In this document: in pieces, positions 1-64,000 of the stretch
How positions within the stretch are numbered: the first letter of the stretch is position 1
How the letters are laid out: every line of letters starts with the position of its first letter
Assembly: GCF_014646875.1 (NCBI RefSeq)
Contig: NZ_BMOC01000003.1
Span: 124,001-188,000 of the forward strand
Direction: 5' to 3'
Source of the DNA: Halobellus salinus
Lineage (GTDB): Archaea > Halobacteriota > Halobacteria > Halobacteriales > Haloferacaceae
Length of the DNA stretch: 64,000 nt
The notes under the pieces: generated by a model
Database searches by the model: none
What the model was told of the DNA's origin: nothing
Seen by the model: only the letters and a program-made list of their open reading frames with translations
Position numbers and translations under genes: made by a program

Positions 1-156
1 ATATTCTGCGTCCCGCATCCATGTGACAGGGTCTTCCTCACCGAGAGCCTCGTTGTACGTATACTCTCCGAGAAGATCGGCCCACACATCGTCCGGTGGC
101 TCTACCGATTGGTGGCCGTCACATCCCGCATACGGGCATTCGATAATGGTTCCCAC
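1..156 (-). CDS. Hypothetical protein, N-terminal part only (runs off the window)
   Basis: A minus-strand reading frame with coding-like composition starts at a GTG (154-156) and stays open to base 1, giving 52 residues. It begins VGTIIECPYAGCDGHQSV and continues with an acidic stretch containing DDVWADLLGEYTYNEALGEEDP, quoted here in two parts: DDVWADLLGEY and TYNEALGEEDP. The CPYAGC pair could be half of a zinc site, but no second cysteine pair is visible before the window ends. The family is not recognised. The start is inferred, since no ATG is available upstream in frame. Confidence 0.45.
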   Translation of the reverse strand, partial: MGTIIECPYAGCDGHQSVEPPDDVWADLLGEYTYNEALGEEDPVTWMRDAEY

Positions 157-248
157 AGCCCGAGGTTGAGTGCACTAGTAATAACTCTGATGCCGGTTCC
201 TGGGTGCGTTTCCGTCCTCCACGCGTCCGTGGTGAGGGTGGATTAAAC

Positions 249-2792
249 CTAGTCCGCCTTCGCTTGCCACTCCCGAACGGTGTCGGGGCCGACCCCGTCG
301 ACCCGGTCGGCGACCGCGTCGGGTTCAGCCTCTTTCAACGACGGCACGTCGTCGATGCCCACGTTCTGGAGCTTCTCGGCGGTCTTTTCGCCGATACCGG
401 AGACGCTCTCGAGCTCCGAGCCGCCGGCCTGCTCGGCTTGGTACTCCCGGTAGTTGCAGATCGGACACCCCAACGCCCAGGATTCTCGATCCTCGTCGTC
501 GTAGGTGATCCGGAGTTCGGGCAGGTCGTGCTCCTCGCAGACGCCGTCGGTCACCTCGAGGTCGCCGCGACGGGGCAGCGGCAGCGAGTAGTCGCAGTCG
601 GGATACCGGGTACACCCCACCAGCCGCGACCCCGAGCGGAGCTGTTTGATCGCGAGTTCACCACCGTGGTCAGTACCACAATCCGGACACGCCCCGATGA
701 CGCGGTCCTCCTGGGCGTCTGCGGCCTCGGCCTGACACAGCGGGCAGCCGTGGACGAACGTCTTCCGGCCGGCGAGCATCTTGACCTGGGTGAGGCCGTG
801 GTCGTTGCAGGTCTCCTCGAGTAGCAGGGGTTTCCCGGTCGAGGGCAGCGGCAGCGTGCGGGTGCATTCGGGGTAGGCGTCACACCCGATAAAATACGAC
901 CCCTGCCGGCTCTGTCGGATCACGAGGTCGCTGCCGCACTCGGGGCAGGCGCCGACGGTCCGGTCGGCCTTCAGCGACTCCCGGAGGTGGTCGCCCACCG
1001 CCTCGCCCGACTCCATCAGCCCCTCGAAGACCTCCTCGAGCATCTCCCTGGACTCCCTGGTCACGTCTTCGAGGGTGGCGTCGCCCCGCGTGATCGCCTG
1101 CATGTCCGCCTCGAGTTGGGCGGTCATCTCCTCGCTCACGACGCGCTCGGCGAACTCCTCGGCGGCCTCGACGACCGCGTGGGCCAACCGGGTGGGCCGC
1201 GGCGGGTCGCTCTCGATGTAGCCGCGGTCGTAGAGCTTCTGGATGACGTTGTGGCGGGTGGCTTTTGTCCCGATCCCCATCGACTCCATGGTCTCGATGA
1301 GCCGCGATTGGCCGTACCGTCGCGGCGGCTGGGTCTGTTTGGCCTCGAAGCTGGTGTCGGTCACGGTGAGTTCCTCGCCCTCACGCACGTCGGGGACGAA
1401 CGACTCGCTCGCGCTGGAGTAGGGGTAGACCGCGTGGTAGCCCGGTTCGACCAGCCGTTTGCCGTTCGCCTTCAGCAAGAGGTCCTCCCCCTCGCTGGCG
1501 ACGGCCGCGACCACCCGGAGGTGCTCCCAGGTCGCGGGGTCAGCAACCGTTGCAAAGAAGCGCCGGACAACGAGTTCGTAGACCTCCCACTCGTCGTCGT
1601 CGAGGTCGGCAGCGCCCGGTAGCTCTCCCGTGGGGTGGATCGGCGGGTGGTCGGTGGTCTCCTCGTCGCCCTCCGTGGGGTCGATCTCCTCGCGGTCAAG
1701 GAGGCTCTCGGCGTCGTCGCCGAACTGTCGGGTGCCGACGAAGGCGTCGAGCAGTTCCCGCGGGTCGAGGTCGTCGGGGTACACTGTATTATCCGTCCGG
1801 GGATAAGTGATATACCCCGCGGTGTAGAGGTCCTCCGCGATGCTCATCGCCCGCTGGGCGGTGTAGTTCAGCGAGCTCGCCGCGCGGATGAACTGGGTGG
1901 TGTTGAACGGCGCCGGCGGGTCGTCGGTCCTGGTTCGCCGGCGCACCGAGTCGACCGTCGCGGTCGACGCGGTTTCGAGGGTCTCGTACGCCCCGCTCGC
2001 GGCGCCTTCGTCCCACACGCGCTCGGCCTCGGTGCCGTCGTCGTCGTGGTAGAAGTACTGCGCCTCGAAGGCGCCGTCGGGGTCGTCGCCCGCGTCGCTG
2101 TCGCCCTTCGCGAGGTCCGCAAACAGCTCCCAGTAGTCCTCGGAGTCGAACGCCTCGATCTCTCGTTCGCGGTCGACGATCAGCTTGAGCGTCGGCCCCT
2201 GAACCCGGCCGACCGAAATGAAGTCGTCGCCGAGTTGGCGGGCCGAAAGCGACAGAAAGCGGGTGAGCGCCGCACCCCACACCAGGTCGACGATCTGTCT
2301 GGCCTCCCCCGCGGCCGCGAGGTCGAAATCGAGGTCGTCGGGGGTGGCGAACGCCTCGGTCACCTCCCGCTCGGTGATCGACGAGAAGCGAACGCGGTCG
2401 ATCGGGACGTCGTCGTCAACCTCCCGGACCAACTCGTAGGCCTCCTTCCCGATGAGTTCGCCCTCGCGGTCGTAGTCGGTCGCGATCACGACCCGGCCGG
2501 CCGTCCGGGCGAGCAGCCGGAGCGCCGACACGATGTTCTCCTGGGTGGGCCGCTTGTCGATCGGGGCGTCGATCAGTTCGACCGGCTCGACGTCCCGCCA
2601 GTCGTCGTACTCCGGCGGGAAGTCGACCCCGACGACGTGCCCCGAAAGGCCGATACACCGTCTGCCGCCCCACGTGTAGACGTTCACGCCGCGGGTCCGC
2701 TCGGCCTCGGCGGACCCGCCGCTCAGGATGTCCGCGATCCGCCGGGCGGCGTTGTCCTTCTCGGTGATGATGAGCTCCGGGCCCTGACTCAT
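249..2792 (-). CDS. topA: DNA topoisomerase I (type IA)
   Basis: 847 residues. It relaxes negatively supercoiled DNA by transient single-strand cleavage. A TOPRIM domain occupies about residues 5-130, with the conserved Glu11 in LIITEKDNAARR and the acidic DYDREGE motif near 104-110. The catalytic tyrosine is Tyr330 in the GYITYPRTDN motif. The C-terminal third carries four-cysteine zinc fingers (CPECGSDL...GCDAYPEC and CPDCGTDHGG...GCTRYPDC) and shorter CPLC and CPIC pairs, then a helix-hairpin-helix tail (SGIGEKTAEKLQNVGI) of the kind common in haloarchaeal versions. The ATG at 2790-2792 directly precedes the TOPRIM strand. gatB follows upstream on the same strand after a 117-bp gap. Confidence 0.96.
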   Translation of the reverse strand: MSQGPELIITEKDNAARRIADILSGGSAEAERTRGVNVYTWGGRRCIGLSGHVVGVDFPPEYDDWRDVEPVELIDAPIDKRPTQENIVSALRLLARTAGRVVIATDYDREGELIGKEAYELVREVDDDVPIDRVRFSSITEREVTEAFATPDDLDFDLAAAGEARQIVDLVWGAALTRFLSLSARQLGDDFISVGRVQGPTLKLIVDREREIEAFDSEDYWELFADLAKGDSDAGDDPDGAFEAQYFYHDDDGTEAERVWDEGAASGAYETLETASTATVDSVRRRTRTDDPPAPFNTTQFIRAASSLNYTAQRAMSIAEDLYTAGYITYPRTDNTVYPDDLDPRELLDAFVGTRQFGDDAESLLDREEIDPTEGDEETTDHPPIHPTGELPGAADLDDDEWEVYELVVRRFFATVADPATWEHLRVVAAVASEGEDLLLKANGKRLVEPGYHAVYPYSSASESFVPDVREGEELTVTDTSFEAKQTQPPRRYGQSRLIETMESMGIGTKATRHNVIQKLYDRGYIESDPPRPTRLAHAVVEAAEEFAERVVSEEMTAQLEADMQAITRGDATLEDVTRESREMLEEVFEGLMESGEAVGDHLRESLKADRTVGACPECGSDLVIRQSRQGSYFIGCDAYPECTRTLPLPSTGKPLLLEETCNDHGLTQVKMLAGRKTFVHGCPLCQAEAADAQEDRVIGACPDCGTDHGGELAIKQLRSGSRLVGCTRYPDCDYSLPLPRRGDLEVTDGVCEEHDLPELRITYDDEDRESWALGCPICNYREYQAEQAGGSELESVSGIGEKTAEKLQNVGIDDVPSLKEAEPDAVADRVDGVGPDTVREWQAKAD

Positions 2793-2909
2793 TGGCCGCC
2801 GCTACGCGAGGTGGTGGCCTAAACCTTTCGCGGCCGGACCAGCCGAACAGTCGCCAGCGCGGCCGTGCGCGCGGAATCCCGGCGAAGCGCGTTCGTTGCT
2901 CGCAGCGGC

Positions 2910-4400
2910 CTACTCCTCCAGCCGTTCCCGGAGGAGTTCGTTGACGTCGCCGGGGTCGGCGCTGCCGCCGGTCTTCCCCATCACCTGTCCAACCAGGAAG
3001 TTGATCGCGCCGCCCTCGCCGGCGTGGTAATCCGCAACAGCGTCGGAGTTCTCCTCGATGGCCTCCCCGACCGCGACGGCGACCTCCTCGTCGGGGGCGG
3101 TTCCCAACCCCTCAGCATCGATGACGGCGTCGGGATCGTCACCCTCGTCGAGCATCGTCCGCAACACGACTTCCTCGGCGTTCTTGGTCGTGATCTCGCC
3201 GGCGTCGACGAGTTCGACGAGGCGGGCGAACTCCTCGAGTCGGTGGTCGACGTCCGTGATCGACATGTCCCGGTAGTTGAGCTCGCCGAGCAGGTTGTCG
3301 GCGACCCACGTCGCCGCCAGGTCGGGGTCGAACCGGCCCGCGACGTCCTCGTAGAAGTCCGCGACCGCCTTCGTGGAGGTGAGTTTGGCCGCCGACTCCT
3401 CGTCGAGGCCGTACGCCTCGCGGAACCGCTCCCGGCGAGCGTCGGGGAGTTCGGGGATATCGATCCGCTCGCGCCACCCCCGGACCGACAGCGGCGGGAG
3501 GTCGGCCTCCCGGAAGTAGCGGTAGTCTTTCTCCGCTTCTTTCGAGCGCATCGAGACGGTGATCCCTCGCGACTCGTCCCAGTGGCGCGTCTCCTGCTCG
3601 ACCGCGCGGCCGCGCTGGACCGCGTTCTTCTGTCTGGTGACCTCGTAGGCCAGCGCCTGCTCGGCGCCCTTGTGGCTCGAGATGTTCTTTACTTCCGTTC
3701 GGTTTGCCGATGCCAACGCGTCGGTGTCGATCGAACCGCCCTCGCCGACGTCCGCCTCCGGGATGAGCGAGATGTTGGCATCGATCCGGAGCGACCCGTC
3801 GCGGGCGGCGTCGAAGACACCGAGATACTCCAAGACCTCCTCGAGTTTCGCGAGGAACGCTCGCGTCTCCGTGGGGGTCCGGAAGTCGGGGTCGGTCACG
3901 ATCTCCATCAAAGGGGTGCCCGCGCGGTTGTAGTCGACCAGGGTGTAGTCGGCGGTGTCGATGCTCCCCCCCTGGTGCTGGAGGCTGCCGGGGTCTTCCT
4001 CGAGGTGGGCGCGCTGGATTCCGATCTCGCGGCGCCGACCCGCCACGGAGACCTCCAGGCTGCCGTCGGCGCAGATCGGCGCGTCGTACTGGGTGATCTG
4101 GAAGTTCTTCGGTAGGTCGGGGTAGTAGTAGTTCTTCCGGTGGAACCGGGTCTGCTCGGCGATATCGGCGTCGAGCGCCTTGCCGACCTTGACGGCGGCC
4201 TCGACGGCCCCCTCGTTGACGACTGGGAGCGCGCCCGGCAGCCCCAGGCAGGTCGGACAGGTCCGGGTGTTGGGCGCCTCGCCGTCGGCCGGTTCGGTTG
4301 AACACCCACAGAAGATCTTCGTGTCCGTCTCGAGTTGGACGTGGACCTCGAGCCCGATGACGGACACGAGTTCCCCCTCCGAGAGCGCCTTCGCGGTCAT
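2910..4400 (-). CDS. gatB: Asp-tRNA(Asn)/Glu-tRNA(Gln) amidotransferase subunit B
   Basis: 496 residues. GatB is the kinase/transamidase core subunit that, with GatA and GatC, converts Glu-tRNA(Gln) or Asp-tRNA(Asn) to the amide. The N-terminus SVIGLEVHVQLETDTKIFC and the signature HRKNYYYPDLPKNFQITQY are diagnostic. The cysteines CGC...CPTC match the zinc site of the family. The C-terminal YqeY-like helical domain is complete. The ATG at 4398-4400 is chosen because it starts just before the conserved region; the frame is open further upstream but with non-conserved sequence. gatA and gatC are not in this window. In archaea GatDE usually serves Gln-tRNA, so Asn-tRNA formation is the more likely role here (inference). 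Confidence 0.95.
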   Translation of the reverse strand: MTAKALSEGELVSVIGLEVHVQLETDTKIFCGCSTEPADGEAPNTRTCPTCLGLPGALPVVNEGAVEAAVKVGKALDADIAEQTRFHRKNYYYPDLPKNFQITQYDAPICADGSLEVSVAGRRREIGIQRAHLEEDPGSLQHQGGSIDTADYTLVDYNRAGTPLMEIVTDPDFRTPTETRAFLAKLEEVLEYLGVFDAARDGSLRIDANISLIPEADVGEGGSIDTDALASANRTEVKNISSHKGAEQALAYEVTRQKNAVQRGRAVEQETRHWDESRGITVSMRSKEAEKDYRYFREADLPPLSVRGWRERIDIPELPDARRERFREAYGLDEESAAKLTSTKAVADFYEDVAGRFDPDLAATWVADNLLGELNYRDMSITDVDHRLEEFARLVELVDAGEITTKNAEEVVLRTMLDEGDDPDAVIDAEGLGTAPDEEVAVAVGEAIEENSDAVADYHAGEGGAINFLVGQVMGKTGGSADPGDVNELLRERLEE

Positions 4401-4625
4401 TACGCCACGCTTCGGTGCACCGCGGCTAAAGCCTAACGGGACTCCTGTGCGTACTGGTCGGGGGGTGTGAAGTCGTCGAGAACGGTGCAAGCGGGACCCC
4501 GGAAGCGCCCGCCCAGTGACAGCTCTGGTCGGCGGCCGGTGAGTCGACTACGGCCCCGGTACCTATCAGATTCCGAGGAAGTGTCTGACGTACGTTTATG
4601 TGGCCGGAGCCGACCTATACGGCGT

Positions 4626-5078
4626 ATGACCAATCGCGTGGACGAACTCGAATCCCAGGTTGCGAAGCTACAGGCCACCGTTGACGGGCTGACCGAGGAA
4701 CTCGTCGAGACCAAAGAGCGGGTGCGGCTCCTCGAAGAGTCCGTCGACGTGGACCTCTCTACCGGGAGCCGGGCGGTCGGCTACGACCCCAACTCCGGGA
4801 GTGACGCCGGCGCGGACGGCCGAGCGGACGCCGCACCCGAAACGGGGGCGGGCGCCGGGAACGACTCTCTCACCGAGTCGCGGGCACAGATGGCCTCGCG
4901 AAGCCAGACAACCGGGACGAAGTCCAACGACGTCGACTTCATCAACGCCGAGGGCGACAATCCGATTCCCAGCGAGGCCGCAGCCGACGGGGCCACCGAT
5001 GGCGACGAGACTAAAACGGAGGGGGCCGAGGGTGACGACGACGCGACGACCGAAGACGACGACATCATCGTCGCATAA
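4626..5078 (+). CDS. Small coiled-coil protein upstream of smc (haloarchaeal, DUF7518-like)
   Basis: 150 residues from the ATG at 4626. Residues 1-45 form a heptad-like helix (NRVDELESQVAKLQATVDG, then LTEELVETKERVRLLEESV). The rest is acidic, low-complexity and probably disordered, ending DDDATTEDDDIIVA. smc starts 30 bp downstream, so co-transcription with the condensin genes is likely, and a TATA-like TTTAT lies about 30 bp upstream. In haloarchaea a protein of this shape commonly precedes smc; I associate it with DUF7518 from memory. Its function is unknown. A longer reading from 4467 is possible but its extra N-terminus looks non-coding. Confidence 0.75.
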   Translation: MTNRVDELESQVAKLQATVDGLTEELVETKERVRLLEESVDVDLSTGSRAVGYDPNSGSDAGADGRADAAPETGAGAGNDSLTESRAQMASRSQTTGTKSNDVDFINAEGDNPIPSEAAADGATDGDETKTEGAEGDDDATTEDDDIIVA

Positions 5079-5107
5079 TCGGGCACACCGCCCGACACGA
5101 GCAACCC

Positions 5108-8717
<3,610 letters not shown>

Positions 8718-8725
<8 letters not shown>

Positions 8726-9710
8726 CTCCGCGGGGGCGTCGCCGCCCACGGATGCCCCGGACGACCCGTTTCCCGACGGTGTCGCCGCCGGCCGCGATCC
8801 GGGTGGAAGCCCGCCCAACGACGGTAGCGCGGACGATACCGAGGAAGTCGAGCCGGTCGAGGTCCTCGTCCAACTCGCCGAGGAAGGCGAGATCGACCCG
8901 TGGGACGTCGACCTGGTGGAAGCCACCGACGCGTTCCTCGAACGGCTGACGGAGACCGACCTCCGGACCTCGGGGCGGGCGTTGTTCTACGCCGCCGTGT
9001 TGCTCCGGATGAAGAGCGACGCGCTGGTAGAGCCCGACGACGAGGACGAGGAAGAGCCCGAACCCGAACCGTGGGAGGCGGCGCTGGAAGGCCCGGGCGG
9101 CGGCCCGCTCGCGGATCACGCCGACGACGGACCGGCCGGCTTCGACCCGGTCGACGCCCTGGAGGCGGAGATGGACCGGCGGCTCGAACGGAAACAGGCC
9201 CGCGGCTCCCCCGAGACGCTCGACGAACTCGTCCGCGAACTCCGAGAAGCCGAAGGGAAATCGTGGTGGAAGCGCCGCCGGGAGTACGACACCTCCGACT
9301 CCCCGCGAGGGGGGCGTCGGGGCACGCAGACGCTCGACTACCGGTCGGCCGGCGACCACCGCGACGACGCCGAGCCCACCGCCGCAGACGTGACCGACAC
9401 CGCTCACTCCGAGGACATCGAATCCTCCATCGCGGCGGTCCGGGAGGCCACCGGGATCCACTACGAGAAGGGTCGCGACGAGGTACTGTTCGCGGAAGTG
9501 AGAGACGCCGCCGCCACGCCGGTCACGACGTACCTCGCCCTCCTCTTCCTCTCGCACCGTGGCGCGGTCACTCTCCAGCAGGACGACCTCTTCGGTGACC
9601 TCTGGATCCAGGATCCCGACGCAAGCGGCGGGGACGACGCCGACGCGGCGGCCGAGAGCGACGACCCGGGGGTCGGCGACGAAATAGCTCCGGCTGTAGA
9701 CGACGATTGA
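8718..9710 (+). CDS. scpA: Segregation and condensation protein A (kleisin)
   Basis: 330 residues. It bridges the SMC heads to close the condensin ring. The N-terminal ScpA core is recognisable from about residue 45 (PVEVLVQLAEEGEIDPWDVD, then LVEATDAFLERL), followed by the helix ALFYAAVLLRMKSDALVEPD. A long acidic, low-complexity middle precedes a C-terminal winged-helix segment (VTTYLALLFLSHRGAVTLQQ, then DDLFGDLWI). The ATG lies inside the last codons of smc, so translation is probably coupled. No scpB follows in this window. Confidence 0.93.
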
Positions 9711-9814
9711 CGCTCGGCTAACGGCCCCTGTTTCATCTCAGTTGGCACGCGTGTCGAAACACGAGCAGGGCACACGAACAATCAAGCCAATTGCGTGCAA
9801 AGCATCCCAACAGG

Positions 9815-10534
9815 ATGCCGCTCACCGACGACGCGACGATTCTCGTGCCCGTGGACGTGTCGACCACGGAGCCGCCTGATCAGGTGATCCTCGATCTGTT
9901 GCAGCCGGTCAACCTCGTCGTCCTCGGATACTATCCCGTCCCGAAACAGACGGCCCCGGCACACCTCAAGGAAGATCACGAGGCAGAGGCAGCAGAGCGA
10001 TTGGAGAGCATCGTATCCAGATTCGCCCGCGGAGACCACGAGGTCGAGGACGTTCTCGTGTTTACGAAGGACCGACAGGATACGATCGACCGGATCGCAG
10101 ATCAGTATGACTGTGATGCTGTCTTCGTTCCCGGTGAAACTGACGCGATTGATCGGATTCTCGTCCCGTTGCGCGGCGACGTGAACCTCGAACGGATCGT
10201 TTCGCTCGTCGGCGAGTTAGTCCGGGCCAGTGACGCTACGGTCACGCTGTTTCACTCCGTGCCGCAAGGGACTGATCCGAGTCAGGGCGAATTCGTGCTC
10301 CGTGGAGCGGCCGACCGACTCACCGAGGAGGGGGTCGACCGCGACCGGATCGACTGGCAGCTTTCGGAGGGCGGCTCTCCGAAGCGTAAAATCATCGATC
10401 TCGTTGCGGACTACGATTTCGTCGTCCTCGGGGAAGGAGAGCCGTCGCTCAGAGATCGGATTCTCGGGGCCGTGCTCACGCCCATTCTTGCGGAAATCGA
10501 GACGCCGGCAGTCATCGTGAGAGACATCGAGTGA
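9815..10534 (+). CDS. Universal stress protein, UspA family
   Basis: 239 residues. The order of segments suggests two UspA-like halves: ATILVPVDVSTTEPPDQ, then RILVPLRGDVNLERIVSLVG with a C-terminal DFVVLGEGEPSLRDRILG and PAVIVRDIE. UspA proteins are ATP-binding or regulatory cytoplasmic proteins; the exact role is unknown. The ATG at 9815 is preferred to an in-frame TTG eight codons upstream because homology begins there. The next gene downstream is a permease fused to UspA domains, so this protein may work with transport. The 252 bp between them (10535-10786) show no convincing gene. Confidence 0.85.
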   Translation: MPLTDDATILVPVDVSTTEPPDQVILDLLQPVNLVVLGYYPVPKQTAPAHLKEDHEAEAAERLESIVSRFARGDHEVEDVLVFTKDRQDTIDRIADQYDCDAVFVPGETDAIDRILVPLRGDVNLERIVSLVGELVRASDATVTLFHSVPQGTDPSQGEFVLRGAADRLTEEGVDRDRIDWQLSEGGSPKRKIIDLVADYDFVVLGEGEPSLRDRILGAVLTPILAEIETPAVIVRDIE

Positions 10535-10786
10535 GGAATTCAAATTGATGGACACGAGGACACCAGTAGCGACTGTACAGCTCTCCCTCGGATGCCCGAC
10601 AAGACCAGCGACGCCAGTACCGGCGAGGATCGGGCGAGAGGACCGTGGCTGGCTGAAGCTCACCCACCACTACGCGGCACTCACCGACAGGGGAGTGACG
10701 ATCGGCGAACAACCCCCTGGCGAGCGTCGCTCGAGGACGTGTGATGTCCACTCCGTCCCCTTTTCGGACGGTCAGCTGGTGAATCG

Positions 10787-12970
10787 ATGAGCGGGGGTCA
10801 ACTCGAGCGCAACATCGGCTTTCTCGAGGCGATGACCCTCGGCGGTGGGACGATGATCGGGGCCGGGATCTTCATCCTCCCCGGGATCGCGGCCGAGGGT
10901 GCGGGGCCAGCGAGTTCGGTCTCGTTCCTCATCGCGGGGTTCGTCGCACTGCTGGCGGCGCTTTCCCTATCGGAGTTGGCGACCGGCATGCCGATCGCCG
11001 GCGGGAGCTACCACTACGTCAACCGGGCGCTCGGCGGCTTCTTTGGCAGCATCGTCGGGTGGGGGATGTGGACCGGCCTGATGTTCGCAAGTGGCTTCTA
11101 CATGATCGGCTTCGGGCAGTATCTCGTCGAACCGATCCCGTTTCTGGACGGTCGGGCGTTCGTTGTGCTCCTCGGCCTCGTCGGACTGTCGCTGATCGTC
11201 GGCGTCAACTACTACGGCACCGAGGAGTCCAGCCAGTTACAGAACATAATGATCGGCGCCGAGACCGTCGTCGTCCTCGCCTACGTCGCGCTCGGGCTGT
11301 TCTTCATCGACCCGACGAACCTCGACCCGTTCGCCCCGACGGGGCCGAGCGGCATCATCGCGACGACCGGCGTCGTCTTCGTCTCGTTTCTCGGGTTCGA
11401 GATCATTGCGACAGTCGCGGGTGAGATCAAGGATCCGAGTCGGAACATCCCGCTGACGATGATCCTCTCCGTCGTGTTGGTGACGATCCTCTACGCCCTG
11501 GTGATGATCGTCACGACGGGCGTGCTTCCGTATCAGGCGATCGGGGATTCGCTGGTTCCGGTGTCGGACGTCGCGGTCGTCTTCGCCGGCGCCGTCGGCG
11601 TGGTGGCGATCGTGGCGGCTGCCGCCATCGCCGCGATCTCGAGTTCGAACTCCTCGGTGCTCGCCGCGGCACGAGTGAACTTCGCGATGGGCCGGGACGA
11701 CCTGATGAGCGACTGGCTCAGCGTTACGCACGGTCGGTTCGGAACGCCACACCGAGCGATCGTCGTCACTGGCGCCGTCATCGCGCTGTTGATCGCCGTC
11801 GGGCTTCAGGTCGAAACCATCGTCGCCCTCCTGGCCGAGGTGGCCAGCTTCAGCTTCCTCGTGTCCTACTCGCTCGTCCACGTTGCGCTCGTCGTCTTCC
11901 GTCGAGCCGATCCGGAGGACTACGACCCGTCGTTCAGAATCCCGGACGTTCTGTACCCGGCAGTCCCGGTTTTGGGCGTGATCCTGACGGTCGTCGTCAT
12001 CTCACAGATGGCACCCATCATCATCGTCCTGGGACTCGGCATCGTCGGGCTCGGCGTCGGCTGGTACTTCGTGTACGTCAGAGACCACGCCGTCGACCGG
12101 GGACTCATCGACGAAGCCATCGCGCCAACGACGGACGCCTACCGGGTCCTCGTCCCGGTTGCGAACCCCGACACCCAGCGTGGTCTCATCCGGCTCGCGG
12201 CCGCCACCGCACGCGCGCATACCGACGAAGGAACGCCCGAACTCGTCGCCGTCAACGTCCTCCAAATCGAGGATCCCGACCCGCAGCAGAACGTCGCGGC
12301 CGAGCGGCTGGAGAACCAACGCGACCTTCTCGAAGCGACTCGCGACATCGCGGCCGAAATGGACGTGCAGTTACGGACGGTCGCGATGACGGGCGAACGC
12401 GTCGACGGGACGATTCTGGAGGCGATCGTCGACGAGGAGCCGGATCAAGTGCTGCTCGGATGGGGAGGGACGCTGACGCGGCAAGGACACGTCTTCGGTC
12501 CGAACCTCGACTCCGTCGTCGAGAAGGCCCCGTGTGAAGTGACGCTCGTCACGCTCCACGACGAGACTATCGGCACCCCCGTCGCGCTTGCGGGTCCCGG
12601 CCCCCACTCACCGGTCGCCGCACGGCGAGCAGCCGATTTCGCCACCGTCGACGGGACCGTGCCGACGCTGCTGAACGTCCAACAACCGATGGCGGACGGC
12701 GAAGCTGCGGCACGGAAGCGGGGAGAAGTCGTCATCGAAGATGTTGCCGAACAGGCGGGGCTCGATCCGGAGGCGTTCGAGCGTGAGGTGATCGTCGATG
12801 ACGACATCGAGGCCGCGATACTCGATACGGTCAACCGATACAACACGATCTGTGTCGGGCTGTCCGAACGGAGCGCAGCCTCCCGGGTTATGTTCGGGAC
12901 GATCGCCGAACGTGTCAGTCAGGAGGCGACGAGTAACGTAGGAATCGTCCGCGGGTCCAACGAGTCCTGA
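10787..12970 (+). CDS. APC-family amino acid permease with C-terminal UspA domains
   Basis: 727 residues. Residues 1 to about 435 form an amino acid-polyamine-organocation permease with roughly 12 membrane segments. The first helix motif, GGGTMIGAGIFILPG (about 18-32), is the unwound substrate-binding glycine segment of APC transporters. From about residue 445 the protein is soluble, with two UspA-like repeats (AYRVLVPVANPDTQRG... and GTPVALAGPGPHSPVA...SNVGIVRGSNES). This transporter-USP fusion is known in haloarchaea; substrate and regulation are unknown. It lies downstream of a stand-alone UspA gene on the same strand. Confidence 0.9.
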   Translation: MSGGQLERNIGFLEAMTLGGGTMIGAGIFILPGIAAEGAGPASSVSFLIAGFVALLAALSLSELATGMPIAGGSYHYVNRALGGFFGSIVGWGMWTGLMFASGFYMIGFGQYLVEPIPFLDGRAFVVLLGLVGLSLIVGVNYYGTEESSQLQNIMIGAETVVVLAYVALGLFFIDPTNLDPFAPTGPSGIIATTGVVFVSFLGFEIIATVAGEIKDPSRNIPLTMILSVVLVTILYALVMIVTTGVLPYQAIGDSLVPVSDVAVVFAGAVGVVAIVAAAAIAAISSSNSSVLAAARVNFAMGRDDLMSDWLSVTHGRFGTPHRAIVVTGAVIALLIAVGLQVETIVALLAEVASFSFLVSYSLVHVALVVFRRADPEDYDPSFRIPDVLYPAVPVLGVILTVVVISQMAPIIIVLGLGIVGLGVGWYFVYVRDHAVDRGLIDEAIAPTTDAYRVLVPVANPDTQRGLIRLAAATARAHTDEGTPELVAVNVLQIEDPDPQQNVAAERLENQRDLLEATRDIAAEMDVQLRTVAMTGERVDGTILEAIVDEEPDQVLLGWGGTLTRQGHVFGPNLDSVVEKAPCEVTLVTLHDETIGTPVALAGPGPHSPVAARRAADFATVDGTVPTLLNVQQPMADGEAAARKRGEVVIEDVAEQAGLDPEAFEREVIVDDDIEAAILDTVNRYNTICVGLSERSAASRVMFGTIAERVSQEATSNVGIVRGSNES

Positions 12971-13030
12971 GGCTCTCCCGCGCTCGAGGACGTTGCCATC
13001 ACACGACGCCACACCGCCGGATGGATGCAA

Positions 13031-13891
13031 CTACCCCACGTATTTCCCGATCAGCGGCTCCAACTCCGTTTTCGTCGACTCCGGGATCGCCTCCTCGGGC
13101 GTGTTGATCGTGTTCGCGAGCGAAGAGTGGCAGTCGCACTCGTGATCCTCAGAGATCGCGTCGATCGCGGCCTCGACGGTCTCCTTGATCGCGGTCTCGT
13201 TGGCCGCCGCGTTTTCAAGCACCTCCTCCAGACTCACCTGGCTGTCGCCGTTCCACACGTCGTAGTCGGTGACGCCAGCGATCGTGGCGTACGCCATCTC
13301 GGCCTCCCGAGCGAGTTTCGCCTCCGGGATCGTGGTCATCCCGATGACATCCCACCCCTGCGCGCGATAGAACTCGCTCTCGGCGCGCGTGGAGAACTGC
13401 GGGCCCTCGATGCAGACGTAGGTGCCGCCGCGGACCACGTCGGCGTCGGTGGCCGAGTCGGCGGCGTCTTCGAGTATCGCGTTGAGTTCCGGGCAGTACG
13501 GTTGCGCGAACCCCTGGTGGACGACGATCCCGTCGTCGAAGAAGGTCAGATCGCGGTGTTTCGTCCGGTCGTAGATCTGGTCGGGCAGCACCAGCGTCTG
13601 CGGGGGGAGGTCCGCACGGAGGCTCCCGACGGCGTTCGACGCCAGCACGTGCGTGACGCCGAGTTGCTTCAGCGCGAAGACGTTCGCGCGGTACGGCAGC
13701 GTCGTCGGCGAGTACTGGTGGTCGGTGCCGTGCCGAGGGATAAACGCGACCTCCCGGCCGGTGTTGCCGAACTCCCCGACCGTCGGCGGCGCGGAGGGGC
13801 GTCCGAACGGCGTCTCGACGTCGACCTCGCGGGTGTCTTCGAGCGGCAGGGCGTCGTAGATCCCGCTGCCGCCAATGAATCCGATGGCCAT
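13031..13891 (-). CDS. mtnP: S-methyl-5'-thioadenosine phosphorylase (or thioinosine-type relative)
   Basis: 286 residues. It cleaves methylthioadenosine with phosphate to adenine and methylthioribose-1-phosphate in methionine salvage. The phosphate-binding loop GGSGIYD is at residues 7-13. The family signatures GGTYVCIEGPQFSTRAES and IGMTTIPEAKLAREAEMAY are intact, with the nucleoside-binding AGVTDYD following. The usual Met-Thr pair before PEA supports methylthio-nucleoside specificity, but a methylthioinosine specificity cannot be excluded. It converges on the APC permease gene with 60 bp between. Confidence 0.93.
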   Translation of the reverse strand: MAIGFIGGSGIYDALPLEDTREVDVETPFGRPSAPPTVGEFGNTGREVAFIPRHGTDHQYSPTTLPYRANVFALKQLGVTHVLASNAVGSLRADLPPQTLVLPDQIYDRTKHRDLTFFDDGIVVHQGFAQPYCPELNAILEDAADSATDADVVRGGTYVCIEGPQFSTRAESEFYRAQGWDVIGMTTIPEAKLAREAEMAYATIAGVTDYDVWNGDSQVSLEEVLENAAANETAIKETVEAAIDAISEDHECDCHSSLANTINTPEEAIPESTKTELEPLIGKYVG

Positions 13892-13978
13892 ACGCGTCGT
13901 GGGGACGCGGCGGCGTTAAAACGTGGCGGGTGCGGGGCGAACGGACGGTGTTCGCGTCCGCCATCACATTCCGGGCTG

Positions 13979-14003
13979 CGTAATATTGATCAAATGATAT
14001 ATT
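13979..14003 (+). promoter_or_regulatory. AT-rich promoter of the vapBC pair
   Basis: A sharp AT-rich stretch (TAATATTGAT followed by ATGATATATT) lies 13-37 bp before the vapB ATG in otherwise GC-rich DNA. The TAATATT copy is at TATA-box distance for a leaderless transcript. The second AT-rich box is near-palindromic and could be the autoregulatory operator bound by VapB (inference). Confidence 0.45.
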
Positions 14004-14015
14004 CGAGTATACAGT

Positions 14016-14255
14016 ATGAGCAAGTCGGTCCGTCTCTCCGAGGAGTTCCACGCGCGGATCAGAGCCCACAACCGCGACGACGAGACGATGGAAGACACCC
14101 TCAGGAGGCTGATCGGCGGTCCATCGCCGACGGAGAGCGCGGGTATCCTCTCTGACGAAACCGCGGCGGGGATGCGTGAGGCCATCGACGCGACGTCGGA
14201 AAACGCGGGCGAGAAGCGAGAGCGACTCACCGAACGTCTGCGCGATGATCATTGA
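14016..14255 (+). CDS. vapB: VapB-like antitoxin, ribbon-helix-helix type
   Basis: 79 residues. The N-terminal KSVRLSEEFHARIRAHNRDD, then ETMEDTLRRLIGG, fits a ribbon-helix-helix DNA-binding domain of haloarchaeal antitoxins. The charged C-terminal helix (AGEKRERLTERLRDDH) would wrap the toxin. The stop codon overlaps the start of vapC (10 bp), the usual arrangement for antitoxin-toxin pairs. It probably represses its own promoter. The gene is intact although its partner is disrupted. Confidence 0.85.
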   Translation: MSKSVRLSEEFHARIRAHNRDDETMEDTLRRLIGGPSPTESAGILSDETAAGMREAIDATSENAGEKRERLTERLRDDH

Positions 14256-14625
14256 CACGTCGTTTCTGATCGCACTCGGGAACGGCGACCGCGGTGCGTT
14301 CGAGAGGGGCAAGGAACTGGCAGCGTCCGGGGAGGTCCAGTGGCTCCCGGCGCCGGTTGTCGGGGAGTTGGAGTACGGCGTCGAGATGGCCGGCACCGAC
14401 GAGGAAAAACGGCAGGTGCGGAACGCGTGTCGGCTCTACCCAGTCGTGGAGATCGACACCGAGATCGCTCGTCGGGCGGGGCGTCTACTGGCGAAGGCGG
14501 ACCGGGAAGCGGGCGGGCCGGGCGCTGCGGGCGTCGACGATGTCGACGCGATGGTCGCCGCGGTGTCAGAGCACCTCGGCGATCCGGTCCTTACGGAGAA
14601 TCAAGGAGAAAGCCCCGTGATTTAG
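14245..14625 (+). CDS. vapC: VapC toxin (PIN-domain RNase), C-terminus replaced by an inserted element
   Basis: 126 residues as it now reads. The PIN-domain start MIIDTSFLIALG has the first catalytic aspartate (Asp4), VVGELEYGV the conserved glutamate, and DVDAMVAA the third acidic residue. The last nine or so residues (after DPVLT) and the stop codon are encoded by a 387-bp element that begins at 14595. The original C-terminus NVRDFEALGVATEAF survives at 14985-15033. Removing 14595-14981 restores an uninterrupted 133-residue VapC, the normal family length. The lost end contains the last strand and helix of the fold, so toxin activity is probably reduced or lost (inference). Confidence 0.85.
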   Translation: MIIDTSFLIALGNGDRGAFERGKELAASGEVQWLPAPVVGELEYGVEMAGTDEEKRQVRNACRLYPVVEIDTEIARRAGRLLAKADREAGGPGAAGVDDVDAMVAAVSEHLGDPVLTENQGESPVI

Positions 14626-14981
14626 CGCGGGGATGAATCCGACAACAGGGACGCTGACCACGAGTAGTAAGTAGCCCGACAGCATATTGTAACACAAGCA
14701 CATCAGGCGAAAATTGGAGTTGGATTGGGGTCTCCGTCATCAAAAAGCAACCCTGTGTCGAGTGTTCTACTCACCCAGCGGGGTTGAGTCGGGTCGATGG
14801 CACGGCCCGTGAGGTGCAAGCGGATACACAAAGCACACCACGCCACTTCGGTGGCCCGACGCACTACTCACGAACCACAGCCGAGACCCTCGTGGCCTCG
14901 GTCAGGGTGCCTTCAGGGAGGGAGGAACGGCCTGCTGTCCCACGAAGGAATCCTCGCACTTCACCGCGGGGAGGATGTCAA
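14595..14981 (+). mobile_element. 387-bp non-autonomous IS200/IS605-type element (PATE/MITE-like) in vapC
   Basis: The element starts right after a TTAC (14591-14594) and ends with TCAA (14978-14981). These are the target and right-end cleavage tetranucleotides known for IS608-like HUH transposition, which makes no target duplication. Subterminal hairpins are present: CCCCG...CGGGG at 14613-14632 near the left end and CCTCGC...GCGGGG at 14952-14971, six bases before TCAA. There is no transposase or TnpB frame inside. Joining 14594 to 14982 restores vapC exactly in frame, which proves the borders. Palindrome-associated elements of this class have been described in haloarchaea (Haloquadratum), from memory. 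Confidence 0.88.
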
Positions 14982-15033
14982 CGACAACGTGCGCGACTTT
15001 GAGGCGCTCGGCGTCGCAACCGAGGCGTTCTGA
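14982..15033 (+). pseudogene. vapC: Displaced C-terminal codons of vapC
   Basis: These 52 bases encode the original end of VapC. Joined to 14594 they read T-D-N-V-R-D-F-E-A-L-G-V-A-T-E-A-F followed by TGA at 15031-15033. They have no start or ribosome access of their own and are separated from the rest of vapC by the 387-bp element. Confidence 0.88.
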
Positions 15034-15066
15034 CACGCTCCTGGATACTCCCCGAAGAACGTATAC

Positions 15067-16023
15067 TCACACCACGACGCCGGTCTGCAGGATCGCGATG
15101 ACCGCCGTCAGCGTGACCACCGAGACGAGCGTCGTCGCGAAGATGGCGGTCGAGACGAACTCCCCGATCGGGACGCCCGCGACCTCGCCCTCCGCGAACT
15201 CCCCCACGAGGATGATCGGGGTGACCGCCGAGGGCATCGCGGTCTCAAGTACGAACGTCCGCGCGACCACGGGGTCGGAGAACCCGATCACGAGCGCGAC
15301 GCCGACGCCGAGCACCGGCGCGACGACCATCTTCAGGGCGACCGCGCCGCCGACGGCCGACAGCGTCGACCCCACATCGGTCCGGGCGAGTTGGATCCCC
15401 ACCACCAGCAGCATCACCGGAATCGCCGAGTCGCCGACCAGTTGCAGCGTCGACATCGCCGAGGTGTCCGCGGGTGGGAGCACATCCAGCCACCGCGCCA
15501 CGAGTGCGGCGACGACGGCGTACACCAGCGGCACGCTGAACACCCGCCGGACGCCCGCGGCCACGCCGTCGCTGCCCCCGCGGCCGGCGACGTACACCCC
15601 GAGGGTGTAGATCAGGACGGCCTGGACCGACAGCGCCACCACCGCCGTCGCCCGCCCGGTCTCGCCGAACGCGAAGTTCGAGACCGGGATCCCGTAGTTC
15701 CCGGTGTTGGGGAACGCAGTGACGAGGATGAGCGCCGCGAGCGCCGTCTGCGACGCCCCGACCACCCGGCCGACGGCCTCGACGAGTACGATCGCACCGA
15801 GGTGAAACAGGACGACTGCGGCCGTGATCCGGACCAGGGTCGACCCCGCGAGTGTTGTGGTCGCGAGGCTGTGGAAAACGAGCGCGGGTGCCAAGACGTA
15901 GACAACGACCGTGTTGAGTGCGTTGGTCTCAACGTCGCGGATCGACCCCAGCAGGTAGCCGACACCGCCGACCGCGACGATGGGGAGGATCGCTGTCGTG
16001 AACACGGAGATCGGCGCGACCAC
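15067..16023 (-). CDS. AEC-family (auxin efflux carrier) transporter
   Basis: 318 residues, hydrophobic, about 10 membrane segments in two five-helix halves, as in the AEC/PIN permease family. It starts MVAPISVFTTAILPIVAVGG and contains the half-repeat pattern NTGNYGIPVSNFAFGETG, typical of the crossing region of AEC carriers. The bacterial and archaeal members export or import organic acids such as malonate; the substrate here is unknown. The phosphoribosyltransferase gene ends 8 bp upstream on the same strand, so the two probably form an operon. Confidence 0.85.
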   Translation of the reverse strand: MVAPISVFTTAILPIVAVGGVGYLLGSIRDVETNALNTVVVYVLAPALVFHSLATTTLAGSTLVRITAAVVLFHLGAIVLVEAVGRVVGASQTALAALILVTAFPNTGNYGIPVSNFAFGETGRATAVVALSVQAVLIYTLGVYVAGRGGSDGVAAGVRRVFSVPLVYAVVAALVARWLDVLPPADTSAMSTLQLVGDSAIPVMLLVVGIQLARTDVGSTLSAVGGAVALKMVVAPVLGVGVALVIGFSDPVVARTFVLETAMPSAVTPIILVGEFAEGEVAGVPIGEFVSTAIFATTLVSVVTLTAVIAILQTGVVV

Positions 16024-16030
16024 GCCGAGG

Positions 16031-16726
16031 TCACTCGGCGAGCCGCCAGGCGTCGCCGGCGGCGGACTCGATCACGCCGCGGCGCTGCATCTCCTCGAGC
16101 ACCTCGTCCATCCGGTCGGGTTGGGCGATCTCCATTTCGATCCGGTCGATGCCGTGGAACGCCGCCAGGTGATGCCGGATTGACTGGGCGTCGAAGGTTT
16201 CCGCGTCGGCTGTCGCCATCACACCCGACACGAGATCGACCATGTCCTCAACGAAGTTCCAGGGGTAGACGATCCAGGTCCACTCCTCCAACCGCTCGCC
16301 GACGAAGTCGGGGTCGAACTCGCTTGTGCCCAGCAGTTGGAGCGTTGCGGTCCGGACCTCACCCGCGTCGCGGTCGGTCACGTACTCGTAGGCGCGCTCG
16401 ATCGACCCGCCGGTGTCGGCGATATCGTCGATGACGAGCACGTCCTTGCCCGCGACGCTGCCCTCGGGCATCGGGTACCGGATCTCCGGCTCGCCGGTCT
16501 TCTCGGCGGTCCCGACGTAGTGTTCCATCTTCAGGCTCGTGAGGTCGTCGAGCCCCAGGAAGTCGCAGATGCACCGCCCCGCGAACCACCCGCCACGGGC
16601 GAGTGCCACCACCACGTCCGGCTCGAAGTCGACGGCCTTCACCTGGTCGCTCACGTCGCGGCACAACCCGTAGATGTACTCCCAGTTTGTTATCGTGCAA
16701 TCGAACTCATCGGGCAGTTCGCCCAT
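16031..16726 (-). CDS. Phosphoribosyltransferase family protein (purine-type)
   Basis: 231 residues. The PRPP-binding loop VLVIDDIADTGGS and the flexible-loop ARGGWFAGRCICDFLG identify a type I phosphoribosyltransferase. The C-terminal 70 residues (FDAQSIRHHLAAFHGIDRIE... VLEEMQRRGVIES) look like a helical or winged-helix extension seen in haloarchaeal xanthine/hypoxanthine-type enzymes. Substrate specificity cannot be read from the sequence. It is the first gene of a likely two-gene operon with the AEC transporter and diverges from phzF. Confidence 0.85.
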   Translation of the reverse strand: MGELPDEFDCTITNWEYIYGLCRDVSDQVKAVDFEPDVVVALARGGWFAGRCICDFLGLDDLTSLKMEHYVGTAEKTGEPEIRYPMPEGSVAGKDVLVIDDIADTGGSIERAYEYVTDRDAGEVRTATLQLLGTSEFDPDFVGERLEEWTWIVYPWNFVEDMVDLVSGVMATADAETFDAQSIRHHLAAFHGIDRIEMEIAQPDRMDEVLEEMQRRGVIESAAGDAWRLAE

Positions 16727-16827
16727 ACGTATCAGTCACCGTGTTTTATCCGTCGAGCCGACGGCTTAATTCGTTCGTCTCGCTGCCCCGACGAGGACTT
16801 TTGAGCCGGGCGGGCGTTGGTCGGAGT

Positions 16828-17730
16828 ATGGACACCCGCCGCGCGCTACTCGTTGACGCGTTCACCGCTGACCCGCTCGCCGGAAACCCCGCCGGTGTCA
16901 TCCCCGACGCGGCGGGGTTGTCAGCCGACCGGATGGGCGCCGTCGCCGCGGAGCTGTCGGTCAGCGAGACCGCGTTCGTGCTGCCCGCCGACGATGCTGA
17001 CCGGCGGCTCCGGTATTTTTCGCCGACCCAGGAGGTGGACCTCTGCGGCCACGCCACCATCGCCGCCCACGCGCACCTCTATCAGGAGGGCGCCATCAAC
17101 GCCGGCGAACACACCGTCGAGACCAACGTGGGCCTGCTCGACGTCGAGGTCGGCGACGACGGGATCGTCTGGATGACACAGAACCGGCCGGAGGTCCGCC
17201 GCGTCGACATCGGTTACGACCGACTGGGCGACGCACTCGGAATCGATCCCGCCGCGCTCCGGGACGTCGGTGCCGACCTCCCGACCGCCGTCGCCTCGAC
17301 CGGGCTGCGGTTCCTGGTGGTTCCGGTGAACTTCCTGGAACACCTGAGTTCGGCCGCGCCCGACCACCCGGCGGTCGAAACCCTCGCCGAGGAGTACGAC
17401 GCCGCGGGCGTCTACGCGTTCACGTTCGACACGCTGGAGGGCGACTCGACGCTCCACGCCCGCGCGTTCGCCCCCGGACTCGGCATCCGGGAGGATCCGG
17501 TCACGGGGACCGCCGCCGGCGCGTGTGGGGCGTACCTCCGCGAGGTCTCCGGCTTCGACGGCGAACTCCCCAAGGAGATGATCTTCGAGCAGGGCCACTT
17601 CGTCGACCGCCCCGGCCGGATCCGGGTGCGGGTCGGCGCGACGGTCCGAGTCGGCGGGCGTGCGGTCACGTCGCTCGACGGTCGGCTCGCAGTTCCACCC
17701 GGCGAGGACGACGACATCATCGAGGCGTGA
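16828..17730 (+). CDS. PhzF family isomerase/epimerase-like protein
   Basis: 300 residues. The DapF-like two-domain fold of the PhzF family is indicated by GNPAGVIPDA near the N-terminus, the catalytic glutamate in LSVSETAFVLP, DLCGHATIAAHAHL, and the second-domain motif GIREDPVTGTAAGACGAYL. Family members isomerise small carbon skeletons (PhzF itself acts in phenazine synthesis), but there is no phenazine cluster here, so the substrate is unknown. The ATG at 16828 is chosen because conservation begins there. Confidence 0.88.
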   Translation: MDTRRALLVDAFTADPLAGNPAGVIPDAAGLSADRMGAVAAELSVSETAFVLPADDADRRLRYFSPTQEVDLCGHATIAAHAHLYQEGAINAGEHTVETNVGLLDVEVGDDGIVWMTQNRPEVRRVDIGYDRLGDALGIDPAALRDVGADLPTAVASTGLRFLVVPVNFLEHLSSAAPDHPAVETLAEEYDAAGVYAFTFDTLEGDSTLHARAFAPGLGIREDPVTGTAAGACGAYLREVSGFDGELPKEMIFEQGHFVDRPGRIRVRVGATVRVGGRAVTSLDGRLAVPPGEDDDIIEA

Positions 17731-17757
17731 CCGGCGAAAAACCGACGCGTCGGGTGG

Positions 17758-18516
17758 CTACCCGATATACCGGAGGTCGTCGTCGGCCGGCATCCCCTGC
17801 TGTTGGCTCTGCATCTCCTGGAGTTTCTCGACGACTTCTTTCATCTCCTCGGCGCGTTCTTCCAGGGAGTCGTAGCCGACCTCGAAGCCGACGACTTCCT
17901 CTAGAACCTCCAGTACCGCCTGCGCGCTGGTGGGGTCGACGAGGTAGCCGCTGGTTTCGCCCATCAGACACGACGCGGCGAGCCCGCGGCGCTCGCCGAG
18001 CCCCAAAAGCAGGCCGCTGACACCGACGATCCCGCCGGCGGGTTCGCCTTCCCGGAACTCCACGCCGGCCTCACGCAGCGGGCCGAGGCCCTCCTCGTTG
18101 CCGACAGCGCCCAGCACGTCGGGTTCCTCGACGAGTTCGCCGGTCGGCACGCCCCCCAGCGCGTAGATGTCGGCGACGTCGAACGACGCCGCGACGTCCA
18201 GGAACGCGTCGGTGACGTGGTAGTGTCCCGAGTGCGACTGCGCCTGGTGGTCGCCGGTCAACACCAGCAGGTCGCGGTCGCCGGCGTCAACCGCGTGGAA
18301 CTCCGCACACGCCAGCGACGCGACGCCCTCGTTGCCGATCCCGACCTGCGGGGGGAACTCGTCGGAGTGGACCCGGACCACGAGTTCGGAGTCGAACTCC
18401 TCAAGCAGATGCTCGGCGGCCAGTTTACCGACGTGGCCGACGCCGGGCAGCCCCTCGATCAGCGCCGGATCGTGGAGCGTCGGCTCCGCGACCGTCTCAA
18501 CTTCGATATCGTCCAT
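17758..18516 (-). CDS. PAC2-family protein (proteasome assembly chaperone homologue)
   Basis: 252 residues. PAC2/PbaB-like archaeal proteins are ATP-independent chaperones related to eukaryotic proteasome assembly factors. Recognisable features are LIEGLPGVGHVGKLAAEHLL, VLTGDHQAQSHSGHYHVTDA and LGERRGLAASCLMGETSGYL. The C-terminal 45 residues are a charged coiled coil (YDSLEERAEEMKEVVEKLQE) ending in a Gln-rich tail. It is the last gene of the conserved archaeal group rpl44e-rps27e-eif2a-nop10-pac2, starting 4 bp after nop10. The start ATG at 18514-18516 is followed by MDDIEVETVAEPTLHDP. Confidence 0.88.
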   Translation of the reverse strand: MDDIEVETVAEPTLHDPALIEGLPGVGHVGKLAAEHLLEEFDSELVVRVHSDEFPPQVGIGNEGVASLACAEFHAVDAGDRDLLVLTGDHQAQSHSGHYHVTDAFLDVAASFDVADIYALGGVPTGELVEEPDVLGAVGNEEGLGPLREAGVEFREGEPAGGIVGVSGLLLGLGERRGLAASCLMGETSGYLVDPTSAQAVLEVLEEVVGFEVGYDSLEERAEEMKEVVEKLQEMQSQQQGMPADDDLRYIG

Positions 18517-18520
18517 ACCT

Positions 18521-18703
18521 TCACTCGCGGCCGCGTCGTTTAAGAGCGCGTCGGTACTCGCCGTAGGCGTCCTCGGGGTCGAACGGCGCGGGTGCAGAGT
18601 TCTCGGTCTCGGCATCGCACTCCGGGCAGGTGTCGCCGAGGGTGTAGACCGGGCGGTTGTGGGCGTCACGCCACGCCGCACACACCCGGATGTCAGATTT
18701 CAT
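18521..18703 (-). CDS. nop10: Nop10 (H/ACA ribonucleoprotein component)
   Basis: 60 residues. Nop10 is the small H/ACA RNP protein that supports the pseudouridine synthase Cbf5. The sequence MKSDIRVCAAWRDAHNRPVY, then TLGDTCPECDAET, and NSAPAPFDPEDAYGEYRRAL is typical of the haloarchaeal form, including the conserved YTL...CP.C and APAPFDP...YGEYRR segments. It sits between eif2a (14 bp) and the PAC2 gene (4 bp). Confidence 0.93.
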   Translation of the reverse strand: MKSDIRVCAAWRDAHNRPVYTLGDTCPECDAETENSAPAPFDPEDAYGEYRRALKRRGRE

Positions 18704-18717
18704 CGCCAGCCCCGCGT

Positions 18718-19518
18718 TTACTCGTCGTCTTCGCGACGCTCGCGGTGGTACTCGGCGGTCCCGGCGGCCGCTTCGATCGACTCGCGGGCCCGACCCGCGG
18801 CCGACTCCAGTGCGTTCTCGGCGGTCTTGTAGTCCGGCGCCTGGACCCGGATCCGGTACTCGGGGGAGCCGACGTAGGTGACCGCGAGGTCGATCTCTTC
18901 GGGGACCTCGCCGTTGCCCTCCGCGGCCTGCAGCGCCTCCGTGATGGAGTCGACGCCGTCGCCGGTAGGACACCGGATGTCGACGTAGCCCGTCACGGTG
19001 ACGTACGGCACCGAGACGTTCTGGCGGGCGGTCTGGACGACCGCCCGGACCTCTTCGTCGTCGAGATCGACATCGTCTAAGGCTTCGGCGCCGTGGATCG
19101 CGGCGGACTCGAATCCCTCGTACAGCGACTCGAACTCGGCGAGGATGGCGTTTGCGACGGCGCTGTAGCGCTCGTCGTCGACGTCCTCGCCGAACGCGAT
19201 CTCCATCCAGTTGTCCGCCTTCTGCTGGTTCTTCCACTCCTGGATCTTGTCCTTCCGCTGGTGCTCGTTGACATCTTTAACCGAGAGGTCGATCTGCTGG
19301 GCCCCCTCATCGACGTCGAGCACCTTCGCGACGACGGTCTGTCCCTCGCGGACGTGGTCGCGAACGTTCTTGATCCACCCACTTGCGACCTCACTGATGT
19401 GACAGAGGCCGCGCTTGTTCTCGTACTCGTCAAGATCGACGAAGACACCGAAGTCGGTGATCTCGTCGACCTCGCCGACAACGAGTTCACCCGACTCGGG
19501 CCATCCGCTGTACTTCAT
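18718..19518 (-). CDS. eif2a: Translation initiation factor aIF2 subunit alpha
   Basis: 266 residues. It is the alpha subunit of the heterotrimeric factor that carries initiator tRNA-Met to the ribosome. The N-terminal S1/OB domain reads [20 protein letters not shown] with [20 protein letters not shown]; a helical middle domain follows, then the C-terminal alpha-beta domain ([20 protein letters not shown]). The position between rps27e and nop10 is the standard archaeal order. Confidence 0.95.
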
Positions 19519-19541
19519 ATATTGAACCCTCCGTGGTTACG

Positions 19542-19727
19542 TTACGCCTCGGCCGAGCGGCGCTCGACCGTCTCGACAACCTCGCCGTGGATCTGAGCGT
19601 CGCCCCCGGTGGGCGTCGCGAGCGTCGTTCCGCAGACGGCACAGTTGACCGTCGAGGAGGCTTTGCCGAAGACGACCTGTTCGTTGTCACAGTCCTCACA
19701 CCGCACGCGGTAGAAGTTCCCCGCCAT
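19542..19727 (-). CDS. rps27e: 30S ribosomal protein S27e
   Basis: 61 residues. The four-cysteine zinc ribbon CEDC...CAVC with the spacing of S27e is complete (MAGNFYRVRCEDCDNEQVVF, then NCAVCGTTLATPTGG). It starts 2 bp after the stop of rpl44e and precedes eif2a by 23 bp. Confidence 0.95.
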   Translation of the reverse strand: MAGNFYRVRCEDCDNEQVVFGKASSTVNCAVCGTTLATPTGGDAQIHGEVVETVERRSAEA

Positions 19728-19729
19728 CG

Positions 19730-20011
19730 TTACTCCTGGAACCGGAGGCGCCCGGCGCGCCAGCCCTCGCGCATATGGGCCTTGCCGCAGTCCGAGCAGA
19801 TGTACTTCAGGTGGGTCTTCTTCGTGGGCTTGTCCCCACCGGGTACCTTCGAGAACTTCCCGGCGTTCCCGATCACGGCCTTGCCGCGGCGGGTCTGGCG
19901 GGCGTTCCACTTCATTCCGGTCGAGCGCCCAGTCCGCACCTTCTCGACCTCGTGTTCGTGGTGGCCGTCGCAGTTCGGACAGTACGTGTTGAATCGGCGT
20001 GGCATCTCCAT
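19730..20011 (-). CDS. rpl44e: 50S ribosomal protein L44e
   Basis: 93 residues. The sequence [20 protein letters not shown], with a second zinc pair in [10 protein letters not shown] and the basic [20 protein letters not shown], is characteristic of archaeal L44e. The start may be this ATG or the in-frame ATG two codons later (MPRRFN), which matches most homologues. It is the first gene of the ribosomal/initiation operon and is divergent from the HAH_0734-type gene. Confidence 0.95.
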
Positions 20012-20124
20012 AGATATCGACCTTACGTTGAGTTCACGTCGATCGGTTAAAACCCGTTTGGTTCGGGTCGCGGCCGCGACACGTCTCCGAAGCGGTTAAG
20101 CCCCGAGTGTGGCAAGAGCGTGGT

Positions 20125-20382
20125 ATGAAGAAGGTCATCATCCGCGGGGACCCCGGAATCGGCCGCGGCGCGATCATTGAGGTTGATGGCGAGGAGGTTG
20201 TCTGCTTCTCGCTGGATCGCCAGAGCAGCTACCACGGCGGCGACCGACCGCAGTTGTGGTGTACGGTCGGCACCGAAGACGAACGCGAGACCTTCGAGAA
20301 ACGCGAGTTCGTTCCCCACTTCCTGGACGTTGTCGCCGTCGACGCCGAAGCGATCGACATCGTCGAGAAGCGCGGGTCGTGA
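20125..20382 (+). CDS. HAH_0734 family protein (haloarchaeal, unknown function)
   Basis: 85 residues from the ATG at 20125. The sequence MKKVIIRGDPGIGRGAIIEV and DVVAVDAEAIDIVEKRGS match the small conserved haloarchaeal family that I know as HAH_0734. It is predicted to be cytoplasmic with mixed alpha/beta character and no catalytic motif I can recognise. It is divergent from rpl44e with a 113-bp shared upstream region and converges on the DUF2298 gene. Confidence 0.8.
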   Translation: MKKVIIRGDPGIGRGAIIEVDGEEVVCFSLDRQSSYHGGDRPQLWCTVGTEDERETFEKREFVPHFLDVVAVDAEAIDIVEKRGS

Positions 20383-20407
20383 CGCGTCTTTCCGTTCACT
20401 CCGCGCG

Positions 20408-22870
20408 TTACTCTTTTGACAGCGCGTTGTGGTCGACCGCGTAGATCGTCACGTCGCCCGACTGGTGGACCTGTTCGATCCCGCCCGTTCGGAACGACAC
20501 CGGGCCGTACCGGGCTCGCTCGCCCGGCCCGACCCAGATGTAGTCCACGCCGTACCGCTCGAGGAGCGCCGCCCGGGTCGCCGCGTTGCCGGTGTACATC
20601 GCGTCCACGTCGCGGACGCGATCGAGGTATCCCCGTTGCCCGCGGTAGCCAACCTCGTGCTGCCACCCCGCGACGGTCGGCACCCCGGTCAGGCTCGACG
20701 CGGGGTTGGCGTTCCAACTGTACATCACGCGGTCGCGGCCGTCGGTGCCCCCGGGGTATGTCGCGGTCCCCGGCGCTTCCAACAGCGTGGGCTGGCCCTC
20801 ACGAGCGTCGACCCACGCGATCGCGGCCGCCTGGTCGGGGTGGTCGGTCCGGACGAACTGCGTGGCGTCGAGTGTCGGGCCGTCGGCCGGGGCGTTGCTG
20901 AAATGTGCCCCCACCGCGAGAACGCCGTAGATACTGGTCGATGCGACCAGCGCGATCACGAGCCCGACGACCGCGACCCGCCGCCACGGGATCCCGCCGA
21001 TGTCGCTGCCGGTGGTCGTGGTCTCGGCTCCCGACGCCTTCGCGTCGCCGCCGTCAGGTTCGACCGCCCGATCCGGCCTGTCGGCACCGGAGTCCGTTGC
21101 CCCGTCGCCGGCCCACAGCCCCGCGAGCGCCACTCCCGTCGCGGTCCCAAAGAACACCCACACCTGGATGTAGGTCTTGAACACGGTGTTCATCCGGCCG
21201 GGACCAGCCTGCTCGTTCACGTATACCAGTTCGACGAGCGTCACGAGTCCCGCGCCCGCGACGACGAGGACAGCCTCGTAGCCCACCGACTCCGAGGTTC
21301 GGAGCGCGATCCACGCCAGCAGGAGCAGCGGCACCGACACCGCCAGCGCCGCGAACCCGATCTGCAGTCCGACGGCCACCGCGGCGGCGACCCCACCGAC
21401 GAGCAACCACGGGCGGGCGACCCGGACCCGTGTGAGGAGAGAGCCCATCAGTCCGCCCAGGAACGCGCCGTGAACCAGGAGCAGCGGCCCGAGCCCGCTC
21501 CGGAGCTCCGGGCCGAGGAGTTCGATCGACCGCTCGCTGCCACCCGTCGCCGTCCCAAGGAGAAACGGCGCCGCGAGGACGGACGCGATGGTCGCGCCGA
21601 TCGCGGCAACCGCGAGCGCGCCGCCGACGCGCCGGAGTTCGGCAGCCGCTGTCCGGGTCGCGATCGGTGGGTCTCCCCTGGCGGTCGCCGCAGCAGCCGG
21701 GTCGCTATCACCGGGAAGCAGCGACCGGAGCCGACCGCCGCCCGGAAGCAGCGTCCACGGATCAGCGGGCGCGAACGCCGCCGCCAGCCATCCGACCGCG
21801 AGGATGCTCGGGAAACTCCAGGTGTCAACCACCGCCTGCCACGCCGCAAGGATCGGCAGCACGCCGAACAGTAGCGCGCGCCGGCGGCGCACCGACGATG
21901 CGGGCGTCCGGTAGTACGCGTAGCCGACCGCCGCCGCGAGCAGCAGGGTTGGCGTCCCCATCATGTGGGCATGGAGGTCACCGTTCAGCCACGAAAACAG
22001 CGGGAACTCGTTGATCGTGCCGGGGATAACGCGGGAGGCGCTCCAGTAGCTGAACGACTCCGCGCCCGCGAGGACGGTCTCGACGGTGTAGTCGGTCCGT
22101 TCGGCGACGTACCCTGCGGCGGTCCGATCCAACGACCCCGGGAGCGCCGACAGCGCGAGCCGGCCGGTGGTGACCAGGTTGCTCGCGACCCCGACAAAGA
22201 ACGCCGCGAACCCGCCGGCGACCCGCCGGGAGAGTCCGCGGTCGGCGCCGACAGCGGCCGCGAGCTCGAAGGCCGCCGTCACCAACGCGGCGTAGAACCC
22301 CGCGAGCGCAAGGTTGTACGCGAACCGCGGCGGCGTCGCGGTCAGCCACGACAAAAGCGTCGCGGTCAGGTGGCCGCCGTAGTAGTATTTCACCGGCTGG
22401 TTCGCGAACCAGAAGTCCTCCGGCGGGAGGACGGTCGACCGGTCGAGGGTCTTCAGCAGGCCGAAGTCCAGGAACTTCTCCCCACCGATCGGCAGCACCG
22501 CGGGGTCGAACGCCCGGATCGCGACGACGACCCCGAACCCGAGGAGAAAGACGGCCGCGGCGTCGGTTGCAGCGCCGCGGTCGATGTCGACGGCGAGGCG
22601 TATCCGACCCTGGCGGAGGGCGGCAACGTCGAGACCGGCGAGCGCGCTGGCGAGGAGGAGCGTCGCGACGCCGGCCGCGAGCGCGGTCGGTCCCCACGTC
22701 ACCCGTCCGACCCAGTAGGCGGGGACACTGAGCGTCACGAGCGCAGCCGGAACCGCAAGCCCGGCCCCGCGGCCGTCCGCCCGGGGGAGGAGCCGGGCGA
22801 CAAGGGGGAGCCCGAGCGCGAAGAGCGCGGCGTAGAGGACCAGCCACCGGGCGACGAGGGCGTACTCCAT
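20408..22870 (-). CDS. DUF2298 multi-pass membrane protein (probable lipid-linked sugar transferase)
   Basis: 820 residues, about 15 or more membrane helices. N-terminal helices are followed by the DUF2298 (Chlor_Arch_YYY) region, with DFGLLKTLDRSTVLPPEDFW, then ANQPVKYYYGGHL, typical of GT-C-like integral membrane glycosyltransferases. A soluble C-terminal domain ends HQSGDVTIYAVDHNALSKE. An acidic, threonine-rich loop (about residues 600-635) separates helices. The start MEYALVARWLVLYAALF at 22870 is chosen because it opens the first helix. The divergent neighbour encodes a GT2 glycosyltransferase followed by GtrA, consistent with cell-envelope glycosylation (inference). Confidence 0.82.
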   Translation of the reverse strand: MEYALVARWLVLYAALFALGLPLVARLLPRADGRGAGLAVPAALVTLSVPAYWVGRVTWGPTALAAGVATLLLASALAGLDVAALRQGRIRLAVDIDRGAATDAAAVFLLGFGVVVAIRAFDPAVLPIGGEKFLDFGLLKTLDRSTVLPPEDFWFANQPVKYYYGGHLTATLLSWLTATPPRFAYNLALAGFYAALVTAAFELAAAVGADRGLSRRVAGGFAAFFVGVASNLVTTGRLALSALPGSLDRTAAGYVAERTDYTVETVLAGAESFSYWSASRVIPGTINEFPLFSWLNGDLHAHMMGTPTLLLAAAVGYAYYRTPASSVRRRRALLFGVLPILAAWQAVVDTWSFPSILAVGWLAAAFAPADPWTLLPGGGRLRSLLPGDSDPAAAATARGDPPIATRTAAAELRRVGGALAVAAIGATIASVLAAPFLLGTATGGSERSIELLGPELRSGLGPLLLVHGAFLGGLMGSLLTRVRVARPWLLVGGVAAAVAVGLQIGFAALAVSVPLLLLAWIALRTSESVGYEAVLVVAGAGLVTLVELVYVNEQAGPGRMNTVFKTYIQVWVFFGTATGVALAGLWAGDGATDSGADRPDRAVEPDGGDAKASGAETTTTGSDIGGIPWRRVAVVGLVIALVASTSIYGVLAVGAHFSNAPADGPTLDATQFVRTDHPDQAAAIAWVDAREGQPTLLEAPGTATYPGGTDGRDRVMYSWNANPASSLTGVPTVAGWQHEVGYRGQRGYLDRVRDVDAMYTGNAATRAALLERYGVDYIWVGPGERARYGPVSFRTGGIEQVHQSGDVTIYAVDHNALSKE

Positions 22871-23070
22871 TGCCGTATCGGATCCGCCGAGACGCCGGGG
22901 CATACGTTTTTCGCCCGACGGTCGTCTGAGGGTGGGTCGTGTAGCGAACAGCCGGCACACCGGAATCCCCGCGCCGACGTGCCGGACGGCCGCAGACCGG
23001 CGCGGGGCGAACATCAGGGCACGCGGGGTGTGGCCCCGCTATCGGTCATAAACCTCCGGACGGTAGCGGT

Positions 23071-23081
23071 TCGTTTTTTAC
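23071..23081 (+). promoter_or_regulatory. TATA-like box of the GT2-gtrA operon
   Basis: TCGTTTTTTAC is centred about 27 bp before the ATG at 23105, the distance expected for a leaderless haloarchaeal transcript, in GC-rich surroundings. Confidence 0.45.
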
Positions 23082-23104
23082 ACGGGAGCCGGTACTCCGC
23101 GGTG

Positions 23105-23914
23105 ATGACCCGTCCCGTCGGGATCGTTGTCCCCGCCTACCGCCCCGACGCCGACCAGCTCGGTCCCTATCTTCGGGCACTGGACGATCGGCTCGACCCG
23201 ACCGTGATCAGGGTCGAACTCGACGCCCCCGAACCGGGGCTCCGCGAACGGCTCACGCCCCTCCCCGCCCCTGTCGAGGTCGCGGTGGCGGACAGCAGAC
23301 GCGGGAAGGGAGCGGCGATCACCGCGGGGTTCGAGGCGGTGGTCGACCGGGTTTCGGTCCTGGGTTTCGCCGACGCCGACGGCAGCACGCCCGCCGATTC
23401 GTTTGCCGCCGTCGTCGACAGGGTGCTCGACGGGGCGGACCTCGCGGCCGGCTCCCGCCGCCACCCCGACGCCGACGTACGCGCCCACCAAACGTTCGCC
23501 CGGCGGCGGCTGGGCGACGGGTTCGCGTGGCTCGCACGCCGGTTCCTCGACGAGCCGCTCTACGACTACCAGTGCGGCGCGAAGGCACTCACCGCCGACA
23601 CGTGGCGGAGGGTCCGGCCACACCTCTACGAGGGGGGGTTCGCGTGGGACATCGAACTCGTCGCGGTCGCGAGCGCGTTCGACCGCCGGATCGTCGAGGT
23701 GCCGGTCCAGTGGGAGGACCACCCTGATTCGACCGTGTCGACCGTCGACACCACGCTCCGACTGGCGCGGGCGCTCGTGACCTCCCGCCACCGGGCGCGG
23801 CTGCTCCGGGAGGATCGGCTTCACCAGTTGGTCGCTTCGCAACGGCGACCCGGCCCGGCGCTGATCGAACGCCTCGCGGCGGCCGACGCGGCCGACCCCA
23901 CCGAGGCCGACTGA
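23105..23914 (+). CDS. Glycosyltransferase family 2 (DPM1/GtrB-like)
   Basis: 269 residues, cytoplasmic GT-A fold. Features are the N-terminal strand GIVVPAYRPDADQL, the nucleotide-sugar loop SRRGKGAAITAGFEA, the metal-binding DADGST motif, and QCGAKALTADTWRRVRP with GGFAWDIELVAVA, a pattern of polyprenyl/dolichyl-phosphate sugar synthases. There are no C-terminal membrane helices. gtrA starts with no gap after its stop codon, and GtrA proteins act as flippase-like partners of such transferases, so a lipid-linked sugar donor is likely (inference). Confidence 0.88.
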   Translation: MTRPVGIVVPAYRPDADQLGPYLRALDDRLDPTVIRVELDAPEPGLRERLTPLPAPVEVAVADSRRGKGAAITAGFEAVVDRVSVLGFADADGSTPADSFAAVVDRVLDGADLAAGSRRHPDADVRAHQTFARRRLGDGFAWLARRFLDEPLYDYQCGAKALTADTWRRVRPHLYEGGFAWDIELVAVASAFDRRIVEVPVQWEDHPDSTVSTVDTTLRLARALVTSRHRARLLREDRLHQLVASQRRPGPALIERLAAADAADPTEAD

Positions 23915-24364
23915 ATGGTCCGCGAAACTGTCGCGGCCCTCGCCTCGGGCGTCCGGTTCGGGAAGTTCGTGTCCGTCGGCGCGGTCGGGGCCGCGTTCGA
24001 CGTCACCATCACCACGGCGCTCATCGTCGGGCTCGGTGTCCTCGGAGAGTACGCCAAACTCGTCGGCGCGGAGGTCGCGATCGTCGTGATGTTCGCGATC
24101 AACGAGCGGTGGACGTTCTCCGAACTCGGCGCACCCGGGGTGGGGCCCACCCTGGCCCGGTTTCTCCGATCGAACCTGGTGAGAAGTGGCGGGCTCGCCG
24201 TCCAGTTCCTGATCGTCCGCGGGTTCCGGCAACTCGAACTGTCGATGGTGGTTCTCGGGGTCGACGTCTGGCAACTGATCCCGATCCCGATCGCGATCGG
24301 AGCGTCGGTGCTGCTGAACTACATCGCCGAAAGCCTCCTTACCTGGCGCGTGACGCGCTCCTGA
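23915..24364 (+). CDS. GtrA family membrane protein
   Basis: 149 residues with four predicted membrane helices (FGKFVSVGAVGAAFDVTITT; LVGAEVAIVVMFAINERWTF; two further C-terminal helices ending VLLNYIAESLLTWRVTRS). The conserved FxxVGxxxxxxD start and N-E-R-W/TF motif are typical of GtrA, thought to translocate lipid-linked sugars. Its ATG directly follows the stop of the glycosyltransferase gene. Confidence 0.88.
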   Translation: MVRETVAALASGVRFGKFVSVGAVGAAFDVTITTALIVGLGVLGEYAKLVGAEVAIVVMFAINERWTFSELGAPGVGPTLARFLRSNLVRSGGLAVQFLIVRGFRQLELSMVVLGVDVWQLIPIPIAIGASVLLNYIAESLLTWRVTRS

Positions 24365-24435
24365 CGCGCCGTGGCAAACTGCCATACTGCGGCCGAAACA
24401 CAATCCTTAACCGTACCCCTCGACTTCATTTTGGT

Positions 24436-24510
24436 AGCGGGATGGGATAGCCAGGAGATTCCGCCGGGCTCATAACCCGGAGATCGGTAGTTCAAATCTA
24501 CCTCCCGCTA
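24436..24510 (+). tRNA. Initiator tRNA-Met (CAT)
   Basis: 75 nt cloverleaf: acceptor AGCGGGA/TCCCGCT with discriminator A, anticodon loop CTCATAA with anticodon CAT, and three G-C pairs GGG/CCC at the base of the anticodon stem. That triplet and the A1-U72 pair are hallmarks of archaeal initiator tRNA. The T-arm is GTAGTTCAAATCTAC. CCA is not encoded. A weak CTTAAC box lies about 27 bp upstream. Confidence 0.96.
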
Positions 24511-24658
24511 CTCCGCGCGAGATCGACTTTTGATCTGCCTGATGATGTGCCTCCGACGACCCGAGTTTTCGACCGCACTACAGGCGTTAGTGCTTCTTCA
24601 ACAGTTTCGTTCCGCGGATGAATATTAAGTAATCGCGTGAATAGATAATACGCGTGAG

Positions 24659-24817
24659 ATGACCAAGCGACTCACTGTTGACTTCGAGGACGACCTGTAC
24701 AAGGAGTTCTCGAAGCAATGCATCGACGCTGAAAAGACTAATCCACGGGAAGCCTTGCGCTCGTACGGAAATCTCGATTTTCGTGTAACGAGACGTGTTG
24801 CGTCTCGAACCACTTGA
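24659..24817 (+). pseudogene. Truncated ribbon-helix-helix (antitoxin-like) gene
   Basis: 52 codons. The start MTKRLTVDFEDDLYKEFSKQ, then CIDAEKTNPREAL, matches the N-terminal half of haloarchaeal ribbon-helix-helix regulators or antitoxins. After ALRSYG the expected second helix is replaced by a basic, non-conserved end (NLDFRVTRRVASRTT). It is probably a truncated remnant; a short functional protein is less likely. It lies in a small region between tRNA-Met and a palindromic element. AT-rich sequence (AATATTAAGTAATCG) upstream could have been its promoter. Confidence 0.5.
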
Positions 24818-24938
24818 CACCGAGGCAGTTCACCTCCCGCTATTTTCCCGAGAATTTGACCCTGAGCGGAACGTTGATGCGCCGTGGATAGTCGAGTTCT
24901 CGACTGCGGATCTCATACTGTCGGCTATAGTCGCGTGA
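24795..24938 (+). pseudogene. Hypothetical fragment ending inside a palindromic element
   Basis: A 47-codon frame from a GTG at 24795 has acidic haloarchaeal coding character (LRLEPLDTEAVHLPLFSREF, then DPERNVDAPWIVEFSTADLI). Its last six codons and stop lie within the 80-bp palindrome at 24915, suggesting a gene cut off by that insertion. The upstream part is missing (a stop precedes the GTG). The family is not recognised. Confidence 0.35.
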
Positions 24939-24994
24939 CGTATTTCGACACCCCGGGGTGTCGAAAATCTTCACGTAGTTATAGCCGACAGTAT
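24915..24994. mobile_element. 80-bp near-perfect palindromic MITE-like element
   Basis: Two 40-base arms meet at CCCCGGGG (24951-24958). The outer 15 bases of both arms are identical (ATACTGTCGGCTATA inverted) and the inner 12 (TTTCGACACCCC) as well, with about seven mismatches between. This looks like the fused terminal inverted repeats of an insertion sequence with no internal gene. The right end abuts the stop codon of the Rieske gene. As RNA it would form a strong hairpin and may act as a terminator for that gene. I cannot assign the parent IS family or see a clear target duplication. Confidence 0.7.
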
Positions 24995-25404
24995 CAGAAG
25001 TCGATCCGGCTCCCCGAGGAGAGATCCCGTTCCTCGGAGAGTCCGGGGTCGGCACTCTCCCACTCCTCGTCGGTCAGGTACACGCCTCCCTCGGCGACAG
25101 TCACCTCGAACGTATCGAGGACCGCCCCCTCGCAAGGTCCGAAGTCGCAGTGGCCGGTCGCTTTCTCGAAGCTCGCGCCGTGTTTCCCGCAGACGAGTTC
25201 CTCGTCCCGGACAGTGGCGCCCGGCCCCTTGTCGAGCCGGACGTCACGCCAGTGGGGACAGTAGTTGGTGTACGCCACGACCGTGCCGTCGCCGAGGCGG
25301 GTGAGCAGCCCCTCCGTCGTCTCGAACCCGGATCGGGCGGTGAAGACGACGGTGTCCTCGGCGGTCACCTCGTCGGTGTCGACGATGCGGCGGTCCTCGT
25401 TCAT
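24994..25404 (-). CDS. Rieske [2Fe-2S] domain protein
   Basis: 136 residues, a small soluble Rieske ferredoxin-like protein. The cluster ligands are in box 1 NYCPHW (Cys-x-His) and box 2 VCGKHGASF (Cys-x-x-His), 20 residues apart. Box 2 is followed by TGHCDFGPCEG, as in the Rieske domains that feed oxygenases. It has no signal peptide or membrane helix. The stop codon lies at the border of the 80-bp palindrome, so the last residue or residues may have been altered by that insertion. The aminotransferase gene lies 45 bp upstream on the same strand. Confidence 0.88.
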   Translation of the reverse strand: MNEDRRIVDTDEVTAEDTVVFTARSGFETTEGLLTRLGDGTVVAYTNYCPHWRDVRLDKGPGATVRDEELVCGKHGASFEKATGHCDFGPCEGAVLDTFEVTVAEGGVYLTDEEWESADPGLSEERDLSSGSRIDF

Positions 25405-25449
25405 ATGCGTATTCCGGGTCCGAGGCGTTCAAACGTGACGGTTCCGGGG

Positions 25450-26409
25450 TCAGGAGTCCGCGTCCCCGTCCCCGTCTCCGTCCCCGTCTCCGGCTTCGCT
25501 GTCGCCCGGAGTGCTGCCGCCAGCGCCCGACAGCCGTTCGCCGCCGTAGCACTCGCGTTCGATGCGGGCGTTGTAGACCCGGCGGAGGAGCGCCGTGACC
25601 GGGCCGGCGCCGACGTCGATCCCGTCGACCGTCCCGACGGGCCGGATTCCGCGGGTCGTGGTCGTGACGAACGCCTCTTCGGCGCTCCGGAGGTCTTCGG
25701 GGGTGAACGAGCCCTCGGTCACGGGGATCCCCTCCCCCTCCGCGATGTCGATGACCTCGGCGCGGGTGACACCCGGCAGAACGGGACCGTCGAGGCTCGG
25801 GGTGCAGAGGGCGTTGCCGTCAACAAAAAAGAGAGCGCTCGTGGTGCCCTCCGCGAGGCGGCCGTCGCCGTCAAGCATCACGGCTTCGTCGGCGCCGGAG
25901 ACACGGAGTTCGAGCCGGGCCAGGACGGCGTTGATGTGGTTGTGTGTCTTCACCTCCGAGGGGATCGCGGCGTCGGGGACGCGGCGGGTCTTCACCGTCT
26001 GGAGCGTTGCCGGCCCGCCCCGGACCGGGTCGGAGCCGACGCCGCCGCGGGGGAGCGACTCGGCGTGGACCACGACGGTCGGGTCGGCATCGGGGTCGGG
26101 ACTGAGACCGCCCGACCCGACGCCACGGGTGATTGAGAGCCTGACCAACGCGTTGTCGAGGCCGTTCGCACGGAGCGTCTCCGCGACGCGTCTCCGGAGG
26201 TCGGCCGACGAGAGCCCGTGGTCGAGCGAGAGCGCCGCCGCGGAGCGGGCGAGGCGCTCGGCGTGGTCATCCCAGCGGAACACCGCACCGCCGTAGATCC
26301 GGAGCGTCTCGAAGACCGCGTCACCGTATAGGAATCCGCGGTCGTGGACGCTCACGGACGCCTCCGCCGCCGGGACGAGGTCGCCGTCGACGTGGGACAA
26401 CCCGGCCAT
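25450..26409 (-). CDS. Class IV aminotransferase (PabC/IlvE-type)
   Basis: 319 residues, pyridoxal-phosphate enzyme. The fold-type IV features are the N-terminal SVHDRGFLYGDAVFETLRIY, the likely PLP lysine Lys154 in SEVKTHNHINAVLARLEL, and EGTTSALFFVDGNALCTPSL, then GVTRAEVIDIAEGEGI and EEAFVTTTTRGIRPV. Either aminodeoxychorismate lyase (PabC) or branched-chain aminotransferase is possible; the length and single-lysine context favour PabC slightly, but no pabA/pabB genes are adjacent. The last 17 residues are an Asp-Gly repeat tail (GDGDGDGDGDADS) from a GTCCCC-type DNA repeat. Confidence 0.82.
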   Translation of the reverse strand: MAGLSHVDGDLVPAAEASVSVHDRGFLYGDAVFETLRIYGGAVFRWDDHAERLARSAAALSLDHGLSSADLRRRVAETLRANGLDNALVRLSITRGVGSGGLSPDPDADPTVVVHAESLPRGGVGSDPVRGGPATLQTVKTRRVPDAAIPSEVKTHNHINAVLARLELRVSGADEAVMLDGDGRLAEGTTSALFFVDGNALCTPSLDGPVLPGVTRAEVIDIAEGEGIPVTEGSFTPEDLRSAEEAFVTTTTRGIRPVGTVDGIDVGAGPVTALLRRVYNARIERECYGGERLSGAGGSTPGDSEAGDGDGDGDGDADS

Positions 26410-26419
26410 CGCGCGGCGG

Positions 26420-26887
26420 CTACGACCCCCCGCTCGCCCGCCCGATCCAGTCGCTCACCCGGGATTCGGAGACGTCGATCCCGTCGGCCACCTCAACGGC
26501 GTCGGCCGCGGCGAGTTCGCTCACGGTCTCGATACCGAACTCCTCCAGCCGGCCGGCGTACGCCGGCCCGATGCCTTTGATCGTCTCGACGGACGCCGTC
26601 GCGCCGTCCGCTGTCGGTTCGGCGTCGTCCGCGCTCCCCGTCGGCGCGTCGTCCTTGGACTCGCCCGCGGCCGTATCGCCGCTCGTGGCCTCCGTCGGCG
26701 CATCGCCGCCTTTGACCGCCGCTTCGGTCGCCGCGTCGGGGGTCGGCTGCGCCGCGTCGGGATCGTGTTCGACGGCTACCCGTCCGTCCTGCGGTTCGGT
26801 CGGCCCCGGTTCGGTGGTCGGCTCCTCGGCTCTCCCGCCGCCGGTCAGCGCGCGAAGCGCCGACACGATCGTATCGAAAATGCTCAT
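26420..26887 (-). CDS. Helix-hairpin-helix domain protein
   Basis: 155 residues. Residues 1-100 are acidic, Ala/Thr/Asp-rich and low-complexity after a short amphipathic start (MSIFDTIVSALRALTGGG). The C-terminal 55 residues hold a helix-hairpin-helix pair (ETIKGIGPAYAGRLEEFGIE; AVEVADGIDVSESRVSDWIG) resembling non-specific DNA-binding HhH domains and the C-terminal tail of TopA in this same window. The start lies in an AT-rich promoter-like stretch (26890-26930). Its function is unknown. Confidence 0.75.
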   Translation of the reverse strand: MSIFDTIVSALRALTGGGRAEEPTTEPGPTEPQDGRVAVEHDPDAAQPTPDAATEAAVKGGDAPTEATSGDTAAGESKDDAPTGSADDAEPTADGATASVETIKGIGPAYAGRLEEFGIETVSELAAADAVEVADGIDVSESRVSDWIGRASGGS

Positions 26888-26970
26888 CCTACCGGTAGTA
26901 GGAGAGTCGAGTATTTAAAAATCAGTCCGCAGTGCGGACACACGGGCCGGCGGAGCCGCGCCGATCCCCG

Positions 26971-27417
26971 TCACGCCTCGGCGTCGGACGTGTCGTCGGC
27001 GGCGTCTGCGGCCGCGCCGTCCCCCTCGACCGCCTCCCGCAGTTGGTTCCGGATTCCCGGTACCGTCCCCGTGAGGTCGCCCACTGTGTCTTCGGCGTCC
27101 TCGATCGCCGTCACGAGGCTTTCGAGATCCTCGATTTTCGCCTCCAGGTCGTCGGGGTCGTCGAACGCGTCGGCGCGTTGCCCCACGATGAAGGTCTTTT
27201 TCGCCTGCCGGAGGTGCTCTGCGGCGTCACCGACATCGAGCGCGGAGCGAAGGGTGTTGAGGACGCCGAGGACGTTGTCGGCCTCCACGTCCCACACCGC
27301 GTCGGGGTCGGGCAACACCGCGCGGGCGTCGTCGAGGTGTCCCGCAACCTCCTCGCGCATCTCCGCGGCGGCCTCGCCGAACAGATCGTCGTCCGCGAGC
27401 GTGGTCTGGTCGCTCAT
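26971..27417 (-). CDS. DUF5790 family haloarchaeal protein
   Basis: 148 residues, acidic, predicted all-helical. The sequence MSDQTTLADDDLFGEAAAEM and DAVWDVEADNVLGVLNTLRS fit the conserved haloarchaeal family I know as DUF5790. It has no catalytic motifs or membrane segments. The ATG at 27415-27417 is used because the upstream in-frame codons are not conserved-looking. Confidence 0.75.
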   Translation of the reverse strand: MSDQTTLADDDLFGEAAAEMREEVAGHLDDARAVLPDPDAVWDVEADNVLGVLNTLRSALDVGDAAEHLRQAKKTFIVGQRADAFDDPDDLEAKIEDLESLVTAIEDAEDTVGDLTGTVPGIRNQLREAVEGDGAAADAADDTSDAEA

Positions 27418-27507
27418 ACCACGGGGTTCGGGACCGACGGGATTAAACACACGCCCGAAAGTGAAAGTGAAACTCCGGCGGGCACGAACCGCCGCAGTTC
27501 GGCTCGT

Positions 27508-27867
27508 TCACCCGTTTGAACCGTCAGGTTCGACGTCAACCAGCTGCATCGTCGGGTAGTCGCCGTCCATCTCCATCCGCGTCCGGACGGTCACGCCGGC
27601 GCGCTCGATCCGCATCCCGACGTCCATGAACCGGCCGGTGAGTTCGGTGTAGTCCGCCGACTGGGCGTCGAGTTCCGCTGCGATCCGGTCGGTCCGGACC
27701 GCGACGTCGACGTCGACGCAGTGGGGCTGGTTCTCGATCGCCGCCTCCATGGCTCGCCCCAAGCTCTCGGCGCTGTCGGGGCTCACCGGCGTGCCCGCGA
27801 ACTGGTGGTAGAGCGATCCAAACTTGATTCCCGCCTCGAAACACGCGCGTTCGGCGTCGGTTGGCAT
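27508..27867 (-). CDS. mptD: Archaeal dihydroneopterin aldolase MptD
   Basis: 119 residues. MptD (formerly DUF381) releases 6-hydroxymethyl-dihydropterin in archaeal tetrahydrofolate or methanopterin synthesis. The N-terminus ERACFEAGIKFGSLYHQFAG and HCVDVDVAVRTDRIAAELDA with GRFMDVGMRIERAGVTVRTR match the family. The ATG at 27865-27867 sits at the conserved start. It is divergent from azf with 95 bp between. Confidence 0.88.
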   Translation of the reverse strand: MPTDAERACFEAGIKFGSLYHQFAGTPVSPDSAESLGRAMEAAIENQPHCVDVDVAVRTDRIAAELDAQSADYTELTGRFMDVGMRIERAGVTVRTRMEMDGDYPTMQLVDVEPDGSNG

Positions 27868-27962
27868 ACCTCGGCTTCGCTGCCGACACGCAAATGGCTG
27901 CCGTCGGCGAAGCGGGAACAAACCGGTCGTTTCTTGCCCCCGGTGTCCCGAGACTCTCCCGA

Positions 27963-28742
27963 ATGGACGACCCGGTGCTGTTGACTGGGGCAGGCGGGCG
28001 CGTCGGGCAGGCCATCCTCCGCCACACCGGTGCCGACTTCGAGTGGCGGCTGCTCGACCGAGAACCGCTCCCGGACCGAAAGCTTCCGGAGGGAGTCGAC
28101 GACACCGACGTGTGCACCGCCGACATCACCGACGGCGACGCGGTTCGGGAGGCGATGACGGGGTGTCGAGCGGTGATCCACCTCGCTGGCGACCCGCGGC
28201 CGGAGGCGCCGTGGGACAGCGTCCTCAGAAACAACATCGACGGCACACAGACGATGTTCGCCGCGGCGGTTGAGACCGGCGTCGAAAAGTTCGCGTTCGC
28301 CTCCTCGAACCACGCCGTCGGCGCGTACGAGACCGACACCCGGAAGCCGGAGCTGTACCGTCCTGACGACGAGTTCCGGCTCGACGGCGCCGAACTCCCC
28401 CGCCCGAGCAACCTCTACGGCGTGAGCAAGGCCGCCGGCGAGTCGATCGGGCGGTACTACCACGACCACCACGGCGTTTCAGTTGTCAACGTCCGGATCG
28501 GCAACCTCACTGAGGGTCACCCACCGATCGACTACGAGCGCGGCCAGGCGATGTGGCTGTCGTACCCCGACTGCGCACACCTCTTCAAGCGCTGCCTGCT
28601 CGCGGAGTACGACTACGAAATCGTCTACGGCATCTCCGACAACGATCGGAGATATTACTCGATCGACCGCGCGAAGGACGTGCTGGGGTACGCCCCCCAA
28701 GACAACTCCGCGGAGTGGGACGGCGACGAGCGAACCGCGTAA
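27963..28742 (+). CDS. azf: NAD-dependent glucose-6-phosphate dehydrogenase
   Basis: 259 residues, an extended short-chain dehydrogenase. Azf was characterised in Haloferax volcanii as the NAD-specific glucose-6-phosphate dehydrogenase of the haloarchaeal oxidative pentose phosphate pathway. The Rossmann motif is VLLTGAGGRVGQ, HLAGDPRPEAPWDSVLRNNI is highly characteristic, and the catalytic pair is Tyr152/Lys156 in NLYGVSKAAGE. The end NDRRYYSIDRAKDVLGYAPQ is also family-typical. The ATG at 27963 starts MDDPVLLTGAG. Confidence 0.92.
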   Translation: MDDPVLLTGAGGRVGQAILRHTGADFEWRLLDREPLPDRKLPEGVDDTDVCTADITDGDAVREAMTGCRAVIHLAGDPRPEAPWDSVLRNNIDGTQTMFAAAVETGVEKFAFASSNHAVGAYETDTRKPELYRPDDEFRLDGAELPRPSNLYGVSKAAGESIGRYYHDHHGVSVVNVRIGNLTEGHPPIDYERGQAMWLSYPDCAHLFKRCLLAEYDYEIVYGISDNDRRYYSIDRAKDVLGYAPQDNSAEWDGDERTA

Positions 28743-28886
28743 GCGGTCTCACTCCGTCCGAGAGTCAGTGGTGGCGGTGTTTCGGCGTCGTCCTCGCGGG
28801 ACACACCCGACCGGCCGCGCAACGGACGTGCGGAGGATGACTCACACAACGGCCGCGCAGCCTGGAGACGTCCCCGTGCGCGGGCG

Positions 28887-29093
28887 TCACTCCGCGTCCG
28901 ATTCCATCAGGCTTCGGATGTTGTCGAGCTGGAGGTACGCCGCGAACGCGAGGATCGTTGCCGGCCACAGGCCGACGAACTGTCCCCGCTGTTTGTCGTC
29001 GCGAACGTAGTAGAAATACAGTGCGAGTGCGACGGATCCGATCGACGCGAACGCGGCCGGTCCAAGGTCGGTGTCGGTGGCGCTTCCGGACAT
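28887..29093 (-). CDS. Small membrane protein, two helices (unknown)
   Basis: 68 residues. Two predicted membrane helices (FASIGSVALALYFYYV and FVGLWPATILAFAAYLQLDN) are joined by a charged loop, RDDKQRG. The family is haloarchaeal-looking; I do not recognise a function. An ATG at 29091-29093 follows a TATA-like TTATAATC (minus strand) about 30 bp upstream. Confidence 0.7.
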   Translation of the reverse strand: MSGSATDTDLGPAAFASIGSVALALYFYYVRDDKQRGQFVGLWPATILAFAAYLQLDNIRSLMESDAE

Positions 29094-29251
29094 ACTAGTT
29101 CGGTTCGTCGTTGTCACGCCGTGATTATAAACCACGCGCCGGTGGGCGAGGCCGCTCCTGGCGACGGCCGCGCCGGTGCGCTCGCAGTCGGATCCCGGCC
29201 GCGCCCGTGGTGGCGGCGAGCCCAGCACCGGGCCGGGAGGTCGGGGCAGTA

Positions 29252-29374
29252 TCAGTCCGCGTCGGCCCGTGCGTCACGGATGATCGCGACGAGGACGAGC
29301 ACCGAGACCACGAGCATCAGCCCGGCGAACCGAAGTTCCCCGTCGGCCGCGACCCGGTCTGTGAGTTCAGTCAT
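29252..29374 (-). CDS. Very small single-helix membrane protein
   Basis: 40 residues: an acidic start MTELTDRVAADGE, one membrane helix (LRFAGLMLVVSVLVLVAIIR) and a short acidic end DARADAD. The composition and a clean start and stop support a real small gene. There is no known function. A similar single-helix gene lies divergently 86 bp away. Confidence 0.5.
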   Translation of the reverse strand: MTELTDRVAADGELRFAGLMLVVSVLVLVAIIRDARADAD

Positions 29375-29460
29375 ATCGACATATCCTACACCCCGCAGCG
29401 GTATCAGTCTGGGGCCGGATCGACGGCAAACGATTTGCCGCCGTGGGCTAATGTGTCGGT

Positions 29461-29568
29461 ATGGATCGAACCGACCCGGACACGTTGGTGATTCTGGCCG
29501 GCATCGTGATCAGCCTCGTCGCTCTCCTGGAGTTGTTCCCGCTGTTGACGCGTTCGGAAACCGAGTGA
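29461..29568 (+). CDS. Very small single-helix membrane protein
   Basis: 35 residues: MDRTDPDTLVILAGIVISLV, then ALLELFPLLTRSETE, one membrane helix with an acidic N-terminus. It is divergent from the 40-residue gene of similar design. Small size limits certainty, and no function can be proposed. Confidence 0.45.
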   Translation: MDRTDPDTLVILAGIVISLVALLELFPLLTRSETE

Positions 29569-29698
29569 CCCCCCGCTGGGTCGCCTGTCGCACGCATCGC
29601 GGCCGCGCGCTGTCGTCGCTGCTCGAGAGGAACACAGCGTCTGATCGACTCAGGGGGCCCGCGTCAGGACGCCGACAGAGTCATACGAGACAGGCGGT

Positions 29699-30073
29699 AT
29701 GAGCCGATGTATGGACCTTCCGGAGCTACCACCCGACGAGAGTGACCTCACAGACTACCTGCAGCGGATCGAAGAACGGGCCAGGCAGCAGGCCCCGGCG
29801 ACAGTGCAGGGGTCGTCTATCGGGACCCTCGTCGGTGCGGCCGTGTTCGGCCCGGTCGGCGGCGTCGTGGGTGCCGTCGTCGGCAGCGGGATCGGATACC
29901 TCGACGACGAGGGGTACCTGAACGGCGGTGCCGACGGCGACAACGCTGACGCTACCGATGGTGACAGGTCCGCGGAGGAGACCGACGGCGACGACGCCGA
30001 GGAGACTGATGATGGCGACGCCGAGGAGACCGACGGCGACGACGCCGAGGAGACCGACGAGGCGGACGGCTGA
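29699..30073 (+). CDS. Glycine-zipper protein with acidic repeat tail
   Basis: 124 residues (or 120 from the ATG at 29711). A short helical start (LTDYLQRIEERARQQAP) is followed by a glycine-zipper hydrophobic segment (SIGTLVGAAVFGPVGGVVGA, then VVGSGIGYLDD) that could insert in the membrane or oligomerise. The C-terminal 45 residues repeat EETDGDDA/EETDDGDA four times, reflecting tandem 24-bp DNA repeats. The function is unknown. Confidence 0.65.
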   Translation: MSRCMDLPELPPDESDLTDYLQRIEERARQQAPATVQGSSIGTLVGAAVFGPVGGVVGAVVGSGIGYLDDEGYLNGGADGDNADATDGDRSAEETDGDDAEETDDGDAEETDGDDAEETDEADG

Positions 30074-30102
30074 CCGGCGGCAAGCGGGTCTCGAACGCCG
30101 GA

Positions 30103-30948
30103 CTACCGTCTGGAGAACGACGCCGCGGATTCGACGTCGGCGCCGGTGAACGTGGCATCCGCGACTGTGACCTTCTCGAGCGTGGCGTCCGACAGCGTGG
30201 CCTCGGAGAGGTTGGCCTCGGAGAGGTCGGCCCCCCGCAGCCTGGCGTTCGAGAGGTCGGCGCCGACGAGATACGCGCCGCTGAGGTCGGTGTTGTCCAG
30301 TACCGCCTCCGAGAGGTCGGCGTTCGGAAGGTACGTCCCGGGCATCGCGGCGTTCGCCAGGGTCGCGTCGGTGAGATCAGCACCCGGAAGGTCGGCGTAC
30401 GACAGCGTCCCGGAGACGACGACGCCCGACAGGGTAGCACCACCGAGTCGGGCGTGCGTCAGGTTCGCGTCCCCGAGGCGTGCACCCGACAGGTCCGCGT
30501 TCGAGAGGTCAGCCCCGGTGAAGTCGGTGTCGGAGCGGACGTTCCGGAACTCCACTCCCGACAGCGTGGCGGCGGTGAGGTCGGCGCCCGAGAGGTCACG
30601 CGGCAGGACCGCGTTCGAGAGGTTGGCGCCGGAGAAGACCGCGTCCGAAGCCTCGACAGGAAGCTCCGCGTACCGGAGGTCGGCGCCGGTGAAGTCGGTC
30701 TGGGACAGGGCGGCACCCGTGAGATCGGCGTGTGAGAGCAGCGCTTCCTCGACGTTTGCACCCGAGAGAACCGCGTCCGAGAGGTCGGCACCCGAAAGGT
30801 TACACCGCGAGAGGTCGGTCCCCGCGAGCACCGCACCGGTGAGGTCGGTCTGTGAGAGGTCGGCGTTCGCGAGGTCCGCACCCGCGAGGTCCGCACCCGG
30901 GTGAATGTCGGCCGCTGCCACCGTCCTGTCGGTCGGGATATTCACCAT
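30103..30948 (-). CDS. Pentapeptide repeat protein
   Basis: 281 residues, almost entirely A(D/N)LSx-type pentapeptides from residue 15 (e.g. GADLAGADLANADLSQTDL), predicting a right-handed quadrilateral beta-helix of about 12 coils. It has no signal peptide. A short non-repeat end (TGADVESAASFSRR) closes it. Some pentapeptide proteins mimic DNA and protect topoisomerases, but nothing here shows that role. The ATG at 30946-30948 starts MVNIPTDRTVAAADIHPG. Confidence 0.88.
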   Translation of the reverse strand: MVNIPTDRTVAAADIHPGADLAGADLANADLSQTDLTGAVLAGTDLSRCNLSGADLSDAVLSGANVEEALLSHADLTGAALSQTDFTGADLRYAELPVEASDAVFSGANLSNAVLPRDLSGADLTAATLSGVEFRNVRSDTDFTGADLSNADLSGARLGDANLTHARLGGATLSGVVVSGTLSYADLPGADLTDATLANAAMPGTYLPNADLSEAVLDNTDLSGAYLVGADLSNARLRGADLSEANLSEATLSDATLEKVTVADATFTGADVESAASFSRR

Positions 30949-31052
30949 ACAGCGTGGTTGACACGGGGCCAATTATATCGATCGCCGGCCGACGATCTGA
31001 CCGGTACTCCGGGCGTCTCGTGTCGAGTGTTTTTCAGTATCACTCCGCCCAA

Positions 31053-31147
31053 CCGTCACCCCCCGGCCCCTACTCGAACTGCTCTACCGTCGCCCCCCGG
31101 CCCCTACTCGAACTGCTCTACCGTCGCCCCCCGGCCCCTACTCGAAC
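31053..31147. repeat. 34-bp tandem repeat, three copies
   Basis: Copies start at 31053, 31087 and 31121, with core CGGCCCCTACTCGAACTGCT. The first two are 34 bp long and nearly identical (one A/G difference); the third is identical for 27 bp and then diverges into the coding end of the DUF309 gene. The unit includes the last three codons and stop of that gene (minus strand), so the repeat looks like duplication of the gene's 3' end. There are no spacers, so it is not a CRISPR. Confidence 0.9.
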
Positions 31148-31800
31148 AGTCCCGATGCGTCCCGTTCCGTGCTCCGCCGCCGTTCGACGTGTGCCCGGAG
31201 TCGGTCGTAGACCAGCGACCGGCGGTCGCGGTCGGCGGCGAAGTCGAACACCATCCCGACGAACCCCGGGTCGCGGCGTTGCGGTCGCCTGGTGGGTCCG
31301 GCGTCCGCCGTCGCGGACCGCTCGCGGTCGAGTTCCGCCCGGGCGTACCGCACCGCGTCGGCCACGACCGACGCCTCGAACGCGTCGTACTCCGCGGCGA
31401 GCAGCGTCGCCGCACTCGCGGCGTTCTCGAACGTGAGGTCAGTCGGGTCGATCGCGTCGCTATCGACCCGGAGCGCGAGCGGCCGCCGTCGCTCGGCGAA
31501 CTCGGGGTCGGCAGCCAGTCGCCGGAGGTAGGCCCGGACCTCGCCGACGTTCACCCCTCGTGCGTCGGCGTTGAGGTCGGCGAGGTACCGACGTGCACTC
31601 CCCGCGAGTCGTCCTGCGCCGCTCCAGTTCCGCCGGCGGGCGTGGTGGACCGCGGCGGTGTACTGGATCAGTCCGTGGAGCAGTCGCTCGTCCGGCGCCC
31701 CCTCGTCGAGCGGCAGCCACACCTCTTCCCAAGCCTCGTGTGCGGCGCGGTGGTCACCCGCGTTGAACACCGCGATGCCGACCCGGAGCGCGTCGTCCAC
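31138..31800 (-). CDS. DUF309 domain protein
   Basis: 220 residues. The N-terminal 75 residues carry the DUF309 helical hairpin signature (FNAGDHRAAHEAWEEVWLPL; ERLLHGLIQYTAAVHHARRR). The C-terminal part is helical and Arg/Ala-rich without known motifs. DUF309 proteins are small metal-dependent-like helical proteins of unknown role. The stop codon overlaps the 34-bp tandem repeat. Confidence 0.85.
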   Translation of the reverse strand: MDDALRVGIAVFNAGDHRAAHEAWEEVWLPLDEGAPDERLLHGLIQYTAAVHHARRRNWSGAGRLAGSARRYLADLNADARGVNVGEVRAYLRRLAADPEFAERRRPLALRVDSDAIDPTDLTFENAASAATLLAAEYDAFEASVVADAVRYARAELDRERSATADAGPTRRPQRRDPGFVGMVFDFAADRDRRSLVYDRLRAHVERRRSTERDASGLFE

Positions 31801-31861
31801 GCCAGCACGTCGACGGCGGGCGAATAAATACGCGGCGGCACTGTGGCGGGGCGGTCGCCGG

Positions 31862-33217
31862 TCAGTCAGCGCGATCCGGCTCCGGGTCCGGGTCCGGATC
31901 CGGCTCCGGCGGTTCCGGAACCGCGGTCCCGCGGACGTTCGCGGCCGTGACCCGGGCGAGGTGCCGGAGCGCGCGCCGGCGGGAGGCCAAGAGCCCGGCC
32001 CCGAGGGCGATATACACCGCAGTGTACGTCAAAAGCAGGTAGATCGAGTACGTCTCCGCGAGTGCCTCGGGGTAGATCCGGATGAGCGCGAACTCGAGGC
32101 CGACCTGGGAGACGAACAACCCGAGAAGCGTCAGCGCCTCGCGGACGCTGATCCGGAAATTCACCAAGATCGCGATCGCGAAGAAGCTCTGGCCGGCGGT
32201 GAGCCAGATCTCCGCGGCCTGTTTGAACTCGAAGGGGAGCACACCGTACGCGCCCAACGAGAGGCTGTAGACAACCGACAGGGTCCCGACGAGCAGCGTC
32301 CACTGGTTCAGTTTCGAGGAGATCAAGGCGTTGAACGCCGCGGTCGACCGTGCTTTGTTCACCAAGTAGGCGGTCACGATGAGTTCGGGACTCTCGGAAG
32401 CCAAGGGGGCGATCCACTGGATCATGAAGAACTCCGGGATCCCGAACCGCAGTCCGATGTTCTCTAGGCCGTGGGCGAACGGCTCCACCGCGGTGAAGAT
32501 CAGACCCCCGGAAAAGACGAAAAGCGAAAGCACCACCGGGATCCGTACTCTCTTCGGCGTCGCCTGGAAGTACGCCGGCACGCCGACGTTGGCCTCGTGG
32601 TCGTCGACGTCGCCACGGATGATGATCGCGATATAGGTGACGTAGAGCCCAACCAAGACGATCGTGTCGATGATGTCGATTCCGCCGTTGAGCGGGACGA
32701 GAAACGCAAAGACCGTCGCCACGAGCAGAAAGAGGATCTCCGTGGAGATGCCCGGATCCAGCTTCACCTTGTCGTCGAGCGCGCCGGCGCGGCTGACCAC
32801 GCTCGGATCGTTGCGCCCCCCGAAGGAGGTCTTATACACCGAAAACAGCGCGATCCCCGACCACCCCAGTCCGATGAGGATGCGGTTGGCGCCGGTCATG
32901 TTCGCGACCGCGAGGTTGCCCCGGGAGGGGTCGGTTGCGGCCTGCCACGCGTAGAGGGCGTCGACGGCGTACTCGGGCGCGACCGCGAGCACCGCGAGCA
33001 CCGCGATCGCGAAGGCCCGCGGCACGTCTTTCTCGGCGGTCTCGGCGCCCCACGCCAGCAGGAACGACGCCCCGAGGACCGCGAGCCCGCTGACGCCGAC
33101 GACCGTGATCGAGCCGAGCGCGTCGGCGGCGCCCGTGGCCCACGACATGACCCACGGGGCCGTCACCGCGACGGTAGCGACGAGGGCCACGAGCGGGTGC
33201 CGGAGCCGGGAACTCAT
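31862..33217 (-). CDS. Sodium/calcium exchanger (CaCA) family membrane protein
   Basis: 451 residues with about 11 membrane helices. The two inverted alpha-repeats of the cation/Ca2+ antiporter superfamily are suggested by [15 protein letters not shown] (first half) and [20 protein letters not shown], then [19 protein letters not shown] (second half), with acidic residues in the helices. A tail of Pro-Glu-Asp repeats ([18 protein letters not shown]) follows the last helix. The ATG at 33215-33217 starts [18 protein letters not shown]. The direction of ion exchange cannot be inferred. Confidence 0.85.
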
Positions 33218-33320
33218 TGCGCGGTGGTCGGTCAGTGCCGGGGGTATTTCTTGTGGTTCGGCCGCGGTTGGGCCCCCGGTCGCGGGCCGACACCGTGTCC
33301 CGGAGCGGCTCGAAGGAGGG

Positions 33321-33329
33321 GTTATATTC
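33321..33329 (+). promoter_or_regulatory. TATA-like box of aroE
   Basis: GTTATATTC is centred 27 bp before the aroE ATG, as expected for a leaderless haloarchaeal promoter. Confidence 0.55.
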
Positions 33330-33351
33330 GGCCGCAACGGGACGGACAGGT

Positions 33352-34158
33352 ATGCAGGTATTCGGCATCCTGGGGAACCCAGTGGAACACTCGCTGTCGC
33401 CGCCGATGCACGGGGCGGCGTACGACGCGCTCGGGATGGACGCCCGGTACGTGACCTTCGAGCCCGACCGCAACGACGGCGCCGACGCGGTCGCGGCGGC
33501 CGAGACGCTCGGGATCGCGGGGGTGAACGTCACGATTCCGTTCAAGCGGGACGTGTTCGACGCAGTCGAACCCGACGACGTCGCACGGCGTGTGGGCGCG
33601 GTGAACACCGTCGATCTCTCGACGTCCCCACCGCGCGGATACAACACCGATGTCGCAGGCGTCGAACGCGCGTTCACACACCACGGGATCGGTATCGACG
33701 GCCGCGACGCCGTGGTGGTCGGCGCCGGCGGCGCGGGCCGGGCGGTCGCGTTCGCGCTGGCCGACGCCGGCGCCGCGGTCCACATCGCCAACCGGACCGT
33801 CGAGCGTGCCGAGTCGCTGGCGGCCGACGTTCCCGGCGCGACGGCGGGCGGCCTCGACACCCTCGGACGGGTCGCCGACGCGGACCTCCTGGTCAACGCG
33901 ACGAGCGTCGGGATGGAGCCCGACGGCGACGAGACGCCGGTGCCGGCCGAGTATCTCCACAGCGATCTCGCCGTGTTGGACGCGGTGTACACCCCGATCG
34001 AGACGCGGCTCCTCCGGGAGGCCGAGGCGGCGGGCGCAACCACGGTCGACGGCGCGTGGATGCTGCTGTTCCAGGGTGCGGCGGCGTTCGAGATCTGGAC
34101 CGGCCGCGACGCGCCGGTCGAGGCGATGAACGACGCGCTGCGGGCCGAGTTGGGGTGA
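33352..34158 (+). CDS. aroE: Shikimate dehydrogenase
   Basis: 268 residues. It reduces 3-dehydroshikimate to shikimate with NADPH in aromatic amino acid synthesis. The substrate-binding start [20 protein letters not shown] is diagnostic, [14 protein letters not shown] has the catalytic lysine, and [18 protein letters not shown] and [13 protein letters not shown] form the NADP Rossmann site with the Asn-Arg-Thr phosphate clamp. The C-terminal [20 protein letters not shown] completes the family pattern. No other aro genes are adjacent. Confidence 0.95.
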
Positions 34159-34254
34159 CGTCGACAGGCGGCCGTCGGTTCAGCGTTTTGGAGGTGGAGC
34201 CTCCGGCCTCAAGGACCGAGGCGCGTATGCGCCGAGGGAGTAGGGTGGGGTAGT

Positions 34255-34632
34255 TTACTCTGTGTCGTCGGGGTCGGCCAGCAGGTCCGCCTCGTAGGCC
34301 GCGACCGCGTTCACCACTTTCTGGGCGTCCTCCTCGGGCACGTCGAACGCGTCGAGGCTCTCCTCCAGCAGCTCGACCGCCTGCTGGATGTGTTCGGGCG
34401 TGAACGGGACGTGGAGGTGGGCCTCGCGGATGGGTGCGGCGTCGTACGTCTCGGGCCCGCCGGCCGCCTCACACAGGAAGTCGGTCTGGGTCCGCCGGAG
34501 CAACTCCATGTCCGACCCCTCGAAGAACGGCCCGATCTCCTCGTCGGCGACGAGCCGGTCGTAGAAGTCGTCAACGACCGCCCGGATCCCGTCGTGGCCG
34601 CCGAGCCGGTCGTACAACGTTTGTTCCGACAT
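34255..34632 (-). CDS. Truncated hemoglobin (group I/II-like globin)
   Basis: 125 residues. LYDRLGGHDGIRAVVDDFYD and the EF-region REAHLHVPFTPEH, with the likely proximal histidine in AHLH, identify a 2-on-2 globin. Length fits the family. Such globins bind O2 or NO; the role here is unknown. The ATG at 34630-34632 is at the conserved start, with AT-rich promoter-like sequence just upstream (34636-34660). Confidence 0.9.
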   Translation of the reverse strand: MSEQTLYDRLGGHDGIRAVVDDFYDRLVADEEIGPFFEGSDMELLRRTQTDFLCEAAGGPETYDAAPIREAHLHVPFTPEHIQQAVELLEESLDAFDVPEEDAQKVVNAVAAYEADLLADPDDTE

Positions 34633-34720
34633 CAGCCGATTATTTGTCTTTTTCCGACTAAACGGTTCGGATAGATGCCGGGATGTCCCGTCACTCAGCG
34701 ATCCTGGGTGAGGATCGGAA

Positions 34721-36661
34721 TCAGTCGTCGGCGTCACCCTCGATGGGTGCCCGCGAGGCCCGGCGGCTGGCGCGCTCGACGAACTCGTCGGGGAGTTCGT
34801 CGATTTCGCCCGCTTGTACGCCCCAGAGGTGGGCGTAGAGGTCGTTGTTTCCGAGGAGTTCCTCGTGGGCGCCGCGCTCGGCGATCCGGCCGTCCTCCAG
34901 GACGACGATCTCGTCGGCGTCTTTGATCGTCGAGAGCCGGTGGGCGATCGAGAAGGTGGTCCGATCCGCCGTGAGGCGGTCGAGCGACCGCTGGATCAGC
35001 ATCTCCGTTTCGGTGTCGACGTCGGAGGTGGCCTCGTCGAGCACCAGGATCTCGGGGTCGCGGAGCACCGCCCGCGCGATGGAGAGCCGCTGGCGCTGGC
35101 CGCCGGAGAGCTTCACGCCGCGCTCGCCGATCTCGGTGTCGTACCCCTCTGGGAGGTTCTGGATGAACTCGTGGGCCTCGGCGGCCTTCGCGGCGTCAAC
35201 CACGTCGTCGTGGCTCGCGCCGAACGTGCCGTACCGGATGTTCTCGGCGACCGTGCCGTAGAACATGAACGTGTCCTGGCTGACGTAGCCGATCGACCGC
35301 CGGAGGCTGGGGATGGTGACGTCCCGGAGGTCGGTGCCGTCGATCTCGATCGATCCCTCGTCGACGTCGTACATCCGGAGCAGGAGTTTGAGGACAGTCG
35401 ACTTGCCGGCGCCAGTGGGGCCGACCAGCGCGAGGGTGTCGCCGCCGTCGACGGTGAATGAGATGTCCTCGACGATTGTCTCGTCGTCGTAGCCGAACGT
35501 CACGTCATCGTAGACGACCCGGCCGTCGTCGACCACGAGCTCGTCGGCGTCGGGGTCCTCGATGATCCGGGCGGGTTCGTCCATCAGTCCGAAAATGCGG
35601 GCGGCGGAGGCGTACGCGCGCTGGTACATGTTGATGATCTGGCCGAACTGCGCCATCGGCCAGATGAACCGCTGGGTGAACAGAATAAAGCCGACGAACT
35701 CCCCGGGGGAGAGCCCCCCGGAGAAAAACAGCGGCGCCGAACCGGTCTGCTGGTACGTCAGCACCCACACGCCGCCGAGGACGAACGTGAGGATGAACCC
35801 GATCCCCGACAGGAGTCGGAGCCCGGGGAAGAACTTGATCCGTGTGCCGATCGCGTCCCAGTTGGCCGAGAAGTACTCGTCGGACACGTCGTCGACGCGG
35901 TCGGACTCGTAGGTCTCGGTGTTGGAGGATTTGATCACTTGGATCCCACCGAGGTTGTTCTCCAGCCGGGAGTTGAGCCGGCCGACCGACGACCGGACAT
36001 CGGCGTACTTCGGCTGGATCGTTTGCACGAACCGGTAGGTGAAGTAGCCGATCACCGGGACCACGGTGAGGGTCACGACTGCGAGTTGCCAGTTCCAATA
36101 GAGGAGAATGGCCGCGATCCCGATCACCATCACGCCCAGCCGGAACGCGGAGTTCATACCGTCGTTGAGGAAGCGCTCCAAGCGGTTGACGTCGTTCGAG
36201 AGGATCGACATCATCTCGCCGGTCTGCTTGTCGGCGAAGAAGTCCATGTTCAGCCGCTGCATCCTGTCGTAGGTGTCGGTCCGGACGGCATGTTGGATGT
36301 GCTGGGCGAAGGAGTTCCACCCCCAGTTTCGGGTCCAGTGGAACGCCGCACCGCCGACAAACGACAGCGCGATCAGCCCGGTGGCGACGTACAGCTGTTC
36401 GACCTGCGTCGTCGGCAGCCGCGCGTCGGGCACGAGCCACAGTGAGAACGGGCGCTCATCGAAGAAGATCGAGTCGACCGCGACCGCGAGCAGAACTGGG
36501 GGAAGGAGATCCAGCGCGCGGGCGACGACGCTGGAGACGATTCCGACCACGAACGCAACGGCGTTCTCCCGGCCGTACTCGTCGAAAAGCCGGCGCATCG
36601 GGTTCTCCGCCCGTTCGCGTTGTTCCTCGAACGGGTCGTCCTCGTCGGCGGGGCTGACCAT
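34721..36661 (-). CDS. ABC transporter, fused permease and ATPase (exporter type)
   Basis: 646 residues, half-transporter of the MsbA/LmrA-like exporter class. Six membrane helices fill residues 30 to about 340. The ATPase has Walker A GPTGAGKST near 411, the signature LSGGQRQRLSIARA near 515, Walker B EILVLDEATSDVDTET and the switch-loop His in FSIAHRLSTIK. It works as a dimer; the substrate is unknown. The C-terminus is acidic and charged (ASRRASRAPIEGDADD). Confidence 0.92.
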   Translation of the reverse strand: MVSPADEDDPFEEQRERAENPMRRLFDEYGRENAVAFVVGIVSSVVARALDLLPPVLLAVAVDSIFFDERPFSLWLVPDARLPTTQVEQLYVATGLIALSFVGGAAFHWTRNWGWNSFAQHIQHAVRTDTYDRMQRLNMDFFADKQTGEMMSILSNDVNRLERFLNDGMNSAFRLGVMVIGIAAILLYWNWQLAVVTLTVVPVIGYFTYRFVQTIQPKYADVRSSVGRLNSRLENNLGGIQVIKSSNTETYESDRVDDVSDEYFSANWDAIGTRIKFFPGLRLLSGIGFILTFVLGGVWVLTYQQTGSAPLFFSGGLSPGEFVGFILFTQRFIWPMAQFGQIINMYQRAYASAARIFGLMDEPARIIEDPDADELVVDDGRVVYDDVTFGYDDETIVEDISFTVDGGDTLALVGPTGAGKSTVLKLLLRMYDVDEGSIEIDGTDLRDVTIPSLRRSIGYVSQDTFMFYGTVAENIRYGTFGASHDDVVDAAKAAEAHEFIQNLPEGYDTEIGERGVKLSGGQRQRLSIARAVLRDPEILVLDEATSDVDTETEMLIQRSLDRLTADRTTFSIAHRLSTIKDADEIVVLEDGRIAERGAHEELLGNNDLYAHLWGVQAGEIDELPDEFVERASRRASRAPIEGDADD

Positions 36662-36713
36662 TCACCGCCTGTTGGGTCTGTCGCTACTAAAGGGTTCCAC
36701 AGTCGGGGCTTCC

Positions 36714-36741
36714 GACGCCCGACGCCCGACGCCCGACGCCC
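36714..36741. repeat. (GACGCCC)4 short tandem repeat
   Basis: Four perfect 7-bp units lie in the gap between the ABC transporter start and the stop of the 89-residue gene. It may affect spacing or the 3' end of the upstream transcript. No gene is contained. Confidence 0.85.
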
Positions 36742-36749
36742 GGCGCCGT

Positions 36750-37019
36750 TCACAGCGAGCGACGCTCGACCTCCGGGTCGATCCCGGCGGTTTCGAGGTC
36801 GTTTCGGATGCGCTCCCGGAGCGGGTCGGGGACCGTCTCGCGCCCCACGGGGACTGCGGTCTCGCCGTCGCCCTTTACCTTCCAGTAGAGGACGCACTCG
36901 GAGAGGTCGTAGAACTCGATGCTGTAGTGGTCGTCGGCGCCACGGTAGTGGACGCGCGCGGCGTACCCCTCGGCGTGCCAGCCGTCGAGCGCGTCGAGGT
37001 CGGCTGTCCGGTCAGTCAT
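36750..37019 (-). CDS. Conserved haloarchaeal hypothetical protein, 89 aa
   Basis: 89 residues, mixed alpha/beta: MTDRTADLDALDGWHAEGYA, then ARVHYRGADDHYSIEFYDLS, and VLYWKVKGDGETAVPVGRET. No membrane segment or known catalytic motif. The composition and in-frame length support a real gene. I do not recognise the family with certainty. It lies 45 bp from the DUF192 gene on the same strand. Confidence 0.7.
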   Translation of the reverse strand: MTDRTADLDALDGWHAEGYAARVHYRGADDHYSIEFYDLSECVLYWKVKGDGETAVPVGRETVPDPLRERIRNDLETAGIDPEVERRSL

Positions 37020-37064
37020 ACGGTCGCGTTGGTCGCCCGACCCTCTCGGTGTTTCGGTCCCCGC

Positions 37065-37586
37065 TCACGCCGCCGTCGGCCCCCACGGCCCCGGGATCCG
37101 GAGGCGGTCGCCGACCTCGATGCCGCGGTCGTCGGTGTAGCCGTAAGGGACCTCGAGGACGTATTTCCCGCGGCCGGGGTAGCGGGTGAGATCGTCGCCG
37201 CTCGTGCCCTCGTCGGGGAGTTCGGCGTGGTGGATCCGGGTGACTGTCCCCTCGGCGTCGACGAACACGATGTCGAGGGGGAACGCCATCTCCCGCATCA
37301 CGTAGGCGTACTCGCCCTCGGCGTCGTGGACGAACAGCATCCCCTCGTTCTCGCCGAGCGAGTCGGTGTCGCTGAGTCCGGTGTAGCGCTTCCCCTGGGT
37401 GTCCGCGACCCTGACCTGCACGGTCGCGAGGTCCTCGTCGGTCTCTCCGTCGACGGCGGTGACGGCCGTCCGGTCGTACTCGCCGGTCGGGAGGAGCCCC
37501 GGGTTCGTCGCGACCGCGACGGCGCCGACTGCGAGCACGGCGACGACGACGAACGCGACGGTGGCGAGTCGATTCCGGTCGATCAT
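37065..37586 (-). CDS. DUF192 family protein, membrane-anchored
   Basis: 173 residues. Residues 7-27 are an N-terminal membrane anchor or signal (ATVAFVVVAVLAVGAVAVA). The DUF192 domain follows, with GLSDTDSLGENEGMLFVH, MREMAFPLDIVFVDAEGTV, and KYVLEVPYGYTDDRGIEVGD. The domain is therefore likely outside the membrane. Its biochemical role is unknown. Confidence 0.88.
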   Translation of the reverse strand: MIDRNRLATVAFVVVAVLAVGAVAVATNPGLLPTGEYDRTAVTAVDGETDEDLATVQVRVADTQGKRYTGLSDTDSLGENEGMLFVHDAEGEYAYVMREMAFPLDIVFVDAEGTVTRIHHAELPDEGTSGDDLTRYPGRGKYVLEVPYGYTDDRGIEVGDRLRIPGPWGPTAA

Positions 37587-37668
37587 ACGCCACGATTCGG
37601 GTGTGTGGGTAGAAAGGATTCCGCCGATTGGAAACCGTTATACCCGTGTGTGGACTGGCTGGAGGTGC

Positions 37669-37741
37669 GGGCTCGTGGTCTAGTGGTAATGACGCTTCCC
37701 TTACAAGGAAGAGGTCGGCGGTTCGAACCCGCCCGAGCCCA
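37669..37741 (+). tRNA. tRNA-Val (TAC)
   Basis: 73 nt cloverleaf with acceptor GGGCTCG/CGAGCCC and discriminator A, anticodon stem CTTCC/GGAAG around loop CTTACAA (anticodon TAC, reading GUA), and T-arm GGCGGTTCGAACCCGCC. A TTATACC box lies about 27 bp upstream. CCA is not encoded. Confidence 0.96.
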
Positions 37742-37851
37742 CTCGAACGACGAGCGAAGCGAGTCGTGTTCGATGTTCCGAGGGCGGGTCGAACCCTGGA
37801 AGTCGCAGCCCGGCAGCGCAACGCAGTGAGCAGCCTGGACCGTCTTCATCA

Positions 37852-37873
37852 GGTTCGAACCCGCCCGAGTCCC
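37852..37873 (+). repeat. Partial copy of the tRNA-Val 3' end (att-like)
   Basis: GGTTCGAACCCGCCCGAG at 37852-37869 is identical to 37720-37737 in tRNA-Val and continues with one mismatch (TCCC for CCCC). It lies 110 bp after the tRNA. Copies of tRNA 3' ends are left by tyrosine-integrase elements, but no element remains between the copies. Between them are hairpin-forming sequences (e.g. CGAACGAC...GTCGTGTTCG from 37743). The whole 37742-38054 stretch holds no gene. Confidence 0.7.
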
Positions 37874-38024
37874 CAGTTCTGTGACGAGCGTCCGGGGACC
37901 GAAGGACGATTGCTCGTGGTCTGAGCAGGCGGGGTGAGATCGGTCACTTCCGGAATGAATCGAGTAGCGCCCGAGTAGGACACCCCGGTTCGGCCGGCGT
38001 TCTCCCCGGCTATCGAAACGCTTT

Positions 38025-38033
38025 TTTATATAC
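38025..38033 (+). promoter_or_regulatory. TATA box of tRNA-Phe
   Basis: TTTATATAC is centred 26 bp before the first base of tRNA-Phe in GC-rich DNA, a textbook archaeal tRNA promoter position. Confidence 0.7.
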
Positions 38034-38054
38034 TCGGCATCGATCGGAATGCGC

Positions 38055-38128
38055 GCCGCCTTAGCTCAGACTGGGAGAGCACTCGACTGAAGATCGAGCT
38101 GTCCCCGGTTCAAATCCGGGAGGCGGCA
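38055..38128 (+). tRNA. tRNA-Phe (GAA)
   Basis: 74 nt cloverleaf: acceptor GCCGCCT/AGGCGGC, discriminator A, anticodon loop CTGAAGA (anticodon GAA), T-arm CCCCGGTTCAAATCCGGG. CCA is not encoded. The composition and gene content change immediately downstream, so this tRNA marks the left edge of the defence island. I found no second copy of its 3' end at the right side. Confidence 0.96.
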
Positions 38129-38287
38129 TCCCCTTCTCGGTTCAGATGCCCGTAAGACGTTCAATATAGCGCGGGATGGCGTATCCTGGTCTAAGCTTGC
38201 TGCACTTCCTTCATATCCTGGTGGGACTACTTCTCATAACGGTGTAATCCCGGAGAGAGCCGTCCGTAGCTCGGGGGGTGCGGCTGC

Positions 38288-38878
38288 GTGACCGACCCCG
38301 ATGACGCGTTCGGTCGGCTCGACGCGGCTGAACCCCTCACTGATGACGAGACGGACTCGGTCCAATCATCTGTCGAACAATCCGAGGCCGATCATCTCAG
38401 ATCGAGTGCCGAAACGTCTGGCGCCACGTCTACCGGGCGTTGAAACGTCTCTCTCCGGTCGTTGATTATTCCTACAGAGAGGTTCAGGTCGGGTCGAAGT
38501 ACATCGCTCAAGAGCTGACGGGGTACATCAATTCGGTATCGGAGGGCATCCAGTCCGGCTGGGAGAGCGCACTCGACAGCCTCACCCGGGCGGAAGCACA
38601 CGGCGGAGAGGATAATCCGTGGAATCGCTGGCTCGATCGGCACGGCGGAAAATCGACCGGAGCGATAACGCGGATCCGACGATCTCGGTATCGGCTTCCA
38701 GCCGGCGAATCTGAAAGAGGCTCGACGGCTGCTTCGTGAGGGGGCAGTACAGTGGTCCAAAGTGAGCGGCGAGCCACTTCGTCAGTTTGCCTTCGAGTTT
38801 GCCCCGGCTGTCACGACCATCGACGGGAAGAGATACGCACCAGAACGCTTCGCTGACGCGCTCGGGACCCCCGGCTAA
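38288..38878 (+). pseudogene. Frameshifted hypothetical gene next to tRNA-Phe
   Basis: Three coding-like segments follow one another in different frames. A GTG start at 38288 gives VTDPDDAFGRLDAAEPLTDD. From about 38392 the frame shifts (IECRNVWRHVYRALKRLSPV, continuing VDYSYREVQVGSKYIAQELT) to about 38670. It then returns to the first frame (LGIGFQPANLKEARRLLREG, ending KRYAPERFADALGTPG) with TAA at 38876-38878. Together they would make about 195 residues. Two compensating indels are the simplest explanation. The family is not recognised. Bases 38129-38287 upstream hold no gene. Confidence 0.6.
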
Positions 38879-39124
38879 CGCAGCGACTCGTGAGAGGCAT
38901 CACTGTCGGCAACTGATTTTAGCGGGTCTTGTTGCTTGTTTTCGGGTGTGATTAGCAGCAATTCGCGTGGAGATTTCCCTATTTTTCTCCAGCCGCGTCT
39001 GAAGAGAATCGTGAATTCTACAGGGGGTGCCGACTTCTCCGTTAGGGGTGTGGCTAAGGAGCCACCTGAGTGAACCACTGCCTCGCTTCACTCGGCAGAT
39101 GTCCAGCAGAAACCGGGGTTGGTC

Positions 39125-39146
39125 GGCGCGCTTGACTCGGCGCGCC
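39125..39146 (-). terminator. GC-rich hairpin after the BREX helicase gene
   Basis: GGCGCGC (39125-39131) pairs with GCGCGCC (39140-39146) around an 8-base loop, 3 bp beyond the helicase stop codon. It could terminate or protect the long BREX transcript. The remaining bases 38879-39124 show no gene. Confidence 0.35.
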
Positions 39147-39149
39147 TTG

Positions 39150-42059
39150 CTATATCGGGAGGGCAAGGCAAATATTCTCGACTTCTGGCGCCAGCGAAAT
39201 CACCTGCGCTTTCCGCTGTAGTTCATCTTGACGTTTCTCGATCCGCTCCTCCAACTTCGACAGCCGATCGCGCTGCTTCCGGATCGCGATATCCATATTC
39301 GAGCCCGCTTCGGCTTTCCGCTCGTAGTCTGCGATGAACGACTCGATCCGCTCCCGTTCGGCTTCCGCGTATGCCTCAAGATCATCAAGCTCTTGCTGCG
39401 TTTCCTCTCTACGGCGCTCTTGGAGTTTGTCGCGTCGTGATTCGACACGTTGACTCACGTATCGGTCGGCAGACGAGCGCATCTCGCTCTGGTGGTCAAG
39501 GAGCGAGCGTACACGGTCCTCATTCGGAGAGCCCTTGATCGTGTCTCCCTCGATGATTCGTTGGCCAAGGCGCTGCTGGGGATCACGATGCGCCGCATCG
39601 ACGAAAACAGGCATTATTTCCTCACGAATCACCTCACTCGCCCCATCCTCGAATCTGATGCGGTAGTTGTAGGTGATGCCCGGCTCATCCACAAATGGGA
39701 GCAACTTGAGCCCGACGGTACCTTGCTCACTGCCGAGCACTTGCTGCATCAGTTCCTGGACGAGTTCTGCGTCCGGAGAGATGTACTCGATTCCGTCGTG
39801 GTTCATCGCGAACTCACGATTGAACGTGAATGGTCCGTATGGCTCACCATCACGCGAGCGTTGAAGGGAATCGGGGAGTTCTGCACGGAAGAGGTTGTTT
39901 CCAGCCGTTTCGACGTTTCCTCCGAGTGCGGAGATCCCTAGCTCGAAGAACTGTCGAATGTCGGCTTCACTTCCATAGACATCCTCTGACTGGTCCATCA
40001 CCTCCTGGATCTTTCGACGGCTTTCCTCGTCGAACGTGCTCGTGTCGACGAGGCTTCGTTCGTACCACTCCTGAAGCGTGCGCTGGCGCTCGTCGATGAG
40101 CTCTTCGAGCTCCTCCTTGGTCGCACTCGCTGGCTCGTCGTTCCGGATGGACTCCATAATGAGCGAGTCGACGTTGATGTCGTCAAGCATCCCCAGCACG
40201 TCGGCAGTGCTACCCAGTTGGCCGCGGATGCTCTCAACCTTCTCTTGGAGCATCTCGAACACCTCGCTCTCGCGAGTGTCCTCGAACGAGAAGTTCCAGA
40301 CTTTGACCTCCTTGTCCTGCCCGTATCGGTGGAGACGACCGATGCGCTGTTCGAGGCGGTTTGGGTTCCACGGCAGTTCGTAATTGACCATAATATGGCA
40401 GCTATGCTGGAGGTCGATCCCTTCGCTAGCTGCGTCAGTCGCGAAGAGCAGGCGGGACTGGCCGTGGTTGAACTCATCTTCGATGCGAGCACGGTCTTCC
40501 TTGTCGACGCCCCCGTGGATGACGAGGATTTCGTCAGCCCACGGCTCGTCTTTCACGAGTTCGAGGATGTAATCGAGCGTATCGCGGTACTCCGTGAACA
40601 GCAACACCTTCTCGTTAGGCTGTTCCTCGAGCAGTTGCTGGATATACCGTCGGACTTTCTGGGCCTTCGAGTCGACAGGGATACCCTCTGCGAGCGAGAC
40701 GAGGTCTCGGAGCGTCTCTATCTCTTCTTCGAGTTGTGCGTCGCTCTCGGTGATGGTCAGCCCTGCGAGTTCTTCCTCGGCCTTCTGCTGGTCCTGCTCG
40801 TCGAGGTCCTCCCCCTCAAGATATGCTGCGGCCTCCTCGGAGAGGGATGTCGACGACGACTGTTGATCCACGAGATTCCCGAGGCGACGGCTGAGCGTCG
40901 CCTTTATCGCTCCGATGCTGCTGACGAGGCGTTTCTGCATTAGCGCCATCGCAAATCCCACAGCAGGCTCGTTGAGCTGCTCAGAGCGGTTGTAGACGTG
41001 CTTGACGTAGTCCGTGACCGCACGATAGAATTGACGCTCCTCGTGGGTCATCTCGACCGGGATCGTCCCGACATCTCGGTTCGGGAAGATGCGCTCGCCG
41101 TCATCGTCATAGATGGTTTGCTTCCCACGGCGCATCATCACGCGATCGACCGCCTCTTTGGAGAGGTCTTGGTCCTCAGCGACGAGGAACGGATCGATGT
41201 ACTCAATCAGCGAGCGGAACGCCTCGCCCTTGCCGTCGTGCGGCGTCGCACTCAAAAGAAGTAGGGAGTCGGAGTTGTCGGCGACGCGCTCGACCATCTT
41301 CGACGTCTTGCTCGGAGACTCGCCTCGCTTGGCTGCCTTGTGTGCCTCGTCGACGACCGCGACGTCCCAGAAGGCGTCGTCGAGTTCCCCGCGGAATTCT
41401 TCCTGACGGAGGAACGCCATACTCGTGACCAGCCGTTGGTGATCCTGGTTCCAGATATTCGCCTCCTCGCCGAGACGGCGGCGTTCGCCTTCGACCCACT
41501 GTCGATCCGCTGGTGTGAGGCCGATGTCGAAGAAGCGGTCCATATCGCGAATCCACTTCTTTTGGAGGTGTGCGGGGACGACAAACAGGACGCGGTCAGC
41601 GCGGTTGCGTGCTGTGAGTTCCTTGAGGATGAGCCCCGCCTCGATGGTTTTCCCGAGCCCGACGTCGTCGGCGATGAGTGCTCGCTGTCGAAGCTTCTGC
41701 ATCACCCAGTTGACGCAGGCGAGTTGGTACGGTTCGAGGCGGACCAGCGAGTTCGAGATGGAGAGGAGTTGCCCCTGCTCGTGGGCAATCTGGAGCTGGA
41801 GCGCCTGCGAACGGAGGTCGAACCACTCTGCAGAGACGGATTCGTGGTCAGGATGGAGTTGGGTCGCTGTCGCGGGGTCAAGCGCACCGAATTGATCCTG
41901 CTCCCGCTCGATCTCTACGTCGTCGATACAGACGGTCTTGACGCCGACGTCCTCAACGTAGGCCCGCAGATATTCGAGGTCGCCGACGGAGTACGTCTTG
42001 ATGACCTCAGCAGGGTTGCCGTTGAGCAGAATCGTGTCTCCGGGTGCGAGGTCGTTCAT
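39150..42059 (-). CDS. brxHII: BREX SNF2/DEAH-type helicase (BrxHII)
   Basis: 969 residues, a superfamily 2 DNA translocase of the SNF2/RapA kind. Walker A is IADDVGLGKTIEAGLIL, Walker B/DEAH is VVDEAHKAAKR, motif III is LLLSATPHDGKG, and the C-terminal lobe has LLFATDAASEGIDLQ and RLEQRIGRLHRYGQ. A charged coiled coil (residues about 880-960) ends the protein. It is the last gene of the BREX operon, 6 bp after pglZ. In BREX subtypes 5/6 such COG0553-type helicases are named BrxHII; DISARM DrmD is a related alternative, but the neighbours are BREX genes. Confidence 0.85.
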   Translation of the reverse strand: MNDLAPGDTILLNGNPAEVIKTYSVGDLEYLRAYVEDVGVKTVCIDDVEIEREQDQFGALDPATATQLHPDHESVSAEWFDLRSQALQLQIAHEQGQLLSISNSLVRLEPYQLACVNWVMQKLRQRALIADDVGLGKTIEAGLILKELTARNRADRVLFVVPAHLQKKWIRDMDRFFDIGLTPADRQWVEGERRRLGEEANIWNQDHQRLVTSMAFLRQEEFRGELDDAFWDVAVVDEAHKAAKRGESPSKTSKMVERVADNSDSLLLLSATPHDGKGEAFRSLIEYIDPFLVAEDQDLSKEAVDRVMMRRGKQTIYDDDGERIFPNRDVGTIPVEMTHEERQFYRAVTDYVKHVYNRSEQLNEPAVGFAMALMQKRLVSSIGAIKATLSRRLGNLVDQQSSSTSLSEEAAAYLEGEDLDEQDQQKAEEELAGLTITESDAQLEEEIETLRDLVSLAEGIPVDSKAQKVRRYIQQLLEEQPNEKVLLFTEYRDTLDYILELVKDEPWADEILVIHGGVDKEDRARIEDEFNHGQSRLLFATDAASEGIDLQHSCHIMVNYELPWNPNRLEQRIGRLHRYGQDKEVKVWNFSFEDTRESEVFEMLQEKVESIRGQLGSTADVLGMLDDINVDSLIMESIRNDEPASATKEELEELIDERQRTLQEWYERSLVDTSTFDEESRRKIQEVMDQSEDVYGSEADIRQFFELGISALGGNVETAGNNLFRAELPDSLQRSRDGEPYGPFTFNREFAMNHDGIEYISPDAELVQELMQQVLGSEQGTVGLKLLPFVDEPGITYNYRIRFEDGASEVIREEIMPVFVDAAHRDPQQRLGQRIIEGDTIKGSPNEDRVRSLLDHQSEMRSSADRYVSQRVESRRDKLQERRREETQQELDDLEAYAEAERERIESFIADYERKAEAGSNMDIAIRKQRDRLSKLEERIEKRQDELQRKAQVISLAPEVENICLALPI

Positions 42060-42065
42060 AGGTGG

Positions 42066-44216
42066 TTATTCCTGCGTGATAGTGACGAAGTTCAGGACGA
42101 ACTCTTGGGGAAGAACGCCGCCGTGGTAGAACCGCGCGTCAGGGAGACCCTGGTTTCGGAACCGCTGGATCGGATCCGCAAGGACACGAACCCTGGCGTG
42201 GTCGTCGAGATAGCCCAGGTGGGTATCCTCGTCAAGTATGACGCCCGGTCCGTCGTCATCGAGATCTGCGCCGGCAACCCAGCGTCGGGTCACCTGTTCG
42301 GCGTTGTCCGGCGGGTAGAGGTCGTCGATGTCGACGTGTGTCGGCAGTGAGACGAAGCCGTGGTCCGAGAGGATGTATGCCCGATCCCACTCACCTTTGT
42401 CCAGCTTTTCGCAGATGATGCGCGAAATCGACTCGATTCGGTCGCTGAACACCTCCTCGAAGTTCGTCAACTCCTTCTCGCCGGTCTCATCGATGTCATT
42501 CCAGTAGTAGGCGACGCGGGTGTTACTCCAGCCCACCTCGTCTCCAGCGTCCTGCATAATGTAGCTCCAGCCGTCGTTCTCGAGGAGTGTCTGGCGGCGG
42601 TGGGTCGTGATCTTTCGGTCGTTGCGCTCGGGGACCAGTTCCCCGTCCTGGAGTTCGATGTTGAAACTGAACTTGCTGCCGGGCGTGAGCGCGGCCTTCC
42701 CGAACTCGGTGTCGGAGGGCAGCGTGCCGACCCACGTGCTCTCATCGACTTCGAGTCGGGGAAGCTCGCGACGAATCGAGTCGGCGAGTTCGTGGGCGAG
42801 GTCGAAGCGTAACGCGTCGATGATGAACAGGGCAACGCTCTGCCCACTCTGAAGGTGCTCCTGCTCCTCGGCGAAGAACTGGTGGGCGTGGTTCTCGCCG
42901 ACGAAGGGTGAGCCTGCGTCGATCTGGTCGACGACGAGATCGCCGAGATCAGTGAGATATTCGAGGTACCGCGATTCAGTCAGCGAGGACCGAAGATCAT
43001 CGAGCGTCGCCGTCGCCGGGTGCTCCTCGGGGAGTCCGGTCTCCGGTTCGCCGGAGACGATGAGGTTGAAAACGGCGTTGTCGATCTGCCAGGTTCCCCC
43101 GTCGATGTCGCCGTAGAGGTCGACGACGTCACTGGTGTCGCCGCGTTCGTCCCAGGTCGCGAGTTCGTCCGCGAGCGTGGCCACATCGATGGCCTGTTCC
43201 CAGACATTCGTCCACGGAACAGTGCCGTAGGTCGATTCCAGCCGATCGTGACGCTGTCTCGCGTTGGTGACACACTCCTCGTACTCGCCGCTGTTGAACG
43301 ACTGGGTCCACTCGTCCCAGAGCCGGTGTTCGAGTGCGGCATCAACTGGACAGTCGACGAGCTTCCACGGCTCGTCGTAGGTCCGAAGGACGTCGTGCCA
43401 GAACCGCCGGTTCGGATCGAGGTATACGTCCGCCAGTTCGCGCTTCTGTGCGGTCTTGCTCAGCACCGAGCGAAGCTCGGGTCTGGAGATTCCGAATCCT
43501 GTATTGGGTTCGGGCTGGTACTCGTTCGGGAGACGCGACTTGTCCAGTCCTTCGTCGACGAGCCACTCGGCAACCGCCCAGCGGCGCGTTCGGTCGACGA
43601 TGGTGCGGGCGTCGGACTGGCCTTCGGCGGCCGTGACACCGTTGTCGACCAGTAAGTCGCGGATCTTCAGCAGCTCGTCGCCGTCCGGGAGGTTCCGCGT
43701 GCCGTGCTCAAGAACGAACTGCACGGGGTCGTCCTGGCCGTCGAGTACGATCTTCGTCTGGAGGCCCTGGAGCGACGGCAGGCCTCCCTCGCCGTTGAGT
43801 TCCTCGTAGAGCGTCTGGGCGACTTTCTCACGATTCTCGGCATCCTCGTAGGCGGTGCGGATCGTCGCTGCCTGGAGACGGTCGTTCTCGAAGCAGCGCG
43901 CCGCGAGCTTGCCGATGTGTTGTTCGACGACTTCGCCAGTGTGTTCGACGTCTTTGAACCAGTCCACGTCGTCGCTGCTGGACTGGGGAACGTACCAGAC
44001 GGTCCGGTCGCGTGGGGCGTCGGCACGGAGTTCCAGCGGCGTCTGCTCGGCGGCACGGAATTCGCAACGGAGTTTGGTGCTCGCGTGCTTGACGATGTCC
44101 CGGAGGTAGCCGCCGTCATCCCACCAGAGGATGACTGGATCCTCGTCGGCAGCGTCATCGATGGCAGTCTGGATGGCGTCTTCAGCGCACTGTGGGAGGG
44201 TTTTCGTCGCGGGCAT
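42066..44216 (-). CDS. pglZ: BREX protein PglZ (alkaline-phosphatase superfamily)
   Basis: 716 residues from ATG 44214-44216, 2 bp after the stop of pglX. The PglZ domain is in the second half: SVALFIIDALRFDLAHELAD has the metal-binding Asp residues, YILSDHGFVSLPTHVDIDDL and RFYHGGVLPQEFVLNF complete the alkaline-phosphatase-like site. The N-terminal half (VILWWDDGGYLRDIV...) is typical of PglZ in BREX loci. PglZ is a core, required BREX protein of still unclear activity. The frame is open further upstream within pglX but that extension is basic and non-coding-like. Confidence 0.9.
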   Translation of the reverse strand: MPATKTLPQCAEDAIQTAIDDAADEDPVILWWDDGGYLRDIVKHASTKLRCEFRAAEQTPLELRADAPRDRTVWYVPQSSSDDVDWFKDVEHTGEVVEQHIGKLAARCFENDRLQAATIRTAYEDAENREKVAQTLYEELNGEGGLPSLQGLQTKIVLDGQDDPVQFVLEHGTRNLPDGDELLKIRDLLVDNGVTAAEGQSDARTIVDRTRRWAVAEWLVDEGLDKSRLPNEYQPEPNTGFGISRPELRSVLSKTAQKRELADVYLDPNRRFWHDVLRTYDEPWKLVDCPVDAALEHRLWDEWTQSFNSGEYEECVTNARQRHDRLESTYGTVPWTNVWEQAIDVATLADELATWDERGDTSDVVDLYGDIDGGTWQIDNAVFNLIVSGEPETGLPEEHPATATLDDLRSSLTESRYLEYLTDLGDLVVDQIDAGSPFVGENHAHQFFAEEQEHLQSGQSVALFIIDALRFDLAHELADSIRRELPRLEVDESTWVGTLPSDTEFGKAALTPGSKFSFNIELQDGELVPERNDRKITTHRRQTLLENDGWSYIMQDAGDEVGWSNTRVAYYWNDIDETGEKELTNFEEVFSDRIESISRIICEKLDKGEWDRAYILSDHGFVSLPTHVDIDDLYPPDNAEQVTRRWVAGADLDDDGPGVILDEDTHLGYLDDHARVRVLADPIQRFRNQGLPDARFYHGGVLPQEFVLNFVTITQE

Positions 44217-44218
44217 CG

Positions 44219-47200
44219 TTACAGGACGTCGTCGTCGACGGTCTTCGGGACGATCTCGGCGTCGGCGAGCGGTGTGATGTTGATCTCGACGCCGTGTTTG
44301 TGGTTCGGGTGGTAGCCGGCGGTTGTAATTTCTGAAAGTGCTCGTTCTTCCCACTCGGACGGAATCCTGCTCGCGAGGTCGTCACACTTAGATTCAATCT
44401 CGTCTGCTAGCGTTTCGTACTGTTCAAACTCAGATGCAATCTGGGCCAAGAGCTTCGCTTCTTCGTCGATTAGTGACTCTTTCGGCTGTCCGTTCTCGTT
44501 TAGGAGGTCGTCCGCCTGTTTTTTTGGATAGTAGCCGATGGATAATATTCCGGTACTGGTCGGCCATACAGACCCCTTCAGCTCATCACCGAAGTAGGTG
44601 AGTAAATCGTACAGGTGTGCCTCAACGGGTTCATTCGCGCTCGTGGCGTGGCTTTCTGCAGCATATTCAAGATCCTCTATAGCACTAATCCACTCCTCTT
44701 TGTTCTCTCGAAGGGTTTCTACAAAGGAGGCGCTGAAGGTATCTTCCAACTCACTCTCATCCTTTATTTCCATCAACCGTTCGTAACACCGGATCTTTTC
44801 TTCAGTGATCTCACGAAATTGCTCAACACTGTCTTCGAGAGCTTTCGCGGTCTCGCGGTCTTCTTCACCCCAATCTCGCGGGCTCTCTTTAATCAGGTTT
44901 TGAATTGCGTCTTGGAACTGCTCAATTTGTTGCAGTCCGCTCTTACATTGCTCGAATCTTTCCGTTGCTTTTGCCCGTTCACTAGCAGATAGAGAGTCAT
45001 CTGAACGCCTTCTCTCCGCAGCATTCCGACGTTCTCGGAGCTCGGCTTTACGCGGTTCGAGATACTGACTTTCTAGTCGATCAAATGTACCTGTGTCGAA
45101 TTGATGATAATTGAGAAGACAGGAGAAACCCTCTCCCTCCGGATCAGGAACGAGGTTCTTCGTGGTCAGCTTCCATAGTACCGGTCTGTTCTCAAACTGT
45201 TGGGTGAGGTATTCGAAGAGACCCTGCTGAAGCCAATCCCGGAGATTGGGGTACGCCTCTTCAGCACGTTCTTTATTCCCCAATAGACTGTCTATTTCTG
45301 CGAGACGACTCTCGTACTCCTCCGCAAATATCGACTCAAACTTTGATACGATGTCCTCCTGTAGGGTTTCTCGCGACGACTGAACTTCGGTTGGGACTTC
45401 AACAATCCCATCTGGGTCTTCCTGAATAATTCGGTGAGTGAGATGTACGAGCAAATCCTTCACATACTTGACTGTATTTTCCCTCGTTTCGGTGACTGAT
45501 TCAGGATCGTATTCTTCCGTCTGTCGTGGGTCCTCGTTAGTACGAAGTGCTATTTCGCGGTAGACCTCTTCTCGTCCTTCCTCATCCACTTCAAAGAGGT
45601 CAAAGACGTATTCGTCAATATAATCTGCTTTTTCTTGTAGCCGCCCCTGGAGCTTCTCCTTTCGTTTATCTGTGGCGGTGGAGAGTTCACTGATACTGGC
45701 AGTTGGGCTCAGCTTCTGGTCGTTCTTGGGTATTGGAAGCTCGTCAAGTACCGTTCTATGAGGATGGTCAAAGAGAGCATCAGGTTCACCGTCCTCAACT
45801 TGCTTCAGGAGGGCTGGTCCAGTATAATGGGGGGATGTAATATCATCGCTTCTAAGAGCAAGCAGGATTCCTGCAATCTCTTTAGCTTGAACATCTAGAT
45901 CACTCTGGTTGATAATGTCCTCACGCCACGGAAGTCTAGAGACGTACCCGACCTCCCATTGACGGTCCGGAGTCTGACAAATCATTAGATATGTCGTCAG
46001 ACTACTATTAGCGTACGATAGTATATCCCACACGTCACGGTCTGGGACAAAAACGCACCCTGCGCGGCCAAATACAGAATCTGGGTGGAGATAGCCGAAA
46101 CGACGCCCGCCGGCTTTCATATACGTCCAAGTCAGAGCTTCTTTGAAATACGCGTCTTCGTTCCTTATGTAAGATCCTTCGAACCGCTTCAATTCCTCCC
46201 CATTCTTCCCCCAACCGAGAACAAGATTAAGATTGGGTAGGATCCAAGCGTCCTTCCCCCCCTTCGCGAATGGGGTCCAATAATCACTAGTTCCTTCCCA
46301 GAATTTCCGAACGAATCTTGCGTTGTCTGCGGTGCTAAGGCCTTGCTTTGCAGAGCCTAGCCCTTTGCGCTTCTCTAGGCTTCCATTCTCGTCATCAAAT
46401 ACTGTCTCTGAGTCGTATAGTGCCCTGAGATCATTTGAAGTCCAGTAGGAAAGAGGTGACCCCGGTATCAGGTCAAATTCGGAAATGGGCCGGACGTATT
46501 TTCGAGGAATATCTCCTGACTGCTCACCGAAGGCAGCTTCAACAAAAGTTTCTTGCTTATCATAGGTATCCACATCATGGAGGCGGAAGAATGTGCCTGA
46601 TGACTCTTTGTTCGTCTGTGTGTCAACCCTGACGACAGTGCCCGCAGTTCGAACTGTCGCATTATCCAGAACATCGTTTCCGTACTCTGCCAAGAAGTCA
46701 AATGAGCCTTCAGAGCCGATGAAATCTTCACGGAAATCTTGGAAGCTACTTTTGAACATAAACGTCCGTGGGACGATCATACCAATTCGACCGCCTTTCT
46801 TCAACACGGATTCACAAACTTCGAAGAAGTTTATATAGTATTCTGGCCCGTATTCGTAGTGCTCTTCGACGTAATCAGAGACTTCCTCAGGCATACGCTT
46901 TTTTGCGCCATAGGGCGGGTTCATAAGAGCCACATCGTAGTCCTGTGAAAGCACTTGAAGCAGCCTGAGGAAACTCTTCAGGTCTTGTGCCAAGAAGGAC
47001 TCATTGTCCCGTTGCTCTGAGATAGCGTCGTGTAGTTCATCAAGAAATGCACTTAAACTCCGCGCGCTACCCCAAGATTCCGTAAGTTTCGCCTGGCGAT
47101 CTAGGAATTCTTCTGAGATGGAGTCCCGGATCTTAAGAAGGCTTCCGAGCCCCTGAATATCTTCAAACTGAGTAAGGAGGTCCTCAAGTGAGTCTTGGAG

Positions 47201-48454
47201 TTCTTGATTTTCTCCTGCAACTTGGCTGAAAATATCTACCGCGTTTTCGGAATCTGCCACACGTGCATCGGCACACACGATGCCGACTTCTGGAAGTTCA
47301 AAACCGTGTTCCCCCTCTTGTTCAGAACGTTCCCTGGCTTTGAGATACAGACTGAGTGCCGCGATCTGGCACGCTCTGAGGTCGATATCCACTCCATAGA
47401 TATTATTCTGAAGAATTTTCTTGGGAACCTCTTCACGAGGTATTTCCGAACATTCGTTCCACCAAATACGTTCTAAAACATCAAATGCATAAAGAAGGAA
47501 ATGCCCACTACCACAGGCTGGATCGATGACCCGTATTTCAGAGGGGTGAGTGAAATCAGTACTCGACATATGGTCTCCTTCCTCAACTAGATAAGTACAG
47601 AGGTCTGCGATGTCTGTCGCGTTTTCAGATGAAACGTCCCGATTAATCCGCTCTGAAGGTGTTAATGAGGACTGCTCCTCAATCGTACTGTCAAGTTGAT
47701 TCGTAGATTCAAGATACAGTTTCCCGAGGCTGTTATCTGTGAGGCTTCGAACTACCCAATGCGGGGTGTAAAACTGATTAGCAGCCGGAACATCCTCAAT
47801 GTCTAACCGTCCTTCTCGTGCCTTCCGTTGCACCTCCTCTAAGCGCGGTGTGTTATAGTATTCGTAGACCCACCCAAGAACGTCGTCAGCCCGCCATACG
47901 CTGTCAGGGACCTCAGCGAGTTTTCTGCAAAGCTCTTCGTAGGTATCATTGTCCGGGTCAATCAGACTGTACGCCGAGGAACGATCGAACAGTATCTCGA
48001 TTTCCTCAGCGAGATCGTCACAGGCGCTGTGATACGCCTCCAGAATCGCTTCGTCTTCCAGGAGGAACTCCTCGTGGACCAAGGTCTCGGCGGCTGGCGT
48101 TAGGCCGTTCTGCTTGAATACGGTAACCTCCTCGTCTATGAACTCCCGGATTTCCATACACCGCAGCGCTGCAAGACGGTTGACGATGGTGTACCCAACA
48201 CCCGTGACGTACTGCTCGAACGCCTCGTCCCAGGTGGTTCCGTCGACGGCTTCGAGTTCGATCGCGTCGACGAGCTCCGTATCCTCGTCCAGCGATTCGG
48301 ACTCCTCCGGCTCGTCATCGAGACCCTTTTGTGTCAGTTGGAACCGGACGTTGTCCTCGACACGCTCGCGGAGGTCTTCGACGACGTCTTCGAGATGTTC
48401 GCGTTCGGCCTTGTCCAGTTGCGCCTTTCGGTGAGAGGGTGAATCGGCATTCAT
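44219..48454 (-). CDS. pglX: BREX adenine-specific DNA methyltransferase PglX
   Basis: 1411 residues. PglX marks host DNA by N6-adenine methylation and provides BREX specificity. The SAM-binding motif I is IDPACGSGHFLLYAFDVL (near 310) and the catalytic motif IV is VALMNPPYGAKKR (near 511), so this is an N6-adenine (gamma-type order) enzyme. After the methyltransferase core comes a target-recognition region (about 590-800) and a long charged helical C-terminus. The start at 48452-48454 is MNADSPSHRKAQLDKAEREH; TATA-like sequences lie in 48465-48505. Codons for roughly 47.96-44.35 kb are clearly more AT-rich than both ends of the gene and the neighbours. Confidence 0.92.
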   Translation of the reverse strand: MNADSPSHRKAQLDKAEREHLEDVVEDLRERVEDNVRFQLTQKGLDDEPEESESLDEDTELVDAIELEAVDGTTWDEAFEQYVTGVGYTIVNRLAALRCMEIREFIDEEVTVFKQNGLTPAAETLVHEEFLLEDEAILEAYHSACDDLAEEIEILFDRSSAYSLIDPDNDTYEELCRKLAEVPDSVWRADDVLGWVYEYYNTPRLEEVQRKAREGRLDIEDVPAANQFYTPHWVVRSLTDNSLGKLYLESTNQLDSTIEEQSSLTPSERINRDVSSENATDIADLCTYLVEEGDHMSSTDFTHPSEIRVIDPACGSGHFLLYAFDVLERIWWNECSEIPREEVPKKILQNNIYGVDIDLRACQIAALSLYLKARERSEQEGEHGFELPEVGIVCADARVADSENAVDIFSQVAGENQELQDSLEDLLTQFEDIQGLGSLLKIRDSISEEFLDRQAKLTESWGSARSLSAFLDELHDAISEQRDNESFLAQDLKSFLRLLQVLSQDYDVALMNPPYGAKKRMPEEVSDYVEEHYEYGPEYYINFFEVCESVLKKGGRIGMIVPRTFMFKSSFQDFREDFIGSEGSFDFLAEYGNDVLDNATVRTAGTVVRVDTQTNKESSGTFFRLHDVDTYDKQETFVEAAFGEQSGDIPRKYVRPISEFDLIPGSPLSYWTSNDLRALYDSETVFDDENGSLEKRKGLGSAKQGLSTADNARFVRKFWEGTSDYWTPFAKGGKDAWILPNLNLVLGWGKNGEELKRFEGSYIRNEDAYFKEALTWTYMKAGGRRFGYLHPDSVFGRAGCVFVPDRDVWDILSYANSSLTTYLMICQTPDRQWEVGYVSRLPWREDIINQSDLDVQAKEIAGILLALRSDDITSPHYTGPALLKQVEDGEPDALFDHPHRTVLDELPIPKNDQKLSPTASISELSTATDKRKEKLQGRLQEKADYIDEYVFDLFEVDEEGREEVYREIALRTNEDPRQTEEYDPESVTETRENTVKYVKDLLVHLTHRIIQEDPDGIVEVPTEVQSSRETLQEDIVSKFESIFAEEYESRLAEIDSLLGNKERAEEAYPNLRDWLQQGLFEYLTQQFENRPVLWKLTTKNLVPDPEGEGFSCLLNYHQFDTGTFDRLESQYLEPRKAELRERRNAAERRRSDDSLSASERAKATERFEQCKSGLQQIEQFQDAIQNLIKESPRDWGEEDRETAKALEDSVEQFREITEEKIRCYERLMEIKDESELEDTFSASFVETLRENKEEWISAIEDLEYAAESHATSANEPVEAHLYDLLTYFGDELKGSVWPTSTGILSIGYYPKKQADDLLNENGQPKESLIDEEAKLLAQIASEFEQYETLADEIESKCDDLASRIPSEWEERALSEITTAGYHPNHKHGVEINITPLADAEIVPKTVDDDVL

Positions 48455-48535
48455 TAAAACATAACCCAGTATACTACCACCGACTGACACGAGCGTCTTT
48501 AATGTTGCCGACGAGCCAGTCGCCCTCCGCGACGG

Positions 48536-49042
48536 TCACCAGGTGAGCGAGAGCCCCTCGATCGTAATGTTCGGCAAGCCGACCGCTGGGGGCGACAAGT
48601 CGCTGAATCCGCCGTCGTCGGTTAGGATGAGTGGGTGCTCGGTCCGATGCTCGTACGCGAGTGATAGAATCGGGACGTCCTTCGCCTGGATGTCCAGTAG
48701 CTGTGCAAGAAGCCTGTTGTTCGTTCGGCCACGGACCTCCGCGAGATCCACGTCTCGGAGCTGCGCTTGATCGAACGGGACGAGAACGTCTTCACACGAG
48801 TATAGCAACGTGAACAGTTTCGTCAGGATATCCTCTATTTCGGCTTCAGAGACTCGTTTGGACCGAAATAGCCCCTGCTGTATCTCCTCCAGCATATACG
48901 CCGAGAGGACCGTCTGGTGGCGGCCCTCGTACAACTCCTCAAAGAAGTACAGCCGCTCGCGAAGTTCGTTGGAATAGATCTCAACTGGAAATTCCTCGGC
49001 TGTTGCTACGTATATCCAGACGTTACTATCCAGGATCAGCAT
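48536..49042 (-). CDS. PIN-domain protein inside the BREX operon (toxin-like)
   Basis: 168 residues. The N-terminal LILDSNVWIYVATAE carries the first PIN aspartate, LSAYMLEEIQQGLF the conserved glutamate region, and ILSLAYEHRTEHPLILTDDG the C-terminal acidic pair. PIN domains are Mg-dependent RNases, usually VapC toxins. A 55-residue gene ends 5 bp upstream, as an antitoxin would. It lies between a protein remnant and pglX, 81 bp from pglX. It may be a nested toxin-antitoxin pair or a BREX-associated nuclease (inference). Confidence 0.75.
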   Translation of the reverse strand: MLILDSNVWIYVATAEEFPVEIYSNELRERLYFFEELYEGRHQTVLSAYMLEEIQQGLFRSKRVSEAEIEDILTKLFTLLYSCEDVLVPFDQAQLRDVDLAEVRGRTNNRLLAQLLDIQAKDVPILSLAYEHRTEHPLILTDDGGFSDLSPPAVGLPNITIEGLSLTW

Positions 49043-49047
49043 CCAGG

Positions 49048-49215
49048 TCAGTCGTCAGCCGCGAGTTGCTCTCTCTCGTCCGACGACTCGGTGCTGAGAT
49101 TCGCTCGGTCCCAGTCGACGCCCCGATTGAGCGCCGCCAGCTCCGCTTCCAGCTCGGCGGGCTCATCGTCACCGTCTTTCGCACGGGCCCACAGTTCTGC
49201 TGTTTCTTCGCTCAT
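49048..49215 (-). CDS. Small acidic partner of the PIN protein (putative antitoxin)
   Basis: 55 residues: MSEETAELWARAKDGDDEPA, then ELEAELAALNRGVDWDRANL, helical and strongly acidic. It has no ribbon-helix-helix or AbrB signature, so the antitoxin call rests on size, order and 5-bp spacing to the PIN gene. An AT-rich TATA-like stretch (AGATTATTATGCG, minus strand, about 49254-49266) could give the pair its own promoter separate from the BREX operon. Confidence 0.55.
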   Translation of the reverse strand: MSEETAELWARAKDGDDEPAELEAELAALNRGVDWDRANLSTESSDEREQLAADD

Positions 49216-49305
49216 AACGGTCTCTCTGCTGCTATTGGTCAGTAGTGTAGCCACGCATAATAATCTTGGCGACCGGCTGTGAGACAGGTATGGCACGCTC
49301 GGGCG

Positions 49306-49554
49306 CTACGATAGCTCTACGCTTCGAAGTCGGTTGTGTACGTCGGGTTCGATCATAACCTGATTGTCGAACGGTGCCAGCAAGAGGTCTGATTCGTCGG
49401 TGAGTGCCTCGAGGATGTCCTCAGCCAGCCGGGTGTTGACGTGCTCAAGCACTGCGAGGAGCATCGAAGTGACGCGGTTCTCTCCCTGTGTGTACGTCGA
49501 AAACAGCGGGGTTAGCAACCCGAGTATCGACTTTGGAGTTCTGGAACCCCTCAT
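49306..49554 (-). pseudogene. N-terminal stub of a nuclease-like BREX-accessory protein
   Basis: 82 residues, starting 12 bp after brxC. ILGLLTPLFSTYTQGENRVT, then SMLLAVLEHVNTRLAEDIL, resembles, from memory, the N-terminus of defence-locus proteins whose next domain is PD-(D/E)XK-like. The frame stops at RSVELS just after EPDVHNRL, where that catalytic domain would be expected. It is therefore most likely a remnant; a short functional protein is possible. The PIN-antitoxin pair lies where the rest of the gene would have been. Confidence 0.5.
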
Positions 49555-49566
49555 CTGGTTGAGAGG

Positions 49567-52500
49567 CTACTCTTCGATCAGCACGATATCCCCATCGTCG
49601 ACGTCGTCCAAAGCATCCCTGACTGCGCGGATCCGAGCAAGCAATTTCTCGGCTTCGTCGAGGAGCTCCGTCGCCCGTTCGTCAGTCGGTCTGTCGTTCG
49701 CATCGACTAACCCCGTCACCTCATCAGTGACGTCAGCGTTCGGAAGCTCTTGCCGGAGCTCTTCGGCGACGCGCTGGAGCTCCGCCCAGATGTCGTCCCC
49801 ACCAATAACTGGCATAGTGAGGAGTCGCTGAACCTCCTCGAGTGACGGTGGACGCGAGGCATCCAGTGCATCCCCGATTGACTCCGTAGTGGGCGACTGT
49901 GGGTGCTCGGCACGGAGTGTCCTGTACCTGTCTTTTAGTTGTGACCACGGGCTCGGATCCCCCTGTAGGATCTCTCGAGCCCTTTGATACGCCTTGATCT
50001 GCTGATCGAACGCAGCATCGACGATCTGGGCCTCTTCGATCTGACCATCATTCGACGCGGCTTCGAGCACCGACTCAATATCGCCAAACGACACACCGTC
50101 GAACGTTGCTGTGGCATCGTCAAGCAGCGTGTTGACCGTCGACTCGTTCTTGCGAAGCCATTCGGTCAGCTCCACGCAAATTTCGTCGGGGTCTGACGAG
50201 TCGGCGGGCTCACCCGTCACCCGACGGTACTGTGCCGAGAGTTCGTCGACACGGTGGCCCGTCGCATCCGCAAGGCGCGACGTTACGGTCGTCTTCGTCT
50301 GAACAGACCCGCTCTCCGCGGTCGTCTGCATCCGCGAGGTGATCGTCGCACCGGGGTAGAGGTCCTCCATCAGTTCGAGCGTACTGGTGAACTGACCCCA
50401 GAGCGTTTCTCTGCCGTCTACTACAGCGAAGAGTTCACGGCCATCCGCGAACGTCTCCGCCTCCGATTGAATACCGTCCTCGACCAGTTCTGACGTGGTG
50501 ATATCGTTACCACTGTACGCGGGCGACAGCACACGCTCCAGGGAATCCAGAGACACGTCGAACTCGGGTGAAACACTCTTGAACGTCCGCTTGACGAGCA
50601 CGCTGTTATCAGCAACCCACGAGGCGAGTTCTGCTACCCACTCGTCTGGATCGCTGCCTCCGGGGTCGTGCCCGATGACCGTCGATACGACCTTCCGAAT
50701 CTCCTTGGGATTGACCGTGTCGACGCCGAAGCGCACCTGTAACGACGTGAGACCGCCTTTCGTCCGGACCTGCCGCCCGATCGCCGCTGGATCGGTCACG
50801 TAGTCTGTGTCCTGCTTCAGTGCGACCCTCTCGTTCGATGTCGCGAGCGTGACGAGCAGCGCTGCAATCGACTCTTGTGGCGTCCCGCGGTAGTCCCCGT
50901 TCGCTGTACGCGTTTGCTGGAGCAGCGTTTCGACGTCCACTGCAGTCTGTGATTCGTACTCGTCGATGAACTCCCGGCACCAGCCGGTATCCGCGATCTC
51001 CGTGCTCGACGTATCGACGCCGAGCATCACAGCGTCACCATCGCCGAGTGGCCAGCTCCCACTTCCACGGAAGAATTTCGCCAGCTCCTTTGCGTCGTCC
51101 ACCTCGACGAGCGGCCGCGAGAGGACCCTCCGAGTCGAGCCAAAGACCGCCTGCACCTGGTCTTCGACGACCTCGTCCAGAACGCTTGGTCGCTCACCTC
51201 GGTAATCGTGGACTGTGTGGACGGACGCGTTTTCGAGGAGTTCGCTCACGGACGACTCCAGCCGCCGTTTATCAGTCCGGTGTTCCCGTTCGAGCTCCTC
51301 GTGGCTCTCGGTCTCCTCGTCCAGCACCTGCCCCATCCCGATAACGTTGCGAATCCTGTCGAGTGTCGTCTCGGGAACGTCGATCGCGATGAGGACGTGT
51401 TCGCCACCATCGCGTCCGTCGTTCACATCCTGCCACGTCTCCACCTGATCAGAGACCGTATCGGGGTCGTCGGCGAGGACGCGAATTCGGACGGCATCGT
51501 ACTCCGGGCTCGGTGCTCTGTCCACTGGGTCGAGGATGGAATACTCGTAGCGGAGTGGAACGAGTCGCTCGTCACCGACATCGGCCTCGTGCCGGCTGTT
51601 GTCGCTCCTGAAGAAGTCGTCGTTCTCCCGGAGTCGCGTCTCCAGCCAGGCGGAGAGTTGGTGTGGCGAGATCTGCTCTGCTTTCGTCTGTGCCCGACTC
51701 AGGATACTCTCCTGTTCCTCCGAGACCAGCGTGTACACCTCGTCGTCTTGATCGTTCGTCTCGGTGAGCACTTTCCGCTTATCGACGAGCGTGTTGAGTG
51801 CCGATCGAGTCTCCTCGACGCGTTCGTCAACCGATGCATTCACGTTGTCAAGCATCAACCGCCCGAGATTCTCCGGCGTCGCAGGGACAGCCGGTATCTG
51901 GTTCAGTAGATACAGCGCCTTCGAGACGCGGACTTCCCACGCCTCGGTGTTCCCATCGAAGGTCGGGATCAACGTGTTTTCGAGCATCTCCTGCACCCAC
52001 AGCGGCACGTATGTCGTCTCCTCAACGAGCAGATTGAACAGTTCGTCCCACGTAACGAGGGCACCCTCCTCCGCATCGGCCCAGCCGAACTTCGTGAACA
52101 GCGACCGCACCAGAACGAGCAACGCACGGCCCTGGATGTAGTCACGGTCGGTGGCTCGGCCTTGCGTGATCAGCTCCTGCATCACCGTCCGCAACAGGGT
52201 CAGGTCGTACTCGCGGAACGGATACGATTCGACGGGGTCAGGATCTGCACTCCCGACTGGTGAATACGCCTCCAGCGAGAGGTCCGGCGTCGATGAGATG
52301 AGCGAGGAGACTCGGGACCTGCCTGTACCGTCCTTCTTGAGCCAGCGTTTCCGGACGATGATTTCCGTGTCCGCCCCTTCGAGTGGCACCTGCTGATGCG
52401 TCCAGTGGTCCTCGGAGGGGTTTCCGATGAGGCTTTCCCGTGTCGCAGGAAGCGAGTACTGGCCGGTGGTCACGACGACCGGATTCGGCCCGTATTGGAG

Positions 52501-53364
52501 CGCTTCCATCGTCTCCTCGAACTCGCGATAGCGATGCCGGCTATCGCCGACAAACAGCGCGACCTCGTCGAGGCCAAGGAGGAGCTCGGTATGCGGGCCT
52601 TCTCCGTTTAGTGCTGCAGTCACGGTCTCGACGCGTTCGACCAACTCACCGGGATCGAACGACTCGGGGTCGACCTCCGCTTCGGCCCGCTCGATGGACG
52701 CTTTCACGCCGTCCCGGCTGTCGAGCTCGGTCCCTGTCGTCTCCGACAGTGCTGGGAGTGCCTCGTAGAGCCACCGCCGCAGCGAAGCACGCTCTTCGAG
52801 CACGTCTTCGAACGTCTGCCCATCGCATTCGGTGGTTTGGAGCGCGCCCCAGACGCCGTCGTACTCCATATCGACGGTCCAGGCCCACTCGAGCAGCCAG
52901 TTGGGGTCGGTCGGATAACCGAGTTCGCGTCCGATCGCCTCGAAGATGAGGAACGGGAGTGGCGGTTCCTTCGAGGCATCCCGGTCGAGGAGGTTCAGGA
53001 ACACCGGTTTCAAACGCTCCACGTGTGAGTCGTCGATCGACTTAGCGAGGTTATCGAACCCAGGCCACTGCTTGGCGAGTTTGGTACCCAGATGTGCAAA
53101 CTCGGACTCGGTATCGGCGACGAGACCGATGAGCTTCAGCAGGTGTGTCTTTCCCGATCCGAACGTCGCGTGGAGATAGAGGAAGCGAGCGGCCTCTCCT
53201 GGATGTGTCTCGATGATGCTACCGAGTTCAGTAAGGACACGCTTTGCACTCTCCGTCTCGTGGAACTCGACGACATCGGTCTCAGCCCGTTCCCGAGCGT
53301 TGACTTTCTGGACTTCTTCGAGCTGTCGGGTTGGGTCGCTGCGGAATAGATTGCTGATACTCAT
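49567..53364 (-). CDS. brxC: BREX P-loop ATPase BrxC/PglY, first copy
   Basis: 1265 residues. The N-terminal ATPase has Walker A in FLYLHATFGSGKTHLLKLIG (about residues 60-80) and a likely Walker B in LLLGLDEVALFVGDSRHRYR. The long remainder is helical, with insertions and an acidic C-terminus. BrxC/PglY is a large AAA-type ATPase needed for BREX. It overlaps brxB by one base (TAATG stop-start), so translation is coupled. It differs strongly from the other BrxC-type protein in this locus. The C-terminal end runs to DDGDIVLIEE. Confidence 0.87.
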   Translation of the reverse strand: MSISNLFRSDPTRQLEEVQKVNARERAETDVVEFHETESAKRVLTELGSIIETHPGEAARFLYLHATFGSGKTHLLKLIGLVADTESEFAHLGTKLAKQWPGFDNLAKSIDDSHVERLKPVFLNLLDRDASKEPPLPFLIFEAIGRELGYPTDPNWLLEWAWTVDMEYDGVWGALQTTECDGQTFEDVLEERASLRRWLYEALPALSETTGTELDSRDGVKASIERAEAEVDPESFDPGELVERVETVTAALNGEGPHTELLLGLDEVALFVGDSRHRYREFEETMEALQYGPNPVVVTTGQYSLPATRESLIGNPSEDHWTHQQVPLEGADTEIIVRKRWLKKDGTGRSRVSSLISSTPDLSLEAYSPVGSADPDPVESYPFREYDLTLLRTVMQELITQGRATDRDYIQGRALLVLVRSLFTKFGWADAEEGALVTWDELFNLLVEETTYVPLWVQEMLENTLIPTFDGNTEAWEVRVSKALYLLNQIPAVPATPENLGRLMLDNVNASVDERVEETRSALNTLVDKRKVLTETNDQDDEVYTLVSEEQESILSRAQTKAEQISPHQLSAWLETRLRENDDFFRSDNSRHEADVGDERLVPLRYEYSILDPVDRAPSPEYDAVRIRVLADDPDTVSDQVETWQDVNDGRDGGEHVLIAIDVPETTLDRIRNVIGMGQVLDEETESHEELEREHRTDKRRLESSVSELLENASVHTVHDYRGERPSVLDEVVEDQVQAVFGSTRRVLSRPLVEVDDAKELAKFFRGSGSWPLGDGDAVMLGVDTSSTEIADTGWCREFIDEYESQTAVDVETLLQQTRTANGDYRGTPQESIAALLVTLATSNERVALKQDTDYVTDPAAIGRQVRTKGGLTSLQVRFGVDTVNPKEIRKVVSTVIGHDPGGSDPDEWVAELASWVADNSVLVKRTFKSVSPEFDVSLDSLERVLSPAYSGNDITTSELVEDGIQSEAETFADGRELFAVVDGRETLWGQFTSTLELMEDLYPGATITSRMQTTAESGSVQTKTTVTSRLADATGHRVDELSAQYRRVTGEPADSSDPDEICVELTEWLRKNESTVNTLLDDATATFDGVSFGDIESVLEAASNDGQIEEAQIVDAAFDQQIKAYQRAREILQGDPSPWSQLKDRYRTLRAEHPQSPTTESIGDALDASRPPSLEEVQRLLTMPVIGGDDIWAELQRVAEELRQELPNADVTDEVTGLVDANDRPTDERATELLDEAEKLLARIRAVRDALDDVDDGDIVLIEE

Positions 53365-53951
53365 TATTGGAGATGCACCTCCCGGATTTGGCCGTCGATC
53401 TGGTGCGCCGGGTAGTAGTGCCGCGAATCGCCGCCGAAGAAGCTCAACTTCCCACCAACGACATCACCTGGGAAGGGAATCCCGATCGTCGATCGGACGT
53501 TTCGACGGTCGAGTTCGTCAAGGAGTTCCGAGGCGCGCGTGAACGGATAGAGGCTGCCGAGGTTGAGTAACAGGACGATGTGGCTCTGGGTTTCGAGTTT
53601 GTCATCGTCGATTTCGTTCGAGATCATCTCTTGGACCAGTTCGTCGGCAAGCCGGTCCTGCATCGTCCCTTCGATACGTTCTGAGGTTGTTTCCCCACCG
53701 AGCACCACCGAGAGATTGTATACTTTCGTCTTGGGGAGGAGTTCGTCAAGCCAGATCGGCTGCACGGTGACTCCATCGTCGGGTGAGGGTGCTTCGTTAG
53801 CTCCATTTGCCCACGCACTCAGCCGTTCTGCAGTGCGGTGTTCGATCGCTGGGTCGATAGCAGCGATGACGAATGGATTCCGGATACCGGCCTGACCGTC
53901 GGCGAACGTGCAGAGCTTCTTTTTAAACCCACGATACGGTGACTCGGTCAT
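53364..53951 (-). CDS. brxB: BREX protein BrxB (DUF1788)
   Basis: 195 residues. The DUF1788 pattern is visible: RNPFVIAAIDPAIEHRTAER at the start, HIVLLLNLGSLYPFTRASEL in the middle, and the family-typical end IGIPFPGDVVGGKLSFFGGD, then YYPAHQIDG. BrxB is a small conserved BREX protein of unknown mechanism, thought to act with BrxC and PglZ. Its start overlaps the stop of the second brxC by 4 bp (ATGA). Confidence 0.88.
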   Translation of the reverse strand: MTESPYRGFKKKLCTFADGQAGIRNPFVIAAIDPAIEHRTAERLSAWANGANEAPSPDDGVTVQPIWLDELLPKTKVYNLSVVLGGETTSERIEGTMQDRLADELVQEMISNEIDDDKLETQSHIVLLLNLGSLYPFTRASELLDELDRRNVRSTIGIPFPGDVVGGKLSFFGGDSRHYYPAHQIDGQIREVHLQ

Positions 53952-56900
53952 CGGATGACCACCCCCGAGTCCGTCGTGTCGATATATAGTTCTCGACTCT
54001 CGACGAGACGTTCGAGATGCCGGTCGATGCTCTCGCGGTCGTCCGGAAGCATACCGATCTGATCGACGTCATCGGGCGTCCGGTTGCCAACGATTGCAGT
54101 GAGTCGCGTGAGCCTGGATGACAACTCATCCATATCGCAATCAGTCGCTGTGGATAGTGGATCTGTATCAGAGATATCAGCAGCAGCCGAGACCAGTGTG
54201 TCCTCATCGTCTGAAGCGAGCGACGCGACAACTTGGTCGATCGTCTCGTACCAGCGCTGCATCTCTCGTAGCGGCTTGATATACTCACGTTCCATCGTAG
54301 GCTGTACACCTGCTGGAAGCTCTGTAGCTGGGATGACCCACGGATTGCTATCGATGCCCTCAACGAGGTCAGTGAGCCCTTGCTGGTCGCTGTAGGTGTT
54401 CCAAGAGCGCTGGAATTCGTTATCTAGCCCGGTTGTTGTCTCTGCGACGAGAGTCTTCCATCCGCCTGTCGTCCACCAGTTTCCACCGAAGTTTTCGAGC
54501 GCATCGCGCTGTCTAATGACTGCGGATAATGCTTCGTCGTCGACCCACTCGAACCGGTCGTCGCCCACCGTGAGTTGCGCGTCGAACCGGTAGAGTGACC
54601 CGAGCCGACGGGTCCAGACGTCTTTCACTTCATCGAACCACTTCTGTGCGTCGTTCGTCTGTTCGATTGCGTCTCCGAGTCCGTCTCCTTGCGATTTCAC
54701 GACGGACAACCGATCAGTAGTGGCGGTGATACGATCTGCCAGCTCCTCGATGAGCGCTTTGAGGAGCCCAGCGACAGCGTCAGAGTGGATATCGGTATCG
54801 ACGACCAGTTGGACATCCTCCTGAAGTCCAATGAGTGACGACCGTAACTGCTGGTTCGCTTCCTGTAGGTTGATGAGTCCGTCTGCGACCGTTTCTGTCG
54901 TTTTCTTGAAACCACCCTCTTCGAGGAGCTTCCCAATCGGCTCCCGCGGGAGTAGCTTCAGCCTCGTCGTCGAGAGCTGCTCTCGATCGAGTACAACCGA
55001 GTTTTCCAGCGTATTCCCGTCTTCGTCAACGGGAACCAATCGGCCCTCCCGACAGAACCCCCAAATGATCGCACAGAGCGCTGGACGAGCGTCGTCGTAG
55101 AACGGCTTCTCCGAGGTAATGCCATCGAGAACAGTATTCATATTGAGGCCGCCGTCGCGGTCTCTCAACTGTCGCCCCGTGAGAGCCATCACGTTACGCT
55201 GAATTGATTTCTTCCCCTGGCTTGCAGACGAATCAGACGATGGCACCTGAATCGTGTGCGCCCACGCAGGAAGTGGATCTCCTGTCGAGAGCTCCGCCAA
55301 TTCCTGCAGTCGATTGTCGGTCACCTGCAGCATCATCGGGTGGAAGTCATCGGGATATCCGACATCAACGGCAGTCTGAACGGCCGCGGAGATACCAGTA
55401 AGATCCGTTCGGTCTTTCACCGTATACGAACCGCTCTGCATCGCACTAACGAGTTTACTCCGAACAGCACTAGCACGCTGCTCAAGATCTCGTTCAACAG
55501 CTCTCGGTGCTTTTTGTGTCGAAATCGCGTCACGGAGTGCCCACCATTCGACGAGATGGTTTCGAAGATCCTCAAGACCATCCGTGTCTATCGTCCAGTA
55601 GAGAGTTTCCTCATCACTGTTATCGGCGGTGTAATCTGGGCGAATACCCTGTACTTCGATAGGGATATCAAGTCCCCCATCAGCGTCGACAGTAGTCTCG
55701 AAGTCGGTTCCATCGAGACGGAATTCATACGATACGGGATATTCATCGCCAGACTCTCCGTACGGAACCGATTCTGGCAGTGAGAGGTCTTGTATGATCC
55801 GATGCCAGAGATGCTCGTCCAGCGTTTGCAGTACAGCGTCCCAGTCGGGGTCGTCTTCGTTTGCCTCCGTATCTTCGTAGATAATCCGCTCTACCTGGGT
55901 CGCAAAGCGGTACCGAGCCCCCGTTTCATCCCCTGTCGGCCGGATGAACTTCTGGAGGCGTCCAAGTGACTCCTCGACTCGGTTCTGGGTACTGATCCAG
56001 GACTGACCGTTGAGATCCGACATCACGGAAACCGCGATGTTCCCCTCGTTGAGTGGGGCGATATCGTGGATGTGTTGGAGTAGGAGAACGGCTTTCGCGA
56101 CATCGAGATCGAATTCCTCCAAGTCCCCATCACGCACCTCGTCTTCGATCCCTCGACTCGCGTCAGAGCCTTCGATGACGCGCATATCCTGTTCGAGTAT
56201 CTCTCTGATCTCCGGCTTCACCAACTCGTAGAAATCCACGAGTGTGATAACACGGTCATCCTCACCCTCATCAACCCACTCCTGTAGGAGGTTGTGCATA
56301 AGCGCGAGAATGGCTCGTGCCGTGCCCGAGAAGATGGACTTCGCCGGGTCACTTGCCTCCTGGCGGAGGTTGAATAGGATCTCGAGGAACAAGGGGGCGT
56401 GGTACGGGAGAAACGGATAGAACTCGACGAGTTCCTCGTCGTCGATGCTGTCGAGTGGCGGTTTCGTATTCTGCTTGACTTCGTTGTAGACCAATGATTC
56501 GGTCGGCTTCACCGACGCTTCGTCGAGCACCTCTCGAACTGCCGTCTCCCCAACATCGGACTTCTCGAAGAGACGGCGCTTTGCGATATCGCCGACGTGC
56601 TTACTGGGGAGCTGATACCGGTGCGGGAATCGATCTTTGACGATACTGAAATCCGCACCGTGTGCAGCGAACTTTGGCTGGACGTCCTCGATCTTCGCTT
56701 GCGCGGTCGCGACCAACTGGATGTCGCCATCGCCGATGTCGTCGACGTTCTCGGCAAGTGTCTGAAGTTCGGTCAGTCGCCCGAAATCGGTCCCGATAAA
56801 GAGGCTCACCTCATCGAGGAGCAACACGAGCTTCACTGGTTTCCCTAGCTCTGCCTCCCGCTCGGTCCGTAGCTCTTCCAGCCTGCTCACGACCTCCTCT

Positions 56901-57667
56901 GGGTCGATGTCAGACGGTTGCAGGTCTGTATATCCGTCACGTGTCTCGTTGACCGCCTCGAAGAGCTTGGGAAGCACGACGTCTGCCAGTACACCATAGC
57001 TCTGCACATCCTTCCAGAGGCCGTCAGATTGCCAGTTGTAATCGTTATTCGCGGTTGTCACATCCGCAAGCACGGCTTCCGCACGAGCCTGCCGATTGGG
57101 CCACGCATCCGTCGTTCGGAACCATTTCTCGAAGTATGCAACATCGAGTTGCGAGGACAGTCCTTCCGAGATACCATCATCAACGCCGGTTAGATCCCCA
57201 TCTTTGTGGGCGTGTCTGAGAGCAATTTCGCTGAAGCTCCGTTGCTTTTGACCCTGGTACTTCAGGAGATTGACTGAGATCGGGATAACGTAGTACTCCT
57301 CGTGAACCGCTTGCCAACGATCGCTTAGTTTCTCGAACTCCTCGTCACCGGAGGCCTGAACGAGATCTGACCAAATCGCATCCTGTTGTCCGTCGAGCCA
57401 GTCGGTGTCCAGCAGTCCATCGAGGACGGTCAGCAGGTGGCTCTTCCCACTTCCGTAGTAGCCGTAGAGCCAGTAGTTCGATCCCGTCCGCATATCGTCT
57501 GCCTGGCCGAGCGTTCGGTCGACGAAGTCCCCAATAAACCGGCGGGAGTCAGCAGTCATATGATACGACCGGATGGCTCGTTGACGGTGGTCTTGCTCGT
57601 CCCGATCAATACGGACCGACTCCTCGAAATCATCCGGGAGGTCGTCGAACCAGTTCCCGTCGACCAT
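53948..57667 (-). CDS. brxC2: BREX P-loop ATPase BrxC/PglY, second copy
   Basis: 1239 residues. Walker A is YGYYGSGKSHLLTVLDGLLD near residues 68-75 and Walker B is LVLLLDEVSLFIGTDFGRL. It also has the N-terminal SYHMTADSRRFIGDFVDRT element. Length and layout match BrxC/PglY, yet the sequence is only distantly similar to the other copy, so the two probably arose by ancient duplication and may form a hetero-complex (inference). Two brxC/pglY genes are a recognised mark of the Halobacteria-associated type 5 BREX. Its start overlaps brxA's stop by one base. Confidence 0.87.
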   Translation of the reverse strand: MVDGNWFDDLPDDFEESVRIDRDEQDHRQRAIRSYHMTADSRRFIGDFVDRTLGQADDMRTGSNYWLYGYYGSGKSHLLTVLDGLLDTDWLDGQQDAIWSDLVQASGDEEFEKLSDRWQAVHEEYYVIPISVNLLKYQGQKQRSFSEIALRHAHKDGDLTGVDDGISEGLSSQLDVAYFEKWFRTTDAWPNRQARAEAVLADVTTANNDYNWQSDGLWKDVQSYGVLADVVLPKLFEAVNETRDGYTDLQPSDIDPEEVVSRLEELRTEREAELGKPVKLVLLLDEVSLFIGTDFGRLTELQTLAENVDDIGDGDIQLVATAQAKIEDVQPKFAAHGADFSIVKDRFPHRYQLPSKHVGDIAKRRLFEKSDVGETAVREVLDEASVKPTESLVYNEVKQNTKPPLDSIDDEELVEFYPFLPYHAPLFLEILFNLRQEASDPAKSIFSGTARAILALMHNLLQEWVDEGEDDRVITLVDFYELVKPEIREILEQDMRVIEGSDASRGIEDEVRDGDLEEFDLDVAKAVLLLQHIHDIAPLNEGNIAVSVMSDLNGQSWISTQNRVEESLGRLQKFIRPTGDETGARYRFATQVERIIYEDTEANEDDPDWDAVLQTLDEHLWHRIIQDLSLPESVPYGESGDEYPVSYEFRLDGTDFETTVDADGGLDIPIEVQGIRPDYTADNSDEETLYWTIDTDGLEDLRNHLVEWWALRDAISTQKAPRAVERDLEQRASAVRSKLVSAMQSGSYTVKDRTDLTGISAAVQTAVDVGYPDDFHPMMLQVTDNRLQELAELSTGDPLPAWAHTIQVPSSDSSASQGKKSIQRNVMALTGRQLRDRDGGLNMNTVLDGITSEKPFYDDARPALCAIIWGFCREGRLVPVDEDGNTLENSVVLDREQLSTTRLKLLPREPIGKLLEEGGFKKTTETVADGLINLQEANQQLRSSLIGLQEDVQLVVDTDIHSDAVAGLLKALIEELADRITATTDRLSVVKSQGDGLGDAIEQTNDAQKWFDEVKDVWTRRLGSLYRFDAQLTVGDDRFEWVDDEALSAVIRQRDALENFGGNWWTTGGWKTLVAETTTGLDNEFQRSWNTYSDQQGLTDLVEGIDSNPWVIPATELPAGVQPTMEREYIKPLREMQRWYETIDQVVASLASDDEDTLVSAAADISDTDPLSTATDCDMDELSSRLTRLTAIVGNRTPDDVDQIGMLPDDRESIDRHLERLVESRELYIDTTDSGVVIR

Positions 57668-58506
57668 TAGCTGTCACCTCCGTCGTGTGGCCACGAATAC
57701 GGTCCATCACTGGGACGTACGTCGAGATCACCGTGCAGCTCGATGTACTCCCACGCGCCGGTGCTCACAACTCGGTCGAAGAGCTCTTCCCAACGGTTCT
57801 CAGGCTGGAAGAGATAGAGTAACCCTCGCGGCGCAGTGAGCCACTCATCGTCATCGCTCTCGTACGAATAGTCCATCGCGACAAGTAGCGGGATGTCGCC
57901 TATCGACGGAGATGCACCAGCGACCGATTGCTGTCCGTCGAGTACACCGATTTCACGCAGTACCGAGCGAAAGCCTTCGCACCACCGCCTGGTCGTTGAC
58001 TCGGCGTAGTCGAAGGAGGTTCCGTCAGAGTACTCCAGCCGAGTGAGGATATCGACAAGCGTTTCATTCGAGAAATTAAGCGAATCCGGTCTGTCTTTCA
58101 TAAAACGTGAGACATATTCGTGGACGGCGTACCGAACGAGCGAATCATCCGAAACAAGGTAGAGATAGAGAATCTGCGCTTTGTCGCGAGTCGTGTGACA
58201 GTCGTCGAATATCGCTGGTAGAACGCTCGGATTCGGGAGCGCCCTGGGGGCGTTCTTGAACCGCGACGTCAACACGCGGTATATTTTCTGGGAGCTGCCT
58301 CGTGTGCTTCGGTTCGACAGTCGTTCGTCAAACCAGACCTCTTTGACTTCGTTCCAGTTGCCGTGCTCGGCGTAGAGTTGGGCGAGTTCCTCGGCTCGTT
58401 CGACAAGGAGACCACACATAGTCAGATCCATATTCACGTCTCCCGGCGGGAACTGGCGAGACAGCGATGGGACGGGAGAGCTGCCGCCGTCAGATACGAA
58501 GTTCAT
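57667..58506 (-). CDS. brxA: BREX protein BrxA (DUF1819-like)
   Basis: 279 residues. RGSSQKIYRVLTSRFKNAPR, DKAQILYLYLVSDDSLVRYA, VHEYVSRFM and STTRRWCEGFRSVLREIGVL fit the helical DUF1819/BrxA pattern, with an extra C-terminal region of about 80 residues (DIPLLVAMDYSYESDDDEWL...). BrxA is reported as a DNA-binding helical protein in other BREX types. It is the first gene of the BREX operon, with a TATA-like box 26 bp upstream of its ATG. Confidence 0.78.
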   Translation of the reverse strand: MNFVSDGGSSPVPSLSRQFPPGDVNMDLTMCGLLVERAEELAQLYAEHGNWNEVKEVWFDERLSNRSTRGSSQKIYRVLTSRFKNAPRALPNPSVLPAIFDDCHTTRDKAQILYLYLVSDDSLVRYAVHEYVSRFMKDRPDSLNFSNETLVDILTRLEYSDGTSFDYAESTTRRWCEGFRSVLREIGVLDGQQSVAGASPSIGDIPLLVAMDYSYESDDDEWLTAPRGLLYLFQPENRWEELFDRVVSTGAWEYIELHGDLDVRPSDGPYSWPHDGGDS

Positions 58507-58530
58507 ACGTTCGTAGATTGAACCGAGTCA

Positions 58531-58540
58531 CTTTATGTTT
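58531..58540 (-). promoter_or_regulatory. TATA-like box of the BREX operon
   Basis: AAACATAAAG (minus strand) is centred about 28 bp upstream of the brxA ATG, the right distance for a leaderless transcript. It would drive brxA-brxC2-brxB-brxC, and possibly the later genes too. Confidence 0.55.
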
Positions 58541-58570
58541 CGTCTACTGCGGAGAGATCAGTGGTTGAGT

Positions 58571-59160
58571 CTACGTTTCCATCGCCTCCCCGATCCGAGC
58601 CTCAGTTGGCTCTGCGAGGGATGGCTCAACCGCGGAATAGTCGGACCAACCGCCGATGCTCATCATCGTCCGAACGTCCACCTGGCGCTCGATAAGATGG
58701 TATGTCGCCCAAGAGCGTCTTAGATCGTGCGAGGATACAGACCGCCATCGTGGTTCGTCCAGATCCTCAGCAATCGCCTTTGCCGCTTCTTTGACCCACC
58801 GACGAACCGATGGAGTACTCACGTCAACCCACGACTCAGACGGGTCCAGTTGTCGCTCACGGCTGTGCGGACATCATCAGCGACGTCATCGGGCATCCAG
58901 GCGTCTCTCGTTTTGCGGTCACCACCTTTCGTATTCTTTCCGCGGACCTCGAACAGCCACGCACCACCGTCTTTGGAGTAGCGAAGACGGTCATCACCGG
59001 GGTAGCTTACCTCAGATACCCGGAGGCCACACCGCTGTATCAGTTGTACTGCGATCTCTCTTTCCCAGCCACCTTCCCCAGCCGACCGTTCGAGAGTCGA
59101 TAGCTCATCTGGAGAAAGCCAGCACTTCGTGACATCTCCCGCGTCGTCGACGCGAATCAT
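58571..59160 (-). pseudogene. Inactivated small tyrosine recombinase (integrase)
   Basis: Two frames together encode a roughly 195-residue Xer-like integrase with only the catalytic domain. The first frame (from 59160) is MIRVDDAGDVTKCWLSPDEL... QLIQRCGLRVSEV (box I Arg) ...DAWMPDDVADD. Between about 58820 and 58860 it shifts to the second frame, WVDVSTPSVRRWVKEAA... SSHDLRRSWATYH (box II) ...SIGGWSDYSAVEPSLAEPTE. At the position of the nucleophilic tyrosine (nine residues after the Trp of GGW) there is serine, codon TCC at 58619-58621. Frameshift and lost tyrosine both argue that it is dead. It lies 64 bp upstream of brxA. Confidence 0.85.
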
Positions 59161-59283
59161 AACCGAATAATGCAGATAATCCGCCTAGTTCTTTCGGTCA
59201 ACAGGACCAGATATCGGCTTCAACTGGGGAACCCCGGCTGTTCCTAACCGGGTTATTCCATAACTCGATCAGACCTTGGTCAT

Positions 59284-59994
59284 CTATGGCGGCGGGAGAT
59301 CTGATGCTGAGAGCCGCCGCACTAGATCGTTGCCGTTGACAAGTTCCATTTCTGGCCAGAATTCGGTCGCGTACTCGGTTGCGGTGTCAGTGAGATCCGC
59401 GCTGGTCACGACCGCGACCCGGTCTGCACTGCCCTTGGCGATGGTGCTGGCCAGTTGCTGGAGGACGCGACGGCCGACCGTATTTCCTTGGGAATTCTGT
59501 TTGACCCGGATTGCGACGGTTTCGGTCGGCGACCGCGCCCAGACGTCGGCACCACCGTCGTTGGTGGCAATCGTGACCCCCACGTCGTAGCCCTCGTCTG
59601 CGTAGAGCGACCCAACCAGTGACTCGAATGCCTCCCAGTCGTACACAAGTAGATCCGAGCGTTCCCACGTCTTCTCCCCCATCGCTTCGGTCCGGCGGTC
59701 GATCGGCCCCAAGACGTTCGGAAACGTATCGTTCACGGCCATCACCGGCGCGTCCTGCCATTCCGTGACCGCAACCGAGGGGTGGTCGTGGTCGACGCGG
59801 TCAAGGAACGCTGCGATCCGCGCCCCGCGCTCAACTATCTCTTTCAGAGACTTGAGATCAGTAGGGCGCTCGGCAGGGTCAGCCTGCGCGATGTCTGAGA
59901 AAAACGTTACGATTGCGTGGGCCTGTGGGCCTGCAACCGTAGAGTGTATGAGAACCGTGCGGCGGTGTATCCCCTCCCTGCTCGCGCCTCCCAT
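59284..59994 (-). CDS. Mrr-like restriction endonuclease domain protein
   Basis: 236 residues. The C-terminal half has the Mrr_cat fold: WEAFESLVGSLYADEGYDVG, TNDGGADVWARSPTETVAIR, then VKQNSQGNTVGRRVLQQLAS, and RVAVVTSADLTDTATEYATE. The acidic residue is the Asp of GADVWA and the lysine that of IRVK. The usual Gln/Glu before x-Lys is Arg here, so catalysis is uncertain. The N-terminal 110 residues are of unknown function. The gene is more GC-rich than the BREX genes. It may be part of the island or a chromosomal neighbour. The precise start is uncertain. Confidence 0.78.
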   Translation of the reverse strand: MGGASREGIHRRTVLIHSTVAGPQAHAIVTFFSDIAQADPAERPTDLKSLKEIVERGARIAAFLDRVDHDHPSVAVTEWQDAPVMAVNDTFPNVLGPIDRRTEAMGEKTWERSDLLVYDWEAFESLVGSLYADEGYDVGVTIATNDGGADVWARSPTETVAIRVKQNSQGNTVGRRVLQQLASTIAKGSADRVAVVTSADLTDTATEYATEFWPEMELVNGNDLVRRLSASDLPPP

Positions 59995-60095
59995 TCGGTC
60001 GGCGCTCGCTGAGGAAGGGGGCTTAGCGCCTCGGTACAGCTACTACCCGAGACTCTACACGATTTCCATTTGAGTGAGTTGTGCACTCGACCGCA

Positions 60096-60614
60096 TCACC
60101 CATCGACAGCCGACTGGATACCGAGCCAGTGGGCGACCGTTCCGCTCTCGTCCGGGACGGGGACGACGGTGACGCGGTTGCGGAAGCCGGTACCGTCGCG
60201 GCGGTAGTTCCGGAGTTCGACGGTCGCCTCGGTCCAGGTGTCGACCGCTTCACGCAGCGTCGCGACAGCCTCGGGGTCGGTGGCGGGACCCTGAAGCAGC
60301 CTCGGGTTCTCCCCGCGGAGTTCGCCGAGCGGGTAGCCGGTGAGGTCCCTGAACGCTTCGTTCGCGTAGAGGATCGGATTGTCCCGGTACGCCGGCCCCG
60401 AGAGCGTGATCCCGAGCGGGCCCGCGTCGAATCGCCGAATGCGACCGAGAAGCGCCGCCCCGCGGTCGTCGAGGCCGGCGGTGACACGCGGCGTCGGCTC
60501 TCCGGCAGCGGCAACGTCACCGAGGTCGCGCGTGTCGATCAGCAGCTCGCACCGGTCCTCGAATCCGCGTTCGCAGCACAGGCAGTCGGCGAGCGCCCGT
60601 CTGAGTTGCGTCAA
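60096..60614 (-). CDS. PAS (LOV-like) sensor domain protein
   Basis: About 172 residues. The C-terminal 115 residues are a PAS domain closely resembling LOV photosensors: ILYANEAFRDLTGYPLGELR, then GENPRLLQGPATDPEAVATL and ELRNYRRDGTGFRNRVTVVP. In LOV domains the GRNCRFLQG cysteine binds flavin; here it is proline, so no photo-adduct is expected. There is no output domain. The frame stays open to about 60791 with only GTG or TTG starts; I use the TTG at 60614 (TQLRRALADCLCCERGFEDR) because the part before it looks non-coding. Confidence 0.7.
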   Translation of the reverse strand: MTQLRRALADCLCCERGFEDRCELLIDTRDLGDVAAAGEPTPRVTAGLDDRGAALLGRIRRFDAGPLGITLSGPAYRDNPILYANEAFRDLTGYPLGELRGENPRLLQGPATDPEAVATLREAVDTWTEATVELRNYRRDGTGFRNRVTVVPVPDESGTVAHWLGIQSAVDG

Positions 60615-60790
60615 CGGTTCGAGAGTGCGGCCGCGGGAACAAACCGGTGGCGGTGTGTGACGGGAGGCGAAGCCGAGAGTCGTCGATCCCGTACTCGTCA
60701 ACCGGGACCGCGCTTCGGTCCGCACCCGGTGCCACAGCGCGAACAGTCGGAAAGCAAAGCTCTTCACCCGGTGTGTTCCTGAATCAACCA

Positions 60791-62596
60791 ATGGTCGATG
60801 CTAGCGGGGACGTGGGCCCACCCGACGGCGGGGACGACGGCGTTCCGACCGCCGGCGGCGTTATCGCCGATATGTTCTCCTCCGACGAGGTGTTCCAGCG
60901 GATCGTCGCCGACGCCGACCACGAGATCACCTCCGGCGCCCGGGAGCTGTTTTTCAGCGCCGTGGCCGGGGGGTTCGCGATCACCATCACCCTGCTCGTC
61001 TACGCGTCGATGTATCCGAAGACCGACAGCAGCGTCGTCGCGGCGCTGCTCTACCCCATCGGGTTCATCTACATCATCATCGGCGGCTATCAGCTGTACA
61101 CCGAAAACACCCTCCCACCGGTGGCGCTGACCCTCGAACGGCTGGCGTCGATCCCAGTGTTGTTTCGCCACTGGGTGATCGTGTTGGCGGGCAACTTCGC
61201 CGGGGGCGCGGTGGGCGCGGCCGTGCTCGCGTTCGGCGGCGTGCTCGAACCGGAGGCCGCGGCCGCAGCCGCGGAGTTCGCCCGTCACGGTGTCTACGAC
61301 GTGACTCGGATCCAGCTGTTTTTCAAGGCCGCGTTCGCGGGGCTGGTCGTCGCCGGCGTGGTGTGGGTGAACTTCGCGGCCCGCGACACGGTCACCCGGC
61401 TGCTCACTGTCTACCTCGCGTTTCTCGTCATCCCGCTCGGGGACCTGTTCCACGTCGTCGTCTCGTTCACCGAGGCGCTATTTTTGATTTTTGTCGGCGA
61501 CGTGGGAGTCGTGCTCGCGTTCACCGACTTCGTCATCCCCGTGCTGCTCGGGAACACCATCGGTGGGGTGGTGTTGGTGACTGTGGTGAACTACTATCAG
61601 ACCACCGAACAGCGCCTCGAGACCGCGCGCTTCGAGAACGTCCGCCAGCTGTCGGTCCGCGAGTGGCTGCTCGGCGGGTTGGCGGGGCGCTCGTACGTGC
61701 CCCTGGTCGACACCGTCGAGGAGTTCGTCCGCGACCCCGACTCCTACCGCATTCTGGTCCCGATCGCAAACCCCCGGACCGAAACCGGGATCGTCGACCT
61801 GGCGTGTGCGGTCGCGAGCAACCGCGAGACGGGAACCGTCCACGTCGTCCACGTGGTTCAGGCGCCCGAAAAGCGTAGACGGGCGTCGGGACACGACCGG
61901 CGCGACCGGATCACCGCCGAATCCGAACGGCTGCTCGAGGACGTCAGAGGGATCGGCGACCGGTACGGCGTCACCCTCGAAACCTCGACCATCATCACCC
62001 ACCGGTCGTTCGAGGACGTCTTCGACCGGGCGAACCGGACCCGTCCCGACCTGGTCGTGATGGAGTGGGAGCGCAACGAGTTGTGGGCCTCGGCCCGCGC
62101 GGAGCGCCCGCTCGACGAACTCACGAACCAACTGCCGTGTGACTTCCTCGTGGTGAAAGACCGCGATCTGGACTACTCGCGGGTACTCTTGCCGACCGCT
62201 GGCGGCCCCGACTCGGATCTGAGCGCCGAGGTCGCCCGCGCGCTCAACACGACTGTCGGGGCCGAGGTCTCGCTGTTGCACGTCGTCGACGGCCCCGGGG
62301 GACGCGATGCCGGCGAGGCGTTCCTCCGGGAGTGGGCGGCCGAACACGACCTCACAGAGGCGACCGCAACCGTTGACGACTCCGGGGACGTCGAGGCTGC
62401 GATCGAACGCGCCGCCAACGGCAACACCATGGTTATGCTCGGCGCGACCGAGCGCGGGCTGTTGGCCCGGCTGGTCACCAACTCCCTCCACCTGCAGGTC
62501 GTCGACGAGGTCGAGGCGTCGGTGCTCCTGGCCGAACGCCCGACCGACCGGTCGTTTGCCGATCGGTTGTTCGGTCGGGGGCGACGCGGGAAGTAG
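60791..62596 (+). CDS. Formate/nitrite-type (FNT) transporter with C-terminal UspA domains
   Basis: 601 residues. Residues about 45-275 hold six membrane helices with the FNT pattern: SGARELFFSAVAGGFAITIT, LPPVALTLERLASIPVLFRH, VIVLAGNFAGGAVGAAVL, and IPVLLGNTIGGVVLVTVVNY. From about 310 two UspA-type domains follow (SYRILVPIANPRTETGIVDL; YSRVLLPTAGGPDSDLSAEV with the nucleotide loop MLGATERGLLARLV). This parallels the APC-UspA fusion at 10.8 kb. The channel may carry formate, nitrite or a related anion; USP domains probably sense nucleotides (inference). Confidence 0.87.
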   Translation: MVDASGDVGPPDGGDDGVPTAGGVIADMFSSDEVFQRIVADADHEITSGARELFFSAVAGGFAITITLLVYASMYPKTDSSVVAALLYPIGFIYIIIGGYQLYTENTLPPVALTLERLASIPVLFRHWVIVLAGNFAGGAVGAAVLAFGGVLEPEAAAAAAEFARHGVYDVTRIQLFFKAAFAGLVVAGVVWVNFAARDTVTRLLTVYLAFLVIPLGDLFHVVVSFTEALFLIFVGDVGVVLAFTDFVIPVLLGNTIGGVVLVTVVNYYQTTEQRLETARFENVRQLSVREWLLGGLAGRSYVPLVDTVEEFVRDPDSYRILVPIANPRTETGIVDLACAVASNRETGTVHVVHVVQAPEKRRRASGHDRRDRITAESERLLEDVRGIGDRYGVTLETSTIITHRSFEDVFDRANRTRPDLVVMEWERNELWASARAERPLDELTNQLPCDFLVVKDRDLDYSRVLLPTAGGPDSDLSAEVARALNTTVGAEVSLLHVVDGPGGRDAGEAFLREWAAEHDLTEATATVDDSGDVEAAIERAANGNTMVMLGATERGLLARLVTNSLHLQVVDEVEASVLLAERPTDRSFADRLFGRGRRGK

Positions 62597-62690
62597 CGGG
62601 AAGTAGCGCCGCCCGGGGCGGTGGTGCGGAACGTGGGGCGTGCGGGCCGCCGGCGCTGCGGGGTACCGACGACGCCCGGCGACGGGACCG

Positions 62691-63467
62691 CTACCGGCCG
62701 ATGGTCCCCTGCCGGGTGATCGGCGCGTCGGGATCGACCACGAACGCGACCAGCGTGGCGTCTGTCCGGCCGGAGACGGACGCGGCGGCGTCGCCGACGA
62801 ACACGCCGCTCTCGGTCGCGTCGAGGTCGGTGCCCGCGGCGGTGACCCTGCCGTCGAACACGTACAGGTACGTGTCCCACTCGGGGGTGGTCGGGAGGGC
62901 CACGGTCTCACCCGCGTCGAGTCGGATGTCGTGGAGGTGGACCGCGTTGCGGACGGACGCGGGCGCCTCGGACCCCTCGGGACCGAACACGTGCCGCCAC
63001 TGGTTTGCGACCGGGTCGGGGAGCGGTTCGTGTTGGATCTCCGGTTCGAGGCCCAGGGTGTGCGGCCGGACGAAGATCTGGAGCATCCGCAGCGGCGGAT
63101 CCTCTGCGAGGGTCCGCTCGGCGTGCCAGAACCCGCTCCCGGCGTTCATCACAAGCAGGGTCTCGGGGTCGGTCACCAGATCGTTGCCCTCGCGGTCGTC
63201 GTGACGCATAACGCCCGCCGGCACCCACGAGACGATCTCCTCGTTCCGGTGGGGGTGCATCGGGATCAGCGTGTCAGGATCCATGAACGACTCCACGACC
63301 GTCGCGAGCGGACCGTACCCGTGGTCATCGTGGCCGGGAACCGCGCGACCGGGGAAGTTGAGTCGGATCCGGAACGTCCCCTGAGTCTGGGTCACATCGC
63401 TCCTCGGGAGTTCGTGAAACGTCGCGGAGTCGGAGTGCATTACCTCGCGTTGGCGCCACAGCGGCAT
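62691..63467 (-). CDS. Pirin-like cupin protein
   Basis: 258 residues, bicupin. The pirin signature MHPHRNEEIVSWVPAGVMRH holds the metal ligands, with NAGSGFWHAERTL supplying the His/Glu pair, and RMLQIFVRPHTLGLEPEIQH matching the conserved domain junction. Some pirins show quercetinase activity, but the role in archaea is unknown. I chose the ATG at 63465-63467 (MPLWRQREVMHSDSATFHEL); a start nine codons later is also possible. Confidence 0.85.
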   Translation of the reverse strand: MPLWRQREVMHSDSATFHELPRSDVTQTQGTFRIRLNFPGRAVPGHDDHGYGPLATVVESFMDPDTLIPMHPHRNEEIVSWVPAGVMRHDDREGNDLVTDPETLLVMNAGSGFWHAERTLAEDPPLRMLQIFVRPHTLGLEPEIQHEPLPDPVANQWRHVFGPEGSEAPASVRNAVHLHDIRLDAGETVALPTTPEWDTYLYVFDGRVTAAGTDLDATESGVFVGDAAASVSGRTDATLVAFVVDPDAPITRQGTIGR

Positions 63468-63559
63468 ATACACGTTGTCGGAGGCGACCCCTCGGCCGTC
63501 CGGCAGCGAGCGCGGCCGGGCGGCCGGACGGGCGCCCCGCCCCGTTGACGGCGCCGGAC

Positions 63560-64000
63560 TCACCCGAGGACGCCATCGAGCAGGCCTCGTGTCGCGGCGG
63601 CGTACGCGGCGCCGGTCAACACCACCCAGGCGACCGCAGCCGCGAGTCCGACGGTCAGAAGCGGACCGGACCCGAGCACGCCGGCGACAACCCAGACCAA
63701 GACCCCGAACGCCGCGAGACCCTGGATCCGCAGCCCGCTGACCGGCGGGGTGCGGCCGGTGAGTGTGAGTGCCATCCCGTACACCCCGAACAGCAGCGCC
63801 AGGAGGTAGCAGACCCCGCCGAGGAGCCCCGGGATCGAGCCCAGGCTCCCGAGGAGTGTCTGGTCGGAGTCGACCGACGGTGTCGTGGCCGGTGTCGCGG
63901 GAGCCTCGGTCCCGGCTGCTGGCGTTGCCGTGGGTGTCGCCGACGGCGTCTCCGTCCCCGGGTCGATCGCGACCGACGTGGCGGCGCTGTCGATTCCGAG
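63560..64000 (-). CDS. Membrane protein with Thr/Pro/Ala-rich linker, C-terminal part
   Basis: The frame is open from the right window edge to a stop at 63560, giving 146 residues. The visible part is a Thr/Ala/Pro-rich linker (PGTETPSATPTATPAAGTEA), as in secreted or surface haloarchaeal proteins, followed by three membrane helices (LGSIPGLLGGVCYLLALLFG; LAAFGVLVWVVAGVLGSGPL; VGLAAAVAWVVLTGAAYAAA). The N-terminus lies beyond 64000. The function is not recognisable. Confidence 0.65.
   Translation of the reverse strand, partial: LGIDSAATSVAIDPGTETPSATPTATPAAGTEAPATPATTPSVDSDQTLLGSLGSIPGLLGGVCYLLALLFGVYGMALTLTGRTPPVSGLRIQGLAAFGVLVWVVAGVLGSGPLLTVGLAAAVAWVVLTGAAYAAATRGLLDGVLG

Follow-up and report, generated by a model that had tools for sequence, protein, structure and literature searches.

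Probable replacement of the core of a BREX-5 pglX gene between resident gene ends, an apparent instance of a pattern found across haloarchaea

Why should the pglX gene of a haloarchaeal BREX operon be rich in A+T through most of its length and resemble its neighbours in composition only at its two ends? The question is raised by a stretch of 64,000 nucleotides (the window) from Halobellus salinus, which lies on one contig (G000:C3) of an assembly of 3.07 Mb in 54 contigs. An earlier note on this DNA had proposed that recombination swapped the middle of the gene and kept its ends, and we have followed the proposal through the gene, its operon and its relatives.

The BREX-5 operon and the AT-rich block in its pglX

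The window carries a complete BREX-5 operon on the minus strand, in the order brxA, brxC1, brxB, brxC2, a small gene, pglX, pglZ and brxHII, which matches the gene order of many haloarchaeal BREX-5 loci. PglX and PglZ are of the BREX-5 type by their NCBIfam models (NF033454, 2073.7 bits against a cutoff of 900, and NF033444, 1206.2 bits against a cutoff of 250), and brxA, brxB, two brxC genes and brxHII are all present in the one operon according to PADLOC and Pfam. The BREX types are reportedly those defined by Goldfarb et al. 2015. The genes are as follows.

57667..58506, minus strand: brxA (Pfam PF08849; PADLOC BrxA)
53948..57667, minus strand: brxC1 (PADLOC BrxC)
53364..53951, minus strand: brxB (Pfam PF08747)
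49567..53364, minus strand: brxC2 (PADLOC BrxC)
44219..48490, minus strand: pglX, BREX-5 adenine-specific DNA methyltransferase, frame intact (NF033454; PADLOC PglX model)
42066..44216, minus strand: pglZ, downstream of pglX (NF033444, BREX-5 PglZ)
39150..42059, minus strand: brxHII, helicase (PADLOC BrxHII, 2010 bits)

The NF033454 match spans PglX end to end, from residue 16 to residue 1423. Homology begins at codon 13, whose ATG (48454) is the probable translation start; residue and codon numbers given here count from the start of the open frame at 48490. Two relatives of BREX-5 PglX have solved structures, E. coli BrxX and Salmonella PglX (PDB 9ewz and 8c45), and BREX-5 PglX has the same domain order as BrxX, with the SAM and NPPY motifs. 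We placed the target-recognition domain by alignment to 9ewz and by the BrxX domain limits of PMC11842806, the paper that also describes a variable target-recognition region in BrxX, a feature shared by the window PglX. The most variable stretch of the protein, at about residues 630-1040, is wider than this domain. The parts of the gene, two of them judged to be resident and one to be replaced, are these.

47860..48454, minus strand: probable resident N-terminal module, residues 13-210, GC3 0.70 (no A/B class signal; identity tracks the backbone)
44351..47859, minus strand: putative replaced core, residues 211-1380, GC3 0.48 (GC3, outlier identity, AU test, class boundaries)
47498..47524, minus strand: SAM-binding motif DPACGSGHF, residues 323-331, intact
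46907..46921, minus strand: catalytic motif NPPYG, residues 524-528, intact
45917..46471, minus strand: target-recognition domain, about residues 674-858, corresponding by our reading of the alignment to residues 651-837 of E. coli BrxX
44219..44350, minus strand: probable resident C-tail, residues 1381-1423 and stop, GC3 0.74 (class signal about zero; identity to the nearest loci, L138 and L072)

Residue 211 is near the point where the NTD of E. coli BrxX gives way to the MTD: BrxX residue 210 corresponds to about residue 201 of the window protein in an alignment read by eye. This limit too is that of PMC11842806.

In 500-bp windows the GC content is 0.47-0.50 over about 44.5-48.0 kb, compared with 0.59-0.64 just downstream, in pglZ, and 0.55-0.59 just upstream. 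When third-position GC along pglX was fitted with two breakpoints, the block came out at codons 157-1389 (window 44324-48022), with a GC3 of 0.48 within it and 0.78 outside; the likelihood gain was 28.4, against a maximum of 13.7 among 100 shuffles, and the 2-lnL support limits of the breakpoints were codons 142-225 and 1387-1393. An AT-rich dip limited to the target-recognition region is ordinary among BREX-5 PglX genes and is seen in many relatives. A GC3 dip over the whole core is rare, being found in the window and a few others, and the window has the steepest end-to-core drop among 45 PglX genes. At the protein level the breakpoints fall at about residues 180-210 (47.95-47.86 kb) and about residue 1380 (44.35 kb), and the window's own upstream core breakpoint lies between about 47860 and 47950. 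The low-GC block that had been described by eye, with edges near 47.96 and 44.35 kb, is thus borne out by both the GC3 model and identity, and the step at its edges is present in the 500-bp GC profile, in the GC3 of the 45 genes and in the two-breakpoint model.

Ancestry of the pglX parts and core classes across haloarchaea

The BREX-5 loci nearest to the window, L138 and L072, served for comparison. Most of brxC2 and of brxHII is about 90% identical to them in DNA, pglZ mostly 80-93% and pglX up to residue 180 mostly 76-92%; across most of residues 211-1380 the identity is about 50-60%, with a low of 36-46% in the target-recognition region, and in the last 43 residues it stands at 77-82%. The alignment of 75 PglX proteins gives the same contrast between the parts: the ends of the window protein are ordinary (the N end has divergence rank 65 of 75, where 1 is the most divergent), and its core is among the most divergent. 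In the methyltransferase part only one protein of the set diverges more; the closest relative of the window there is 59% identical, against a median of 91% for the closest relatives of all.

Separate phylogenies conflict along the gene, as the earlier note had expected for its ends and middle. In a tree of brxC2 and pglZ the window groups with L138 and L072 (100% support). The core tree rejects that clade (AU p = 8e-6) and so does the target-recognition region, whose tree places the window with L042 instead (98%). The pglX ends, which are short and give weakly resolved trees, are compatible with the backbone clade (not rejected, p = 0.15). These results support recombination that swapped the middle of pglX and kept its ends; neither a GC profile lacking the step nor congruent phylogenies, the two findings that the earlier note had said would refute the idea, was seen.

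Is the window an isolated case? We surveyed 75 haloarchaeal BREX-5 PglX proteins, from one genome per species. The identities among their cores are bimodal and define two deep classes, A and B. With thresholds that we set after viewing the identity histogram (0.74 for the methyltransferase part), 35 cores fall into class A, 32 into class B and three into a small class, and five, including that of the window, stand alone. Unlike the cores of most BREX-5 PglX proteins, that of the window is in neither common class, and on these alignments it appears to be a further one. The signal that separates A from B is about zero up to residue 210 and again from residue 1381 onwards, and strong in between, where the strongly class-specific sites extend from residue 214 to residue 1358.

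Across the survey, identity in the N end follows that of pglZ and brxC2 closely (Spearman 0.90 and 0.92), identity in the methyltransferase part is weakly related to it (0.24 and 0.26) and identity in the target-recognition region shows no relation (0.02 and 0.03). When the closest backbone group is taken by itself, the order is the same and the correlations are weaker (N end 0.38, methyltransferase part 0.10, target-recognition region -0.04). Cores of the same class are 82-86% identical across the backbone variants 5a, 5a2 and 5b, and N-end identity is 0.80 within the window's variant and 0.68 and 0.51 between variants, regardless of core class. Judged by these 75 sequences, our survey shows a design in which ends are kept and cores are swapped to be widespread in haloarchaeal BREX-5 PglX. 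The mosaic pglX of the window would then be a single instance of a general pattern, and it is the general pattern that is the larger result. The original proposal is also refined: in BREX-5 PglX the target-recognition region often seems to have been swapped alone within a kept core, and here the whole core appears to have been exchanged.

Tandem genes show the arrangement within single loci. We compared pairs of full-length pglX genes at six loci, and at five of them one gene is of class A and the other of class B; we claim no excess of such pairs because the loci are few and three of them (L055, L057 and L058) look related. The N ends of the five A/B pairs are 83-93% identical in DNA, with exact runs of up to 228 bp, and their cores are 58-71% identical. 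Where the second pglX is placed after pglZ, its N end is like that of the pglX upstream of pglZ.

Origin of the mosaic and meaning for BREX

We consider it very probable that the window pglX was made by homologous recombination in which the resident ends were kept and the core was replaced, and that it exemplifies a design common to the family. What stayed would be the resident N-terminal module, up to about residue 180-210, and the C-tail, from about residue 1380; the core between them would have been replaced by one from an AT-richer pglX lineage that is still unsampled, for which we predict a host of about 48-50% GC. The diverged core was most likely inserted by a double crossover between the conserved gene ends (and the neighbouring pglZ or brxC2); homologous recombination is the route that we infer from the mosaic. 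In the family at large, BREX-5 PglX cores (A, B and rare others) would move between backbones through the conserved ends, with the target-recognition region moving again, separately, inside the core. The genome, class, family and plasmid searches turned up nothing more than about 54% identical over the block, and no relative of the block was found in viral contigs. The source of the core is therefore unseen.

The same final mosaic would result from events in the reverse order, a whole foreign pglX entering first and its ends being converted later to the resident type. Tandem pglX genes do have their N ends in common, and conversion may be ongoing between the window and a second BREX-5 stretch of the assembly. 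The latter lies on two contigs, C37 and C38, and comprises a partial brxC1, brxB, brxC2, a class B pglX, a gene for a 178-aa protein (ORF178) and the start of pglZ. Longer matches between it and the window are about 71-79% identical, and three tracts match exactly.

44089-44216: 128-bp tract, the first bases of pglZ, identical to C38
48067..48134, minus strand: 68-bp tract in the pglX N-terminal module, identical to the end of C37
52848-52966: 119-bp tract in brxC2, identical to C37

The tracts suggest recent exchange between the two BREX-5 loci, and strain mixing in the assembly is also possible. Two of the three sit at the end of a contig or near it, and the remaining one is close to a run of N; given these positions, gene conversion of a general kind, between two loci or between strains, or an effect of assembly may account for them. 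With those positions, and with the third tract sitting in brxC2, we do not press the tracts as crossover points. The reverse order needs two precisely placed conversion events where one double crossover would do, and we think it unlikely, while granting it a real share of the probability.

Could the core instead have evolved in place, very fast under viral pressure and drifting towards A+T, beside slowly changing ends? The core does sit on a long branch (0.76, against a median of 0.10), and long rows can be misplaced in trees. However, the core rejects the backbone clade in the AU test, the drop is sharp at both ends and coincides with the A/B class boundaries of other genomes, and speed alone would not move GC3 from 0.70-0.75 to 0.48; this explanation is very improbable. 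A programmed phase-variable switch by site-specific inversion is the least probable of all: the assembly does have a second pglX with a different core, other loci have two pglX genes and other restriction systems are known to have phase-variable specificity genes (PMC6265443), but the inverted repeats in 38.5-59.2 kb are only weak (33 nt at 73%, 27 nt at 78%), no recombinase was found among the proteins scanned at the locus and no silent core cassette lies beside pglX.

Returning to replacement between kept ends, the ends were probably retained because they fit or contact other BREX subunits, that is, they would be docking surfaces, and the swap would be expected from domain knowledge to change the DNA site that is methylated and defended. 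Physical linkage alone is an alternative that would also make the pglX ends follow the neighbouring genes; the tandem loci slightly favour function or active conversion, in that a pglX placed after pglZ has an N end resembling that of the upstream copy. The pattern of exchange bears on how the BREX complex holds PglX. It predicts docking by the first 200 or so and the last 40 or so residues, with everything between them exchangeable as a block. A four-protein Type I BREX complex of Acinetobacter has been seen by pull-down and was too unstable for structure work (PMC13326643). A defence system built in this way could change its recognition by one recombination step, without rebuilding the rest. 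We regard as somewhat doubtful the further idea that the N-terminal module and C-tail are a compatibility key to the resident BREX system and the core classes interchangeable cassettes in a haloarchaeal pool, the window holding a further class; such classes would perhaps separate two PglX specificities per cell that share one BREX machine.

The Type I BREX papers reached by our search, which took in few subscription papers, describe a variable target-recognition region and no whole-core exchange between kept ends. Domain movement and TRD exchange in restriction-modification genes (PMC3983042, PMC3077401) likewise recombine the DNA-reading part between conserved stretches. Unlike those cases, the unit in the window is the whole core of about 1170 residues, including the methyltransferase fold, and what is kept amounts to no more than about 200 residues at the N terminus and 43 at the C terminus. 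Interrupted and split pglX genes (PMC9716671) likewise mark pglX as the unstable gene of the BREX operon, and split copies occur among the loci surveyed here (L080, L081 and L158). Unlike the interruptions, the window pglX is intact and its change is a replacement.

Further observations at pglX loci

Directly upstream of brxA in the window is a gene for an Mrr-type restriction endonuclease (59284-59994, minus strand). The gap between brxC2 and pglX differs in gene content among loci. In the window it holds a 168-aa gene (48536-49042, minus strand) without a family match, which by its look may encode a PIN-type toxin, and upstream of that a short gene (about 49049-49214, minus strand); in C37 its place is taken by a 159-aa gene on the opposite strand. 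In brxC2, residues of about 900-1200 (window about 49770-50670) are only about 56-80% identical in DNA to L138 and L072, the rest being mostly near 90%, and form a second variable or exchanged segment in the operon.

ORF178 directly follows pglX in many BREX-5 loci and is absent from the window. It is found at L008 (G000:C38, 158-694), L043, L047, L056, L058, L059, L076, L078, L126 and L135, gave no match in Pfam, PADLOC or NCBIfam, is seen beside cores of several classes and may move together with pglX. At twelve loci (L046, L049, L075, L127, L128, L129, L131, L137, L141, L146, L148 and L163) a full-length BREX-5-type pglX, of class A, B or neither, has no brxC or brxB within the 20 kb fetched; these genes are possibly solitary methyltransferases or a reservoir of cores. 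BREX-5-like pglX genes also lie on contigs filed as bacterial (L106, Candidatus Nealsonbacteria; L116, Salinivenus lutea), possibly through cross-domain transfer or as misfiled archaeal contigs. Two other genes are likely mosaics: L056 (pglX at 10690) has a class A methyltransferase part and an odd C-terminal part, and in L071 (pglX at 10752) the N end is GC-rich and all that follows it is AT-rich.
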